Assembly (NCBI GenBank): GCA_036768485.1
Contig: JAVLUZ010000730.1
Span: 204,261-268,260, forward strand
Direction of reading: 5' to 3'
From: Mermis nigrescens
Lineage: Eukaryota > Nematoda > Enoplea > Mermithida > Mermithidae
DNA length: 64,000 nt
Positions 1 through 64,000 of the stretch are shown here, one piece after another. The number at the start of each line of letters is the position of its first letter. The first letter of the stretch is position 1. The notes under the pieces are model-generated. The model did no database searches and was not told the origin of the DNA. It saw only the letters and a list, made by a program, of their open reading frames with translations. A program made the translations under genes and the position numbers.

Positions 1-956
1 ATGTATATTGACTTATTTTGCGCAAGACTGAGCTAACAAAGATGTAAAAAGTTTTTATAATCCATGCCTTTGAAATTACCGCATAACACAGTGATGGGTC
101 TGACAAATTGATATGCAAAATAAGAATAAGCCCAAGGAAGGTGACTGAGAAGTTTGGAAAATAATACTATTGTGATAACATCTCTACAATCCAAGTTTTT
201 ACAAAATCATAATAGGACAAAGAGTGGAATAAGACTGAGTCAAGTTTTTTATGTAACAAATTGAGACAAAATTGGGCATGAATATGAAATAGGAATTGGC
301 GGGAATAGTGGAAAACACGTGTGATAAGATCTATGCTAACCAAGTTTTAAGCCTTTGAAGTTGCGCGCAAATAGTATGCAAATCAGCATGAAGAATAGGA
401 ATGTATAGACCATGCGACTGAGAACTAGCGCAATCATAAAGGAATGCAAGGAAAAAGGAAAGAAGCTCAATCTTAGGAATGCGGTTGATAAGCTGAAAAA
501 TAAGAATAAACTTGAGGATACAGGAATAATTGTGATCTTAAAGGAATGCAACTAAATTAATATGCAAAAACAGTATCTTGAGAGAAATAGCGCAATAACA
601 ATCTCCACAAAGAGCAAGCCAGAATAAAACGTTTGATGTTGGGCATATACTGCTATGCAAATTTGTTGTGCAACCGAGAATGGAATGTGATGAAAAAATT
701 GTTGCCTGATAAATAAAAGAAGCGCGCAGTATGCAAAATATCATTCTCCAGATTTTAGTGGCCTCGAATAAAAATTATCTTTCTAACCATTGTCTATGTC
801 TATAAATAAGAATGACTTTATTAATGTGTTAGATTATTTCAGGATGGCTACTCCGTGTGATATTCTTAAACGACTAATTGATTCAAAATTATGGGTGCAC
901 AATTTGCAGTTGCTTTTGATAATATGGAATTGAATAATTAATTACGACGCACCTCA
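1..956. other. AT-rich stretch with degenerate internal repeats; no supported gene
   Basis: Short phrases (AAGAATAAG, TATGCAAA, GACTGAGA, AAGTTTTTA) recur in altered form through this stretch. Two hydrophobic minus-strand reading frames (336-551, 538-744) also exist in copy 2 (538-744 matches 40982-41188 almost exactly), but they have no recognisable motif. Copy 2 opens a longer hydrophobic frame at 40253-40636. I cannot tell a decayed membrane-protein gene from chance AT-rich frames. Confidence 0.3.
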
Positions 957-1026
957 ATGCCAACATTCATACTAAAAAGGCGTAAAAATATACAGTCCGG
1001 CTGGCAATTTCTCAAGCTTTTTCAAA

Positions 1027-2095
1027 ATGGATCACATGCCGGCCAAAATTTTAACACACGTTTTTTCATTTCTGAATCCTTTCAATTGGACCGTCTGCAA
1101 ACGTGTATGCCCTCGATGGTCCATACTAATTGCCGCCCAACAATGGCCAGTCGCCCCAAACGTCATGCTTCACCTGAAAGGCCTGAGTGTGCCCGTTATG
1201 GAAATTGTAGTAGCAAATTGCCAACGCCCCCAAATGGACGCTCGCCATTTGACAATATAAAGGTCATTGAATTAACCGTCTGTCCAAATAAATGGCGAAA
1301 CAACAATCGAATCTTACCAGCTGCTGCAGGAGATTAATCCTGGAACGTTAAAACTTGAATGTGAGTTAAGAGAGGTCTACTTGGAGTTTACAAAAAATAA
1401 CATTTTCTGGAAAATTTTTGACCATTTATATAACAAGAAGATAAATTTTGACTTTTCTTCAGGGTAATTTCAGTAAATACTCGTACCAAATGTTAAGTTA
1501 TTATTATTATTATTATTATCATTATTACTATTGTTATTATTTTTATTATTATTATTATTATTATTGTTTTTATTCTTTCTGAAAATTTATTTTGTTCATT
1601 CTTATTAAAGCCGGACCAATTGTCTTTATCAACCGCGCCCGTATTGTGTGCTGCTTTCTGGACAGGTGCCCCAAAAATAAAAGCCTGTGGCTCCACAATA
1701 TTGATGATATTTGCTTAACTGGCTGTGACCATTTTCCAATGAAGAGAACTGATTTTTTGCGGAACTTTAAATGAACTTGAAGACTGCGCCCCGTTTTTCG
1801 ACCACGAGTCACTTAATTTTGAAAAGAATCCGGTCAAATGGCAATTACCCTGGACTAATGACCCATATTGTGCACTCGATGGAACGAATAACTGAACTGA
1901 CTGTCAAATTTGCCGGCAAAACAAATGAGGACATCCGGCGAATTATTTTTTGGGAAATTGTTGGAAATTTTAAAAATTCGCAGTTGAAATTCAACTTTTG
2001 TTTGTTCAATTTACGATTTATGCACATGTCAAATTTCCGATTGTTTTTCAGTGACTTACTATGTACTGTACATTATTACGAATTTGTTACATTTT
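1027..2095 (+). pseudogene. F-box/LRR-like protein, decayed, one intron
   Basis: The first about 40 residues from the ATG at 1027 read like an F-box (MPAKILTHVFSFLNP, then a CKRVCPRWS segment: Pro, Leu/Ile heptads and Trp in the usual places). F-box proteins recruit targets to SCF ubiquitin ligases through Skp1. The frame breaks near 1258 (TAA) and resumes in another frame with an LRR-like stretch. A donor GTGAGT at about 1363 and an acceptor before CCGG at about 1611 bound an intron containing (TTA)n. The second exon has a 1-bp insertion near 1741, relative to copy 2, that breaks the frame. The same gene sits at 41471-42539 at the right end of element A. Confidence 0.6.
1498..1568. repeat. 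(TTA)n microsatellite inside the F-box intron
   Basis: TTA triplets with a few interruptions; copy 2 has the same tract at about 41940-42010 with small changes. Confidence 0.9.
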
Positions 2096-2549
2096 GATAT
2101 TTTGGCGCGCAGTACTGTAAAGTTTTGAAACTGGCTGAAAGTGAACGCTTGTTACAACTGAACAATTATGCTCCGTCTAATTAAGCCACCATTCTTTTCA
2201 CCATCTGTAAAAAACGAACCAAATATTGAAGCCATTCTGGAGAAAAACGGCTTGAAAGTTGGGGGTTGAACTTTTAGTCTAGAGCAACGGCCTCCCTGCT
2301 CACCACCTGAGTGATTACAAGCGCCGTGGGCCATGGACCTAGACTATCAATATAGATTTTCTCTCACACAATTATAAAGGTAATTACCAAAACTGCTTGT
2401 GCGCCCTATCTGCAGAACATCAAAGCAAAACTTTTTCGCTATTTTCGATAAAATGTATAATAAAATATATAGTTCACATTCACTACACTGATTAGCCTGC
2501 CATACACTTACTCTAAAATCATTTCCTACTTAGGTTATTTATAACTTTT

Positions 2550-3005
2550 TTACTCAAAAATGAAAAGTAGTAGTAAAGCTGGGTATAGCGTGCAATGGAA
2601 AGTGTACATCAGCTTTCGGCCCTGAAAAACAAACTACAGAAATTATTTAAAGTATAAACACTGTCATTCCGGCGATTGGCACTGGTCGGTCACCTGGCAC
2701 TGGTCAGTCTTCTAGGGGTGCGGGAGGGAATCCTAACCCCATGGCTCAGCTTCTTTTCCCAGGGCTGCCCTCTAAGGCTGCTCTATGACCCCATGGCTGC
2801 TCAATAATCCCAAGGCTGCTCCCTACACCCACAGCTGCTCCCTACTCCAAGGACTGCCCCTAAAGGCTGCTTACTGACCCGCTCCTTCAGCTAGGGCTGC
2901 TCCCTGACCCCGTGGCTGCTCTTTAGGGCTGCTTCCTTCCCTTAGACTGCTCCCTGACCCGCTCCCTTTGCTAGGGCTGCTCCCTAGGCTGCTCCTATAA
3001 CACGC
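2550..3005. repeat. GC-rich terminal-type repeat, copy 1 (inverted copy at 14368-14823)
   Basis: It begins near TTACTCAAAA, passes through a conserved part (AAAGTGTACATCAGC) and ends in many short repeats of GGCTGCTCCCT type. The reverse complement of 14368-14823 carries the same order. A same-orientation copy lies at 42991-43445. The three copies therefore alternate in orientation and separate PolB-bearing DNA (C) from integrase/capsid-bearing DNA (A), as expected for terminal inverted repeats. Confidence 0.75.
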
Positions 3006-3098
3006 CAAGCGTGTTTAACTCATTCCCACTCTTGGTCCTATCAACACAGGTACCGCGTTTGGCTATACTACCTATGCTTTTCTCAAGAGCTGCCTATC

Positions 3099-3121
3099 TT
3101 ATAACATAGGCTATGTTATAA
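3099..3121. other. Perfect palindrome beside the terminal-type repeat
   Basis: Arms TTATAACATAG and CTATGTTATAA (11 bp each) flank a single G. A second hairpin (ACACGC-CAA-GCGTGT) is at about 3000-3014. Both recur in copy 2 (palindrome about 43550-43572), and a half-site (GGCTATGTTATAACATTG) occurs near 50867. The role is unknown; the position next to a terminal repeat suggests an end or origin signal. Confidence 0.6.
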
Positions 3122-4621
3122 CGTTACATCCAGGCTTGTGTTCATCTTTTTCGACTTCAAGGCTTGTCAAGATGAGGAACTAGGCTAGGACAAAAAACAT
3201 ATCCCCAACTGCTGCATCGCCTACCGAGTATGCGACGTATGCCAAAACAATCCCTCAGGCTACTGTGGAAACTGTGGTGGCGAGAACCGCCACGTTTTCA
3301 CTGGCGACCAATGCCAAAGTCATTTTGGCGCATGGCTCTTCTCCGAACAAAACCGAGGGGCCACCGCCTTGGTGCACAATGCCCGAGGATTTGACTCCCA
3401 ATTCTTGCTCAAATATCTCCACGAACAAAAGACGATCAAACCTAAGATTGTCACAAAAGGTTAGAATAAATATAAAAATTAAATAAATACTAAAATAATT
3501 AAATAAAATAATTAAATAAATAGCAAATAACTAAATAAATCACAGATAAATAGCAAATAATTAAATAAATGGTTAATAAACAGCAAATAATTAAATAAAA
3601 AATTAAATAAATAGCAAATAATAACAAATAATTAAATAGGAATAAATAAGTAATTAAATAAACGATTAATAAATAGCAAATAATTCAATAAACAGCAAAT
3701 AAATTACAAATAATTACATAAAATTGAATAAATGCTTAATAAATAGTGAATAAAATAGTAATTGGGTACATTATATTTAAATTAATTACACAATAATTAA
3801 AAATACATGGTAAGTAAAATAAATTTACGAATTTAAATTAATTAATTAAATTGTATATTGGTTCAGGACTCGAAATAATGATGTTGGAAGCTGGAGGCGT
3901 CCGCATCATTGACACTTTGAGCTTCCTACCCATGCCCTTGCATTCCTTCCCAGAAACGTTCAATGAAACCGAACTCAAAAAGGCTTTTTCCCCCACTTGT
4001 TCAATACCGTTGCCAACTGGACATGCGATTTTACGCTCCCGATGGGATGAAAGACGACGTCAGGGCAGAATTCCTCGCGTGGTGAGTAAAAATCGATAAT
4101 TTTTGACGCGTTTTAGCCTAGAGGATGGGTGGGGCAACTCCTACCGTGTATGCATATATGTATGCAAATTTACAACTCGTTATTATTGCATAAAATTACA
4201 TTTTTTAAAAAATTTTCAGGTACGAACAAGAAAAGGGGACCCATTTCAATTTCAAAAAGGAGCTAATTGAATATTGTGAGAGCAACGTGCACATTTTGAC
4301 CAAGTGCGCGCTCAAATTTTGCGACATCTTCATCTCTGAAACCAATATTGACCCATTCCTGACTAGCCTCACAATAGCCTCCACGTGCAACCGCGTCTTC
4401 CGACAAAATTTCCTCAAGGAGAACACGATTGGGATTGTTCCCACTGGGGGCTACAGATCTGGCAAAAACCAGTCTGTTAAAGAACTCAAGTGGCTAAAAT
4501 GGGTTATTGAAACCCAGAACATCCCAATCCGACACAAGCTCAATGGGGGCGAGATAAAAATAGGCAAATACAAGGTTGATGGATTGCACAAAAGGACCGT
4601 CTACGAGTTTCAAGGATGCTG

Positions 4622-6477
4622 GTATGTTAACTTTTGCACTTTTAGGTAGAGGGAGCATGGCCATAGACCCCTTGATTATGCATATTACTGTCTAAATGAC
4701 CTTGCGTTTTCAGGTTTGTTACTTTTCAAAAACAAAAATTGATTTTTTTCCTTGTATCTTCAGGTGGCATGGGTGCCCCAAATGCATGACCAAAAGGTAC
4801 ATCCTCACCCTAGATCAATGACGATCCGCCGAAGAGGCATTCCAAGCTACTGTTGAACGAAAAGCATACCTAGAAACCCGAGGCTATACTGTGATTGAGA
4901 AATGGGAATGCAAGCTTGCCAAGGAATTAAAAGTGAGTTAAAAATTAGAATTCTTATAAACATCGTATTTTGTTAGTATATGACCATCAAATAACCTTGC
5001 GTTTTCAGGTTTGTTCCTTTTCATTACTGCAAATTGATTTTTTTCGTTTTTTTTCACCAAAACAAGGCTTTGAAAACTTACTTTGACGAATGCAAAATCA
5101 CTGACCCTACAGGACCCTGTGACCATACGTGGGCAGCAAGAAAATTCTGGGGGGGGGGTGCAAGATTTTTTTGAAGGTCGAAAAATGGCCTTAAAAATGG
5201 TGGTATGGCGATAAAAACACCATTTTTCGACGTTTCCTCATCAAGCACTATCCATTAGCATCAAAAAATTGCGAAAGAAAACGAAAAAAATATTCAAAAA
5301 TTGAATTCTGGGGGGTATTTTGATTTCTGGGGGGGGGTATTTTGGTTTCTGGGGGGTGCATACCCCCCCAAAACCCCCCACGCCTAGGTGTGCCTGTGAC
5401 GCCTTCTATGGTGGCCGAACCAATGCAATCAAACTCTACCACAAATGCAACCCTGGGAAATGATCGACTATGTTGACGTTTGTTCATTATACCCATGGGT
5501 CTGCAAGATGGGTCTCTTCCCCCTTGGGTAAAAAAATTTAAAAACAAAGCATGATGCATGTGTTGCTATGATTGCTTAAATAATCTTTCGTTTTTCAGGT
5601 TTGTTCCTTTTCATTACCGAAAAATTGATTTTTTTCTCTTCAGACATCCTCATATTATCACCAAAAATTTTGCCAATCTTGCCACTCGACCCTACACTGG
5701 AATCATCAAATGCAAAGTCTTACCCCCACGAGGCCTTTATCATCCTGTTCTCCCATACTAAGTCAAAGGCGAGCTTCTTTTTCCGCGCTGCCTATCTTGC
5801 GCCAACAACCAAATCGATTTGTGCAACCATACCAGTGACTAACGAGCTATGACAGGCTGCTGAGTCAGCCTCGAGCTCTACAAGGCCATGGAAAAGGGAT
5901 ACAGAGTGAGCAAAATAAATTAATATATTATAATATGCGTACTGTAAAGTCTGGAGAGGAGGGGAAAAGCATTATAATTATGTTACGCGTACTATAGAGT
6001 CTGGAGTGGAGGGGGAAGCAATACCTGCTATTTTAAAATTCAAAAATTAACTTTTTTTGTTTACTTTAGATTCTCCAAATTTACAAAGTCTGGCATTACG
6101 CCAACACCAAACAATACGACCCCACTACTGAAGAAGGAGGCCTTCTCACCGACTATATTAAGACTTTCCTCAAACTGAAACAACAAGCCGATGGATGGCC
6201 ATCTACTTGCAAAGCCGACACCCAAAAGCCGAGTATATCGAAAACTACGAGCAAATTGAAGGCATAAAGCTCGATCCCACCAAAATTAACAAAAATCCTG
6301 GCATGAGAGCCTTAGCAAAATTGATGCTCAACTTGTTTTGGGGAAAGGTGGGAAAAATTAAAAGTTTAACTGCATGCAGTATACGTGTGTTACTATATAA
6401 TATGCTAAATAACATTCAGCGTTTTCAGGTTTATTGTGTTAAAGCATAAAATTCAGTATTTTTTCTTGTTTCTTCAG
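4622..6477 (+). repeat. Four mutually similar introns in PolB (introner-like family)
   Basis: Introns 4622-4763, 4933-5057, 5528-5643 and 6348-6477 share a block of about 90 bp ending at the acceptor: a TAAATAAC-like lead, GCGTTTTCAGGTTTGTT, then CCTTTTCATTAC and AATTGATTTTTTTC before the final TTCAG. Introns of unrelated origin should not resemble each other this way. Intron 5906-6070 is different and holds a tandem pair of about 45-50 bp. Copy 2 keeps the first two members (about 45080-45223 and 45393-45519). Confidence 0.75.
5124..5392 (+). mobile_element. hAT-type MITE copy 1, in a PolB exon
   Basis: A 269-bp non-coding element flanked by the exact 8-bp duplication CCTGTGAC (5116-5123 and 5393-5400). 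Its ends are near-inverted (CATACGTGGGC at left; reverse complement of the right end CACACCTAGGC). It contains G-runs and the core AAAAATGGTGGTATGGCGAT. An 8-bp target duplication and short CA-starting ends are typical of hAT elements. It splits the PolB exon coding for the region before motif A. Confidence 0.9.
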
Positions 6478-7343
6478 TTTGGACAACGCAACAACTTGTC
6501 CCAAACCGAATACTTCGACGATCCCGAAAAATTTTTCAACATCGTCTTTGACGACAAAATCGAAATTTCGAATATCCTTTTCTTTGGCGAATCTCTCGCC
6601 TGCGTCACCTACACGATCGCCGACAAGTGCGCCAAGCCCATCAAGAATACCAACCCGATTATTGCCTCTTTTGTCACCGCCCAAGCCCGCCTCAAACTCT
6701 ACTCCTACCTCAAAAAGCTCCAAGAAAGAGTCCTTTACATGGACACAGGTCAGATTTAGTTTTTTAAATATTTAGCTTATTTCAGGGGCTATGTTAGAAT
6801 TATAGCTTATGAAAACACATATAAAAAAGGTTTGTCAGGGGGATGGAAGTCAGCCCACGCAATTATTTTTCAAAAATGAATAATTTAATACATGCTCAGT
6901 GCGTTTCAGACTCGATTATCTACCTAACCACTAAAAAGGACAAATACAAGGTGCCCACTGGTTGTTACCCGGGCAAGATGACGAACAAATTGACCGGATT
7001 CATCGGCGAAGCATACATAGCCGAATTTGTTGCTGGGGGACCCAAAAATTACTCATACCAAATTGTCAACAAGGCTGGAAATATACTTGACGAGACGACT
7101 AAAGTCCAAGGAATTTGCATAAACTCTTCAAATAAAAATACTGTTTGCTTCGACTCTTTGCGATCAAAGGTTTTCGAGTTCTATCTGAATGACGTTGAAG
7201 TTGTTAAAAATATCACTGAATCACGCATTTTGCGTGACCGCAAGCGAAATGATTTCACAAAAATTTGCAATAAAGCATACTGCGTGGTCTATGACAAATG
7301 CTCTTTATTGCCGTATTTTCACACTTTACCCTATGGTTTTTGA

Positions 7344-8320
7344 TTTTTTTCCCGTATTTTTGCCTGAAAATGTATTTTTCCGCACTTTTTGTATTAAAAT
7401 TGTTTGTAAAAGTTGTGCTACACGCACAACTTATAGGTAGCAAAAATGTTTTTTTGCTTGAAATGTTTTTTCCAGTGCATTGTAAAGAAAAAAATCAGAG
7501 AACAAAGGAGCAAAAAAAGATAGATGCTTCTTAATTGTAGTTACTCGAAATTGTATTTTTTCCATACTTTTTGCTTGAAATTGATTTTTTTCTCATAATT
7601 TTTGCTGTTAAAAGAATTATTTTTGTGCGTAGTTCCCGGTTTTGTATGTTAGGTAAATTCGCAGATGTAAAAGATGATGAAAAATATCAAAAAAACACAT
7701 ATAGCGCATAGGTAGCAAAGTTGTTGAAGCAATCCGGAAGTTTCTTGGGAAAAACACCCGCTCCTTATATCAATGAATGCTTATATCAGGGAAGGGAAAG
7801 TTTCCCGGAAACTAAGCTAAAATCAGTCTTTGACGTATTTTCGCTATCTCGGTTGCTTTAACCAAAAATAATCAAAAAATGTTGTATTTGAGGCTTGCGC
7901 CTGGGCTCAAATCAAAAATAGTTGTGTACCTGCCTTTGAATTAATTAATTATTTCAAATTAATTATTTTTTTTGAAATTAATTATTTCAAAAAATTCTAC
8001 GAAAAATGAAGGTACATTTTCTGTCGATAACAAAGTTATGGTTACCCTACTGCCTAATTCTTGGCAGAAAAAATTTCTATATTCGAGGCGCCATTTTACC
8101 AAAAATCGAGGGCGTGTGTGCCGACGACGTCATCTAATATCCAATGGGGTGTTAACCAGATCAACCACTTGTTAAGCTTTATCACAATGATAAATCCGAA
8201 AATTATCAAAATCAAAGGTGGGATTCACAGAAGCTGCAAAAGAATAATAATTAATATTAATAGTATTAGTAAGTAATTAATGATAATTATCAATTTATTA
8301 ATTATTCTCAAAAAACGCAT
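7344..8320. other. AT-rich stretch after PolB, no supported gene
   Basis: Long A/T runs and an AATTAATTATTT-rich patch (7940-7990). Only short frames without motifs are open. The whole stretch is absent from copy 2. Confidence 0.5.
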
Positions 8321-8329
8321 ATCTGATGA

Positions 8330-8758
8330 GTAATTTAGACGCATGTCCGAGTTTTGGCATCTTCTAAAAAGATATGCATGGAAGCTGAATTCCTGGATAT
8401 CACACTTTTTGGACCAAACATTATCTAGCCTGAAGAACCCGCGTGTAAGATATATGGCCTATTGTTTTTAGGCTCTATCACAGAGGCGAATTTAAACGTT
8501 CTTATTGAATGCATAAGAATCAAAGATACCAAAATTTTGATGTTAGATGGTTTTCCGACGGTCCAGCCGCATCACTGGTTCCGAAACAAGGTATTGCTTT
8601 GACTTACAAATGTGCTCAACTACCAGCAACTACGGCTGATTTCGCCTTTATGCAAAACATATGGGACGTCTATTTAGCGTTTAATGGAAATGTGTTGCAT
8701 ACTAATGCACATTCATTTTTTGAAGCTGTTTTAGCGTTCAGCAATAACGCGCCAGGAC
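8330..8758 (+). pseudogene. Possible decayed LRR-like coding fragment
   Basis: One frame around 8470-8600 reads as an LRR-like piece (TEANLNVLIECIRIKD, then KILMLDG). The adjacent frame at 8509-8808 is open for 99 codons and runs into a MITE. The TSD and empty-site logic shows that the pre-insertion sequence was continuous with 9033 onward. This may be the tail of an F-box/LRR gene like those elsewhere in the window, or a chance frame. I do not recognise a defined family. Confidence 0.25.
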
Positions 8759-9024
8759 CATACGTGGGCGGCAAGAAAATTCTGGGAGGAGGTGCAAGAT
8801 TTTTTTGATAGTCGAAAAATGGCCTTAAAAATGGTGGTATGGCGATAAAAACACAATTTTTGGACGTTTCTCATCAAGCACTATCCATTGGCATCAAAAA
8901 ATTGCGAAAAAACGAAAAAAATTTTCAAAAATTGAATTCTGGGGGGGGGGGTATTTTGATTTCTGGGGGGGGTATTTTGGTTTCTGGGGGGTGCATACTC
9001 CCCAAACCCCCACGCCCAGGTGTG
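8759..9024 (+). mobile_element. hAT-type MITE copy 2
   Basis: Same family as 5124-5392 and same orientation, with exact 8-bp duplication GCCAGGAC at 8751-8758 and 9025-9032. Ends CATACGTGGGC and CCAGGTGTG. Confidence 0.92.
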
Positions 9025-9032
9025 GCCAGGAC

Positions 9033-10029
9033 CCTATTATGTTAATCTTTTATTCCTTCGCGTTAGGTATTCCAATCGCAAAAAGTTTTTTATCGTACAT
9101 CATCCTGTTTTTCGACTGGGTGAATTATGCCCTCAGATTTTTTTAACCATGACTTAGTTAAAAAAAGGATGTTAATTTCAATCCAACGTATCGCGTTCAG
9201 CTAATTAATTTGTCCAATTAGAGTGTCAAGTTTTTTATGTTTAATTGTCAAAACGCGAGCATCATATTTTCACGAGTATTTAGTGCCTACAGTAATCAAG
9301 CCTTCTTGCCTTTATTCTATTAATGTATTATCTTGCATTTTCGCCTTTTTTATTATTCCTAATTGTGGTGCTCTCTTATTTAACTTCTGCATCGTTTTTG
9401 ATTGCCCCTAATCATACTTTAAAGCATGCATCTTTTTAAACACAAGTACCTACTGCTAGACTCGGAAAGGGGGGCTAAATTAGATGCACGTACACACTGT
9501 GCATGAGCTGCCAGAAGTGACGTCCATTATCAATAGTGTGTCATCAAAGGGTGGGTTCAATTCCGACAGAAATTTTGTACTTAAATAGGCAAATTAGGGG
9601 GAGCTTCCTTTTCAAAAAAAGTAGATACCCCTGTCTATTTTTGTCCCTAAAACACTTCAGTAGGTACATAGGTATATGCACGTGGGGGATGAGGTTTGTA
9701 GGGGGCATGACAGCCCTGATACGTACATATGTACATATGTACTGTATATGTATGCTCACGAATATTGCTGCAATGTAACATTTACTTGATAAAACAACTG
9801 AATGTGGGAAAGTGTCGCAGCTCAACTTTTGTAAATTTTTAAAACGAAGAAAAAATGCGAGAAAACACCTGCCATTAATTTTTATCCCAAAAAATTTGCA
9901 AAAACTAATTTATTTGCTGCATCGTTTTCCCACGTTCAAATTTGAAGTTGAAGCGACTGGCTCCACATTGGTCGCCTCACGCAACAAAGCATTATGCGCC
10001 TCCTTAGCGTCACAAACGCCATGCGCGTA
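9033..10029. other. Intergenic stretch shared with copy 2 from about 45550; no supported gene
   Basis: It aligns with about 45550-46440. Copy 2 carries the phrase AACGCGAGCAT with its neighbours twice here, which marks the deletion junction that removed about 4 kb. A palindromic ACATATGTACATATGT patch lies near 9726. Open frames on either strand lack motifs. Confidence 0.5.
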
Positions 10030-11382
10030 GTCGAATTAAATCACAATCAGTGTTGAAAAAGGCCAATAAATGCTCTGTTGAGGTAAAATTTTTAGGATTC
10101 GCAGCACAAATTTTTTTTAATTCGTTCACTTCGGCTATAACCATCCTATCCTTGAGTTTGGGAGTATTTTCGCGAGAATACTTCGTCAATGCGTCGCCAC
10201 CACACCTGGGCGTGAGGGGGCGTTTGGGGGGTATGCACTCCCCCAGAAATCAAAATACCCCGCAGAAATTAATTTTTTGAAAATTTTTTCTGTTTTTTTC
10301 GCAATTTTTTGATGCCAATGGTTAGTGCTTGATGACAAACGTCGAAAAATGGTGTTTTTATCGCCATACCACCATTTTTAAGGCCATTTTTTGACCTTCA
10401 AAAAAATCTTGCACCCCCAGAATTTTCTTGCTGCCCACGTATGGTCGCCACTGTTCAATTTGATGGCTGTGTATGGCTTTTTTGCTAATTTGGCCTTAAA
10501 CCAAAAAGAATATTTAGTGTCTACCTAACTGCACTTGTTTTGCGGAATTAAAATTGAAAAAATGCACCTTCCTGCATGTTGACAGATTATTGAAAACTGC
10601 TTCAAAATTTCAATCAAAAATTATTGTTTAGCCTTATTGAGAATATTTATTCGATGCATTATCCCTGGAAACAAGCTAAAAAGCTGGTATATGCATTTAA
10701 AATCGTTGAAAATAGAAACAATGCTAAAAATATAGGTACATCGAATGTGAGAAATATGACATCACTAAGGCAATAGGCATTCTTAAAGCATAATTGTAGA
10801 TAAAGTAAAACCGAATTTTTAATGTTTTAATTAGCCTATATATCTATCAATTTTGAACGGAATTAACGGAATTAATATTGAAAAAATGCACATTTGTTGA
10901 GCATGTAAGGAACATTACACGAAAATAACAAAACTATATAGAGTTTTTATTTGGAAATTTTTCAAATAAATCCTTCTTTTTTTTGCAACCCTATATTTAT
11001 TGTATTAGTTATTTCGAAGGTCATGGTTTTAAAAAAACATTTATTTTGCGCAATTTTATATAAATGAGTTTCAGTAATAACAATAATGCACGACTCAAAC
11101 TGATAAATATGACTGAAAATACGAAAAATCTTAAGTCAAATTTGCGTTGATTTTTGAATCCTCCAGCGTAAATACTTCTCAAAAGGTATGTACATAGGTA
11201 CATACCTTTAATTCATCTTTGCTCAATTTTTTTGGAATAACTACAGGAACAACGCTGATTTCATTAGTTCCATTAGACATTCTTTTGATTTTCTTTGGTG
11301 GCGTTAAAGCCGCTTCAGTCAGCAGAGGGTCCCGCGCTTTTGGTGGCGAGGCATCAAAGATGGGATCAAAATCTTGAGCCAT
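10030..11382 (-). pseudogene. Unknown spliced gene of element C, MITE-disrupted in this copy
   Basis: The first exon starts at the ATG at 11382 (MAQDFDPIFD) and ends with a donor GTATGT at about 11202 after KLSKDELK. A downstream minus-strand exon, read clearly in copy 2 at about 46500-46690, contains AKLAKKPYTAIKLNSGDAL followed by KDRMVIAEVNELKKIC and ends in a polar tail. In this copy a MITE (10201-10443) interrupts that exon. The intervening about 660 bp is AT-rich and looks intronic. I do not recognise the family. Confidence 0.4.
10201..10443 (-). mobile_element. hAT-type MITE copy 3, with empty site in copy 2
   Basis: Reverse orientation, exact 8-bp duplication GTCGCCAC (10193-10200 and 10444-10451). 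Copy 2 near 46605 has a single GTCGCCAC with uninterrupted flanks, so the insertion came after the 40-kb duplication. Confidence 0.95.
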
Positions 11383-11687
11383 TACAGCAAAATTGAGCAA
11401 ATTTTAGCAAATTTGATAAAAATTGCGAAAAACGGAAGAGCCACGAAAAGCCAAAAAGATCAAAGGATTTGCTGCCCTGTTTTAAACCGTGAGAGGAGTT
11501 TCCCAGAAACCCAAATGCCTATGTTTTGCATGCGTGTGACGTAAAGCGTGCAGTGCTTCATTCTAAAGCGATGTTATCATTATGAACTAAATTGGGAACG
11601 GTTAATTTGTTCAATTTGTTTGACGAAATTTTTATCCAATCAAACTCGAACACGCTCTTCTTTCTGCATCTATTTGTACAAATCGAT

Positions 11688-12510
11688 TCAATTGAAATGG
11701 CGCGAAATATAGTTCAAAAAATCTTCATATTCAACGTTCAGTTGAGAGCTATAAAAAGTTGAAGTGCACGACACGGATTTGTGAGCTAAATAATTCACAA
11801 TAATTTTTAAACATTCGAAAAATCGGCTTCCATATTCGAAAAAATCGCGTAAATCAATGAAAATATACTCCACGCGCGTAGATTCCAAAATTGCATTTGA
11901 CAACAAGTTATTTGTATAATTTTGAACGTAGCAATTCAATAATTTCAAAGTTTTTGGGTCGAGATTGCGAATCACAGCTCGAAAATCATTATCAAGGACA
12001 ACCCATTTGAGAATGAGCTCGTTCCATGGGGTGTAAGGCATGGGAATCCACTTGCAAACACAGCTTGCAGTCATACAAGTAGACTCGACGGTCGGGGCTA
12101 TATTTTCTAAGGAATAGCTGCAAAATTTGAGCGCCTCAAAAGTGGTTGATATTGGCGTTTTTGAGCCAAATGGTACGGGGTGACACTGAAAATTATTCAT
12201 ATTTTGACATGTTATTCACGAAAATTCCGACTTATGACAGAAAAAAATGCACAAAAAGAACATAAATTTTAAATTAGGAGCAATTTTTTCACCTTTTTAT
12301 TAATTCGAGTAAGCGGCTATAAAATTCCTCATTTAGTCTTTTGTCACAATTGGGTTGAATAATGACAACATCAATTTCAGGGCCTCCCACTACGGGTAAC
12401 AGGCGATAATCATTATTGGGATTGCCAGCGCGGTAGCTAATTTTAAAATCAATATTTTGATTCAAGCTTAATGGAATAAGCTTAATGTTAATGATGGCTT
12501 TATCGGCCAT
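11688..12510 (-). pseudogene. F-box-family LRR-like protein (element C), probably two exons
   Basis: The upstream minus-strand part (12510-12289) contains YRAGNPNNDYRLLP and IDVVII, closely matching a stretch of the element B F-box gene (PRNPNNDI, IDVVVY). The downstream part (12200-11688) reads LDPKTLKLLNCYVQN and similar leucine-rich strands, like 36038-36439 in B. A gap with a stop lies between, probably an intron or decay. I see no F-box at the start here. Copy 2 (47870-48731) is similar, with a frameshift near 48010. Confidence 0.5.
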
Positions 12511-12735
12511 CAGGCAGCAAGGGCCACGTGTAATTCGATTATAATCAGGACAAACATTTCGGATTTTTACTCTTTATTGCTAGGTGAAATAAGTGAAAAC
12601 TTTTTCTTGAAGAAATTTGGGCAGATTCATTTTTTTGGAGCGTATCAAACAAAAAAAATACAATACAGTTTTTCCGGGGAAAAACTTTCCCGGAAACTAT
12701 AAATAACATTAATGTAAATCAAATGTTTTTAAATA

Positions 12736-13215
12736 ATGTTTCTGTTGTTTTTTCTTCATTTAGCCGTTAGGCTTATGAACGAATGTTACGACAGTGCAAA
12801 TGATACTGTGGTGTGTCTTAACTTAAGCAACTACAGTAGACTTCCAAGATCTATACAAAACATGGTTCTGAAGGAAAGTTGCGATTTTCAGGTTTCCAAC
12901 TGGAGAAATTTAACTGCATGTTTTCCGAAACTTCAGTCAATGAAATTTGAGCCTGGATGCCAAAACTGCTTGAAAATTGATGAAAATTTCTGAGGATTAA
13001 ATGTCGAAGGAAGGTGTTTATTGAGCAATACAAAATGCAGGCATAAAGAGGAACTGAATGCGATTTCCAATGAAATTATAAGCTGTATAGTTTTCTTAGT
13101 CACTATAGCCGTTCTTTACACCATTCGTTTTATTCAAACAGAAATTTTACAGCATTTCACAAAAAGAAATTATAACAACGTTCAATCTAGTGCTGCAGTC
13201 AACATGCCCATATAG
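12736..13215 (+). pseudogene. Secreted/type I membrane LRR-like protein (element C)
   Basis: It starts with a hydrophobic signal-like segment (MFLLFFLHLAVRL). A cysteine-containing ectodomain follows with an LRR-like pattern (CDFQVSNWRNLTACFPKL, then CQNCLKI), and then, in the same frame, a transmembrane stretch (ISCIVFLVTIAVLY) and a short basic tail. One in-frame TGA (12991-12993) separates the two parts in both copies of the segment. The same protein type is on the minus strand in element A (39190-39614), and its membrane part appears in B (27360-27608). Confidence 0.55.
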
Positions 13216-13581
13216 CGCAACGCATATCTGAGTCCTTCGAGTTCCTTCTTATTTTTTTCGATTTGCTTGGGCGTCGGTGCGGGTTTGGGCGGCGGTGGTT
13301 TCTTTCCAAAAACGGCAAGCTTTCTATCAATAGTCAGTTTGACGCCAGCGTTTGTTTTGGTGTCAATTTGTACAAAATTGCCATCGTAAAAAGCCTTCAA
13401 AATTTTGATATTGCTATCTTTTTGCAGTTTTGTGCATGCTTTGAACGAAAACTTTGTATAATTTATGCCCTTTACACCCAGAATGTGGTTGGCTTTAATA
13501 ATCAAAAATCGATGAACTACTCAAATTTGAATATTGTCAGTGGAGAATTTTTTTGTTGAAAAGGCGAAATCCTATCATCAT
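13182..13581 (-). pseudogene. Hsp20/alpha-crystallin-like protein (element C), tentative
   Basis: Read from about 13581, the protein resembles the alpha-crystallin beta-sandwich: a start similar to LADHF..ITI, then HRFLIIKANH, an F.. strand, IKILKAFYDGNF and LTIDRKL, ending in a proline-rich tail (KKPPPPKPAPTP). An in-frame TGA near 13533 occurs in both copies. It lies immediately 3' of the TBP-like gene on the same strand, exactly as in element A (38807-39105). A CS/p23-type sandwich is the main alternative. Its 3' end overlaps the end of the opposite-strand LRR-membrane gene. Confidence 0.4.
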
Positions 13582-13611
13582 TCCTAAAACATTTATTAGT
13601 TTTTACAATAA

Positions 13612-14121
13612 TCAAGCAAACAACTGACAATAATATGAGCGTGATGTAAACAACTTTTTAGTTTTGAGCCAGTCAGTATAGTACTTTCCAGTGTGAAAAA
13701 CGATTACAGTAACACCATATATTTGGTACTTTAACGCAGGAAACAGTTCAGGTTCGAAAATGCATTTTGGTCTACATTTTTCGTACAGTTTTGGCAAACT
13801 TATTGGAACACACATATCATGATGCGCGACGTAATAAGAAATGGCAAAATTGCACAAAACAGCTTCAAAGTTGCATTCTTTCAAAAGTTCAATTGTCTTT
13901 TCAAGCGCACATTTAGCATCGTTTTCGCTTTTTGTTCCAGTAGATACTAGCTTTCTAGATGCGAAAACAAGCACGGTAGAATGAGGATGTTTGATTTTCA
14001 AGCTCAGGCTAGGAAATTTGCCAGGCTTGTACTTTACAAATTTCGAACAGTGAGCAGCCAGAGTATTGAGATTTAATGCACAGCCACAATTGGCTTGAGC
14101 AATAATATTACAAATTTGCAT
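13612..14121 (-). pseudogene. TATA-binding-protein-like protein (element C)
   Basis: The product has the two-fold TBP core: repeat 1 with FPSLSLKI, TVLVFASRKLVSTGTKSE and a helix region (ECNFEAV); repeat 2 with FEPELFPALKYQ and VIVFHTGKY. These match the canonical TBP patterns FAAVIMRI, TALIFSSGKMVCTGAK, YEPELFPGL and LIFVSGKVVLTGAK. TBP bends TATA DNA and recruits TFIIB and RNA polymerase II. A small insertion near 13678 (GTATAGTAC against GTATGTAC in copy 2) shifts the C-terminal end, replacing the final strand/helix. The N-terminal two-thirds is open. Confidence 0.75.
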
Positions 14122-14163
14122 TTTAGGAGACTAAATTCATACAATGAAAAATTTTACAAAAAT

Positions 14164-14291
<128 letters not shown>

Positions 14292-14367
14292 AAAAAATTC
14301 ATATTGTAAACTGAATAATTTAAACTAAAGTGTAAGTAAAACGGTCGTGTCTTAGTTCGCCATCGAG

Positions 14368-14823
14368 TTGGGCTTGGGGTAGAGTATGGAGTTGGGCCTG
14401 GAGAAGAGTATGGAGTTGGGGTCAGGGAGCAGCCCTAGCGAAGAGCTGAGGGAGCCAACCTAGGGAGCAGCCACAACGGTCAAGGGGCAGGGAATGGAGT
14501 GGGGCTTGGGGTAGGGAGTTGGGGACAGGGAGCAGCCATAGGAAGGGCGCCAACCTAGGGGATTGGTTTTGGGGAGGGGGCCAGGGAGCAGCCGCGGGGT
14601 TTAGGGAGCAGCCATGGGGTCAGGGAGCCTTCGGGAGCAGCCCTAGGGGATGGGGTCCCCCTCCCGCGCCCTAGAAGACCGACCTGTGCCAGAAGACTGA
14701 CCAATGACAACATATTTTCGTTTTACTAATTTTGTTTTTCAGGGCCAAACGCTGATGTACACTTTCCGTTGCACGTTACACCCAGCTTTACACTACTTTT
14801 CATTTTGAGTAATTTCACTAACT
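14368..14823. repeat. GC-rich terminal-type repeat, inverted copy
   Basis: Many GGGAGCAGCC-type units (about 14390-14660) are followed by the single-copy part (GCTGATGTACACTTTCC), the reverse complement of 2550-3005 and 42991-43445. It lies between the TBP end of element C and the first gene of element A. Homology with copy 2 stops exactly at its outer edge. Confidence 0.75.
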
Positions 14824-15016
14824 TTACACTACTTTTCTTTTTTCGCTTACCGTCAGATTTATTTCGTTTTTTACATTGCTTAATATTATTTTTTCCATTA
14901 CTTTCCAATTTGTTCACCCGTTGCACGATACACTCAACTTTACACCACTTTCTGCGTAAAGTATAAATCAAACACTTTAAATTGTACAATGTTATACAGT
15001 AAAAATCACGAATCAT
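14726..15016 (-). CDS. Lys-rich frame with SSVKL repeats, doubtful
   Basis: A 96-codon minus-strand frame contains three related pieces (KWCKVEC, KSSVKLVKL, KSSVKLGVTCNGKC). They come from three copies of a DNA motif like GTGTAAAG-TG-GTGTA-CGTGCAACGG. Part of it lies inside the terminal-type repeat, so the frame may merely reflect the repeat. No family is recognised. Confidence 0.15.
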   Translation of the reverse strand: MIRDFYCITLYNLKCLIYTLRRKWCKVECIVQRVNKLESNGKNNIKQCKKRNKSDGKRKKKSSVKLVKLLKMKSSVKLGVTCNGKCTSAFGPEKQN

Positions 15017-15079
15017 GATGCTGTCTTGATTTGCAGACGTCCGTGGGAAGGCTCGATCTGAAATAGGTATAAACGAATC

Positions 15080-15087
15080 TATAAATA
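15080..15087 (+). promoter_or_regulatory. TATAAATA box upstream of the zinc-ribbon gene
   Basis: TATAAATA 37 bp before the ATG at 15124. The same octamer precedes several other element A genes. Confidence 0.5.
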
Positions 15088-15123
15088 AGGAAATTGAATT
15101 TGAAGAAACAGTAAAATATAAAA

Positions 15124-15453
15124 ATGGAAGAGCTTAAAGAATTAAACAAACGACCTTATGTCAATGAGGAGAAGAAACCGTATGGGAGGGCAATCAGGCC
15201 ACCCATCCAATTGTGCGGGCGGAACTTGGAGCGCCCCATGTACCCATTAATGATTCACCTGTGCTACTACTGCCAAAAAAATTCATCGGATCACGACTTT
15301 TTTGAAACTAACGGAGGCAGATGGTATGCGATGGTGCAAATATGCCCACGATGCTGTGAGTTTAATAGGGCTATGCAAGAAGCTGGTGGTCGTGTTCTGA
15401 TGCGCTATGCGGAGCATGTAAAGGAGGAAGAAAAGGCTAAAACAAACTACTAA
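15124..15453 (+). CDS. Small zinc-ribbon protein (element A)
   Basis: 109 residues. A CYYCQK knuckle is followed about 30 residues later by CPRCCEF, giving a CxxC..CxxC zinc site. The preceding segment (PPIQLCGRNLERPMYPL) is conserved in the element B paralogue (29117-29389: PPIQLCSRNLPRPMY.L). It is the first gene after the terminal-type repeat and is followed by the small helical gene and integrase, the same order as in B. The function is unknown; the CxxC pair suggests a nucleic-acid or protein adaptor. Confidence 0.7.
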   Translation: MEELKELNKRPYVNEEKKPYGRAIRPPIQLCGRNLERPMYPLMIHLCYYCQKNSSDHDFFETNGGRWYAMVQICPRCCEFNRAMQEAGGRVLMRYAEHVKEEEKAKTNY

Positions 15454-15457
15454 AGTC

Positions 15458-15465
15458 TATAAATA
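15458..15465 (+). promoter_or_regulatory. TATAAATA box upstream of 15547
   Basis: TATAAATA directly after the stop of the zinc-ribbon gene, 82 bp before the next ATG. Confidence 0.45.
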
Positions 15466-15546
15466 TGAGCAGGAACATGAATAGTCGTATGTGCTATCTG
15501 AGCCTATATTATTTTTATCTGCTACGACTACTGCAATTCGCTGAAA

Positions 15547-15870
15547 ATGTCATCACCTGGCGAATTGGCGTTTCATCATTTTGTGAACAAACTGGTCGAC
15601 AAAGCGGCATCCCGCTACATTACTGTACAGAAGGTGGAACGGATTGGCAACTGCTTCTGGAAGCAGCTTACGGATGAATTTAAGGATGAACGGCGTCTTG
15701 AAGACAGGAAAGCATTCTGGACGTTTGCGCTGACCTTGAAAAAATGCGTGGCGAATTGTGAAAATGAAGCATTGTACGAATTGTGGCAAAATTTTGATAT
15801 TAACGCGAAAAATATGTGGGAGCATTTGTACGATAATGCGATCATGCATAAAGTTAATATGGTGTTGTAA
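15547..15870 (+). CDS. Small helical protein of unknown function (element A)
   Basis: 107 residues, predicted mostly helical, with an aromatic core pattern CFWKQL..EF, RKAFWTFALTL and ALYELWQ. The B paralogue (29505-29891) has YFWNRFSDAY, RGFWHFAIAL and SLYREMWQ at matching places and the same neighbours, so this is a real conserved family. I cannot name it. The repeated W/F spacing recalls small DNA-binding helical bundles, but that is only a guess. Confidence 0.65.
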   Translation: MSSPGELAFHHFVNKLVDKAASRYITVQKVERIGNCFWKQLTDEFKDERRLEDRKAFWTFALTLKKCVANCENEALYELWQNFDINAKNMWEHLYDNAIMHKVNMVL

Positions 15871-15964
15871 ATATGAATTGAATAAATAAAAAAAGAAAAA
15901 AGCGAGAGGTCATGTCAATGACATGTATAAGTACTGATGATTGGTGCAGAATGCATGCATCAAA

Positions 15965-17028
15965 ATGAATAAGGTGTTAAATAAGTTATATTACGATCCA
16001 AAAACTGGCTACTCTGGCGCCCATCAGCTTTACACCCGAGCCCATAGGTATGACCCCCGCATTCAACTCAAACAGGTACGAGCATGGTTGGCTAAACAGC
16101 CTACATATTTGCTGCACAAACCGCTTTTAAAACACTATAAACGCAATAAAGTTATTGTGAGTGCTATGGATGAGCAGTGGCAGGGGGATTTGGTGGACTT
16201 GCAATCTATGGCTGATCATAATGACGGGTATAAATATTTGTTGAATTGTATAGACATTTTCTCGAAATATGCCTGGTCGGTACCATTAAAGACCAAAAAT
16301 TCAAAAGAGGTACTTGAAGCATTTAAGTCAATTTTACATTCGTCAGGCCGAAAACCGTACAAACTTCAAACGGATGCCGGCAAGGAATTTGTAAACAAGG
16401 AATTTCAACGTTTTCTGAAATCGGAAGATGTGAATTTCTTTACGACGAAAAGCGAAATGAAAGCAAGTGTTGTTGAACGTTTCAATAGAACTTTGAAAGA
16501 AAAAATGTGGCGTTTCTTTACACGTAATAATACATATAGGTATATTGATATCATAGATAAACTCGTGAAAAATTACAATAATTCTGTTCATAGAACTATT
16601 GGTGTGGCTCCATCAAACGTGAATGAAAAAAAGAGCGCGAAATTTTGAATAAAGCGTTTAGAATAGAGCCTCGTGGCGAGCCCGTACAGTTTAAATTTAT
16701 TGTAGGCGACAAAGTGCGAATAAGTAAAGTGAAACGCACGTTCGAAAAAGGATTTTGGCCAAACTGGACTGAAGAATATTTCGTTGTAAAAGAAAGATTT
16801 GCACGCACTCCCCCCGTTTACACGCTAGAAGATCAGATGGGCGAAAAATTGGAGGGTATTTTCTATGAAACTGAAATGCAGAAAATTGATACGTCTGCTA
16901 AAGATGTGTTTATTATTGAGAAAATATTGAAAACGAGAAAGCGGGCAGGAAAGACTGATTATTTAGTGCGGTGGCGTGGTTACCCTCCTAAATTTGATTC
17001 ATGGGTGTCAAACGTTGTAAAGTTATAA
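15965..17028 (+). pseudogene. int: Retroviral-type integrase with chromodomain (element A), one frameshift
   Basis: The start is the ATG at 15965 (MNKVLNKLYYDP, matching B MEKTYYDP). The rve core has the first Asp in DLVDLQ, the second in LQTDAGKEF and the Glu in VVERFNRTLKEKMW, so the DDE triad is present. A frame break falls at the A-run near 16628-16646. The second part continues with VGDKVRISKVKRTFEKGF and ends in a chromodomain (DYLVRWRGYPPKFDSWV). Polinton integrases join the element to host DNA and usually leave a 6-bp duplication. The B copy (27953-28978) is intact and the same length. Confidence 0.9.
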
Positions 17029-17031
17029 ATA
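17024..17031 (+). promoter_or_regulatory. TATAAATA box upstream of minor capsid gene
   Basis: TATAAATA 31 bp before the ATG at 17062, overlapping the integrase stop. Confidence 0.5.
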
Positions 17032-17061
17032 TAAAGTCATACATACGTTGTAACAATCAAA

Positions 17062-17805
17062 ATGGATGATTTCAGAACAGGTCCTGGCGACTTTTATCTA
17101 TTTTTCGAATCTACAAAGGCTATGAAAAACAATGGAATGTATACTCTCCAGCTGAAAAAGCCCCTAGAATTTACGGGCGAATGGGAAATGGGTGTAAAAC
17201 AAATTATTCTAAAATCGCCTTTTACGACCCCCAATTCTGTCAGTTATCTTTCGCCTGATAAACCTGACGAAAAAATGATTATGAAAAAATTTGATATTGA
17301 ACCAAAAAATTTTCCATCTAGCATTGCAGATTTGGTACATATGTTTAATCAGGCGTTACCAGAAAGTATTCGGAATGACGTTCACCTGAGTATTACACCT
17401 GATAATTACGCAGTTCTGAATATTAAAAACACTCAAGTACAAATAAATTCGCCTTACTTGACAAAATTATTAGGTTTAAATATAGACACAATTTACCCAA
17501 ACGTGTTCCCCACTAAAAACTTTGTCGTCAGGGGTGAGCGTCGTGTTTGGATCAACCCCGTCTTTTTGGTCGAATCTGATCTTGTTGTACCCAGCGCGTA
17601 CTGTTCTCAAATAATCTGCGTGGATGTCTTTCAGCCAACGCCGCATCTCGTAAGCTATAAATATGAAAATGTTTCCTATTATAAAGTACTTCAAAGCTAC
17701 GTATCATCGATATCTATAGCTATAAAAAATACAGACAACTATAGTTTTTTGCTGTCGGATCCAATAATTCTACAGTTGCACTTTAAAAGATCTGCGATAT
17801 TGTAA
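17062..17805 (+). CDS. Minor capsid (penton-like single jelly-roll) protein, element A
   Basis: 247 residues, fully open. It aligns with B 33997-34735: FTGEWEMGVKQII against LIGDWECGLSEFI near the N-terminus, and a C-terminal strand ILQLHFKR against VIVKLHFRK. The alternation of beta-strands and the synteny with the major capsid gene fit the Polinton minor capsid/penton. Unlike in B, this gene lies before the major capsid gene rather than after the protease. It is one of the few element A genes without a break. Confidence 0.65.
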   Translation: MDDFRTGPGDFYLFFESTKAMKNNGMYTLQLKKPLEFTGEWEMGVKQIILKSPFTTPNSVSYLSPDKPDEKMIMKKFDIEPKNFPSSIADLVHMFNQALPESIRNDVHLSITPDNYAVLNIKNTQVQINSPYLTKLLGLNIDTIYPNVFPTKNFVVRGERRVWINPVFLVESDLVVPSAYCSQIICVDVFQPTPHLVSYKYENVSYYKVLQSYVSSISIAIKNTDNYSFLLSDPIILQLHFKRSAIL

Positions 17806-17807
17806 AA

Positions 17808-18068
17808 ATGTCTATTCAACCTTTTTCTGCACGTCAGCCGTCAGGAATCATGATGATGACTACTGCCGAACCCCAAAAAGCACCAGTTACTGTAAGACGG
17901 TACAGAAAACGAAAGGCAAAAAGACCCCCAAGTGTAGGTGGAGGGAAGAAAAAGTTTATAAATAAGAAAAAGAAACGACAATGTAGAAAGTCTATAAATA
18001 GACAAAGTAGATCTAAAAAATTGCATCATCTATTTGCATTGAGAAATTCTAAATATGTCGAAAAATAA
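17808..18068 (+). CDS. Small highly basic protein, possible core/condensing protein (element A)
   Basis: 86 residues. The middle and C-terminal parts are packed with Arg/Lys (RRYRKRKAKRPP, KKKFINKKKKRQCRKS), with a Gly-rich spacer. It begins 3 bp after the minor capsid stop and overlaps the major capsid start by 14 bp. The composition resembles DNA-condensing core proteins of adenoviruses, which is a functional guess. No B counterpart was seen. Confidence 0.5.
   Translation: MSIQPFSARQPSGIMMMTTAEPQKAPVTVRRYRKRKAKRPPSVGGGKKKFINKKKKRQCRKSINRQSRSKKLHHLFALRNSKYVEK
17993..18000 (+). promoter_or_regulatory. TATAAATA box upstream of major capsid gene
   Basis: TATAAATA 55 bp before the ATG at 18055, inside the basic-protein gene. 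B has TATAAAAGAAC 57 bp before its major capsid ATG. Confidence 0.5.
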
Positions 18069-20925
18069 GGCAGAAATTGTTGAAAAACAGGCCGTTTCTA
18101 TTGTAGCTGAAAATGAAGTTGAGTATTATCCTATAGGTCCATTAATAGCAGAAGAACCGATTCAATTTGATATTCCCGAATTGTGGACACAGCTTACGGA
18201 CCCCAACTTTTTATTAAAAATCCGTGCAAAAGTAGTTAAAGCGGATGGATCAAAATTAGATAAAGCAGCCCGCGTAGCACCCGTTAACTTGACATTGCAT
18301 GCACTTTTTCGCGATATTGTATTAAAAGTGAATAACGTGATAGTTAGTCAAGCAACTAACACGTATCCGTATAGGGCTTATATAGAAACAAATTTCACAT
18401 ACTCCTCAGCTGCTAAAAATGGGGCAGTAGGTATACCACAAATGTTTTACAAGGAGCAAATCGGGTATGTTTAATGCTACTGTAGCAGGAAGTAACCCCG
18501 CATTCGATAAACGCGTAGCCAAATTCGCAGAAAGCAATGTTGTTGAAATGGCGGGACGAATACACTGTGATTTTTTACTGCAATCGAAATTAATTATTCC
18601 GGGTGTGAAATTTTCTTTAACTTTAGTGCCCACTCCTACATCGTTTCATTTGCTTTCAGGGACAGCAACACCTAGTGAAAAAATAATAATTACGAAAATT
18701 ATGCTGAAAGTCAGGCGCATGTATATATCTAGTAGTACAATTTTAGGTATAGAGCATTCCCTACAACAAAAACCTGCATTGTACCCTATCAATCGCGCTA
18801 CAGTAAGGAGTACGCAACTAGCACCTGCTCAAACCCATTTATCTAATTTTGTTTTAAATAGTGGTCAAATACCCCGCTTGATTATTATTACGCTAGTAAG
18901 GTCATCTTCTGTTTTAGGCTCTTATGCAGCAAATCTGTTTTTTGTTGTCAGACTAGGAGCCAGATTTTTTAGGTGCAAAAGATAGATTAGGTGCCAAAAA
19001 AGGTGCAAAAAAATTCATCAATTAGGTGCAAATGTTATCTGAAATTACATGCCAGAGCTCTTTCACTCAGGCAAAAACTTATTAAGTGCACATGTTATTG
19101 GCTCCATCACTTGCAAAAGCCACTTTTACTGAACAAAAACTTATTAAATATGATAATGGTTGTTCATTTTAAGATATTGACAAAATTTATAGGTTTGCAT
19201 GTTGCAGTTGCATAGATTAATTTATACGGTGAAAAAAAAATTGCAACAATGTCTACAGAAATGAGGGGGTGCAAACAGCGTCTTCAACCTTTTGCTCAGG
19301 ATTTGTTTCACTGACAGAAGCTTCAAAGTCTGGCAGTTCTTGCGTAGAATTCTGCAGAAGTTTTCCAAGATTGATCCGTCCAGATATGCCGATGCAGTTG
19401 CAATATGTGCCTGTGGGAGTAGCAGGTGAGGAGGGAGTAATTTTGCTAATGTTAGATCTGAAAAAAAAGTTAGCCTATTAATTCCATTAAAAAAGGTAGG
19501 TACCATAGGCCGATTTTTTGCTGAAAAAGTTTCTTACTATATCCACATTTTAATAAAAGATTACTAGCCTACCACTCTATAAGAGTCTGACCTCCAGTGT
19601 GTGTGAAAATAGCTACTAATAAAAGTGGCAAAGAATCCATGCCTTCAGCAACATTGGTTTTTGATGGCTTTTCTATTTCATTGTCCAACCAGTATGTTCA
19701 AAGCACGTAACACTGTTTGCATCCATTGTTTTGTCCAAAACAAAATACATAGGATTATCGCCTCTCAACCATTTAATCTTCTTAATCGTTTGATTGTAAA
19801 TTGGCAAAACATAATTCTTACACAGGATACGTTCACCTAGGAATTGTGCGGTTGGTATATTTTTCAAGAAAAATTTCTCATAGGCACTGAATTAATTTTA
19901 TACACAGAGAAACACCTGATTGAACAAAAGCTACAGTCAAACCTGCCTCAAATGCACTGGCTAATTTTGTAGAATTTTCAGCTTTTTTGAATCCAGTAGC
20001 CAAAAAAGACTGTGTTGGCCTTTGGTTGGATCTTGAAATCTGCCCAGAATGCTGAGCACTTTGAATATGCCGCTATAACTCGTTGTTTTTGATGTTTTTC
20101 ATCCAATCATCAATAACGATGTCACAAGCATCATATTTTAGGATAGTGCCATCGGTAATAATCTTTTGTGCAGCAAACTATTTGGCTGAGAAGCATTTAA
20201 TTTACTGTTCCGACCTTCAGCATTTTGCCAAAAATAGAATTATGCACCCGCTGCCTCTCGCTCAACAAAGTAAATGTACCATCTACAGTACCTATGCTAA
20301 CTTTGAAATACATGCATAAAAGATGTAACTTGTGAGCTAAATTATTGAGTTTTAGATGCAAAATTGACAAAAGTCGTGAGATTAGGTGCAATTAGGTGCG
20401 CAAGTATTATTTCAGGTGCAATTAGGTGCAACAAACCATTGACTATATGCTTCAAAAACACTGTATTTATGCTTTTCTGGCATTCTCCCATCAAGGCGAG
20501 TCAAAAAAATAAAAGAAGTTGCAGCACCTAAAAATCCGGTCTCTAGTTATCACTAAGAAAATGTATTAGTGCTCAAATACAGGTTAATGGACGTTTGTTT
20601 CCACCCCTGCCCTATATCCCCAACAAATCTCTTATTGATACGTATCTAAACTTGCTAAGAATAGTTCAAAAACTTTACACGGATTCGGACACTGGAATAC
20701 CTTTTGACGATTTTTTACATGAAGGTCACCAGATTCTGCCTTTTGATTTTTGGAAGAAGGGGGTATACCCGCAAAATCTAACGGGGTAATTACGTTTACA
20801 GGGGCAATGGCCTGCAACTGCTTTTGGTTTGATTACTGTACATTGTTTCTTCTACATGTTGTAGGTGGGATAATTCTATAAGTATAGATCACCACAGACA
20901 TGTAATACTCGACTATATACCTTAA
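18055..20925 (+). pseudogene. Major capsid (hexon-like double jelly-roll) gene, split by a hAT transposon
   Basis: The N-terminal part (18055-18474) contains LHALFRDIVLKVNNVIV and YPYRAYIETNF, matching B (AKTLFRQVKLFLNNKLV, YAYRAFLETEL). A frameshift near 18470 leads to 18467-18951 (RIHCDFLLQSKL, LNSGQIPRLIII; B has LHIDLFLQDRFLL, LFSGQLPRRIIF). A transposon then interrupts at about 18952-20545. Homology resumes (GRLFPPLPYIPN) and reaches the C-terminal HRHVILDY just before TAA at 20923-20925, equivalent to B NRNVMYDY. The gene is clearly dead. Confidence 0.8.
18952..20545 (-). mobile_element. Decayed hAT-like transposon inside the major capsid gene
   Basis: About 1.6 kb, bounded by imperfect inverted ends (AGGAGCCAGATTTTTTAGGTGC; right end reversed AGAGACCGGATTTTTAGGTGC). 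Possible 8-bp flanks are GTTGTCAG and GTTATCAC (6 of 8 match). On the minus strand, broken frames include PMYFVLDKTMDANSV (the hAT/DUF659-type FVLDETTDA pattern) and DIVIDDWMKNIKN. All frames are short. Subterminal AGGTGCAA repeats occur at both ends. Removing it rejoins capsid homology. The boundaries are accurate to a few bases. Confidence 0.65.
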
Positions 20926-20929
20926 AATT

Positions 20930-21296
20930 GTGAATTCCAGTCAGCTGAGAACGTTAGCCCAATTTGATAGGCATTTCAAAGGCGTCTTTCCATGCAATGG
21001 GGTGTATGACCCAAAAATTGACAAAAATGAGCAATCGTTTTATTATTGTGAATACTACACGTGGTGCAGGGATGCATTGAGTTCCCTTCTTCAAACCCCG
21101 CAAATGAACAAAATTATATTTTTTGACACTTGGAGAAGAGCCTGAAGAGTATGGTAAATCTTTAGAAAAAGCCATTCCTACGCTTTACACTATAAATAGC
21201 ATTTTATGCTACTTTTCAAATAATCGATCATTAAATGATAAATTGATTAGCGACTGGTTTAAAAACAATATAGAATTTAAGTTTCAATTTGCCGAG
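20930..21296 (+). pseudogene. Adenain-like cysteine protease relic (element A)
   Basis: The N-terminus SSQLRTL..FKGVFPCN matches the Polinton protease start (B: TFQLSNVL..FLGVYPSD). A later piece (IIFFDT, then in another frame EEPEEYGKSLEKAI) corresponds to the catalytic-acid region (B YFDSYG). The histidine and cysteine motifs (HW, TCGQ) are not recognisable. The expected start codon is GTG at 20930, aligned to ATG in B. At least one frameshift (near 21130) and loss of the active site make it non-functional. Confidence 0.5.
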
Positions 21297-21299
21297 TGA

Positions 21300-21790
21300 T
21301 GGAAGAAATCAGTCAAGACATTCAATTTTTATGCATCCCTGCCAATTTTGTTATTACAGGGGCAACGGGAGCGGAAAGACATGGATTTTTGTCTAAAACT
21401 TTTAAGACAGTGGCCATTTAAAACGAAAAGGGGAAAATTTTATACTTTTATCATATTTGGCAGCCCCTTTTTGAAGATTTTCTAACCAAATTCCAAAAAT
21501 CACATTTTCCTAAGGCTTAGACATGGAAAAATTGAAGAGAGTATTGACCACAAAAAGTAAATGTGTGTATAGCTGATGATTTAGCCAACGCTGCTGTCAC
21601 CCCATTTGAATGTTCTTGAAAACTCTGAATCATCAGCTGTATGGAAGTAAGGGTCCACCAAAAATAGTGTATCAAAAAGCAATGTAAGAAAAACCTTATA
21701 ATTACCTACTTGTTGACGTATTCGCTAATTGGATCCAGGACCATCTTTGAACCAATATTTTTGTCAGACAAATGGCCAATGGTTATATGG
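21300..21790 (+). pseudogene. FtsK/HerA-like packaging ATPase relic (element A)
   Basis: MEEISQDIQF is followed by FVITG and, one frame over, the P-loop GNGSGKTW. About 70 codons later CIADDLA is a Walker B-like strand. Several stops and frameshifts intervene. B has the intact gene (30077-30688) immediately before the same pX-like neighbour, so order supports the call. Confidence 0.6.
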
Positions 21791-21834
21791 CGCCCATGTT
21801 AATAAATATGAATTAATTTGAAAAAAGTCGAAAA

Positions 21835-22164
21835 ATGACTTCTAAAGCAAAAACAGAGATTCAAATAAGTGAACCATACTTTAAATTGCTGGGTGACAAA
21901 AATACATTGAAGAGATTAAGAGTCACGCTAATTAGGCAAGCGCCAACAGAATTTTTCTCAGTGCTTAAGCAAACAGTCAGACGTCTACTAAATGGTACTT
22001 TCTGTGCAAAGCAATCAGATTTTTGTCAAAAGTACAAAACAAGTTTGTACTTGTTTGCATTGCCTGAAACTTGTAAAACGGATAAACAAAAAGTTTTGGA
22101 AATGGAATCTGCGGAATTTATTTCTAATTTATTTTTGGCTCTTAAAGAAGCATTGAAAAAATGA
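21835..22164 (+). CDS. pX-like minor virion protein candidate (element A)
   Basis: 109 residues, Lys-rich, with a repeated helix pattern; the position and size match B 30725-31066 (downstream of the ATPase). B has the conserved Polinton ending (LVQKGGFLPTLLAPIL) that this copy lacks: here the C-terminus reads ISNLFLALKEALKK. The last about 150 bp are present a second time at 37584-37736 beyond element B. The link to adenoviral pX is only by general position and basicity. Confidence 0.45.
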   Translation: MTSKAKTEIQISEPYFKLLGDKNTLKRLRVTLIRQAPTEFFSVLKQTVRRLLNGTFCAKQSDFCQKYKTSLYLFALPETCKTDKQKVLEMESAEFISNLFLALKEALKK

Positions 22165-22174
22165 AATGAGTAAA

Positions 22175-22589
22175 AATCCCGGACCATCCAGCGCTACAAT
22201 AGTTAAGCATATAGCGATGCTTAAGCATATAAGCACGTGCTTAAGCATATAGCAGTGCTTAAGCATATAGCACACGTTTAAACATAGACTCTGCCTATAA
22301 GGTGCTTTGAGCCTTTCATAGGCCCGTACTACACATAACCCTAAAACATATAGCTATACAATGGTTAAGCATATAGCCGTGCTTAAGCATATAGCAGTGC
22401 TTAAGCATATAGCACACGTTTAAACATAGACTCTGCCTATAAGGCGCTTTGAGCCTTTCATAGGCCCGTACTACACATAACCCTAAAACATATAACCCTA
22501 TTAGAGCCGAACGAGAAGGCCAACCTGTGAATCATAAGCACAAAACGCCACACTAGAGGGACAACCCAGTAAACTTTTACTTCAAAGCG
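22175..22589 (+). repeat. Element B left terminal inverted repeat
   Basis: It starts AATCCCGGACCATCCAGCGC. It contains tandem TTAAGCATATAGC-type units in two blocks separated by a conserved spacer (CTCTGCCTATAAGG, CATAGGCCCGTACTACACAT), and ends at ACTTCAAAGCG. The reverse complement at 37165-37576 matches over the full length with small differences. A terminal repeat of about 0.4 kb and a total of 15.4 kb fit a Polinton. Confidence 0.95.
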
Positions 22590-22616
22590 CCCAGAGATGG
22601 TCATCCTATATACTGA

Positions 22617-22737
22617 CTACAAAATTTATTTTATCCTATTTTCATTTCAAAATGTAGACAGTTACTATTAGCTTGCTGTCTACAAATTTTATTTTATCCT
22701 ATTTTTAGTACAAAATGCAGACAATTATTATTTTAAA
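22617..22737. repeat. Tandem pair of about 65-bp AT-rich units next to the left TIR
   Basis: Two copies of ACAAAATTTATTTTATCCTATTTT and AAAATG-AGACA-TTA-TATT lie between TIR and PolB promoter. They could be replication or promoter signals; nothing more can be seen. Confidence 0.6.
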
Positions 22738-22823
22738 AGTTTTTCTTTTTGTAAAGTCCAAAGTCCAACAATTTCCAGTTTTTCCGGTTTGTTTGATTCT
22801 AAGAATAGTCATTTATCAGAAGG

Positions 22824-22830
22824 TATAAAA
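22824..22830 (+). promoter_or_regulatory. TATAAAA box of element B PolB
   Basis: GGTATAAAAAGGAGGG, about 100 bp before the ATG at 22928. Confidence 0.5.
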
Positions 22831-22927
22831 AGGAGGGAGCTGGCAGGAAAAAATCATTCTCCGATATCTCCAACCCTTTTGAACCTCTCAATTTCGCTTT
22901 TAAAATCGCTCTGATTCCGACATCAAA

Positions 22928-25900
22928 ATGAGTGACGGAGTTGCAAATGCAAGATATGTGGTATGAAACGGACAAAGAAATGCGGGAGGAGTGGGAGGAC
23001 AGTTTGGACGTTGTGGACGAATGGTACCCGCCAGAGGAATTTTACGAGTTGGGGAGCCAGAAATGCAGAAAATAAAACAATTCAACATGGAAGGACGAGC
23101 ATATACGTTGAACTTTAAAAACTTGGATCGCCTCGACTTGGAAAAAAACTTGGCCGAAATTTTCAACAGCGCAATCACACAGATTATGGATAGGACGAGT
23201 ACTAATGATATGGTGGGCCTGCAAATTACGCATCCGACACTAAAAAGCTGGCGATTGTTCCATTCCAAAAGGCGAACAGATAAAAGGCAAGCAAATTGTA
23301 CATACAATTGAGCAAATTTTACAGTCAAACGAGCGAAGTGCACCTTGAACAGCCGAAACGCAGATAAAAATAGTGCAGGTTAGTCCATCAACTGGTTCAG
23401 GCTATCATAAACAAAGATGTATTAATTTAGAAAAGAAATGAAGGCAAAACAATGCTTTGTTAAAATTAAGAACAATGATAATTTATGTTTGCCAAGAGCA
23501 TTAGTAGTAGCAAAAGCGCATGCTCTACATATGGAAAAGCCTGACGATAAAACTCTAAAAGCAGAATATAAACATATGTGCAGAGGTGACGCATATCAAT
23601 ACACGATGCAGCAAACTAATGCAAAGGATTTAATGGATCTTGCAGGCCTGAGAGATCATATAGGCCCTTGCGGTATACCGGAGCTGCAGGCATTGCAGGC
23701 TGCAATGCCAGGTTTTCAAATTAAAGTCTTTAGCGCCAATTTCTGTAACGCCATAGTTTTTGAGGGGCCGCTTGCAGAAAAAATTGTAAATTTGTATCAT
23801 AATAATAATCATTTTGACGTTATTGGAAGTATGGCCACTTTCATGAATTGTGGGTATTTTTGTGATGCATGTAACAAGGGATACAATAACAAAAACGAGC
23901 ACCGCTGCTCCAGAGTCTGTCCCTGCTGTCATGGACCTGTATGCCCAAACATTGCTTTGATAGAATGCAGGGATTGTGGCCAACTCTTTAGAGGCCAATG
24001 ATGTTTTGACCATCATAATAAGCTCGGGGAAAACAATTTATCAATATGCCAACAAATGAAATGATGCGATAAATGCGGTCAGCATATTAGCAGACTTGAC
24101 AAAATTAAGCGGCACAGATGCAACCTTTATTACTGCAAGATTTGTAAAACGGATGTGCCTAAAGACGATCATAAGTGTTACATGAAACCGCTAGAAATTG
24201 AAAAGGATGAAAAGAAAAACACAAAGTACGTGTTTTTCGATTTTGAAACGCGCCAGGAAAAAATCTGTGGCAATACCAATGTTGGAATCCGATTAGAGCA
24301 TGAGCCAAATTTATGCATTGCTCATGTAGTGTGCATGAAATGCAAGGATGGACCACTCGGACTTTGCAAACATTGCGGCGAGAATCGCCAAATATTTTTT
24401 GGAAAAAATTGCAAGAATGAATTTTTCAATTATTTATTTGGCCTAGAAAATACAACAGCCATTGCACATAATGCAAAAGGCTTTGATGGCCATTTCATTC
24501 TGAAATATCTTTTCAAACAGGCCATAGTACCCACAATAGTCACCCGTGGGCTGGAAATTATGAGCTTAACAGCAGGCTCTGTAAAATTAATCAATTCCTT
24601 CAAATTTCTTGCCAATGGCTTTGTCAGCTTTGCCAAAAACATTCAACGAACCGGAACTAAAAAAAAGTTATTTTCCGCACCTTTTTAACACGGCCAAAAA
24701 CGAAAATTACATGGGTGAGTGGCCGGATGCCTGGTACTACTCTCCAGCTACAATGAACCCCATGAGCCGAGAAAACTTTTACAAATGGCATCAAGAGCAA
24801 AAAGGCAAAATGTTTGATTTTAGGACCAAACTTTTGACCTACTGCGAGTCGGATGTCGATATACTCCGCCGGTGCTGCCTAAAATTTCAAAAATTATTTT
24901 TGGCTGAAACTGGCTTAGACCCCTCTGAAACATCATTAACAATCGCAAGCGCTTGTAACAAAGTTTTCAGAACAACTTATTTGCGCGCAAATACAATAGG
25001 CATTGTACCGCACGGTGGCTACAGACGAGCGGAAAAACAATCAATCAAGGCAATCAAGTGGCTGAAATGGCTGAGCAAAACGCAAAAAATTAATATAAGG
25101 CATGCTCGCAATATGGGCAAGCAAAAAATATGCAATTATTGTGTAGACGGCGTTTACAAAAATATTGTGTACGAATTTAATGGAAGCTTTTGGCATGGCT
25201 GTCCAAAATGCATGAAAAAGCGAACAAAACTTACAGCAGACCAAATAACAACGGCTGAAGAGGCGTACCAGAACACAATTAAACGACGCAAAGCAATAGA
25301 AGCACAAGGGTACACTGTGACTGAAATGTGGGAGTGCGAGCTGAATCGAGAGCTGAAATCAAATTTCGAAATGAAATAATTTTTCAACTCAATCAAAATC
25401 GTGGACCCATTAGATCCCAGGGAGGCATTTTATGGTGGAAGAACAAATGCCATAAAATTACTCGAAAAGATCAAACTGGATCAAAGCGGAGCTCCCATGG
25501 AAAAAATCAGTTACACGGACATATGCAGCTTGTACCCTACGGTCAACAAATATGGCATTTACCCTATTGGGCATCCTCAAATTTTAACGGAAAACTTTTT
25601 AGAAATGTCAGCTGAAAAACGACCATACGAGGGACTAATTAAGGCCAAAATTTTACCACCCAGAGGCCTATACCATCCAGTATTGCCATACAGATTTGGC
25701 GATAAATTATATTTCCCCTTATGCCGAACATGCACTGAAACGCATCAACAGGATTGATGTGAGCACACTGACGAAGAACGTGCAATAGTGGGCGCCTGGG
25801 TAAGCATCGAGATCTACAAAGCCCTTGAACTCGGCTACAAAATTTTAGAAATTTATGAAGTATGGCATTATGAAAAATCCGAAAAGTATGACCCTGTTAC

Positions 25901-26834
25901 AAACCCTGATGGGGGTCTATTTACGGAGTACATCAACAAATTCATGAAATCTAAAGCAGGAATCGGATGGATGGCCTTCTTGGGTGAAAACGGATGATGA
26001 CAAAACAAAATATATAGCGGAATACAAACAACATGAGGGAATAGAACTTGATGCGGCCAAGATCTCAAAAAATCTGGGGATGCGCGCACTCTCTAAGCTA
26101 ATGCTTAATTCTTTTTGGGGAAAATTCGGTCAAAGGAACAACATGACCAAAGTTTCATTTTTCACCGATCCGGCCCCATATTTTGATCTAATTTTTGACC
26201 CAACAAACATTATTTACTCGATAAACGCCATCAATGAAAATCTGATGGCCGTTACACATGCAAAAGAGGATGATTTTGCTGAAGTTATGGGAAATACGAA
26301 CCCAGTCATAGCCGCTTACACAAGAGCTCAGGCGCGCTTAAGGCTTTATGAACATCTGGAAAAATTAGGCAATCGAGTACTTTACTTCGATACAGACAGC
26401 GTGATTTTTAAATTGACGCTGAATAAAGATGAGTATGAAGTGCCTATTGGATCATACTTGGGCAATATGACTGACGAACTGAAGGATTACGGCCCTGGCG
26501 CTTACATAGAAACATTCGTGAGCGGAGGGCCTAAAAATTATGCTTACAAAGTCTACTCGGCTCGGGAAAACAAATTTTACTATCATATAAAAGTGAGAGG
26601 ATTCACCTTGAACTCGGCTGACTGGCGTCAAGAATCAATTTTTGTTCATTACTAAAAATGGTCAAAATTTTTGTACAGGAAAACAATATCATTGAAAAAA
26701 CTGTATATTTTCCACAAATTCGGCAATTACCCGACCATACTATAGTGACAGAAGATGCATCTAAAAAGTATAAAATTGTTTATAATAAACGGGTTGTAAA
26801 GCCCGATTATTCAACAATGCCCTATGGTTTTTAA
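22928..26834 (+). pseudogene. polB: Protein-primed family-B DNA polymerase (element B), intronless and broken
   Basis: Order of parts: acidic N-terminus; conserved N-terminal domain (HPTLKSWRLF); OTU-like domain (23438-23830; Cys in NDNLCLPRAL, His in NNHFDVI); Cys/His zinc region (YFCDACNKGY, then C..C knuckles to 24170); exonuclease motifs FFDFETRQ, HNAKGFDGHF, YCESDVDIL; polymerase motifs YTDICSLYP (A), KLMLNSFWGKFGQRN (B), YFDTDSV (C); C-terminus MPYGF then TAA. Breaks: in-frame stops at 23999, 24062, 25377 and 25755; frame changes near 22950, 23060-23075, 23300-23440, 24605, 25970 and 26625. All catalytic residues still read as consensus, so inactivation looks recent. It has none of the introns seen in element C. 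Confidence 0.9.
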
Positions 26835-26943
26835 TATGTCCATAACTCAATTGTATGTTTGTTTTTTTCTGGGTGCACTTCATACCCTGTGAGGAGCAGG
26901 TACGTGGTGCAGTGTACCCAGTGCCTGGATTATTTTTTGCTGC

Positions 26944-27054
26944 TGCCGCCTGTACCTTGTGGAAGCAAGTTTGTGGCAGGAGGTAGCAGCGTTCTGTGTG
27001 ATTGCTTTTTCGTTGCCGCCTGTACCTTGTGGAAGCAAGTTTGTGGCAGGTGGT
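26944..27054. repeat. Tandem repeat, about 74-bp unit
   Basis: Two copies of GCCGCCTGTACCTTGTGG and AAGCAAGTTTGTGGCAGG. More GC-rich than its surroundings. Between 26835 and 27359 I see no gene. Confidence 0.8.
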
Positions 27055-27325
27055 AGCGGATTTGTATCTGCATATGGACGAAAAAGGGACTGTTTTAATA
27101 AATTTGTGAATATTCTATGCATCTTCTGCTTCACTCTTCTATCTTTTTGTGTATTGTTTCATGGAATTCTTCATTTTATTCGGAAAAAATGGAACAAAAA
27201 TGCATAAAAATGGAAAAAAACTAAAAATCATCAAAAAACATGCTCTCAAGTGCATCCGGCTCCCCGCGCCAAGAGCGGAAACGCTGTTTTACAGCGGCTA
27301 AGTGATGCACATCCCTCCCTTTTTC

Positions 27326-27333
27326 TATATAAG
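27326..27333 (+). promoter_or_regulatory. TATATAAG box before 27360
   Basis: TATATAAG 27 bp before the ATG at 27360. Confidence 0.4.
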
Positions 27334-27359
27334 ATTTTCTTGTTCAAAAATAATAAAAA

Positions 27360-27608
27360 ATGTTAAATAGTACTTGCATAAATAGAAATCATTTGCAACC
27401 TATTTATAACAAAATTTTAGGTTGTATTGTTCTCATAATTGTCTTATCAATTTTAGTTTTGTGCAAACTTTTGAAGAAACAAATTGAAAAGTTATATAGC
27501 GGTTTGCGTAGCTTAAGATCTAGTAGAAATGGATCTCGCCAATTGTCTACAGTGTTCCATGAAACCCAGATCGAAATACCATTACGAGATTTGCAATTTT
27601 CTGCATAA
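27360..27608 (+). CDS. Small single-pass membrane protein (element B)
   Basis: 82 residues. A short N-terminal cysteine-bearing part (NSTCINRNHLQP) is followed by one strong transmembrane segment (ILGCIVLIIVLSILVLC) and a basic/Ser-rich tail. The pattern Cys - LQ..YN - GCIVL - transmembrane - basic matches the membrane end of the LRR-like proteins of A (39190-39614) and C (12736-13215), without their ectodomain. It overlaps the next gene by 80 bp in another frame. Confidence 0.6.
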   Translation: MLNSTCINRNHLQPIYNKILGCIVLIIVLSILVLCKLLKKQIEKLYSGLRSLRSSRNGSRQLSTVFHETQIEIPLRDLQFSA

Positions 27609-27921
27609 AAAGCCATGTTTTCAACAAAGATGGTGCAGATTTTTTAAACCTGGGTGTAAACAGTGCGTGTTGAAGATAGGTAAAAAGTCTCCAAGTTTTT
27701 CATTTTTACTCTGTGAGAAATGCTCAAGTGAAGTAAACGTTATCAAAAAAGATAAGTACATGTTGTATTTTTACTCAGATGATGGTCATCAAAAACGTGA
27801 TGATATAAGCTTTGCTGTTAAATGTGATAATTGTATTTTAAAAATTTCTCGAAGCAAAAGATTAAAAATTGTAGTCAAATTTTGCAAAAAGTGTACTAAT
27901 ATTTTTTTGCACCGTAGCTAA
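27529..27921 (+). CDS. Four-CxxC zinc-ribbon protein (element B)
   Basis: 130 residues with GCKQCVLKI, LCEKCSS, KCDNCILKI and FCKKCTN, which looks like a duplicated ribbon (CVLKI and CILKI each followed by a C..C partner). The N-terminal part has further cysteines. The start could be the ATG at 27529 or a later one. It sits between the membrane gene and integrase. No counterpart was seen in A. Function unknown. Confidence 0.6.
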   Translation: MDLANCLQCSMKPRSKYHYEICNFLHKKPCFQQRWCRFFKPGCKQCVLKIGKKSPSFSFLLCEKCSSEVNVIKKDKYMLYFYSDDGHQKRDDISFAVKCDNCILKISRSKRLKIVVKFCKKCTNIFLHRS

Positions 27922-27952
27922 AGGCAAAAACGCGTTATATTTTTATTGAATT

Positions 27953-28978
27953 ATGGAAAAAACTTATTACGATCCTCAAACAGGGTACACGGGGGTCGAA
28001 CCTCTAAGAAAACGTGTGAAATTGCCTAAAAAGGAAGTCATAAATTGGCTAGAAACTCAGCCAGCCTACACTTTACATAAACCGGCAAGAAGAAAATATG
28101 TGCGCAATAAAGTTATAGTTTCAAGGATCGATGAACAATGGGCTATCGATTTAGTCGATTTGCAGTCGCTGAAAAAGCATAATGACAGCTATGTTTTTCT
28201 CTTAAACTGTATTGACGTGTTTAGCAAGTACGCATGGAGTATACCCGTAAAAAATAAAAGCGCTGCATCGATTCTCAACGCTTTCAAACTTATTTTAGAA
28301 AAAGGTCGAAAACCAGAAAAAGTGCAAAGTGACGCCGGCACAGAATTTTTAAATAAACATTTTCAAGCCTTTCTGAAAGAAAATCATATCGATTTCTTCA
28401 CAACAAACAGTGAGCTTAAAGCATGCATAGTCGAGCGTTTTAACCGCACTTTGAAAGAACGTATGTGGCGCTATTTCACGAAAAATAACACTTACAGATA
28501 TATTGATATTTTAGACGATTTGCTTAATGGTTATAATAATACAAAACATCGCACAATAGGGATCGAACCGGCCAACGTTAATATTAACAACGAGTCTCAA
28601 ATTTTACAGAAAGCATTCAAAATTGACAATAAAAACGTAATTTTTAAATTTAATGTAGGAGATAAAGTTCGCATAAGTAAGGTTAAGAGAACTTTTGAGA
28701 AGGGCTACGAGCCCAATTGGAGTGAAGAAACGTTTGTAATAGATAAAAAACTTAAACGCAATCCCCCCGTTTACACACTAAAGGACCAGATGGGTGAGAA
28801 ATTAGAAGGCGTATTCTACGAACCAGAACTTCAAAAAGTTAATATTATCGATGAAGTTTACGTAGTAGAAAAAGTTTTAAACACTCGCAAAAAAGGAAGA
28901 AAAACGGAATATTTAGTTAAATGGCGCGGTTTTCCTGAAAAATTTAATAGTTGGGTTAGCCAACTAATCAAATTATGA
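27953..28978 (+). CDS. int: Retroviral-type integrase with chromodomain (element B), intact
   Basis: 341 residues. Short N-terminal module (YYDPQTGYTG); rve core with Asp in IDLVDLQ, Asp in QSDAGTEF and Glu in IVERFNRTLKERMW; SH3-like part (VGDKVRISKVKRTFEKG); C-terminal chromodomain (YLVKWRGFPEKFNSWV). All DDE residues are present and there are no stops. Polinton integrase acts on element ends and host DNA in the nucleus; the chromodomain may steer integration to histone-marked chromatin. The length matches the A copy once its frameshift is discounted. Confidence 0.95.
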   Translation: MEKTYYDPQTGYTGVEPLRKRVKLPKKEVINWLETQPAYTLHKPARRKYVRNKVIVSRIDEQWAIDLVDLQSLKKHNDSYVFLLNCIDVFSKYAWSIPVKNKSAASILNAFKLILEKGRKPEKVQSDAGTEFLNKHFQAFLKENHIDFFTTNSELKACIVERFNRTLKERMWRYFTKNNTYRYIDILDDLLNGYNNTKHRTIGIEPANVNINNESQILQKAFKIDNKNVIFKFNVGDKVRISKVKRTFEKGYEPNWSEETFVIDKKLKRNPPVYTLKDQMGEKLEGVFYEPELQKVNIIDEVYVVEKVLNTRKKGRKTEYLVKWRGFPEKFNSWVSQLIKL

Positions 28979-29049
28979 ATCTATATAAGAAACTTCAGAT
29001 AAAAGTAATCCAGTTTTTCTGGTGCTAAAAATAGACTCATCTCAGAAAG

Positions 29050-29058
29050 TATAAAAGG
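29050..29058 (+). promoter_or_regulatory. TATAAAAGG promoter with conserved leader (zinc-ribbon gene, B)
   Basis: TATAAAAGG 59 bp before the ATG at 29117. The following leader (AAAAATCATCATT then TTAAA) and the bases before the ATG (GGTCGAAAA) are repeated at 29439-29504 before the next gene. Confidence 0.6.
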
Positions 29059-29116
29059 GATTGAAAATTTAAAAATCATCATTTTTAAAATTTTTGCTTA
29101 ACTGTGCGGTCGAAAA

Positions 29117-29389
29117 ATGGACTCTTCTGCTCCTGAATTACGTTCAAAGAAGATTAAACCCCCAATTCAACTGTGCTCCCGCAACTTGCCTCGACCAATG
29201 TATGCACTAACGATCGAACTTTGTTATTTTTGCCAAAAAATTTGCGAAGAACGAGACTGTTTTAGAACAGATTCGGGTCATTTATTCTTTTCTATACCGA
29301 TGTGTCCGAAATGTTTGGAATACAATAAGGCCAGACAGGAGGCGGGGATCGCAGTTCTTGAGAGACACTTGGAAGAAAGAAAAATATGA
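29117..29389 (+). CDS. Small zinc-ribbon protein (element B)
   Basis: 90 residues, paralogue of 15124-15453: PPIQLCSRNLPRPMY, CYFCQK knuckle, then CPKCLEYNKARQEAG. All four cysteines are conserved between elements. It follows integrase and precedes the small helical gene. Function unknown. Confidence 0.75.
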   Translation: MDSSAPELRSKKIKPPIQLCSRNLPRPMYALTIELCYFCQKICEERDCFRTDSGHLFFSIPMCPKCLEYNKARQEAGIAVLERHLEERKI

Positions 29390-29438
29390 CTCCACGGCGA
29401 GAAGAAAACTTACTAAAAATAGCAGCAGAATAGTAGGC

Positions 29439-29447
29439 TATAAAAGG
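29439..29447 (+). promoter_or_regulatory. TATAAAAGG promoter with conserved leader (29505 gene)
   Basis: TATAAAAGG 58 bp before the ATG at 29505; same leader as at 29050. Confidence 0.6.
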
Positions 29448-29504
29448 ACTCGAAAATTCAAAAATCATCATTCTTAAACTCTTTTCTCCTACTGACCAGT
29501 CGAA

Positions 29505-29891
29505 ATGTCTTCCAGTCAAGAAATGTTTGTTAACTTTTGCTCTGAGTTGGCTCGCATGTTTTCCTTATTTCCATATAATGATTACCAGCTCGCTCGGATC
29601 ACTACGTATTTTTGGAACCGCTTCTCTGATGCTTACAAAGATCAGTGGAAAGCGGCTGCTGCGCAATACAACACGCAGCGTGAGTTGACAGGAAAAAATA
29701 AACGGCGCGGTTTCTGGCATTTTGCCATTGCTCTAGAGCGGCAAATGGCCCGTTTCGAAACATCTCTATATCGCGAAATGTGGCAACATATTCGGCCAGA
29801 ACACCGCGTTACTTGGAGACTGTCAACTGAAAATACCGTTGAAAAGCAGATTGAGCGAATCATGAGCAATATAGAAAACTTAAATTTGTGA
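29505..29891 (+). CDS. Small helical protein of unknown function (element B)
   Basis: 128 residues, paralogue of 15547-15870 (YFWNRFSDAYKDQW; KRRGFWHFAIALERQ; SLYREMWQHI). Helical with regularly spaced Trp/Phe. The basic patch KNKRRG might contact DNA. Same position in both elements. Confidence 0.7.
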   Translation: MSSSQEMFVNFCSELARMFSLFPYNDYQLARITTYFWNRFSDAYKDQWKAAAAQYNTQRELTGKNKRRGFWHFAIALERQMARFETSLYREMWQHIRPEHRVTWRLSTENTVEKQIERIMSNIENLNL

Positions 29892-29914
29892 ATAAATTTG
29901 CCTAAAAAATTCAA

Positions 29915-30030
29915 AAAAAAATAAATAAATAAAATAAAATAAAATAAAAAAAAAAATTTTGTGGCCTGCGCTGAAGCTCCGGGTCCTCGTCCCGCAGGCT
30001 GGGCAGCTGCGCAAGCAGCTGGCAGAGAGA
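29915..30030. other. A-rich tract followed by a GC-rich patch
   Basis: AAATAAATAAATAAAAT runs (29915-29957) are followed by about 75 bp of markedly GC-rich sequence (GCTCCGGGTCCTCGTCCCGC; imperfect repeats of GCAGCTG). It lies upstream of the ATPase gene. Base composition differs sharply from both neighbours, which suggests a small insertion, read in reverse as a GC-rich body with a T-run. Confidence 0.5.
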
Positions 30031-30076
30031 GCTTCATCTATATTAGAAAAACGCACAATTCTCACACATAATAAAA

Positions 30077-30688
30077 ATGGATCTCCGTTTCAAGCACCCC
30101 TTCACATGCATTGTGGCCGGCCCAACAAAGGCTGGAAAATCAACTTTTGTAAAACAGCTTATAAAAAACGCAAATAATTTTATTCACCCACCTCCGAAAT
30201 TTATATGGTGGTTTTTCGCAGAAGATCAGAGTTTGCATAAAGAGATGGAAACTAGCGTAATTTTCATGAAAGGACCCCCTGATTTAAGTCTAGTTAGGCA
30301 ACATAGCAGTGAACCACAATTAATTATAATAGACGATCTTATGCAAGAAGCAAAAAACGATGTATTATTTACACGAGGTTGTCATCATTGGGATATTTCT
30401 GTAATAAACATCGTTCAAAACATATTTTTTAAAGGTTTAAGAACATGTCGCATAAACACGGAATATTTAGTTTTAATGAAGAATCCGTCTGATCGGCTCC
30501 AGGTACAAACACTAGCCCGTCAGCTTTACCCTCATAATCCTAAGTTTTTTCTGGAAGCCTTTAATGATGCTACAAACGAAGCGTTTTCTTACCTTTTGGT
30601 CGACTTGACACAATCTACACCTGAAAATTTACGTCTCCGCGCTAAAATTTTTTCGAAAAATCCTGTTGTTTACACCGAAAAAGTATAA
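30077..30688 (+). CDS. DNA-packaging ATPase, FtsK/HerA (A32)-like (element B), intact
   Basis: 203 residues. Walker A GPTKAGKSTF at residues 14-23; an aromatic stretch FIWWFFAEDQ; Walker B LIIIDDLM near residue 90; a sensor/arginine region around VQNIFFKGLRTCRIN and LVLMKNP. The length is normal for Polinton packaging ATPases, which pump DNA into the capsid. Followed by the pX-like gene as in A, where the ATPase is destroyed. Confidence 0.9.
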   Translation: MDLRFKHPFTCIVAGPTKAGKSTFVKQLIKNANNFIHPPPKFIWWFFAEDQSLHKEMETSVIFMKGPPDLSLVRQHSSEPQLIIIDDLMQEAKNDVLFTRGCHHWDISVINIVQNIFFKGLRTCRINTEYLVLMKNPSDRLQVQTLARQLYPHNPKFFLEAFNDATNEAFSYLLVDLTQSTPENLRLRAKIFSKNPVVYTEKV

Positions 30689-30694
30689 AAGAAC
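30684..30694 (+). promoter_or_regulatory. TATAAAAGAAC box (pX-like gene)
   Basis: TATAAAAGAAC overlaps the ATPase stop and lies 31 bp before the ATG at 30725. The same undecamer precedes the major capsid gene (32145). Confidence 0.6.
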
Positions 30695-30724
30695 TTAATC
30701 ATATTTTAGGGTTTAAGTTAAAAA

Positions 30725-31066
30725 ATGGCTCCAGAACGTTTAAAAAAACACATTAGCTACATTGACGTGTTGTCTAAGGCAAAACCTAAGCAACGTAAGG
30801 CGATATTAGAAAATGCCGAAAATGACCTAATTTTATGCTTATGCGAATGCATACTCAACGTATTAAATGGTAATGTCCCTTTGAAACCGCTCGAGTTAAA
30901 AAAATTGAGTAAATTTAAGACACTGCTGCGCGACCTGTCTGCCTCAAAAATATCAGTAAAAAAGAAAAAGGACATATTGGTACAAAAGGGTGGTTTCCTT
31001 CCTACCTTACTCGCGCCTATATTAGGAATTGCAGGGCAACTTTTAGCAGACGCAATTATTAAATGA
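30725..31066 (+). CDS. pX-like minor virion protein (element B)
   Basis: 113 residues. KAKPKQRKAILENA, then CECILNVLNGNVPL, a Lys-rich middle, and a C-terminal LVQKGGFLPTLLAPILGIAG hydrophobic end. This N-basic/C-hydrophobic layout is widespread next to the ATPase of Polintons. Comparison with the adenoviral pX/mu precursor is by analogy only. Confidence 0.65.
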   Translation: MAPERLKKHISYIDVLSKAKPKQRKAILENAENDLILCLCECILNVLNGNVPLKPLELKKLSKFKTLLRDLSASKISVKKKKDILVQKGGFLPTLLAPILGIAGQLLADAIIK

Positions 31067-31160
31067 TGATTCATACAAACAAAATGATTCTAGTCCCCCA
31101 CGAGCTTGCTCGGGGGAAAATGAAAGCACTACTAAGTACGTGTCAAATCTAGATCGTGAA

Positions 31161-31733
31161 ATGATGAACATTTTAAACGATAATTCTTTACCTATGGATG
31201 CTAAAATTTTACAATATAATCAAATTTTGCATAGGTATCAAACAGCTAAGCAGGAACTTGAAAAGCCGTTACAGCTCGAAATTAAAGAAGAGAAAGTAGA
31301 AAAACCTTCAGATATAGTTACGCAAGAAAAGAAAGAAGAACCTATAAAGAAAGATGTCGTAGAAGAAGCAGTTTTTAGCACAGTGCCCCAAAAATGGCAG
31401 AAACAAGCCTCTTTATTACTTAAATATGCGCGGAAAAGCCCACACATAAAATGGGCGGACAAAGGAGAAATGATTATTGATGGTAATAAAATTGCAGGAT
31501 CGAACATTGTTGATTTAGTTTCCGATTTTTCACGTATTCGAAAATCTGAACCGCCTATCGGCGCTGAAATTTTTCTCCAAAAATTAATCGATGAAAATAT
31601 TCCAAAAGAATCTATTGTGAATAAAAGGCGATTGAATTTATTGCAAAAACAAGTTTATGTATCGCCATCTCAGTCATTTTCTACGCCATCGTCAGAAGAG
31701 AAAAAGCCACTGAAATACTGGATAAATCTATAA
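31161..31733 (+). CDS. Conserved Polinton virion-type protein (element B)
   Basis: About 190 residues. The natural start seems to be at 31140, but that codon is GTG, so translation may begin at the ATG at 31161. The N-terminal half is helical and charged (QEKKEEPIKK). The C-terminal half has a compact domain (PHIKWADKGEMIIDGNKI, SNIVDLVSDF, NIPKESI). A has a broken relative at 37745-38159, also directly after the pX-like gene. A CCCC..GGGG hairpin lies at 31095-31117. Role unknown, probably virion or regulatory. Confidence 0.55.
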   Translation: MMNILNDNSLPMDAKILQYNQILHRYQTAKQELEKPLQLEIKEEKVEKPSDIVTQEKKEEPIKKDVVEEAVFSTVPQKWQKQASLLLKYARKSPHIKWADKGEMIIDGNKIAGSNIVDLVSDFSRIRKSEPPIGAEIFLQKLIDENIPKESIVNKRRLNLLQKQVYVSPSQSFSTPSSEEKKPLKYWINL

Positions 31734-31740
31734 AAGAAAC
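31729..31740 (+). promoter_or_regulatory. TATAAAAGAAAC box (31781 gene)
   Basis: TATAAAAGAAAC overlapping the preceding stop codon, 41 bp before the ATG at 31781. Confidence 0.55.
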
Positions 31741-31780
31741 GTAAATCATAATTAAACACTAAAAAAGAATTTTACAAAAA

Positions 31781-32202
31781 ATGAGACAACAATTCAATCC
31801 AGATAATTATAACGCTTGGTTAGACTACTATACCGACCAGGCTTCCCAGGTCGGATACGGTATGGTGGGGTTCAAGGGAATGGCGTACCAAAGGGGGCTG
31901 GACTTGGTAGCTTTTTCCGTTCTCTTTTCCGGATGGCTATACCCATTTTTAAATCAGCAGCATCTAGTGTGGGAAAACAAGCTCTATCTACGGGTGCACA
32001 TATTGCCGCAGATGTGCTCGACGGCCGTAATATTGTTCAATCACTACAGGCTCATGGGAAAGAAGGCGCAGCTAATTTGCTAAACCAAGTTAGTGACAAA
32101 TTACAACGGCAAACGGGGCGAGGTTTAGGCACCCGACCCAAGCCTATAAAAGAACTTAGTGTTGACGTATTTTCAACTCAAAAACGAAGTAAAAAGAAAT
32201 AA
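31781..32202 (+). pseudogene. Gly-rich virion-type protein with one frameshift (element B)
   Basis: The start reads NAWLDYYTDQ and GFKGMAYQRG, and then the frame moves by one at a G-run near 31890; the other frame continues GLGSFFRSLF, AIPIFKSAASSVGKQ, a Gln-rich helix and a basic end (KRSKKK). The Y(Q/K)RG - GLGSFFR - K(S)GA..VGKE order is common in Polintons. The stop codon overlaps the major capsid ATG (TAATG). The defect is one base in a homopolymer, so it could also be a sequencing error. Confidence 0.55.
32145..32155 (+). promoter_or_regulatory. TATAAAAGAAC box (major capsid gene, B)
   Basis: TATAAAAGAAC 57 bp before the ATG at 32202. Confidence 0.6.
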
Positions 32203-33503
32203 TGTCTTTAATCGATTCATTTTCAGTCGCTAGTACAAAAAGCGAACTTGATTTTTTCACTGTTCCGCCTACCCAGGTAGCCATAAAACGCGGGTATTGG
32301 GATGAGATTAACTTAACAAATCCTGTAACAGATGAGGGTCCGTACGAATTTCACATTCCTCCCGACCCTCATTTTTTGCAACTAAATAAAAATTACATTT
32401 ACATGCAAATTTCTATATCTAAAGGAACGCCTCAGGCTGATGGCACAGCGCCAGATGTAGGCCCTATCAATCTGATAGCCAAAACTCTATTTCGTCAAGT
32501 GAAACTTTTTTTAAATAATAAGCTCGTACATGACAGCGGAGATAAATATGCATACCGAGCATTTTTAGAGACTGAACTGAATTATGGGTGGGATGCTAAA
32601 AATTCGCACTTGCAATCTGCTTTGTACATTGTAGATAGTCCGGGTTATAATGACACAGAAAACAATTATGGATTGAGAAAACGCATAGAATTTTTTGCGG
32701 ATAAGACTATAGTTGAATTAAGTGCGCCACTACACATTGATTTATTTTTACAAGACAGGTTTTTACTAAATTATACTGACGTCAGGCTTGAATTAAACAG
32801 AAATCCTGACGCGTTTGTTTTGCAAAGTTTTAAGGGTGCTGAAAATGCGCATTTAAGTATTCAACAAATGAAGTTTTGCGTACGAAAGGCAGAAATTTTA
32901 GAAAGTACCGGACTAGCTATCGAAAGAGTACTTGCATCAAACACTATCAAATACCCCGTGCGCAGAGTTACGATGATGAATATACATATACCTAGCACTT
33001 GTCAATCTACTCCCCTTAACACATTATTTTCAGGCCAGCTTCCTAGACGCATTATTTTTGGATGCGTGGATGCAGATGCGTATAGGGGAAATATAAAGAA
33101 ATCTCCTTTCAATTTTAAATCATACAGCATAAATGATGCAAAAGTAATTTGTGGGGGCGTTACCTTCCCCTCCCACCCATTCAGGCTAGACTTTAAAAAT
33201 AACAAGTACCTTAGAGCTTTTGATCAATTATTCGAAACACTTGATATTAGTCGGGACAATAAAGGGAACGGGGTGACAAGAGAAGGGTTCAAAAACGGTC
33301 AGTGTCTGTTTGCATTTGATTTGACTCCAGACGAAGATGACGGCGGACATTGGGATTTAATTAGGGAAGGTACAACTAGCATTGAAATATCATTTTCCGA
33401 AAAAATTCCCGATACGGGCCTTGAAGTGATTGTTTATGCCGAGTTTGATAATTTAGTAATGTTAGATAAGAACAGAAATGTTATGTATGATTATAATGCT
33501 TAA
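32202..33503 (+). CDS. Major capsid protein, hexon-like double jelly-roll (element B), intact
   Basis: 433 residues without breaks. Conserved parts include an N-terminal PPTQVAIKRGYWDEI, AKTLFRQVKLFLNNKLV, YAYRAFLETELNYG, LSAPLHIDLFLQDRFLL, SGQLPRRIIFG and a C-terminal VIVYAEFDNLVMLDKNRNV. This is the widely annotated Polinton capsid family. The A relative is split by a transposon. It is followed 3 bp later by the protease. Expected to form the icosahedral shell. Confidence 0.85.
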   Translation: MSLIDSFSVASTKSELDFFTVPPTQVAIKRGYWDEINLTNPVTDEGPYEFHIPPDPHFLQLNKNYIYMQISISKGTPQADGTAPDVGPINLIAKTLFRQVKLFLNNKLVHDSGDKYAYRAFLETELNYGWDAKNSHLQSALYIVDSPGYNDTENNYGLRKRIEFFADKTIVELSAPLHIDLFLQDRFLLNYTDVRLELNRNPDAFVLQSFKGAENAHLSIQQMKFCVRKAEILESTGLAIERVLASNTIKYPVRRVTMMNIHIPSTCQSTPLNTLFSGQLPRRIIFGCVDADAYRGNIKKSPFNFKSYSINDAKVICGGVTFPSHPFRLDFKNNKYLRAFDQLFETLDISRDNKGNGVTREGFKNGQCLFAFDLTPDEDDGGHWDLIREGTTSIEISFSEKIPDTGLEVIVYAEFDNLVMLDKNRNVMYDYNA

Positions 33504-33505
33504 AA

Positions 33506-34015
33506 ATGAATACCTTCCAACTTTCAAACGTTTTAAAGGGCGACCAAGCGGTCGGTCAAAATTTTCTTGGTGTTTACCCGAGCGATAAATTACCACCCAT
33601 TTTTAGCAAACCTGCTGCATTGGTAATGAATATGGACCCTAGTACCCAACCTGGGTCGCATTGGACTTGCATGTATTTTGACGCGCATGACTCATGCGAC
33701 TATTTCGACAGCTACGGCTTAGCGCCTGATAACCAAACACAAAATTATATTCTACAGTATGCTACAAAAATTAAGCATAATAAAAAATGTGTGCAGCAGC
33801 CACTAACGTCTACGTGCGGCCAAATGTGTGTTTATTTTTTAATTTGGAGGTGCAGAGGGGTGCCCATGAAACTAATTCTAAAAAGTTTAGAAAAAAGTTA
33901 TGCGGACGAATTTGTAACGGGTTTTGTAAATAGTCTATTTAAGATAAACACCTCAGTCATAGATGAAGATTTTATCATAAACCAAATTTGTCAAAAATGG
34001 ATCAATTTTACATAA
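33506..34015 (+). CDS. Adenain-like cysteine protease (element B), intact
   Basis: 169 residues. Catalytic His in PGSHWTCMYFD, acid in DYFDSYG, and Cys in TSTCGQMCVYF, in the C5/Ulp-like order His-Asp-Cys. Adenain-type enzymes trim precapsid proteins at Gly-Gly/Ala motifs. The 3' end overlaps the minor capsid start by 19 bp. Confidence 0.88.
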   Translation: MNTFQLSNVLKGDQAVGQNFLGVYPSDKLPPIFSKPAALVMNMDPSTQPGSHWTCMYFDAHDSCDYFDSYGLAPDNQTQNYILQYATKIKHNKKCVQQPLTSTCGQMCVYFLIWRCRGVPMKLILKSLEKSYADEFVTGFVNSLFKINTSVIDEDFIINQICQKWINFT

Positions 34016-34735
34016 CTTTGCCCAGCAACACGATAAGCGATAGGCAGAATACGCCTTCAAAGTTTATTGTACATTTACCGCAAAAATTAAAACTAATCGG
34101 TGATTGGGAGTGTGGTCTCTCGGAATTTATTTACCCCCATAATTGGCAAACAATAAGAAAACACGAAACGGAAATTAAAATTATAAGTGCAGATGGTATT
34201 GAATATAAACTTCAAATGCAGGAAGGATGCTACGACTCCATCCAGGAATTTATAGAGGCTATGAAATTTTGTATAGAAAAAGTAGAAGGAGTAGAATTCA
34301 ATTATTACACTTCAATAAAACGCGTTTCTGTAATGATACTCGAATCGCTTTGTGAAATCAGTGAAACTGTCCGAAAGAATAGCACATATTTTAGGATTTA
34401 AAGAAACAGTACTAAAAGATACAGGATGGTCGGATAGGGAGCCGGACTTGGTGGGGGGTGGTCTTGAAACCATGTACGTCTATGCCAACATTTTAGAACC
34501 CCAGATCGTAGGCGATATTTCAGCCCCTCTTTTGCGCATCATAAACGTGGAAGGAACATACCCCAACATCATTGACAGAATCTATGATTTTCCCCACTAC
34601 ATACCCGTCCTCGTAAAAGATATTTCTAGCATAGAAATAAACATAAAAGACGATTTGGATCTATTTATACCGTTTATTTCCGGAAAAGTGATTGTCAAGT
34701 TGCATTTTCGAAAGATTAAACCTTCATATTTTTAG
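33997..34735 (+). pseudogene. Minor capsid (penton-like) protein with one frameshift (element B)
   Basis: Starts at the ATG at 33997 (DQFYITLPSNT). Strands LKLIGDWECGLSEFIYP and IKRVSVMIL follow, then the frame changes near 34350-34375 and continues SERIAHILGF to VIVKLHFRKIKPS. It aligns along its length with 17062-17805 of element A. Only this gene and the 31781 gene break the otherwise open morphogenesis block of B. Confidence 0.6.
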
Positions 34736-34741
34736 ATATAA

Positions 34742-35282
34742 ATGGTCGTGTTTATTAAAATTTCATCATTCTCAATCATGATTACGATTCGAAATGTTGT
34801 TTCTACAGCTCGAGTCTCTTCAAAGCTTTTAAATTTGTATAAAATAAAGAGAAGTTGTGAGGGTGTGGAATTTGATCATAAAAAGTTCAACGCTGCAGTA
34901 ATTCGAATAACAGAGCCAAAATGCACAGGCCTGTTGTTTAGTAGCGGCAAACTTGTTTGCATCGGTGCTAAAGGCGTTGAACAAAACAAAATTGCGAACG
35001 AAAAAATTTGTGAAATGTTAAAGCAAAGCGGATACGAGCTAAAACTAACTGAACACAAAATTCACAATATAGTCGGATCGGGAAATTTAGGTTCGATGAT
35101 TAATTTACGGAATTTAGCTCAAAATTACAAAAAATTTGTTGAATACGAACAAGAATTATTCCCCGGTTTAAAACTACGATTTCCGGATGGTCCCGCCCTC
35201 TGATCTTATTTTTACAACTGGAAAAATTGTTATAACAGGGGGAGAAACGAAGCGCAGCTCAAACGTTTTCATAAACGGGTAA
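34742..35282 (+). pseudogene. TATA-binding-protein-like protein (element B)
   Basis: Possible starts are ATGs at 34742 and 34778. Repeat 1: FDHKKFNAAVIRITEPK, LLFSSGKLVCIGAKG, a helix with KICEMLKQSGY. Repeat 2: EHKIHNIVGSGNLG, INLRNLAQNYKKF, YEQELFPGLKLRF, then after a one-base frame change near 35200 LIFTTGKIVITGGE and a short basic end at TAA 35280-35282. All TBP hallmark segments are present in order (the F..VI.RI, SGK.VC.GAK, NIVGS, EPELFPGL and TGK..ITG classes). It is closer to consensus than the A and C copies. Only the last about 25 residues are out of frame. Confidence 0.85.
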
Positions 35283-35534
35283 TTTGCTTGATAGATGCAT
35301 TCAAAATACATCCATAAAAGACAATGTGAATGTTTATTCAAGAATATATAACTCGACCGACTGCAAGCCTCGTATGATGCATGTACTGTATTCAGTTTTG
35401 ACAGAGCCAATAAACCTAATAGGGAATGAATCAATAAAAAAGACGGCAGGAGTAGCGCATTAGAACCCATGCATTTACGTTTTAAGGGTCAGATAATAGA
35501 ATTTGAATTTGTCAATTTTTGTGGGGTTCATTAC

Positions 35535-35804
35535 CACACCTGGGCGTGGGGGGGGGGGGTTTGGGGGGGTATGCACCCCCAGAAATCACCCCCCCCCCCA
35601 GAAATCAAAATACCCCCCCCCAGAATTCAATTTTTGAAAATTTTTTTCGTTTTTTTCGCAATTTTTTGATGCCAATGGATAGTGCTTGATGAGAAACGTC
35701 GAAAAATGGTGTTTTTATCGCCATACCACCATTTTTAAGGCCATTTTTCGACCTTCAAAAAAAATCTTGCACCCCCCAGAATTTTCTTGCTGCCCACGAT
35801 CATG
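35535..35804 (-). mobile_element. hAT-type MITE copy 4 (inside element B)
   Basis: Exact 8-bp duplication TTCATTAC (35527-35534, 35805-35812). Same ends as the other copies; long C/G runs. Confidence 0.93.
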
Positions 35805-36037
35805 TTCATTACCAATAATGGGCCTTAATTTAGCTTAGCTGAAATCAGCTTTGCATCATGTGAGGCTATTCGTACACATGATAAATTTCATGTGAATTTA
35901 AATTTTAAACATTATTTTATTACCCTCCAGGAAGTGCGTCTGTACCCACTTAGGCTTAGCGGTTTGCTTCAGCTTAAGTGTGAACAAATTTACCCCCTGA
36001 GGGTAAAACAGACTGCGAAATATTCTTCAAATTCGAT

Positions 36038-36964
36038 TCAATGCGAGAACCCCAGGAAATACGCATTAAAACAAATTGTGCAAGATGCATGGCGCAATAT
36101 TAACATATTTATGGCGTGTCTTAGGCAAACGCGCAAACGTGATGTATAATCCACCTCATTCCAATTAGTAAAATTGAAGCGTAGGTAACAAAGGCAGAGG
36201 GCATTGGCGAATACCCCCGCCAAAAAACCAATGGCATTGGGTGGAATTATGCAATTGCTCAGCACAATTTTTGTTGGGCTAATGTTCCTGACTAGATCCA
36301 CAAAGTCGTAATTAACGATGCAATCGTAGGCCGTGAATTGCTCAACTTTGTATCGATTGCGAACCATCCACAATAATTTGTCGATAAGAACGCTATCATA
36401 TTGCAAATTTTTGTTGGGGTTGTTCTCATACTGTTCCATAATAAGCGGCCCCCATTCTGCGTTAAAAGCGCAATCCTGAATATATTATGTGAATGATGCA
36501 ATTTGGTTGAAAAAGGGAGTGTAATGAGATTGGAAAAGTATAATAAAAAGATTAAAAAAATATGTAGGTAGTTTAAGGAATGCTTATGGGAAAACTTGAA
36601 ATTCCGAGGATTGGCTTGATATAACAATTCTTGGACTGTCTCTTTGATGTCCATTGTTGTTTGACCTCAAAGTTGTTTAGCGTACACAACGACATCAATC
36701 AAAGGCCCATGATTAATGGGCCAGCAATTGATGTCATTGTTGGGGTTTCTCGGTCGGAAACCCACGCTATAATCAGTCGTTTTGGCGGCTGCGCCAGCGT
36801 ACCCCCAAATATACCGTCATTTTATTATCAACAGGCGCAGGGGTAGAATTTGCTACTTTTTTCCACTCAGACAATAGCTGGGACGTACGAATTTTAGACC
36901 TATAGTCTAGATTCAGAAAAATTGAACGTTTGATATTGCGAGGTAATCCGCTAAGTGAGAGCAT
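36038..36964 (-). pseudogene. F-box/LRR-like protein (element B), one intron
   Basis: From the ATG at 36964: LSLSGLPRNIKRSIFLNLD and SQLLSEWKKVAN form a recognisable F-box. A frame break near 36775 leads into PRNPNNDI and IDVVVY, as in 12510-12289. A likely intron (about 36475-36604; acceptor ATATTCAG) is followed by a 36474-36038 exon of LRR-like strands (PTKIVLSNCIIPP, CLCYLRFNF). It points toward the TBP gene from the right TIR. F-box proteins connect substrates to the SCF ubiquitin ligase, so a viral copy may redirect host proteolysis. Confidence 0.55.
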
Positions 36965-37164
36965 GGTTGTAAATGGAAAAATGATGATATGAAAAAAGAT
37001 AGGGCGAAACTAGATTTTATAATAGCAAAAATAGACGTGATTGCAAAGATATGACAAATGATTTTGCTTTGAATAACATGTTTTGCCCTACAAGAACTTA
37101 GCTAGACGCCCGTCTGATGTCGCCCACAGTGCAGCTCAAAATAGTTTCAAGAGCAATAGGTTAT

Positions 37165-37576
37165 CGCTTTGAAGTAAAAGTTTAGTGGGTTGTCCCTCTA
37201 CTGTAGCGTTTTGTGCTTATGATTCACAGGTTGGCCTTTTCGTTCGGCTCTATAGGGCTATTTGTTTTAGGGTTATGTGTAGTACAGGCCTATGAAAGGC
37301 TCAAAGCGCCTTATAGGCAGAGTCTATCTTTAAACGTGTGCTATATGCTTAAGCACTGCAATATGCTTAAGCACGGCTATATGCTTAAGCATTGTATAGC
37401 TATATGTTTTAGGGGTATGTGTAGTACGGGCCTATGAAAGGCTCGAAGCGCCTTATAGGCAGAGTCTATGTTTAAACGTGTGCTATATGCTTAAGCACTG
37501 CTATATGCTTAAGCACAGCTATTTGCTTAAGCACGGCTATATGCTTAACCATTGTAGCGCTGGATGGTCCGGGATT
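37165..37576 (-). repeat. Element B right terminal inverted repeat
   Basis: Reverse complement of 22175-22589, with the same tandem TATGCTTAAGCA units and the terminal CGCTGGATGGTCCGGGATT. The 200 bp between the F-box gene and this TIR holds nothing recognisable. Confidence 0.95.
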
Positions 37577-37583
37577 ACTACAA

Positions 37584-37736
37584 AAGTTTTTGTCAAAAGT
37601 ACGAAACAAGTTTGTACTTGTTAGCATTGCCTGAAACTCGTAAAACGGATAAACAAAAAGTTCTGGAAACGGAATCTGCAGGAATTTATTTCTAATTTAT
37701 TTTTGGCTCTTCAAGAAGCATTGAAAAAATAAAATG
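37584..37736 (+). repeat. Second copy of the pX-like 3' end flanking element B
   Basis: About 150 bp match 22018-22170 (TTTTTGTCAAAAGTAC to GCATTGAAAAAAT) at roughly 94 percent by eye. This is far longer than the 6-bp duplication expected for a Polinton. It starts 8 bp after the right TIR. Confidence 0.85.
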
Positions 37737-37744
37737 TCCGCAAA

Positions 37745-38159
37745 ATGTTCGTCATACCTGATGAGTTTTACCAATCTCTACTTAAAAAATCAAAAATCAC
37801 TGAAGATCCGTTAGTTAAAGCACATATAGATTTAGAAACAGAGAAGGAAAAAATTCTCAAAAGTAAAAAACATGACAACAAGCAAAAAAGCAAAAATGTA
37901 TGTAGATGTGATGCACACACAGACAGTTTTAGAGGAACAAAGACAAAATACTGCAAGTAAACCAATTAGCGTTCAAGTGATACCTACGCCTACAATTGAT
38001 AAAAAAGGGGTAGACCACCTAAAAAAGAAGGAAAAATTTTTCGAACATGATATTGGGGGTGGTGGCAAACTCAAGAAAAGATTAAACCTTCAATCTGATG
38101 ACGCTTTTTTCATGTTCGAGCCTCACGGTAAACTGAAAAAAGATTTGTTAACAAGTTGA
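37745..38159 (+). pseudogene. Conserved Polinton virion-type protein, broken (element A)
   Basis: It opens MFVIPDEFYQSLLKK. The frame changes near 37865, and the second part carries VQVIPTPTIDKKG and ends FEPHGKLKKDL. It occupies the place of B 31161-31733 (directly after the pX-like gene) and shares the charged helical character. Shorter than the B protein. Confidence 0.4.
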
Positions 38160-38217
38160 AATCGTGCTAAACGCCCTCACTGTTTTTTTGACTTGGAAAA
38201 TTGCTAACATTCACCCC

Positions 38218-38225
38218 TATAAATA
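38218..38225 (+). promoter_or_regulatory. TATAAATA box of the element A TBP gene
   Basis: CCTATAAATACAAG, 28 bp before the ATG at 38253: ideal core-promoter spacing if transcription starts near the ATG. Confidence 0.55.
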
Positions 38226-38252
38226 CAAGTGACACTCAATAATTTTGTCATT

Positions 38253-38784
38253 ATGGAGATTTGTAATCTCATTGCAAGTATGTGATGTACTTGCTTTCTC
38301 AATTTGACCATTATTGCATCAACCTATGCTGACAGGATCAAATATCAGCCGGGTCGTTTTCTAGGTCTAAGCCTGAAATTTGAAAATCCAAAAGCGACAC
38401 TGCTTGCGTTCAAATCTGGCAAATTGGTGTGCACAGGGACTAAAGACAAAGATGCAGCTCGCGAAACTTTTAAAAAATGCAGTGTCTCCTGAAAATAATT
38501 TATCCGAAAAGTTAAAATTCAAAACATATGTGGTTCACAATTACATCGGATCAAATAAATGCGGCCATTGTGTAGATTTGAGAAATATTTATGAGAAATG
38601 TTGTCCTAAATGCTTATATGAACCCGAACTGTTTCCTGCTTTGAAATTATTGTTAAATAATTGTGTCACTGTTATCATTTTTACTTCGGGTAAATTTTTT
38701 GTGACCGGATCAAAATATTGCAGTGATGTGTTTTGTGCTGACAAAATTGTTCAGAATATTTTGAGTTCGTGTAAACTTGATTGA
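38253..38784 (+). pseudogene. TATA-binding-protein-like protein (element A)
   Basis: Starts MEICNLIAS like the C copy (MQICNIIAQ), then a TGA and a frame change near 38285. Repeat 1: RFLGLSLKFENPK, LLAFKSGKLVCTGTKDKD. A second frame change near 38470 leads to NYIGSNKCG, LRNIYEKC, YEPELFPALKL and VIIFTSGKFFVTGSKY. All TBP segments can be seen in order. It is followed 22 bp later by the Hsp20-like gene. Confidence 0.8.
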
Positions 38785-38806
38785 TTCAAAAATAAATTTT
38801 TAGATC

Positions 38807-39105
38807 ATGGAAACTACGATTCTACTTGCTGATCATTTTGACGCTTCCAAAATTACGATTAGAATAATTCACAATTATTTGATTATCGAAGCAGAAAAAT
38901 TCATGGGCCTCAAAGGTGTCAATTTTTCACAATACCCATTCAAGTCGTGTAAAAAATTGTATAATGCATCAACCCAAATAATCTAAAAGCGTTCTACAAC
39001 GGAAAGTTGCTACGTTTCAGCAAACACGATAGCCTACATAATGGAGAAATTGAACTCATTATTAATAAGCGCCTGAAAAGAACTCGCGCCGACGCATTGC
39101 CGTGA
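38807..39105 (+). pseudogene. Hsp20/alpha-crystallin-like protein (element A), tentative
   Basis: METTILLADHFDASKITIRI then YLIIEAEK and FSQYPF resemble the first strands of an alpha-crystallin domain. A stop at 38984-38986 is bypassed by a one-base frame change, after which ILKAFYNGKLL-like and IELIINKRLK strands follow, ending TGA 39103-39105. The strand pattern and the neighbour (TBP) match element C. Small heat-shock proteins hold unfolding clients; a role in viral assembly would be a guess. Confidence 0.4.
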
Positions 39106-39189
39106 TGAATCAATAATACGCGCTCAACTATATGTACATATTGTACATACCTAGAGCTTCACGGAACTCGTGAAGAAAAAGATTTAATT

Positions 39190-39614
39190 TTATCTAAAAT
39201 TTCCTATTCTCAAGATCCTAATTAGGTACAAAATTGTCAGAATCACGAGTAAAGCTAAGCACCCCTGTAATTCACCAGAAATTGTATTAAATTCGTTTTT
39301 GCATCCTTTCTCTAAACACCTGCCTTCTATTTGCAAGTTTTTGGAAAATTTTGATCAATTTTCAAACAGCTTTTACAACGTGGTTTGAATTTCATAGATT
39401 TTAGATTTGGGAAGCAACATGTTAAATTCCGCCAGACCGAAATCTGAAAATCGCATCCATCTTTTAAAATCACCAATCTGGCGTTTCTTGTAAAGTTATC
39501 ATTATAATTTATCTTTTTTTCACAAATTATACGAGATCCATTGTACATGCAATGATCAGCACGTGTCATACAAATCACACTCAAAACTAATAATGAGGCT
39601 TTCATTTTTGCCAA
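39190..39614 (-). pseudogene. Secreted/type I membrane LRR-like protein (element A)
   Basis: Signal peptide-like start (KASLLVLSVICMTRA), then CMYNGSRIICEKK, an LRR-like pattern (DFQISVWRNLTCCFPNLKS), CKSCLKI, and after one frame change near 39335 a GRCLEKGC segment, a transmembrane stretch (CLALLVILTILYLI) and a basic end. Cysteine pairs flank the repeat, as in extracellular LRR caps. It converges on the TBP-Hsp20 pair, the same relative arrangement as in C. Confidence 0.6.
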
Positions 39615-39831
39615 AAAATCTGCTTTAACTATGTATAAATAAATAAAATTTCTTATTTATAAACAACGTTTTCCATTATCAATAAATGTTTCCTACAAAA
39701 ATTACGGGATTAATTCCTCTAATCTCCGCTGAACGCAAGTAAGTGCAAATCAATCAATTTCTGTCATATGGTGGCCCTTAAAAGGGCCGTTGGGATTGGA
39801 AAAAACAATAAAAATTGATCGTCGATGCCCT

Positions 39832-40206
39832 TCATGGTATTGGGAAAAAACTGATAAGCATAAAGTCATTGTTCAGACAATGTGCCATCACAATTTTCAT
39901 GCAATAGCAACGTTGGTTTGTCCAACGTGTCCATCCAATGGGCACACATGTTGGCATCTTGATCACACGACAAAGTTTGCCATTGTATTGAACGTGATTG
40001 GTGAACGAGCCATAGTCGAGAGCCTCTTGGAAGCAAGCCTTGACGTCTGCAGGCCTCATCGTGAAATAGCACAATGGACTGGGGTACATGTGCTTCTTGA
40101 TGTGGCCTTTCCAGAGCTCTGGCTCAATCTTGATCACGCCAGGCATTTGGATGCTGTAATACTTGTCCGGAAAAACAATCATGGTTGTTGAACGACCAGC
40201 ACTCAA
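39832..40206 (-). CDS. Unrecognised 124-residue protein (element A)
   Basis: Open from the ATG at 40206, or from an internal ATG (MIVFPDKYYSIQ). The protein is compact, with several Cys/Trp (IEPELWKGHIKKH, GWTRWTNQRCYC). The plus-strand frame 39790-40191 is its mirror. I do not recognise a family, and no counterpart was seen in B or C. Confidence 0.35.
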   Translation of the reverse strand: MSAGRSTTMIVFPDKYYSIQMPGVIKIEPELWKGHIKKHMYPSPLCYFTMRPADVKACFQEALDYGSFTNHVQYNGKLCRVIKMPTCVPIGWTRWTNQRCYCMKIVMAHCLNNDFMLISFFPIP

Positions 40207-41470
40207 ATACCATGATCCTGTTGAGCGGCTTTGAATAAAAATAAGTCGAAAATCATAAAAAATTGTGATTTAATCTTAAAACAAGCGAGCCATGTATTCC
40301 GCAAAAGCAACATTTTTTTAATTGAGCACTAGCATAACTTTTGATGCTGAGATTGAGCAAACTGTAAATATTGTTGATTCGTAAAAGAACAAATATATGA
40401 GAGATATGATCTAAATGAATTAAGTCAAAAATAAGGAGAGGTAATGTATATTGACTTATTTTGCGCAAGACTGAGCTAACAAAGATGTAAAAGTTTTTAT
40501 AATCCATGCCTTTGAAATTAACGCATAACACAGTGATGGGTCTGACAAATTGATATGCAAAATAAGAATAAGCGCAAGGAAGGTGACTGAGAAGTTTGGA
40601 AAATAATACTATTGTGATAGCATCTCTACAATCCAAGTTTTTACAAAACCATAATAGGACAAAGAGTGGAATAAGACTGAGTCAAGTTTTTTATGTAACA
40701 AATTGAGACAAAATTGGGCATGAATATGAAATAGGAATTGGCGGGAATAGTGGAAAACACGTGTGATAAGATCTATGCTAACCAAGTTTTAAGCCTTTGA
40801 AGTTGCATGCGCAAATAGTATGCAAATCAGCATGAAGAATAGGAATGTATAGACCATGCGACTGAGAACTAGCGCAATCATAAAGGAATGCAAGGAAAAA
40901 GGAAAGAAGCTCAATCTTAGGAATGCGGTTGAGAAGCTGAAAAATAAGAATAAACTTGAGGATACAGGAATAATTGTGATCTTATAGGAATGCGACTAAA
41001 TTAATATGCAAAAACAGTATCTTGAGACAAATAGCGCAATAACAATCTCCACAAAGAGCAAGCCAGAATAAAACGTTTGATGTTGGGCATATACTGCTAT
41101 GCAAATTTGTTGTGCAACTGAGAATGGAATGTGATGAAAAAATTGTTGCCTGATAAATAAAAGAAGCGCACAGTATGCAAAATATCATTCTCCAGATTTT
41201 AGCGGCCTCGAATAAAAATTCTCTTTCTAACCATTGTCTATGTCTATAAATAAGAATGACTTTATTAATGTGTTAGATTATTTCAGGATGGCTACTCCAT
41301 TTGATATTCTTAAATGACTAATTGATTCAAAATTATGGGTGCACAATTTGCGATTGCTTTTGATAATATGGAATTGAATAATTAATTACAACGCACCTCA
41401 ATGCCAACATTCATACTAAAAAGGCGTAAAAATATACAGTCCGGCTGGCAATTTCTCAAGCTTTTTCAAA

Positions 41471-42539
41471 ATGGATCACATGCCGGCCAAAATTTTAACA
41501 CACGTTTTTTCATTTCTGAATCCTTTTGATTGGACCGTCTGCAAACGTGTATGCCCTCGATGGTCCATACTAATTGCCACCCAACAATGGCCAGTCGCCC
41601 CAAACGTCATGCTTCACCTGAAAGGCCTGAGTGTGCCCGTTATGGAAATTGTAGTAGCAAATTGCCAACGCCCCCAAATGGACGCTCGCCATTTGACAAT
41701 ATAAAGGTCATTAAATTAACCATCTGTCCAAATAAATGGCGAAACCACAATCGAATCTTACCAGCTGCTGCAGGAGATTAATCCTGGAACGTTAAAACTT
41801 GAATGTGAGTTAAGAGAGGTCTACTTGGAGTTTACAAAAAATGACATTTTCTGGAAAATTTTTGACCGTTTATATAACAAGAAGATAAATTTTGACTTTT
41901 GTTCAGGGTAATTTCAGTAAATACTCGTACCAAATGTTAAGTTATTATTATTATTATTATTATCATTATTACTATTGTTATTATTTTTATTATTTTTATT
42001 ATTATTATTGTTTTTATTCTTTCTGAAAATTTATTTTGTTCATTCTTATTAAAGCCGGATCAATTGTCTTTATCAACCGCGCCTGTATTGTGTGCCGCTT
42101 TCTGGACAGGTGCCCCAAAAATAAAAGCCTGTGGCTCCACAATATTGATGATATTTGCTTAACTGGCTGTGACCATTTTCCAATAAGAGAACTGATTTTT
42201 TGCGGAACTTCAAATGAACTTGAAGACTGCGCCCCGTTTTTCGACCACGGTCACTTAATTTTGAAAAGAATCCGGTCAAATGGCAATTACCCTGGACTAA
42301 TGACCCATATTGTGCACTCGATGGAACGAATAACTGAACTGACTCTTAAATTTGCCGGCAAAACAAATGAGGACATCCGGCGAATTATTTTTTGGGAAAT
42401 TGTTGGAAATTTTAAAAATTCGCAGTTGAAATTCAACTTTTGTTTGTTCAATTTACAATTTATGCACATGTCAAATTTCCGATTGTTTTTCAATGACTTA
42501 CTATGTACTGTACATTATTACGAATCTGTTACATTTTGA
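41471..42539 (+). pseudogene. F-box/LRR-like protein, copy 2 (right end of element A)
   Basis: Same gene as 1027-2095. The F-box exon is open to 41702 and then breaks as in copy 1. The second exon (about 42054-42539) is fully open here for about 160 codons with LRR-like strands (SLWLHNIDDICLTGC, ITELTLKFAG), showing that the frameshift in copy 1 is new. (TTA)n lies in the intron. Confidence 0.6.
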
Positions 42540-42990
42540 TATTTTGGCGCGCAGTACTGTAAAGTTTTGAAACTGGCTGAAAGTGAACGCTTGTTACAAC
42601 TGTACAATTATGCTCCGTCTAATTAAACCACCATTCTTTTCACCATCTGTAAAAAACGAACCAAATATTGAAGCATTCTTGGAGAAAAACGGCTTGAAAG
42701 TTGGGGGTTGAACTTTTAGTCTAGAGCAACGGCCTCCCTGCTCACCACCTGAGTGATTACAAGCGCAGCGGGCCATGGACCTAGACTATCAATATAGATT
42801 TTCTCTCACACAATTATAAAGGTAATTAGCAAAACTGCTTGTGCGCCCTATCTGCAGAACATCAAAGCAAAACTTTTACGCTATTTTTGATAAAATGTAT
42901 AATAAAATATATAGTTCACATTCACTACACTGATTAGCCTGCCATACACTTACTCTAAAATCATTTCCTACTTAGGTTATTTATAACTTT

Positions 42991-43445
42991 TTTACTCAAA
43001 AATGAAAAGTAGTAGTAAAGCTAGGTATAGCGTGCAATGGAAAGTGTACATCAGCTTTCGGCCCTGAAAAACAAACTACAGAAATTATTTAAAGTATAAA
43101 CACTGTCATTCCGGCGATTGGCACTGGTCGGTCACCTGGCACTGGTCGGTCTTCTGGGGGTGCGGGAGGGAATCCTAACCCCATGGCTCAGCTTCTTTTC
43201 ACAGGGCTGCCCTTTAAGGCTGCTCTGTGACCCCATGGCTGCTCAATAATCCCAAGGCTGCTCCCTACACCCACAGCTGCTCCCTACTCCAAGGACTGCC
43301 CCCTAAGGCTGCTTACTGACCCGCTCCTTCAGCTAGGGCTGCTCCCTGACCCCGTGGCTGCTCTTTAGGGCTGCTTCCTTCCCTTAGACTGCTCCTTGAC
43401 CCGCTCCCTTTGCTAGGGCTGCTCCCTAGGCTGCTCCTATAACAC
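42991..43445. repeat. GC-rich terminal-type repeat, copy 2
   Basis: Same orientation as 2550-3005 and inverted relative to 14368-14823, so A lies between inverted copies at 14368-14823 and here. Confidence 0.75.
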
Positions 43446-43596
43446 GCCAAGCGTGTTTAACTCATTCCCACTCTTGGTCCTATCAACACAGGTACCGCGT
43501 TTGGTCTATACTACCTATGCTTTTTTCAAGAGCTGCCTATCTTATAACATAGGCTATGTTATAACGTTACATCCAGGTTAATACATAACAACTGTG

Positions 43597-45538
43597 TTCA
43601 TCTTTTTCGACTTCAAGGCTTGTCAAGATGAGGAACTAGGCTAGGACAAAAAACATATCCCCAACTGCTGCATCGCCTACCGAGTATGCGACGTATGCCA
43701 AAACAATCCCTCAGGCTACTGTGGAAACTGTGGTGGCGAGAACCGCCACGTTTTCACTGGCAAACAATGCCAAAGTCATTTTGGCGCATGGCTCTTCTCC
43801 GAACAAAACCGAGGGGCCACCGCCTTGGTGCACAATGCCCGAGGATTTGACTCTCAATTCTTGCTCAAATATCTCCACAAACAAAAGACGATCAAACCTA
43901 AGATTGTCACAAAAGGTTAGAATAAATATAAAAATTAAATAAATACTAAAATAATTAAATAAAATAATTAAATAAATAGCAAATAACTAAATAAATCACA
44001 GATAAATAGCAAATAATTAAATAAATGGTTAATAAACAGCAAATAATTAAATAAAAAATTAAATAAATAGCAAATAATAACAAATAATAAAATAGGAATA
44101 AATAAGTAATTAAATAAACGATTAATAAATAGCAAATAATTCAATAAACAGCAAATAAATTACAAATAATTACATAAAATTGAATAAATGCTTAATAAAT
44201 AGTGAATAAAATAGTAATTGGGTACATTATATTTAAATTAATTACACAATAATTAAAAATACATGGTAAGTAAAATAAATTTACGAATTTAAATTAATTA
44301 ATTAAATTGTATATTGGTTCAGGACTCGAAATAATGATGTTGGAAGCTGGAGGCGTCCGCATCATTGACACTTTGAGCTTCATACCCATGCCCTTGCATT
44401 CCTTCCCAGAAACGTTCAATGAAACCGAACTCAAAAAAGGCTTTTTCCCCCACTTGTTCAATACCGTTGCCAACTGGACATGCGATTCTATGCTCCCGAT
44501 GGGATGAAAGACGACGTCAGGGCAGAATTCCTAGCGTGGTGAGTAAAAATCGATAATTTCTGACGCGTTTTAGCCTAGAGGATGGGTGGGGCAACTCCTA
44601 CCGTGTATGCATATATGTATGCAAATTTACAACTCGTTATTATTGCATAAAATTACATTTTTTTTAAAAAATTTTCAGGTACGAACAAGAAAAGGGGACC
44701 CATTTCAATTTCAAAAAGGAGCTAATTGAATATTGTGAGAGCAACGTGCACATTTTGACCAAGTGCGCGCTCAAATTTTGCGACATCTTCATCTCCGAAA
44801 CCAATATTGACCCATTCCTGACTAGCCTCACAATAGCCTCCACGTGCAACCGCGTCTTCCGACAAAATTTCCTCAAGGAGAACACGATTGGGATTGTTCC
44901 CACTGGGGGCTACAGATCTGGGAAAAACCAGTCTGTTAAAGAACTCAAGCGGCTAAAATGGATTATTGAAACCCAGAACATCCCAATCCGACACAAGCTC
45001 AATGGGGGCGAGATAAAAATAGGCAAATACAAGGTTGATGGATTGCACAAAAGGACCGTCTACGAGTTTCAAGGATGCTGGTATGTTAACTTTTGCACTT
45101 TTAGGTAGAGGGAGCAGGGCCATAACCCCTTTATTATGCATATTACTGTCTAAATAACCTTGCGTTTTCAGGTTTGTTACTTTTAAAAACAAAAATTGAT
45201 TTTTTTTCCTTGTAATCTTCAGGTGGCATGGGTGCCCCAAATGCATGACAAAAAGGTACATTCTCACCCTAGATCAACAACGATCCGCCGAAGAGGCATT
45301 CCAAGCTACTATTGAACGAAAAGCATACCTAGAAACCCGAGGCTATACTGTGATTGAGAAATGGGAATGCAAGCTCGCCAAGGAATTAAAAGTGAGTTAA
45401 AAATTAGAATTCTTATAAACATCGTATTTTGTTAGTATATGACCATTAAATAACCTTGCGTATTCAGGTTTGTTCCTTTTCATTATTGCAGAATTGATTT
45501 TTTCGTTTTTTTTTCAGCAAAACAAGGCTTTGAAAACG
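43597..45538 (+). pseudogene. polB: PolB of element C, copy 2, truncated at 3' end
   Basis: Exonuclease and N-terminal polymerase exons as in copy 1, with introns at matching places. The codon that is TGA at 4819 in copy 1 is CAA here, and the last acceptor keeps AG. Homology ends after CAAGGCTTTGAAAAC, where the deletion joins DNA equivalent to 9160 onward. It therefore has no polymerase motifs. Confidence 0.85.
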
Positions 45539-46439
45539 CGAGCATCAGATTTTTCACGAGTTTTTAGTGTTTAAAAATAGGATGTTAATTTCAATCCGAC
45601 GTATCGCATTCAGCTAATTAATTTGTCCAAGTAAAGCGTCGAGTTTTTTATGTTTAATTGTCAGAACGCGAGCATAAGATTTTTCATGAGTTTTTAGTGC
45701 CAACAGTAATCAAGCCTTCTTGCCTTTATTGCATTAATGTATCATCTTGCGTTTTCGCTTTTTTATTATACCTAATTGTGGTGCTCTCTTATTTAACTTC
45801 TGCATCGTTTTCGATTGCCCCTAATCATACTTTAAAGCATGCATCTTTCTAAACACAAGTTCCTACTGCTAGACTTGGAAAGGGGGCTAAATTAGATGCA
45901 TGTACACACTCTGCATGAGCTGCCAGAAGTGACGTCCATTATCAATAGTGTGTCATCAAAGGGTGGGTTCAATTCCGACAGAAATTTTGTACTTCAAATA
46001 GGCAAATTAGGGGGAGCTTTCCTTTTCAAAATAAGTAGACACCCCTGTCTATTTTTGTCCCTAAAACACTTCAGTAGGTACATAGGTATATGCACGTGGG
46101 GGAAGTGGTTTGTAGGGAGGCATGACAGCCCTGATACATACATATGTACATATGTACTGTATATGTATGCTCACGAATATTGCTGCAACGTAACATTTAC
46201 TTGATAAAACAACTGAATGTGGGGAAAGGTCGCTGCTCAACTTTTGTAAATTTTTAAAACGAAGAAAAAATTGCAAGAAAACGCCTGCCATTAATTTTTA
46301 ACGCAAAAAAGGCGCAAAAACTAATTTATTTGCTGCGACGTTTTCCCACGTTCAAATTTGAAGTTGATGCAACCAGCTCCACATTGGTCGCTTCATGCAA
46401 CAAAGCATTATGCGCCTCCTTAGCATCACAAACGTCACG

Positions 46440-47551
46440 CGCGAATCGAATTAAATTCAAGCAGAGTCGAAAAAGGCCAATAAATGTTCTGTCAAGATAA
46501 AATTTTAAGGATTTGCAGCGCAAATTTTTTTCAATTCGTTCACTTCGGCTATAACCATCCTATCCTTGAGTTTGGGAATATTTTCGCAAGAATACTTCGT
46601 CAATGCGTCGCCACTGTTTAATTTGATGGCTGTGTATGGCTTTTTTGCTAATTTGGCCTTAAACCAAAAAGAATATTTAGTTCTTGTCTACCTGACTGCA
46701 CATGTTTTGAGGAATTAAAATTGAAAAATGCACCTTCCTGCACGTTGACAGATTATTGAAAACTGCTTCAAAATTTCAATCAAAAATTATTGTTTAGCCT
46801 TATTGAGTTTATATTAATTCGATACATTATCCCTGGAAACAAGCTAAAAAGCTGGTATATGCATTTAAAATCGTTGAAAATAGAAATAATGCTAAAAATA
46901 TAGGTACATTGAATGTGAGAAATATGACATCATCAAGGCAATAGGCATTCTTAAAGCATAATTGAAGATAGAGTAAAACCCAATTTTTAATGTTTTAATT
47001 AGCCTATATATCTATCAATTTTGAACGGAATTTAGGTAATTAATATTGAAAAAATGCACATCTTTTGAGCGTGGAAGGCACATTACATGTAAACAACAAA
47101 ACTATATAAAGTTTTTATTTGAAAATTTTTCAAATAAATCCTTCTTTTTCGCAACCCCATATTTATTGCATTAGTTATTTCGAAGGTCATGGTTTAGAAA
47201 AAAAACATGTATTTTGCGCAATTTTATGGAAGTGAGTTTCAGTAATAACAATAATGCATGTCTCAAACTGATAAATATGACTGAAAATACGAAAAATCTT
47301 AAGTCAAATTTACGTTGATTTTTGAATCCTCCAGCGTAAATACTTCTCAAAAGGTATGTACATAGGTACATACCTTTAATTCATCTTTGCTCAATTTTTT
47401 TGGAATAACTACAGGAACAACGCTGATTTCATTAGTTCCATTAGACATTCTTTTGATTTTCTTTGGTGGCGTTAAAGCCGCTTCAGTCAACAGAGGGTCC
47501 CAGCGCTTTTGGTGGCGAGGCATCAAAGATGGGATCAAAATCTTGAGCCAT
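46440..47551 (-). pseudogene. Unknown spliced gene of element C, copy 2
   Basis: The counterpart of 10030-11382 without the MITE. The downstream exon can be read across the empty site. A one-base insertion near 47502 shifts the first exon, and a TAA interrupts the second near 46495. Confidence 0.4.
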
Positions 47552-47869
47552 TACAGCAAAATTGAGCAAATTTTAGCAAATTTGATAAAAATTGCGAAAA
47601 ACGGAAGAACCACGAAAAGCCAAAAAGATCAAAGGATTTGCTGCCCTGTTTTAAACCGTGAGAGGAGTTTCCCAGAAACCCAAATGCCTATGTTTTGCAT
47701 GCGTGTGACGTAAAGCGTGCAGTGCTTCATTCTAAAGCGATGTTATCATTATGAACTAAATTGGGAACGGTTAATTTGTTCAATTTGTTTGACGAAATTT
47801 TTATCCAATCGAACTCGAACACGTCTTCTTTCTGCATCTATTTGTACAAATCGATTCAATTGAAATGGC

Positions 47870-48731
47870 GCGAAATATAGTTCAAAAAATCTTCATATTC
47901 AACGTTCAGTTGAGAGCTATAAAGAGTTGAAGTGCACGACACGGATTTGTGAGCTAAATAATTCACAATGATTTTTAAACATTCGAAAAATCGGCTTCCA
48001 TATTCGAAAAAAATCGCGTAAATCAATGAAAATATACTCCAGCTGCGTAGATTCCAAAATTGCATTTGACAACAAGTTATTTGTATAATTTTGAACGTAG
48101 CAATTCAATAATTTCAAAGTTTTTGGGTCGAGATTGCGAATCACAGCTCGAAAATCATTATCAAGGACAACCCATTTGAGAATGAGCTCGTTCCATGGGG
48201 TGTAAGGCATGGGAATCCACTCGTGCAAACACAGCTTGCAGTCATACAAGTAGACTCGACGGTCGGGGCTATATTTTCTAAGGAATAGCTGCAAAATTTG
48301 AGCGCCTCAAAAGTGGTTGATATTGGCGTTTTTGAGCCAAATGTAGGCAGGGTGACACTGAAAATTATTCATATTTTGACATGTTATTCACGAAAATTCC
48401 GACTTATGACAGAAAAAAATGCACAAAAAGAACATAAATTTTCAAATTAGGAGCAATTTTTTCACCTTTTTATTAATTCGAGTAAGCGGCTATAAAATTC
48501 CTCATTTAGTCTTTTGTCACAATTGGGTTGAATAATGACAACATCAATTTCAGGGCCTCCCACTACGGGTAACAGGCGATAATCATTATTGGGATTGCCA
48601 GCGCGGTAGCTAATTTTAAAATCAATATTTTGATTCAAGCTTAATGGAATAAGCTTAATGTTAATGATGGCTTTATCGGCCATCAGGCAGCAAGGAGCCA
48701 CGTGTAATTCGATTATAATCAGGACAAACAT
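47870..48731 (-). pseudogene. F-box-family LRR-like protein, copy 2
   Basis: Counterpart of 11688-12510; an extra A near 48010 breaks the LRR-like exon. The first exon is open from 48731 (IIIELHVAPCCLMADK) to the stop at 48462. Confidence 0.45.
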
Positions 48732-48908
48732 TTCGGATTTTTACTCTTTATTGCTAGGTGAAATAAGTGAAAACTTTTTCTTGAAGAAATTTGGGCAGAT
48801 TCATTTTTTTGGAGCGTATCAAACAAAAAAATACAATACAGTTTTTCTCGGGAAAAACTTTCCCGGAAACTATAAATAACATTAATGTAAATCAAATGTT
48901 TTTAAATA

Positions 48909-49391
48909 ATGTTTCTGTTGTTTTTTCTTCATTTAGCCGTTAGGCTTATGAACGAATGTTACGACAGTGCAAATGATACTGTGGTGTGTCTTAACTTAAA
49001 CAACTACAGTAGACTTCCAAGATCTATACAAAACATGGTTCTGAAGGAAAGTTGCGATTTTCAGGTTTCCAACTGGAGAAATTTAACTGCATGTTTTCCG
49101 AAACTTCAAGTCAATGAAATTTGAGCCTGGATGCCAAAACTGCTTGAAAATTGATGAAAATTTCTGAGGATTAAATGTCGAAGGAAGGTGTTTATTGAGC
49201 AATACAAAATGCAGGCATAAAGAGGAACTGAATGTGATTTCCAATGAAATTATAAGCTGTATAGTTTTCTTAGCTCACTATAGCCGTTCTTTACACCATT
49301 TGTTTTATTCAAACAGAAATTTTACAGCATTTCACAAAAAGAAATTATAACAACGTTCAATCTAGTGCTGCAGTCGACATGCCCATATAGC
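48909..49391 (+). pseudogene. Secreted/type I membrane LRR-like protein, copy 2
   Basis: As 12736-13215, with an extra base near 49108 and one near 49275 in addition to the shared TGA. Confidence 0.5.
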
Positions 49392-49757
49392 GCAACGCAT
49401 ATCATGAGTCCTTCGAGTTCCTTCTTATTTTTTTCGATTTGCTTGGGCGTCGGTTCGGGTTTGGGCGGCGGTGGTTTCTTTCCAAAAACGGCAAGCTTTT
49501 TATCGATAGTCAGTTTGACGCCAGCGTTCGTTTTGGTGTCAATTCGTACAAAATTGCCATCGTAAAAAGCCTTCAAATTTTTGATATTGCAATCTTTTTT
49601 GCAGTTTTGTGCACGCTTTGAACAGAAACTTTGTATAATTTACGCCCTTTACGCCCAGAACGTGGTTGGCTTCAATAATCAAAAATCGATGAACTACTCA
49701 AATTTTAATATTGTCAGCGGTGAATTTTTTGTTGAAAAGGCGGAATTCTATCATCAT
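49357..49757 (-). pseudogene. Hsp20-like protein, copy 2
   Basis: As 13182-13581; the shared TGA and further frame changes (about 49400 and 49585) are present. The TBP frame runs into this start without a stop. Confidence 0.35.
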
Positions 49758-49759
49758 TC

Positions 49760-50299
49760 CTAAAACATTTACTAAGTTTTTACAACAATCAAGCAAACAG
49801 CTGACAATAATATGAGCGTGATGTAAACAACTTTTTAGTTTTGAGCCAGTCAGTATGTACTTTCCAGTGTGAAAAACGATTACAGTAACACCATATATTT
49901 GGTACTTTAACGCAGGAAACAGTTCAGGTTCGAAAATGCATTTAGGTCTACATTTTTTGTACAGTTTTGGCAAACTTATTGGAAAACACATATCATGATG
50001 CGCGACGTAATTAGAAATGGCGAAATTGCGCAAAACAGCTTCAAAGTTGCATTCTTTCAAAAGTTCAATTGTCTTTTCAAGCGCGCATTTAGCATCGTTT
50101 TCGCTTTTTGTTCCAGTAGATACTAGCTTTCCTAGATGCGAAAACAAGCACGGTAGAATGAGGATGTTTGATTTTCAAGCTCAGGCTAGGAAATTTGCCA
50201 GGCTTGTACTTTACGAATTTCGAACAGTGAGCAGCCAGAGTATTGAGATTTAAATGCACAGCCACAATTGGCTTGAGCAATAATATCACAAATTTGCAT
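49760..50299 (-). pseudogene. TBP-like protein, copy 2
   Basis: As 13612-14121, but here the C-terminal repeat is in frame through VIVFHTGKYILTGSK, while extra bases near 50130 and 50252 shift the N-terminal part. Each copy thus carries a different break. Confidence 0.75.
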
Positions 50300-50343
50300 T
50301 TTAGGAGACTAAATTCATACAATGAAAATTCTAACAAAAATGC

Positions 50344-50344
<1 letters not shown>

Positions 50345-50406
<62 letters not shown>
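50345..50406. repeat. (AT)n microsatellite, copy 2
   Basis: About 60 bp, half the length of the copy at 14167. Confidence 0.98.
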
Positions 50407-50408
<2 letters not shown>

Positions 50409-50486
50409 AAAAAAATTCATATTGTAAACTGAATAATTTAAACTAAAATGTAAATAAAACGGTCTAGTCTCAGTTCGCCATCGAGT

Positions 50487-51866
50487 GGCTTAAACCTGTT
50501 GCGCCCCGACACGGCGCCCAACCATGCAACAGATCTTACCTTATCTTCTTTACACCGGGCATGCCTGAAAGATAAGTAATACTTTACACTGCATAAAATA
50601 ACTAAAAGTTTATACTACGGACTGCTTAGGCTACCATCTGCAGGCCTGGGGGCACCATCCCCTAGGCTTTAGAGTACCTTTGGCTCAAAAAATCAATAAT
50701 TTTTGAGTTTCCCGGGGAAACTCCCTCCCCAAGGACCCCCGGACAGGTCTGGATGGTTCCCCCTCCTAGGGCATGCCCGGGCCTGCCCGGGCATGCACCC
50801 CCTTGCTACCTGGCCCCCACCCCAGGGTGCAGGTTTGGGCCGCGCCCGCCTATGCTTAAGCACAGGCTATGTTATAACATTGTGTCCAGGGTGACCCGGT
50901 TATGTAATGAAGCGCTTTTGGTGATTTTTTTGTTCAGGACATTGATTTATGATGATTTCTGCTACAAACGTTTTTGACCGCTATATTAAATTGGGTTGCT
51001 TTCTATATGCGCACACAAGTTCTAGAGATGGGGTAAACTGAGTTTCCTGCAGGAAGGGTGGGAGCAAACCAGTAACTAATTTTACTTTCCAATATAAAAT
51101 GTTGATAATTTGTAGTGTTTTACTTTCATGATTTTTTTGGTTAAATTTGCATGAAATCCAAATGACCATAAGTTTAGTAATTCTGGTTATTAAATTTTAC
51201 ATTTAATGTTATTAGATAGATGAAAATGTTGTTGTTTTAATAAGACCTAGCAGTGGTTCGGTGTTGCAGCTGTAACTGATATTCAAAGAATTATATGGCT
51301 TCAGTGTATTATTACATAGCTCTTAATTTTGATACCTACATATGCTTTCTCATTCCCATCAGTAATATTACATGTTATTGTCTAAAAAGGCGGTCACCTT
51401 CAAGCCTAGGCAAATGTGTAATCTCTTGAAAGTGGTTATTTTTAAAGTTATTCAATTTTATACTTTATTCTATTGATTTGAATCTCCTTATTTCTTTTAA
51501 AAATATTTCATGTTTTAATGCTTTAAGAAGATTAAACATTGCCAAAATGCCAAAAAATACAATCTTTTGAGGCACGTCCACTATTTTTTAACCTAAACAG
51601 GCACATTGAAATTTCACCATCCAGCCTAGAATTTCTAAGTTGTTCATGTCTGGTGGCGGATAACCACTTGGCAAGGTTTGGGGGACCTCTCTGCTAGGAT
51701 TACCTGTCACTTTTTCATATTGGTTAGCAAGTGGGTTTAGGGGCATAGATCCTTCTTCCCTGGGAATCCAGCAGACCCCAGAAAACAATGATAAACCTGC
51801 AGAATTGATTGCTTTATGTTAATTAGAATTTTTAAGCTTAACCAGAATCCGAGAATCGGTAGCCAC
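50487..51866. other. Flank after copy 2; no supported gene
   Basis: A GC-rich part (50640-50850; GGGCATGCCCGGGCCTGCCC palindromic) is followed by a short match to the C-element palindrome region (50850-50892, CAGGCTATGTTATAACAT). The rest is AT-rich without long coding frames. Confidence 0.5.
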
Positions 51867-52093
51867 CACATATTGGCGTGTAGGTGGGTTTGAGGGGAGG
51901 GTGGTATGCACCCCCATAATTCAAATTTTGAATTTTTTTTGCTTTTTTAGCAATTTTTTGATGCAATTAGATAGTGCTCAATGAGAAACGTCGAAAAATG
52001 GTGTTTTTTCGCCATACAACCACTTTTAAGACCATGTTCGACCTTGAAAATTTTTCACCTCCACCCCCAGAATTTTGTTGCTGCCCATCTATG
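51867..52093 (-). mobile_element. hAT-type MITE copy 5
   Basis: Exact 8-bp duplication GTAGCCAC (51859-51866, 52094-52101). Somewhat shorter and more diverged. Confidence 0.9.
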
Positions 52094-52101
52094 GTAGCCA
52101 C

Positions 52102-53229
<1,128 letters not shown>

Positions 53230-53289
53230 TATTCTAAATATACTATTCTAAATTCCTTTGCGGTAATTTTTGAAACAATTTCGCGACTT

Positions 53290-54880
53290 TCATTTATAGA
53301 ATGGATAAAATTGAATGTTATTATGATTTCTTTTTTGCAATTTTCTTTTATGAAAGCATGATTCAAACAGTGCAATGATTTGTAACTTATGTTTTATTGT
53401 CATGATGGGTGAAAAACAAGGGCAAAATACTTGGCCGGCTCTGTTTTTGCCACAACAATAGCACATAGATAATTTGCTGTGACTACAATTGTTGCACACA
53501 ATGTGAGCTACACATAAGTTTGGGACGTGCTCCAACTCTAGTCCGTAAACCGCATCTTTGAATAAATGTATCTGCGTAGTCTCCAAATCAAAGAAAAAAT
53601 GAAACGAGCAACAAATTCATCCTTTTCACCTTTACTCAGTCTATCCTCATTCTCATCTTTGCTTTCCTCATTGTCCTCATTAGATAATTTTTGCATATAG
53701 CATAAATGATCTTGAAGAAACAAAATAAAAGGAAAACAGAATTACTTTTAAAGTTGAAACTTGAATACCTTTTAAAAGGACTTTTTTCTTGTAAATATTC
53801 GCATCTGTGCTTTCGAAATTTCGCATTTTAAGCAGGGCAGAGAATGATAACAAGAAGAGCATTTCTGTTTGCAACAATGGTCTTCCATGTTATTAAACAG
53901 TATTTTACAATGTTCACATAAATCACTCCTTGAGAAAAAACTTTTAATTTAACCAATCGACCATCTTGCAGGTACAAATGCAGAATTTTATCGCTTTTTG
54001 TTGACCCTAAATTACAATACATAAAAAATCTTAATCAAATGAAAATTTCAGTACGCAACTCAGCCTTGAAGAGCAAATTGTTTGAAAAGCCCTTTCCAGA
54101 CACTTTGATCTGGTACCTCTGTATAGCGCACTGTAGTTTGATAACTTCACATTTCCGCAAAGTCCTCTATACCCTTTGAACTAGCCAAATTCATTTATTT
54201 TGACACCTCACTCTTTTGTATTGTGCAGCTTTGTTTAATCAATTCTCAATGTTATGCCAATCCATCTCTGTGCAAATAAGCCATTACAACTACTGAGGCC
54301 CTCCTTGCCAAGCAGAAATCGTGTTTATTATGAATTTATACAAAGCAGCCGCCGTGTGTTCAACTCAAAAATTGTTCATGTAAAATTCGCTATTTATGAT
54401 TTCCACTACCGGCTTGAGGCGTTACTGTGACAATCTTAATAGTCAAATTCTCAGTATCAATTTTTACCTCTTGATTTGATTGCTAAATTTGCTCAATTTG
54501 AGCTAAAATAGTATTGCCAGTAATATTCTGTTGATTTTGGAAATGGAAGTACACCAGTTTATCCAAATTGGGATGAGCTAAATGTAAACCCACTAACACC
54601 ATCAAATCCATTCTAGATAATATAGTCTCAATGGCGTGATTGAAAATAGCCAGTACACATTTGTTGACATTTTCCTATTTGTCCAAATGTATACAGCAAA
54701 TTTGGTATTCTGCGCCTTCCATATTGCAGCGCTTTACACGTTGCATAACAGGATTGCTCAATTTGGTAGAAACGCTCCACTGCAAAGTCTCCCCCAGTCT
54801 GCTCATCATCAAACGCTCACCATTCATCAGCAGTAATTGAGCTGTCTTTTTCAAAGGAATCAAGTGCTAAAGTTGCATAA
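53290..54880 (-). pseudogene. polB: PolB N-terminal relic (fourth PolB copy)
   Basis: Read on the minus strand from right to left: an N-terminal domain piece (HAIETILSRMD, GLHLAHPNLDKL, TILAQIEQI; compare B HPTLKSWRLF); a zinc region (LCEHCKILFNNMEDHC, then CSSCYHSLPCLKCE at about 53930-53820); an acidic linker; the exonuclease start (FFFDLETTQ, with a frame break near 53590); and HVPNLCVAHIVCNNC followed by CYCCGKNR. It supplies exactly the 5' region missing from element C PolB, but in the opposite orientation. Confidence 0.65.
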
Positions 54881-54990
54881 AAACTTTATTGAATCGCATG
54901 TTTGATTTATTTTAGATGAAACTCTTAATTTCATTATTAATTTTTAACACAAAATTATTATTGCTAAACAATTTCCTATTTACCCAGTAC

Positions 54991-55244
54991 CACACATGGG
55001 CGTGGAGGGTTTGGGGGTATGCACCCCAGAAGTTGAAATACCCCCCCCCCAGAAAAAAATTTTTTTTGCTTTTTTAGCAATGTTTTGATGCCATTGGATA
55101 GAGCTTGATGAGAAACGTCAGAAGAATGGTGTTTTTTCGCCATACCACCATTTTTAAGGCCATTTTTGACCTTTAAAAAATTTTTTCAACCCCCCCCCCA
55201 GAAATTTTTCACCCCCCCCAGAATTTTGGTGCTGCCCACCTATG
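54991..55244 (-). mobile_element. hAT-type MITE copy 6
   Basis: Exact 8-bp duplication CCCAGTAC (54983-54990, 55245-55252). Long C-runs. Confidence 0.92.
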
Positions 55245-55489
55245 CCCAGTACCCCCATAAATGGGCTTACAATATTGCAGGTATATCATGCAAAACGTAT
55301 TAATAGGTTTAAAAATGACAACAATTACCGAAGCCATATAATAAGATTCTTTTTACCAATTTTAATTGCATCATAAAAAATTAGCAACCTGGGTACATAC
55401 GCCTACAAAGTTTAGAAGTTCAAACTTTTTTTAGTTAAATGTGAATACCACCTATTTGGTACTATGCGAAAATTCTCTTTTTTTCAATA

Positions 55490-56490
55490 CGCTTGTCACA
55501 TACTTTTTGTAATTCCTTTGCGGTAAGTTTTAAAAACAATTTTGCAAATTTCATTCATACGATGAATACAATTAAATGTTATTATGATTTCTTTTTTTGC
55601 AATTTTCTTTTACGAACGCATAAACTAAATGGTGTAATGATTTGTAATTTACGCATTGTTGTCCTGTCAATTCCGGAAATGGAATAACACTGGTTTATCC
55701 AAATTGGGATGAGCTAAATGTAAACCAACCAACGCCATCGGATCCGTTCTAGATAATATAGTCTCAATAGCATGATCAAAAGTAGCCAGTACGCATTTGT
55801 TGATATTTTCTTATTTGTCCAAATGTATACAACAAATTTACTATTCTGTGCCTTCCGTATTGCAGCGCTCTTCATGCTGCATAACAGGATTGCTCAATTT
55901 GTAGAAATGCTCCTCTGCAAAGTCTCCCCACTCTGCTCATCATCAGACGCTCACCATTTATTGACGGTAATGAAACTGTCAGTTTCAAAAGAATCAAGTA
56001 CTAAAATGGCATAAACAATTTTCTATTTATCCAGTACCCCCGGAAATGGGTTTACGCCTATGCAGGTCTATTATGCAATAAGTACTAATAGGCTTAAACA
56101 TGACAACAATTACCGAAGCCATGTACTATTATTCTTTTTGCCAAATTTAATTGCATCATAAAAATTAGCAACCTAAAAGTTGAGAACTTCAAAGTTTTTT
56201 TGAGTTAAATGTGAATACCACCCATTTGGTATGATGCCAAAAATTCTTTTTTATAATACGCTTGTCAATACTATATTAAATTCCTTTGGGGTAAGTTTCG
56301 AAACAATTTTGCAAATTTCATTTATACAATGAATACAATTAAATGTTATTATGATTTCTTTTTCACAATTTTCTTTTACAAACGCATAAACTAAATAGCG
56401 TAATGGCACGTTGTTGTCAAGATGGCATAAAAACATGGGCAAAATACTTGGCTGGTTCTCTTTTTGCCACATTGATAGCACATAGATAAT
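55490..56490 (-). pseudogene. Duplicated PolB N-terminal fragments
   Basis: 55675-55980 repeats 54540-54870 (GLHLAHPNLDK piece), and two stretches (55500-55640, 56275-56400) repeat 53245-53370. 56251-56481 is open on the minus strand and contains CINEICKIVSKLTPKEF. This is a local duplication of the relic at 53.3-54.9 kb. Confidence 0.5.
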
Positions 56491-56559
56491 TTCCTGTGAC
56501 TACAGTAGTAATACCCGCTACCCTGGGGGTAAATGATGAAGGATGCTTGCTAAGTGCAC

Positions 56560-57760
56560 ATGCACTAGATACAAAATTATGACGTATTACGACCAAGCAA
56601 GCAAGCTGACGTCATTATGCCCCCGGAAGGCGAGCCACGGTACCTATATTAATCGGCTATGCGCATCCTTTCCACCCCAAATTAGCATATCCAGGAGATC
56701 ATAAATCTACCCACGGATCAGGATTAGGGGATAAACCGATCTTGTTGCATTGTGTGATATTTTTGTTCATAAACTTTTCAGCGTTGCATTGCGCTAAAAT
56801 TATGTACTTTAACCTTCAATGACTACTAAGCTTTCTGGCCCCAGTTATCAGATAAACCAATTTTTTTTGCGTTGTACTAAAATTATGTACATACACAGCT
56901 AAGCTTTCTAGCCCCCAGACCAATATTCGCATTGCGCTAAAAGTATGTACGTACACGCTTAATGACTACCAAGCTTCCTGGCCCATGGATTATTGGAGAA
57001 ACCAAATTTACGGTCACAGTGCGCTTAAATTATGTACGTACGACTAATTATCTACGCAACCCTTAATTTGGATAAAAATTAAAATTATAGGCGTGGAAAT
57101 CTAAACTCTCAAGAATCTGTAGACCCACAAAATTATGATGTATTACGATCAAGCAAGCTAGTTGACGTCGTTATACCCCCGCAGGCAAACCGCGTTACCT
57201 ACATTAATTGGCTTTGCGCCCCTTTCCCAGCCCAAAATTAACATATCTAGGGGAGGGGTCTATGAATTTGCCCCCGGATCAGGATTACACGGATCAAGGA
57301 TGCAATTTTTAGGTCGCACTTGCGCTAAAATTATGTACATTATCACGTATTACGATCGACCACCTGAAGTCTTTCGACCTCGGAGGATCGGAATTACTGG
57401 ATAAACCTACATTAATCGGCTATGCGTACCCTTCCCGCGCTAAAATTATCATACATACAGGCGGGTTTAGATGACCACTAAGCTTTCTGACTCGAGGATC
57501 AGGAATTACCGGATAAACCAATTTGTTAGGTCGTATTGCGCTAAAATTATGTACATACACGTTCAATGACCACTAAGCTTTCTGGTTTCGGGATCAGCAT
57601 TATAGGATAAGTCAATTGTACGGTAACAGTTGCGCTAAAATTATGTCACGCGTGATGCTTACGACTAATTATCTGCGCAAACCCCAATTTGGATAAAAAT
57701 CAAAAATAATGGGCATGAAAATCTAAACTCTTAAGAATTGGTAGACTCCCAGAACGTGCA
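56560..57760. repeat. Satellite-like tandem array with higher-order structure
   Basis: GCGCTAAAATTATGTACATA with AAGCTTTCTGGCCC and GGATCAGGATTA recurs at least seven times at 60-100-bp spacing or multiples. Longer blocks (ATTACGA-CAAGCAAGC to CATATC-AGG; TACGACTAATTATCT to GTAGACCCAC) repeat about 560-600 bp apart. The last 50 bp of the window (63950-64000) carry a matching piece in reverse orientation. Confidence 0.75.
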
Positions 57761-58632
57761 AAAAATGTTCATAAGGTCAAAAAGCACAGATAACACAAAT
57801 TTAAATTACAATGAATAGAAATGCATTAAATAACGCCTGATTTGTAAAAGGAAATTAGAGTCCGCGAATTTAATTATTTAATCACTTTGTAGGATAACGC
57901 TAAATATGCGAGCATGTAATATCTAAATATATAAATTTTTAGTCTATTGATTTAAATATATATATATATTGGTTCATTGCTCTACATACATAAAATAAGT
58001 ATATATCAGCAAATAATAACAATATTATTATGATTTGCCGAGTAATAAAAAAACTAATAACTATCCATCGCCTTGCTAAAATATACAAGTTTAAGATTCA
58101 CTACCCACTACTCATTAAGCAACAGCTAATATGATATCATTTTTTAAAAGCCTCGCCGGATGTTGTAGGGATTTTGGAATCGCTAGAATCAAAACTTTGC
58201 GCGTCTTCAAGCAATTTGAGATCGTCGAACGTACCACTAGTCGCAATACTTTTTGAAGATATTTTCAACTGGATCACATATCGTTAAGATATTGTCAGGA
58301 CAGTCTAGTGGCCCGACTAAAATTTGCATTTTTCGAGAAAAAATCTTTAAAACTCGTAAAATTCAACGCGCATATTTGATTATTGGTTTTAGGAAAAAAA
58401 TGCATCAAATTTATGTGCAAATACGTGTATATTTTTGAAGCATAATAGTTGTATTTAGTTTTTATAATATTTAGTATATATTATTTAAAAAAATATAAAT
58501 TAGCATTATAAAACATTTATTCAATCAATAAATATATACCTTAAGCGTATCAAGTACCTTCAATGCAAAAAAATGCTTAAAAAATTTATGCTACCAAAAC
58601 ACAAAAAATTATAAAACAAGTGTTTTTCGAAG

Positions 58633-59061
58633 CTAAAAGTTTTCCTTACCTCCCAGTTTTTCGATGGCCTCCACGATTTCGCCTCGTTGGCGCTGCCACT
58701 CATAAAATTGTTCCGGCTTTAGCACAATTTCACGTCCTTTGTCCGAGTTTTTCAGGCATAAAATTTTTTTATCGAGTGTTCCTGTTTCAACCGAGGCTAT
58801 TAGACCGTACGTGAGGTCAATAGGGTCAAGTCGAAAATTAAATAATAGGGCGTTCGAAATTAACGGCGAAGCATTCACCAAATTCTGGTACTGCCGACTC
58901 ATTAGATTGACCCCTTGATTCGTTGGGTATAAGGTCAATCTCGTGCCGTACTTCTTGCATATTCTGAAGCTAATATTCGCGAAGTCGTTCCAAGTAGACA
59001 CTAAGCAGTAAACGTTATCCCCAAGTGTAAAATCGTAGCGCTTATTCTGAGGCTCGTTCAT
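58633..59061 (-). CDS. 142-residue protein, possible PC4-like domain
   Basis: Open from the ATG at 59061. NISFRICKKYG followed by LTLYPTNQGVNLMSRQYQN resembles the PC4/p15 single-strand DNA-binding pattern (basic strand, then GISL..EQW..L). A second similar pattern, GREIVLKPEQFYEWQRQ, closes the protein. This is by eye only. It lies inside the left arm of the inverted repeat; no matching open frame was seen in the right arm. Confidence 0.35.
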   Translation of the reverse strand: MNEPQNKRYDFTLGDNVYCLVSTWNDFANISFRICKKYGTRLTLYPTNQGVNLMSRQYQNLVNASPLISNALLFNFRLDPIDLTYGLIASVETGTLDKKILCLKNSDKGREIVLKPEQFYEWQRQRGEIVEAIEKLGGKENF

Positions 59062-59154
59062 TTTCGAATAGTACCAGAAAAAAGCGCCAAGCGGAGTAAT
59101 AATGCAAAATGGAAGTTATAGCTGAATAACATGAAACTTTTTTCTGTTTACTCA

Positions 59155-59465
59155 AAAAACTTAAACAACGGAGCTAGGGTCATAGTTTTTAATGCACGCT
59201 ACATAGAATAAGATAGATAAGAAGATCGAAAGAAACTGACGTAATTGCGAAAAAATTTTAAGTGGTACATGATTACTTTTTTAAGCTTGCCAAGATCAAA
59301 AAGAGAAAATGTAATTTTTGTCAAAAAAAGTTTAATAGGTCACGCAAAAGAACCTAAAAAAACGGAGCTAGGGTCATGGAATGCGCGCTACATGAAATAA
59401 GATAGATAATAAGATCGAAAGAAGCTGACATAATTGCGAAAAAAGTTAAAGTGTTCATTAGTTTC
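59155..59465. repeat. Tandem duplication, about 200-bp unit
   Basis: ACGGAGCTAGGGTCAT, ATAAGATAGATAA and AAGATCGAAAGAA occur twice in order, about 200 bp apart. Confidence 0.8.
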
Positions 59466-59469
59466 TTCA

Positions 59470-60530
59470 AAAGCATTGATGCTTCAGGCAGTTTTCAAAT
59501 TTCATAAACAAGGTCATGTTGACTCAAAATCGTGAGGCAACCGTTGTAATTTTGGAAAACGAGCTAAACGTTGACACATTATTAGCTGTTTCATTGTCTC
59601 TTTATTTAGTAGATAAGAAATAATGTATCAATGCCTGCATGCGTCGCGTTCACTATAGCAGTACAAATAAGCGATGGTAGCTATATTTGCAGAAAAAATG
59701 ATGAATTAAAAATTGCATGCATTTATACGAGCGATAAAATGCAGCTCTAAATCAATACGAGCTATATCTAGTCTAGTACTGCATTTTTCTCGAAGGATTA
59801 TCAAGGCCCGTTAAGAAAACAGTATTTTCTTTGGTAAAATTCCCAATCGCCTTAAGCTAAGCGTTTTAACAACGAAATTTGAGGAAGACGAATTTTTACT
59901 AATAACTTTGTCATTGGAAGATGTAGTATGCTTCTTCAGCAGGGGGCCATCAATATAATAAAAATAAACAAAATACGAATTAAGGCAATTAATACAAAGA
60001 AATTGTGAACGTCATGCTGGGAAAGTAGTAAATAGGGCATAATTTTTATTCAAAATAGTGCCTGTTCACTAATTCATCAAGAGGCGCGTAAGCACACAAG
60101 GGCAGCGATCAAACTCTGGGGGTTCTGCTTAAGGCATAAGAAAATACAAAAAAATAACTGCCCGCACTGTGTACCGCCCAGCTACCCAGTGTGCGTAAGT
60201 GTGCAGTGCACTGTGCAACACAGTGCAGTTTAATAATCGCACATTGTGGCACATTAGTGCACAAAGTGGATGCAAAGTACCTATTCTCTGGAGCTGTACC
60301 GGGTCCTAGAAGCTATTATCACTTTTAGAATGTTATCTTTTTCATGTGAATAATCTTAGGTTCATTATCATGACATTGTCACTTTCTTCACCTAGTTTTT
60401 TTACTTTTCAGCTAAGTAATGGAACATTGCACAGTAAAGTGAGTGATACATACGATCGTGCAATCAGCCATACATTTCATAGACGCAGATATAACACCTT
60501 TTGATAATTTATCTTGTTAATCGAAAATCT
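59470..60530. other. Non-coding part of the left arm
   Basis: No coding frame. Near 60165-60260 a cluster of GTGCAGTGCACTGTGCA-type short palindromes resembles those next to the centre of the inverted repeat. Confidence 0.45.
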
Positions 60531-60537
60531 TTAGCTT

Positions 60538-61332
60538 TCAATATCTTTTTAGCATATCATTGTAGTCTTGGACTGACGTTGTTTCTCGACTGTTTGGAAT
60601 TTCACTCGTATCTTCATTATCATCTTGCCTTTCTTGTAATTCATCAGACAGGATATCGGCATTTTTACTGATAAGTTTCTTGAATAGATGCTTTCGAGAA
60701 TTCCACGCCATCTTTATTGCTTCAGTACCCCCAAAGTTCAGCTTTGATTTAAAAAAGTCTGCCGTTGCAGACAGTTTTGTATCTAGATCACTTTCTTCCA
60801 ACGCTTTTTGCAGGAAAACATGTTCATCATAATTTTCGTAAAGCTTTGACAAAAAAGCGTTGAAGAAGGGTGGGTTGCTCAGTTTTTCAGCAGTATCTGG
60901 AATAACTGCCATGTCTCGTACAGCATTCTCCATTATTGCCCGCCAGAATTCATTCTTCCAACCACTTTTGATATCAGGCTCATCATCACTATCCGAAATA
61001 TTCTCTGATCTTTCTTCGTCCTCAGAACCCTCTTGGTCTTCCTCTTTCTCCTCTATTTCTCGTTTTTCCCGTTTGCCTTCTTCCTCACCTTCTTCTTCTG
61101 AAGTGACAGTTTTATCATCTTCTGTATCACTGTTTGCTATATCCATTAAGGGGTGTAATAGCTGATGATGCCTCTTTAATGTAAAATTATTTGACAATGT
61201 TTTGTTGCACAGTGTGCATAGAACAACCATGTCTAACTCGGCCAAAGACACCAAATGACTGCCATATTCAGATCCGATGTTTTTATAAATACATGTTGCA
61301 CATGTGCTGCACAGTGCGCAGCACACGTGCAC
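60538..61332 (-). CDS. C2H2 zinc-finger protein with acidic stretch
   Basis: 264 residues. CTLCNKTLSNNFTLKRHHQLLH is a C2H2 finger (cysteines 3 apart, histidines at the end). A long Glu-rich tract (about residues 70-115) and a helical C-terminal domain (FWRAIMENAVRDMA, AIKMAWNSRKHLFKKL) follow. The start may be the ATG at 61332 or a later one (MVVLC) just before the finger. C2H2 plus acidic stretch suggests a DNA-binding protein, perhaps transposon-derived. A mirrored, truncated copy lies at 61448-61801. Confidence 0.55.
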   Translation of the reverse strand: MHVCCALCSTCATCIYKNIGSEYGSHLVSLAELDMVVLCTLCNKTLSNNFTLKRHHQLLHPLMDIANSDTEDDKTVTSEEEGEEEGKREKREIEEKEEDQEGSEDEERSENISDSDDEPDIKSGWKNEFWRAIMENAVRDMAVIPDTAEKLSNPPFFNAFLSKLYENYDEHVFLQKALEESDLDTKLSATADFFKSKLNFGGTEAIKMAWNSRKHLFKKLISKNADILSDELQERQDDNEDTSEIPNSRETTSVQDYNDMLKRY

Positions 61333-61439
61333 ACATGTGAGGTAATCAGGGATCTAGCATTTGCTTGGGATTGGGATGGGACCTAGTGATGGCACAGGTT
61401 CCATTATATCTTTAAGCAGACATATATATCACTGATTAC

Positions 61440-64000
61440 CTCACAGTGTGCACGTGTGCTGCGCACTGTGCAGCACATGTGCAACATGTATTTATAAAAA
61501 CATCGGATCTGAATATGGCAGTCATTTGGTGTCTTTGGCCGAGTTAGACATGGTTGTTCTATGCACACTGTGCAACAAAACATTGTCAAATAATTTTACA
61601 TTAAAGAGGCATCATCAGCTATTACACCCCTTAATGGATGCAACAAACAGTGATACAGAAGATGATAAAACTGTCACTTCAGAAGAAGGTGAAGAAGAAG
61701 GCAAGCGGAGAAACGAGAATAGGAGGAGACCAAGAGGAATTCTGAAAGGACGAAAGATCGAGAGTGCGACAAGGTGTTGGAAGAATAATTCTGGCGTATG
61801 AATTTGGCATTCCTGTAACAGTTCAGATACTGCTAGCCTTTTTTGTTAGCTCCCTACGAAAATTATGATGGTATATTTTCCTACGAAAAGCGATCTAGAT
61901 ACAAAACGTACGGCATTTTGTTTTGCTTTGAAACTTTGAGTTTTCTTTGTAAAATGACGTGAAATTCTCAGCTATCTATTCAACTCATGCGTATCTAATG
62001 CGATGAATTTTAAGCTAGATATTCTGTGCAGTGGTGAGCAGTCGTCGTCCAGACTGTGTTAATGTAAAAATCGATTGGCTTTAAGACTCGTTAACAGATG
62101 AGGTGCATATCTGGGTCTGCATGTTGCCGCGATCATCGTCCATAAACTCTGCACAGCAATGCCAGATTGACGTGACAATCATGACAGGTCGTGCATGTGT
62201 GACAAGAGACTCGGCAACTCTGGGACCGGTACACTCCGAAGAAACCAGGAGCGCCGACCCACTCTGCCTGTCATGCGACCCGCTCACTGACCCGTGCACT
62301 GCGCACGCATGAGCGCGTCCACGGCGGCCTTGGGAGCCCCAGGGCGCCAACCGCTCTTGGTCAGTGGGCGGGCACTCATTTTGTGGGGCCTGCTTTTCCC
62401 CGCGTGATCGTTCTGTTCTTTGACCGCACAATGCCTTATTCCATGTTTGTTTATTTTTCGTAGCTATTGATGTTTGAAGAACGCACCGTCTTCAGCCAGA
62501 CAGAGTTGTGAGCCAGGGTGGGTCTCAGGCCCTGGACCCCGTTGGCTGCAACAGACGATGAGAAACACATACGTTTTCTTAACCGTATGATATCCGCTCG
62601 GGAAAAAACATTATGCCATTGTCCGCTCGTATAAATGCATGCAATTTTAATTCATAATTTTTTCTTTTACTAGCTCCTCATACCATCTTATTCTTATAAT
62701 AGTACATTTATATTCCATTGATATTTCTTATCTACTAAATAAGAGGTGGCAATAATAATGTTCTTGACGTTTAATAAAACCACAACCGGTTACCTACGAT
62801 TACAGTCTTTTATATTTTGTTTATAATTTGGCCTGGTACGAAGAAACTGTGGTTTTACTAATTACCGCAATTATACGCTTCTCGGTAGATCTTGTCCTCC
62901 TCTTATTTCACCTTTTCTAATAAGACCGTGGGCCTATAGGCACGACAAGTACCATTCTCTTTTGATCTTGACAGCACAAAGTGATCATGTACCACTTAAA
63001 ATTTTTCTGGTAGCGTTGATAAATGGCTCCGTGGTTTAAAGATTTTTGGTAAACCTGTTAACTCCATTTACTACATTTTCCACTGACTTTTTTCTGTTAC
63101 CCTTCAAAATGACTTCCTTTTACTGAGACGATTGCAGGTAGACATTTCACAAATATCAAATACAGCGCTACAATCGAAGTCCAACCTCATTCTTCTGGGT
63201 CATCCCATTCAATTACAACCAGCTGAGCATAGAACACATGCCGATGACTTCAGTTTCTTATGATCAACAACAGATGGGAAAACTCTGTTTCCATGTTTCT
63301 TAGTACAGCGGCCCCCAGTGGCATCCTGTTCAAATCTGTTAAACAGATTAAACAAACTCGTTTTATAACATGAGCCCCTATTTTTAAATAATACTATGCC
63401 ATCCAACAAAGAAACTAAATACCTTCAAAGAAACTCTGCGACAATGCAACAGTGACCACATTTTTTCCCAAAGGCTCCAAAATCAAATATACGTTGGCTG
63501 AGTACAAAGATTTTCTCAGAAAATGCAAAGTACAGATAGAACCCTCTGTCACAGGCGAATATCTTTTGATACGTCAGTCGAAGATATCTTCAATGTGACA
63601 CTAATGTTCGTTTCAATCTAACATAAAGTTTTGAACACAGCAGTTTCTGAGAATCCTGGCCTCAGCCCGTTTCCCAAAAATGATGTCACCAGCTTTAATG
63701 AAGCATATTTTAACGAGGCGATGAGATATTATTAGTTTTTATTACTCGGCAATCACTAATAATGTGATTCGCTGATGTTAAAACATTTTGGCAGAACTGG
63801 TCCAAATATATTTAAAATCAACAGGCTAAAACTGTGTGTGCATGCGCTTTATGAATACATCCCCACGTGATTAAATAATTAAATTCACCGGACTCAAACA
63901 ACACAAATAAGTTTTATGCATTTCTAGTTTGTTACTTGTTTATAAACATCCGTTTTTGGCGTAGCACACAAAGATTTATCCCTTAATCCGAGGAATGGGC
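61440..64000 (-). repeat. Right arm of the large inverted repeat (runs off the window)
   Basis: Mirrors the left arm as listed there. Between 61800 and 62600 it has sequence not seen in the left arm, including a GC-rich CpG-bearing patch (62270-62420). A short plus-strand frame near 63440-63600 (KIKYTLAEYKDFLRKC) is unassigned. Confidence 0.65.
61448..61801 (+). pseudogene. Mirror-image truncated copy of the C2H2 gene
   Basis: The first about 85 codons equal those of 60538-61332, read on the other strand. After the Glu tract the frame diverges and stops. The two 5' ends face each other across about 100 bp, so the inverted repeat is centred on a divergent pair of gene starts. Confidence 0.8.

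Follow-up and report, generated by a model that had tools for sequence, protein, structure and literature searches.

The window analysed here, a stretch of 64,000 nucleotides from the nematode Mermis nigrescens (contig JAVLUZ010000730.1, positions 204,261 to 268,260 of the forward strand), contains four genes of the TATA-binding protein (TBP) family, which lie in two elements, A and B, and in the duplicated stretches C and D (Table 1). Element A extends from 22175 to 37576 and is bounded by inverted repeats of 415 nt with 94.9% identity. Judged by these repeats and by genes predicted to encode a type-B polymerase, a retroviral-type integrase and an adenovirus-type protease, element A is a Polinton. 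Its other polymerase pieces match polymerase stretches of C and D. We take the capsid genes of element A to be such from their place and from the known Polinton gene set, without a profile: the candidate major capsid protein gave no sequence match in Pfam, PHROGs or the PDB, the candidate minor capsid gene gave none in Pfam, and relatives of the latter adjoin protease and capsid genes in other loci of the genome.

The ends of element A showed no target-site duplication in the range of 5-8 nt. The two flanks (22020-22168 and 37587-37736) have 150 bp of one gene in common (94.7% identical), and because of this overlap of about 150 bp the junction has probably been rearranged. Element A appears to be inserted into element B, which extends from about 14.8 to 39 kb and has its TBP gene at 38253, downstream of another gene. 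In both duplicated stretches, C and D, TBP is encoded on the minus strand. Two minus-strand ORFs, 11691-12215 in stretch C and 36041-36484 in element A, are 26% identical to each other and had no convincing Pfam match.

Table 1. Predicted genes, repeats and TATA boxes in the window, in window coordinates.
Feature	Position	Strand	Evidence or remark
Left terminal inverted repeat, element A	22175..22589	+	415 nt, 94.9% identity to reverse of 37165-37576
Right terminal inverted repeat, element A	37165..37576	-	match to 22175..22589
Protein-primed-type DNA polymerase B, element A, several frames	23426..26652	+	PF03175 1.2e-6 on 25948-26652, above cut-off
Integrase with chromodomain, element A	27950..28975	+	PF00665 2e-11, PF00385 5.9e-10
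Candidate packaging ATPase, element A	30047..30685	+	Adeno_IVa2 4.8e-4, Pox_A32 0.0017, both below cut-offs
Candidate major capsid protein, element A, 436 aa	32193..33500	+	place and known Polinton gene set
Adenovirus-type protease, element A	33497..34012	+	PF00770 3.8e-6, above cut-off
Candidate minor capsid gene, element A, two frames	33967..34732	+	place and known Polinton gene set
TBP gene, element A	34742..35282	+	PF00352; frame broken in second repeat
TATAAAAG before ORF 29102	29050..29057	+	
TATAAAAG before ORF 29496	29439..29446	+	
TATAAAAG before ORF 30722	30684..30691	+	
TATAAAAG before ORF 31813	31729..31736	+	same place in A-type relatives
TATAAAAG before candidate capsid gene of A	32145..32152	+	inside preceding frame
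Integrase, element B, two frames	15941..17025	+	60-62% identity to integrase of A
Candidate capsid protein pieces, element B	18043..18982	+	28-34% identity to candidate capsid protein of A
TBP gene, element B	38253..38784	+	PF00352 on two pieces; early stop and frame change
TATAAATA before ORF 15115	15080..15087	+	
TATAAATA before ORF 15502	15458..15465	+	
TATAAATA before ORF 17035 (candidate minor capsid of B)	17024..17031	+	
TATAAATA before candidate capsid gene of B	17993..18000	+	
TATAAATA before TBP gene of element B	38218..38225	+	
TBP gene, stretch C	13612..14121	-	PF00352 and model; frame open, C-terminus out of register
TBP gene, stretch D, duplicate of C	49760..50299	-	PF00352 on 49701-50174; in pieces

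The initial annotation had assigned all four genes to the TBP family, and a profile search with the ORFs of the window agrees with this assignment. PF00352 matched 34742-35200 on the plus strand (E 3.9e-32, two repeats), 13612-14121 on the minus strand (E 8.3e-31, two repeats), 49701-50174 on the minus strand (E 3.6e-19), and both 38286-38489 and 38377-38781 on the plus strand (E 7.8e-15 and 2.2e-13). Every piece passed the curated cut-off except the 33-aa tail of the first gene (35181-35282, in another frame), which reached 18.7 bits (E 0.0015) and thus stayed below the cut-off of 22.9. The best PDB sequence matches were eukaryotic TBPs, from yeast for the 13612 copy (5.2e-29) and from Arabidopsis for the 34742 copy (4.7e-30). 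All four window copies are damaged. For example, the 34742 frame terminates at 35203, within the second repeat, and the last 25 or so residues of 13612-14121 are out of register in the alignment with the sister copy. The first ATG of the 34742 frame is at 34742 itself; the ATG at 34778 is the likely start of the gene, because open relatives (e.g., L033) begin at the equivalent ATG. As had been proposed, the four genes represent three types, with 13612 and 49760 belonging to one duplicated stretch (blocks 93-98% identical), and the types have diverged strongly, the 34742 and 13612 types sharing 32% identity over 134 columns. A position next to the minor capsid gene had also been suggested. It was found for the 34742 type, the frame of which lies directly 3' of the stop codon (34733-34735) that closes the candidate minor capsid gene, but not for the other types.

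The expected saddle fold was recovered by structure prediction. Modelled from an alignment with 30 other sequences, the 13612 copy is predicted to be a TBP saddle (mean pLDDT 92.4, pTM 0.81). Its best PDB fold match is the TATA-box complex of yeast TBP (1ytb; TM 0.85, rmsd 2.3); because the input alignment contained cellular TBPs, the model does not count as evidence independent of them. Six open copies from other loci matched PF00352 with values of 1.4e-41 to 3.4e-50. Conserved residues were compared in 15 Polinton TBP representatives, using yeast numbers. F99, F116 and F190 are kept in all 15 and F207 in 14, with Y in the remaining one; these we take to be the DNA-kinking phenylalanines. The presumed TFIIB-contact glutamates E186 and E188 are invariant in all 15. 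At what we assume to be DNA-face residues, T124 is replaced by V, I or L in 11/15 and N159 by L or M in 6/15, and the positions of K133, K138 and K145 are variable. Threonine or serine at position 203 was considered as a Polinton signature, as it is present in 15/15 representatives, and was rejected, as it also occurs in 13/117 other listed TBPs. The dN/dS values (NG86) were 0.07-0.42 in ten of 14 pairs, the value of 0.07 going with a dS of 3.5; dS was saturated in the remaining four; by these sequence estimates, Polinton TBP is under purifying selection.

TBP is carried by several divergent Polinton lineages in differing gene orders. A TBP search of the genome assembly (524 Mb, 860 contigs) gave 2552 first-pass candidates, and all 150 that were scored were above the family cut-off, many of them open frames of 172 to 188 aa with identical scores. 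The gene context was read in 10 kb around each of 20 matches, and a core Polinton gene (polymerase, integrase, ATPase, capsid, protease or minor capsid) was present within this distance in 18 of the 20 loci. In L009 and L011 it consists of integrase fragments of 25-46 aa only; L010 has only a gene like ORF 15115 nearby, and L022 only neighbours known from stretch C. The TBP gene follows the minor capsid gene in L019 and L026, and it follows a 37733-like gene in L025, as in element B. In L017, L020 and L021 it is located between the integrase and ATPase genes but on the other strand; it precedes a 15115-like gene, the integrase and the capsid genes on one strand in L016 and L018, and adjoins polymerase and a 15502-like gene in L012 and L023. 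In L013 and L015 it is found after or before a 15115-like gene with the polymerase nearby, and in L014 and L027 the same arrangement has capsid-block genes nearby.

That TBP is a regular Polinton gene in this genome is supported by capsid-anchored sampling. The candidate capsid protein was used as query, and 28 loci were chosen among the 97 matches listed. TBP was present at the predicted place in 18/18 A-type matches (73-100% identity), in 10/18 as one open frame, and it was present upstream on the other strand, as predicted, in 9/10 matches of about 60-62% identity, in 7/10 as one open frame. Overall, TBP was at the predicted place in 27/28 loci, the miss being L058; for L046, the sampled stretch covers the gene only in part. 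One locus, L050, also occurs in the TBP list; among the 27 loci independent of that list, TBP was present in 26.

Several other ORFs were noted. A short ORF that contains two CxxC pairs (15115-15450 and 29102-29386 in the window), which had no Pfam match above cut-off, is present in 14 of the 20 loci and adjoins TBP in several lineages. A small ORF 3' of TBP in types B, C and D (13185-13520, minus strand; 38804-39102, plus strand; 5549-5884 in L022; 5520-5618 in L025) had no database match. An Hsp20-like reading of the TBP-side ORFs 13185-13520 and 38804-38983 and the visual assignment of ORF 58636-59115 as PC4-like were rejected for want of database support. The non-histone ORF 39835-40269 (minus strand, 145 aa, no Pfam match) is followed about 40 nt past its stop by a histone 3' UTR stem-loop (RF00032, 36.4 bits, 39748-39793, minus strand). 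In the TBP-bearing locus L012, an ORF with 29% identity to it likewise has such a stem-loop behind it (4289-4333, minus strand, 34.2 bits), the only one found in 13 loci scanned. ORF 39835-40269 thus resembles a gene that is carried by a Polinton and has a 3' end of the histone type.

The host TBP gene is located on contig C73 and comprises at least two exons. An alignment-based protein search gave 3136 matches, 120 of which were listed; of two single-sequence protein searches, one gave no match and the other a single match, and no relatives were found among the viral contigs scanned. A 45-row tree was built from 15 of the 39 full-length frames from loci and 29 of the 120 database TBPs listed. 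In it, the host TBP pairs with the Ditylenchus TBP (95/96, starred) inside a eukaryote TBP group (97/86, starred), which does not include the Polinton copies; this placement points to a nematode-like host. Because the host TBP groups apart from the Polinton TBPs, these genes are not recent host copies. Of the two outcomes that would have spoken against the initial annotation, lack of a TBP profile match and grouping with the host TBP, neither was observed. Retro-copies of the host TBP that recently landed in Polintons might explain that the TBP core is intronless in the elements while the host gene is split, but the identity of the 15 representatives to the host TBP is only 30-42%, they are separate in the tree, and the gene has the same position across many copies of one element type, so we give this explanation practically no chance.

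Clustering of the Polinton copies together had been named as support for an old viral gene. The copies form three separate starred clusters (100/100, 99/97 and 96/91), the last of which includes the database protein P0014 (from a contig of 2138 bases); yet a tree that forces the 15 representatives and P0014 into a single clade is 5 log units worse, and the AU test does not reject it (p-AU 0.345). Nor was a single clade rejected (p 0.25 and 0.32) in an earlier tree with long branches, which contained the damaged window copies and 50 of the 120 listed database TBPs. A single origin of the Polinton TBPs is therefore possible on the basis of these alignments. The short TBPs P0002 and P0033, whose JGI contigs measure 1589 and 8614 bases, form a 57% identical pair and were not placed with the eukaryote TBPs in the 45-row tree.

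TATA boxes were first spotted in upstream sequences of element genes and then tested on the window with the TATA-box consensus. TATAAAWR is present 20 to 90 nt upstream of 9/22 predicted starts of elements A and B, versus 1.3 for random plus-strand positions; none of 20000 draws reached 9, and the reverse orientation gave 1. In the wider stretch from -130 to -20 the count was also 9/22, versus 2.0 expected. The box before ORF 31813 is outside this count, which took that frame to start at its first ATG. Eighty starts from the 20 other loci remained of 110 after removal of near-duplicates. TATAWAWR precedes 34 of them, compared to 4.1 for random positions (maximum 13 in 2000 draws) and 14 for the reverse-complement control, and it is absent at 46. 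The box TATAAATA precedes 25/80, versus 2.1 expected (0 of 2000 draws) and 4/80 for the reverse complement. Most of the boxes listed for these loci are 25 to 51 nt upstream of the ATG. The true share of TATA-bearing starts may be higher, because many of the 80 are first ATGs of broken frames.

The elements differ in the box they contain. Element A has six TATAAAAG on the plus strand and none on the minus strand, and TATAAATA occurs there only on the minus strand (two copies). Element B has ten TATAAATA on the plus strand, one on the minus strand, and no TATAAAAG. Box counts are near expectation in both C and D and also from 50.5 kb onwards. Six more A-type loci contain 14 TATAAAAG and one TATAAATA on the plus strand and neither on the minus strand; two non-A starts carry TATAAAAG. 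These counts suggest a box preference by lineage, TATAAAAG in the A type and TATAAATA in the others, which represents one contrast between related groups. Residue 124 was considered as setter of this preference and rejected, as V, I or L is found there in A-type and other lineages alike. The conservation of the box before the candidate capsid gene of element A may stem from the protein, because the box overlaps the preceding reading frame. In L017, L020 and L028, which belong to one lineage, TATA boxes also precede the polymerase, integrase and TBP genes, and therefore a role restricted to late genes is not supported.

Assembly of the RNA polymerase II complex at TATA boxes starts from TBP. 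Because a selected TBP sits in elements whose own genes bear TATA boxes, we consider it likely that TBP is a regular Polinton gene in this genome and serves as an element-encoded promoter-recognition factor that works with the host RNA polymerase II. The Polinton TBP would bind the TATA boxes of the element and recruit host TFIIB and RNA polymerase II, and the element would thereby start its own genes independently of host TFIID. The damage in all four window copies, the partly varying DNA face, the 46/80 starts without a box and the counts of 14/80 and 4/80 for the reverse complement speak against this reading, and so does the fact that the same TATA boxes could be open to the host TBP. That the host TBP alone serves the boxes, with another or a marginal role for the element TBP, is in line with canonical TATA boxes being host TBP targets and with the absence of TBP from the predicted place in L058. 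However, the gene is kept in 27 of the 28 sampled loci, it is under purifying selection, and the DNA and TFIIB contacts are retained, so this alternative seems unlikely.

Even less probable is a decoy that sequesters host TFIIB or other factors and thereby disturbs host transcription. The invariant TFIIB-contact glutamates and the variable K133, K138 and K145 would fit a decoy, but the retained DNA-kinking phenylalanines and the TATA boxes of the elements' own genes would not. TBP also bends DNA strongly, and the A-type gene comes after the candidate virion-gene block, as might be expected of an architectural protein for replication or packaging rather than transcription. Such a protein would need neither invariant TFIIB contacts nor TATA boxes before genes, which makes this role very improbable.

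An extension of the promoter-recognition reading is that each lineage has a private promoter system, in which its own TBP is matched to its own TATA variant and protein and boxes have co-diverged. We put this forward tentatively, as a possibility with somewhat less in its favour than against it; if true, the transcription of co-resident elements would be kept apart mutually and from that of the host.

To our knowledge, transcription initiation in Polintons has been little studied. As the elements carry TBP and many of their genes follow TATA boxes, Polintons may operate their own promoter system, and an element of about 15 kb with lineage-differing TATA boxes and a general transcription factor that is retained across divergent lineages makes the start of Polinton transcription directly testable. 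Element A shares terminal inverted repeats, type-B polymerase, retroviral-type integrase and adenovirus-type protease with known Polintons/Mavericks, while its TBP sets it apart from the Polinton gene set described in the literature searched. The earlier statement that TBP is not a described Polinton gene still stands: no description was found in the open-licence papers searched, and the words "TATA" and "TBP" are absent from the main text of three Polinton papers (PMC8097293, PMC4642659, PMC10120064).

TBPs are known from large dsDNA viruses, according to two papers (PMC11410667, PMC5825884). African swine fever virus B263R and the TBPs of mimivirus relatives are likewise virus-encoded proteins with the TBP fold, and the BFVD fold matches of P0014 include large-DNA-virus TBPs. 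In contrast to Polintons, these viruses have large genomes, and African swine fever virus has its own RNA polymerase, as stated in PMC10881513, whereas the examined parts of the element showed no RNA polymerase gene. Further papers report TBP in 59% of mirusvirus genomes (PMC10132985) and sporadically in green-alga elements of putative mirusvirus origin (PMC10675990). In mirusviruses TBP is thus also a common gene; unlike Polintons, mirusviruses are large viruses with another capsid fold. Polintons are a further place to look when the origin of giant-virus and mirusvirus TBPs is traced. The working mode proposed here is comparable to that of the TATT-box protein of beta- and gammaherpesviruses (EBV BcRF1, ORF24), which, according to PMC4893493, binds viral promoters with a box of its own and uses the host RNA polymerase II for late genes. 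However, BcRF1/ORF24 is a distant TBP relative that acts in a multi-protein complex, whereas the Polinton protein is a clear TBP, and, unlike the herpesvirus late-gene boxes, the Polinton boxes in one lineage also precede the polymerase and integrase genes.
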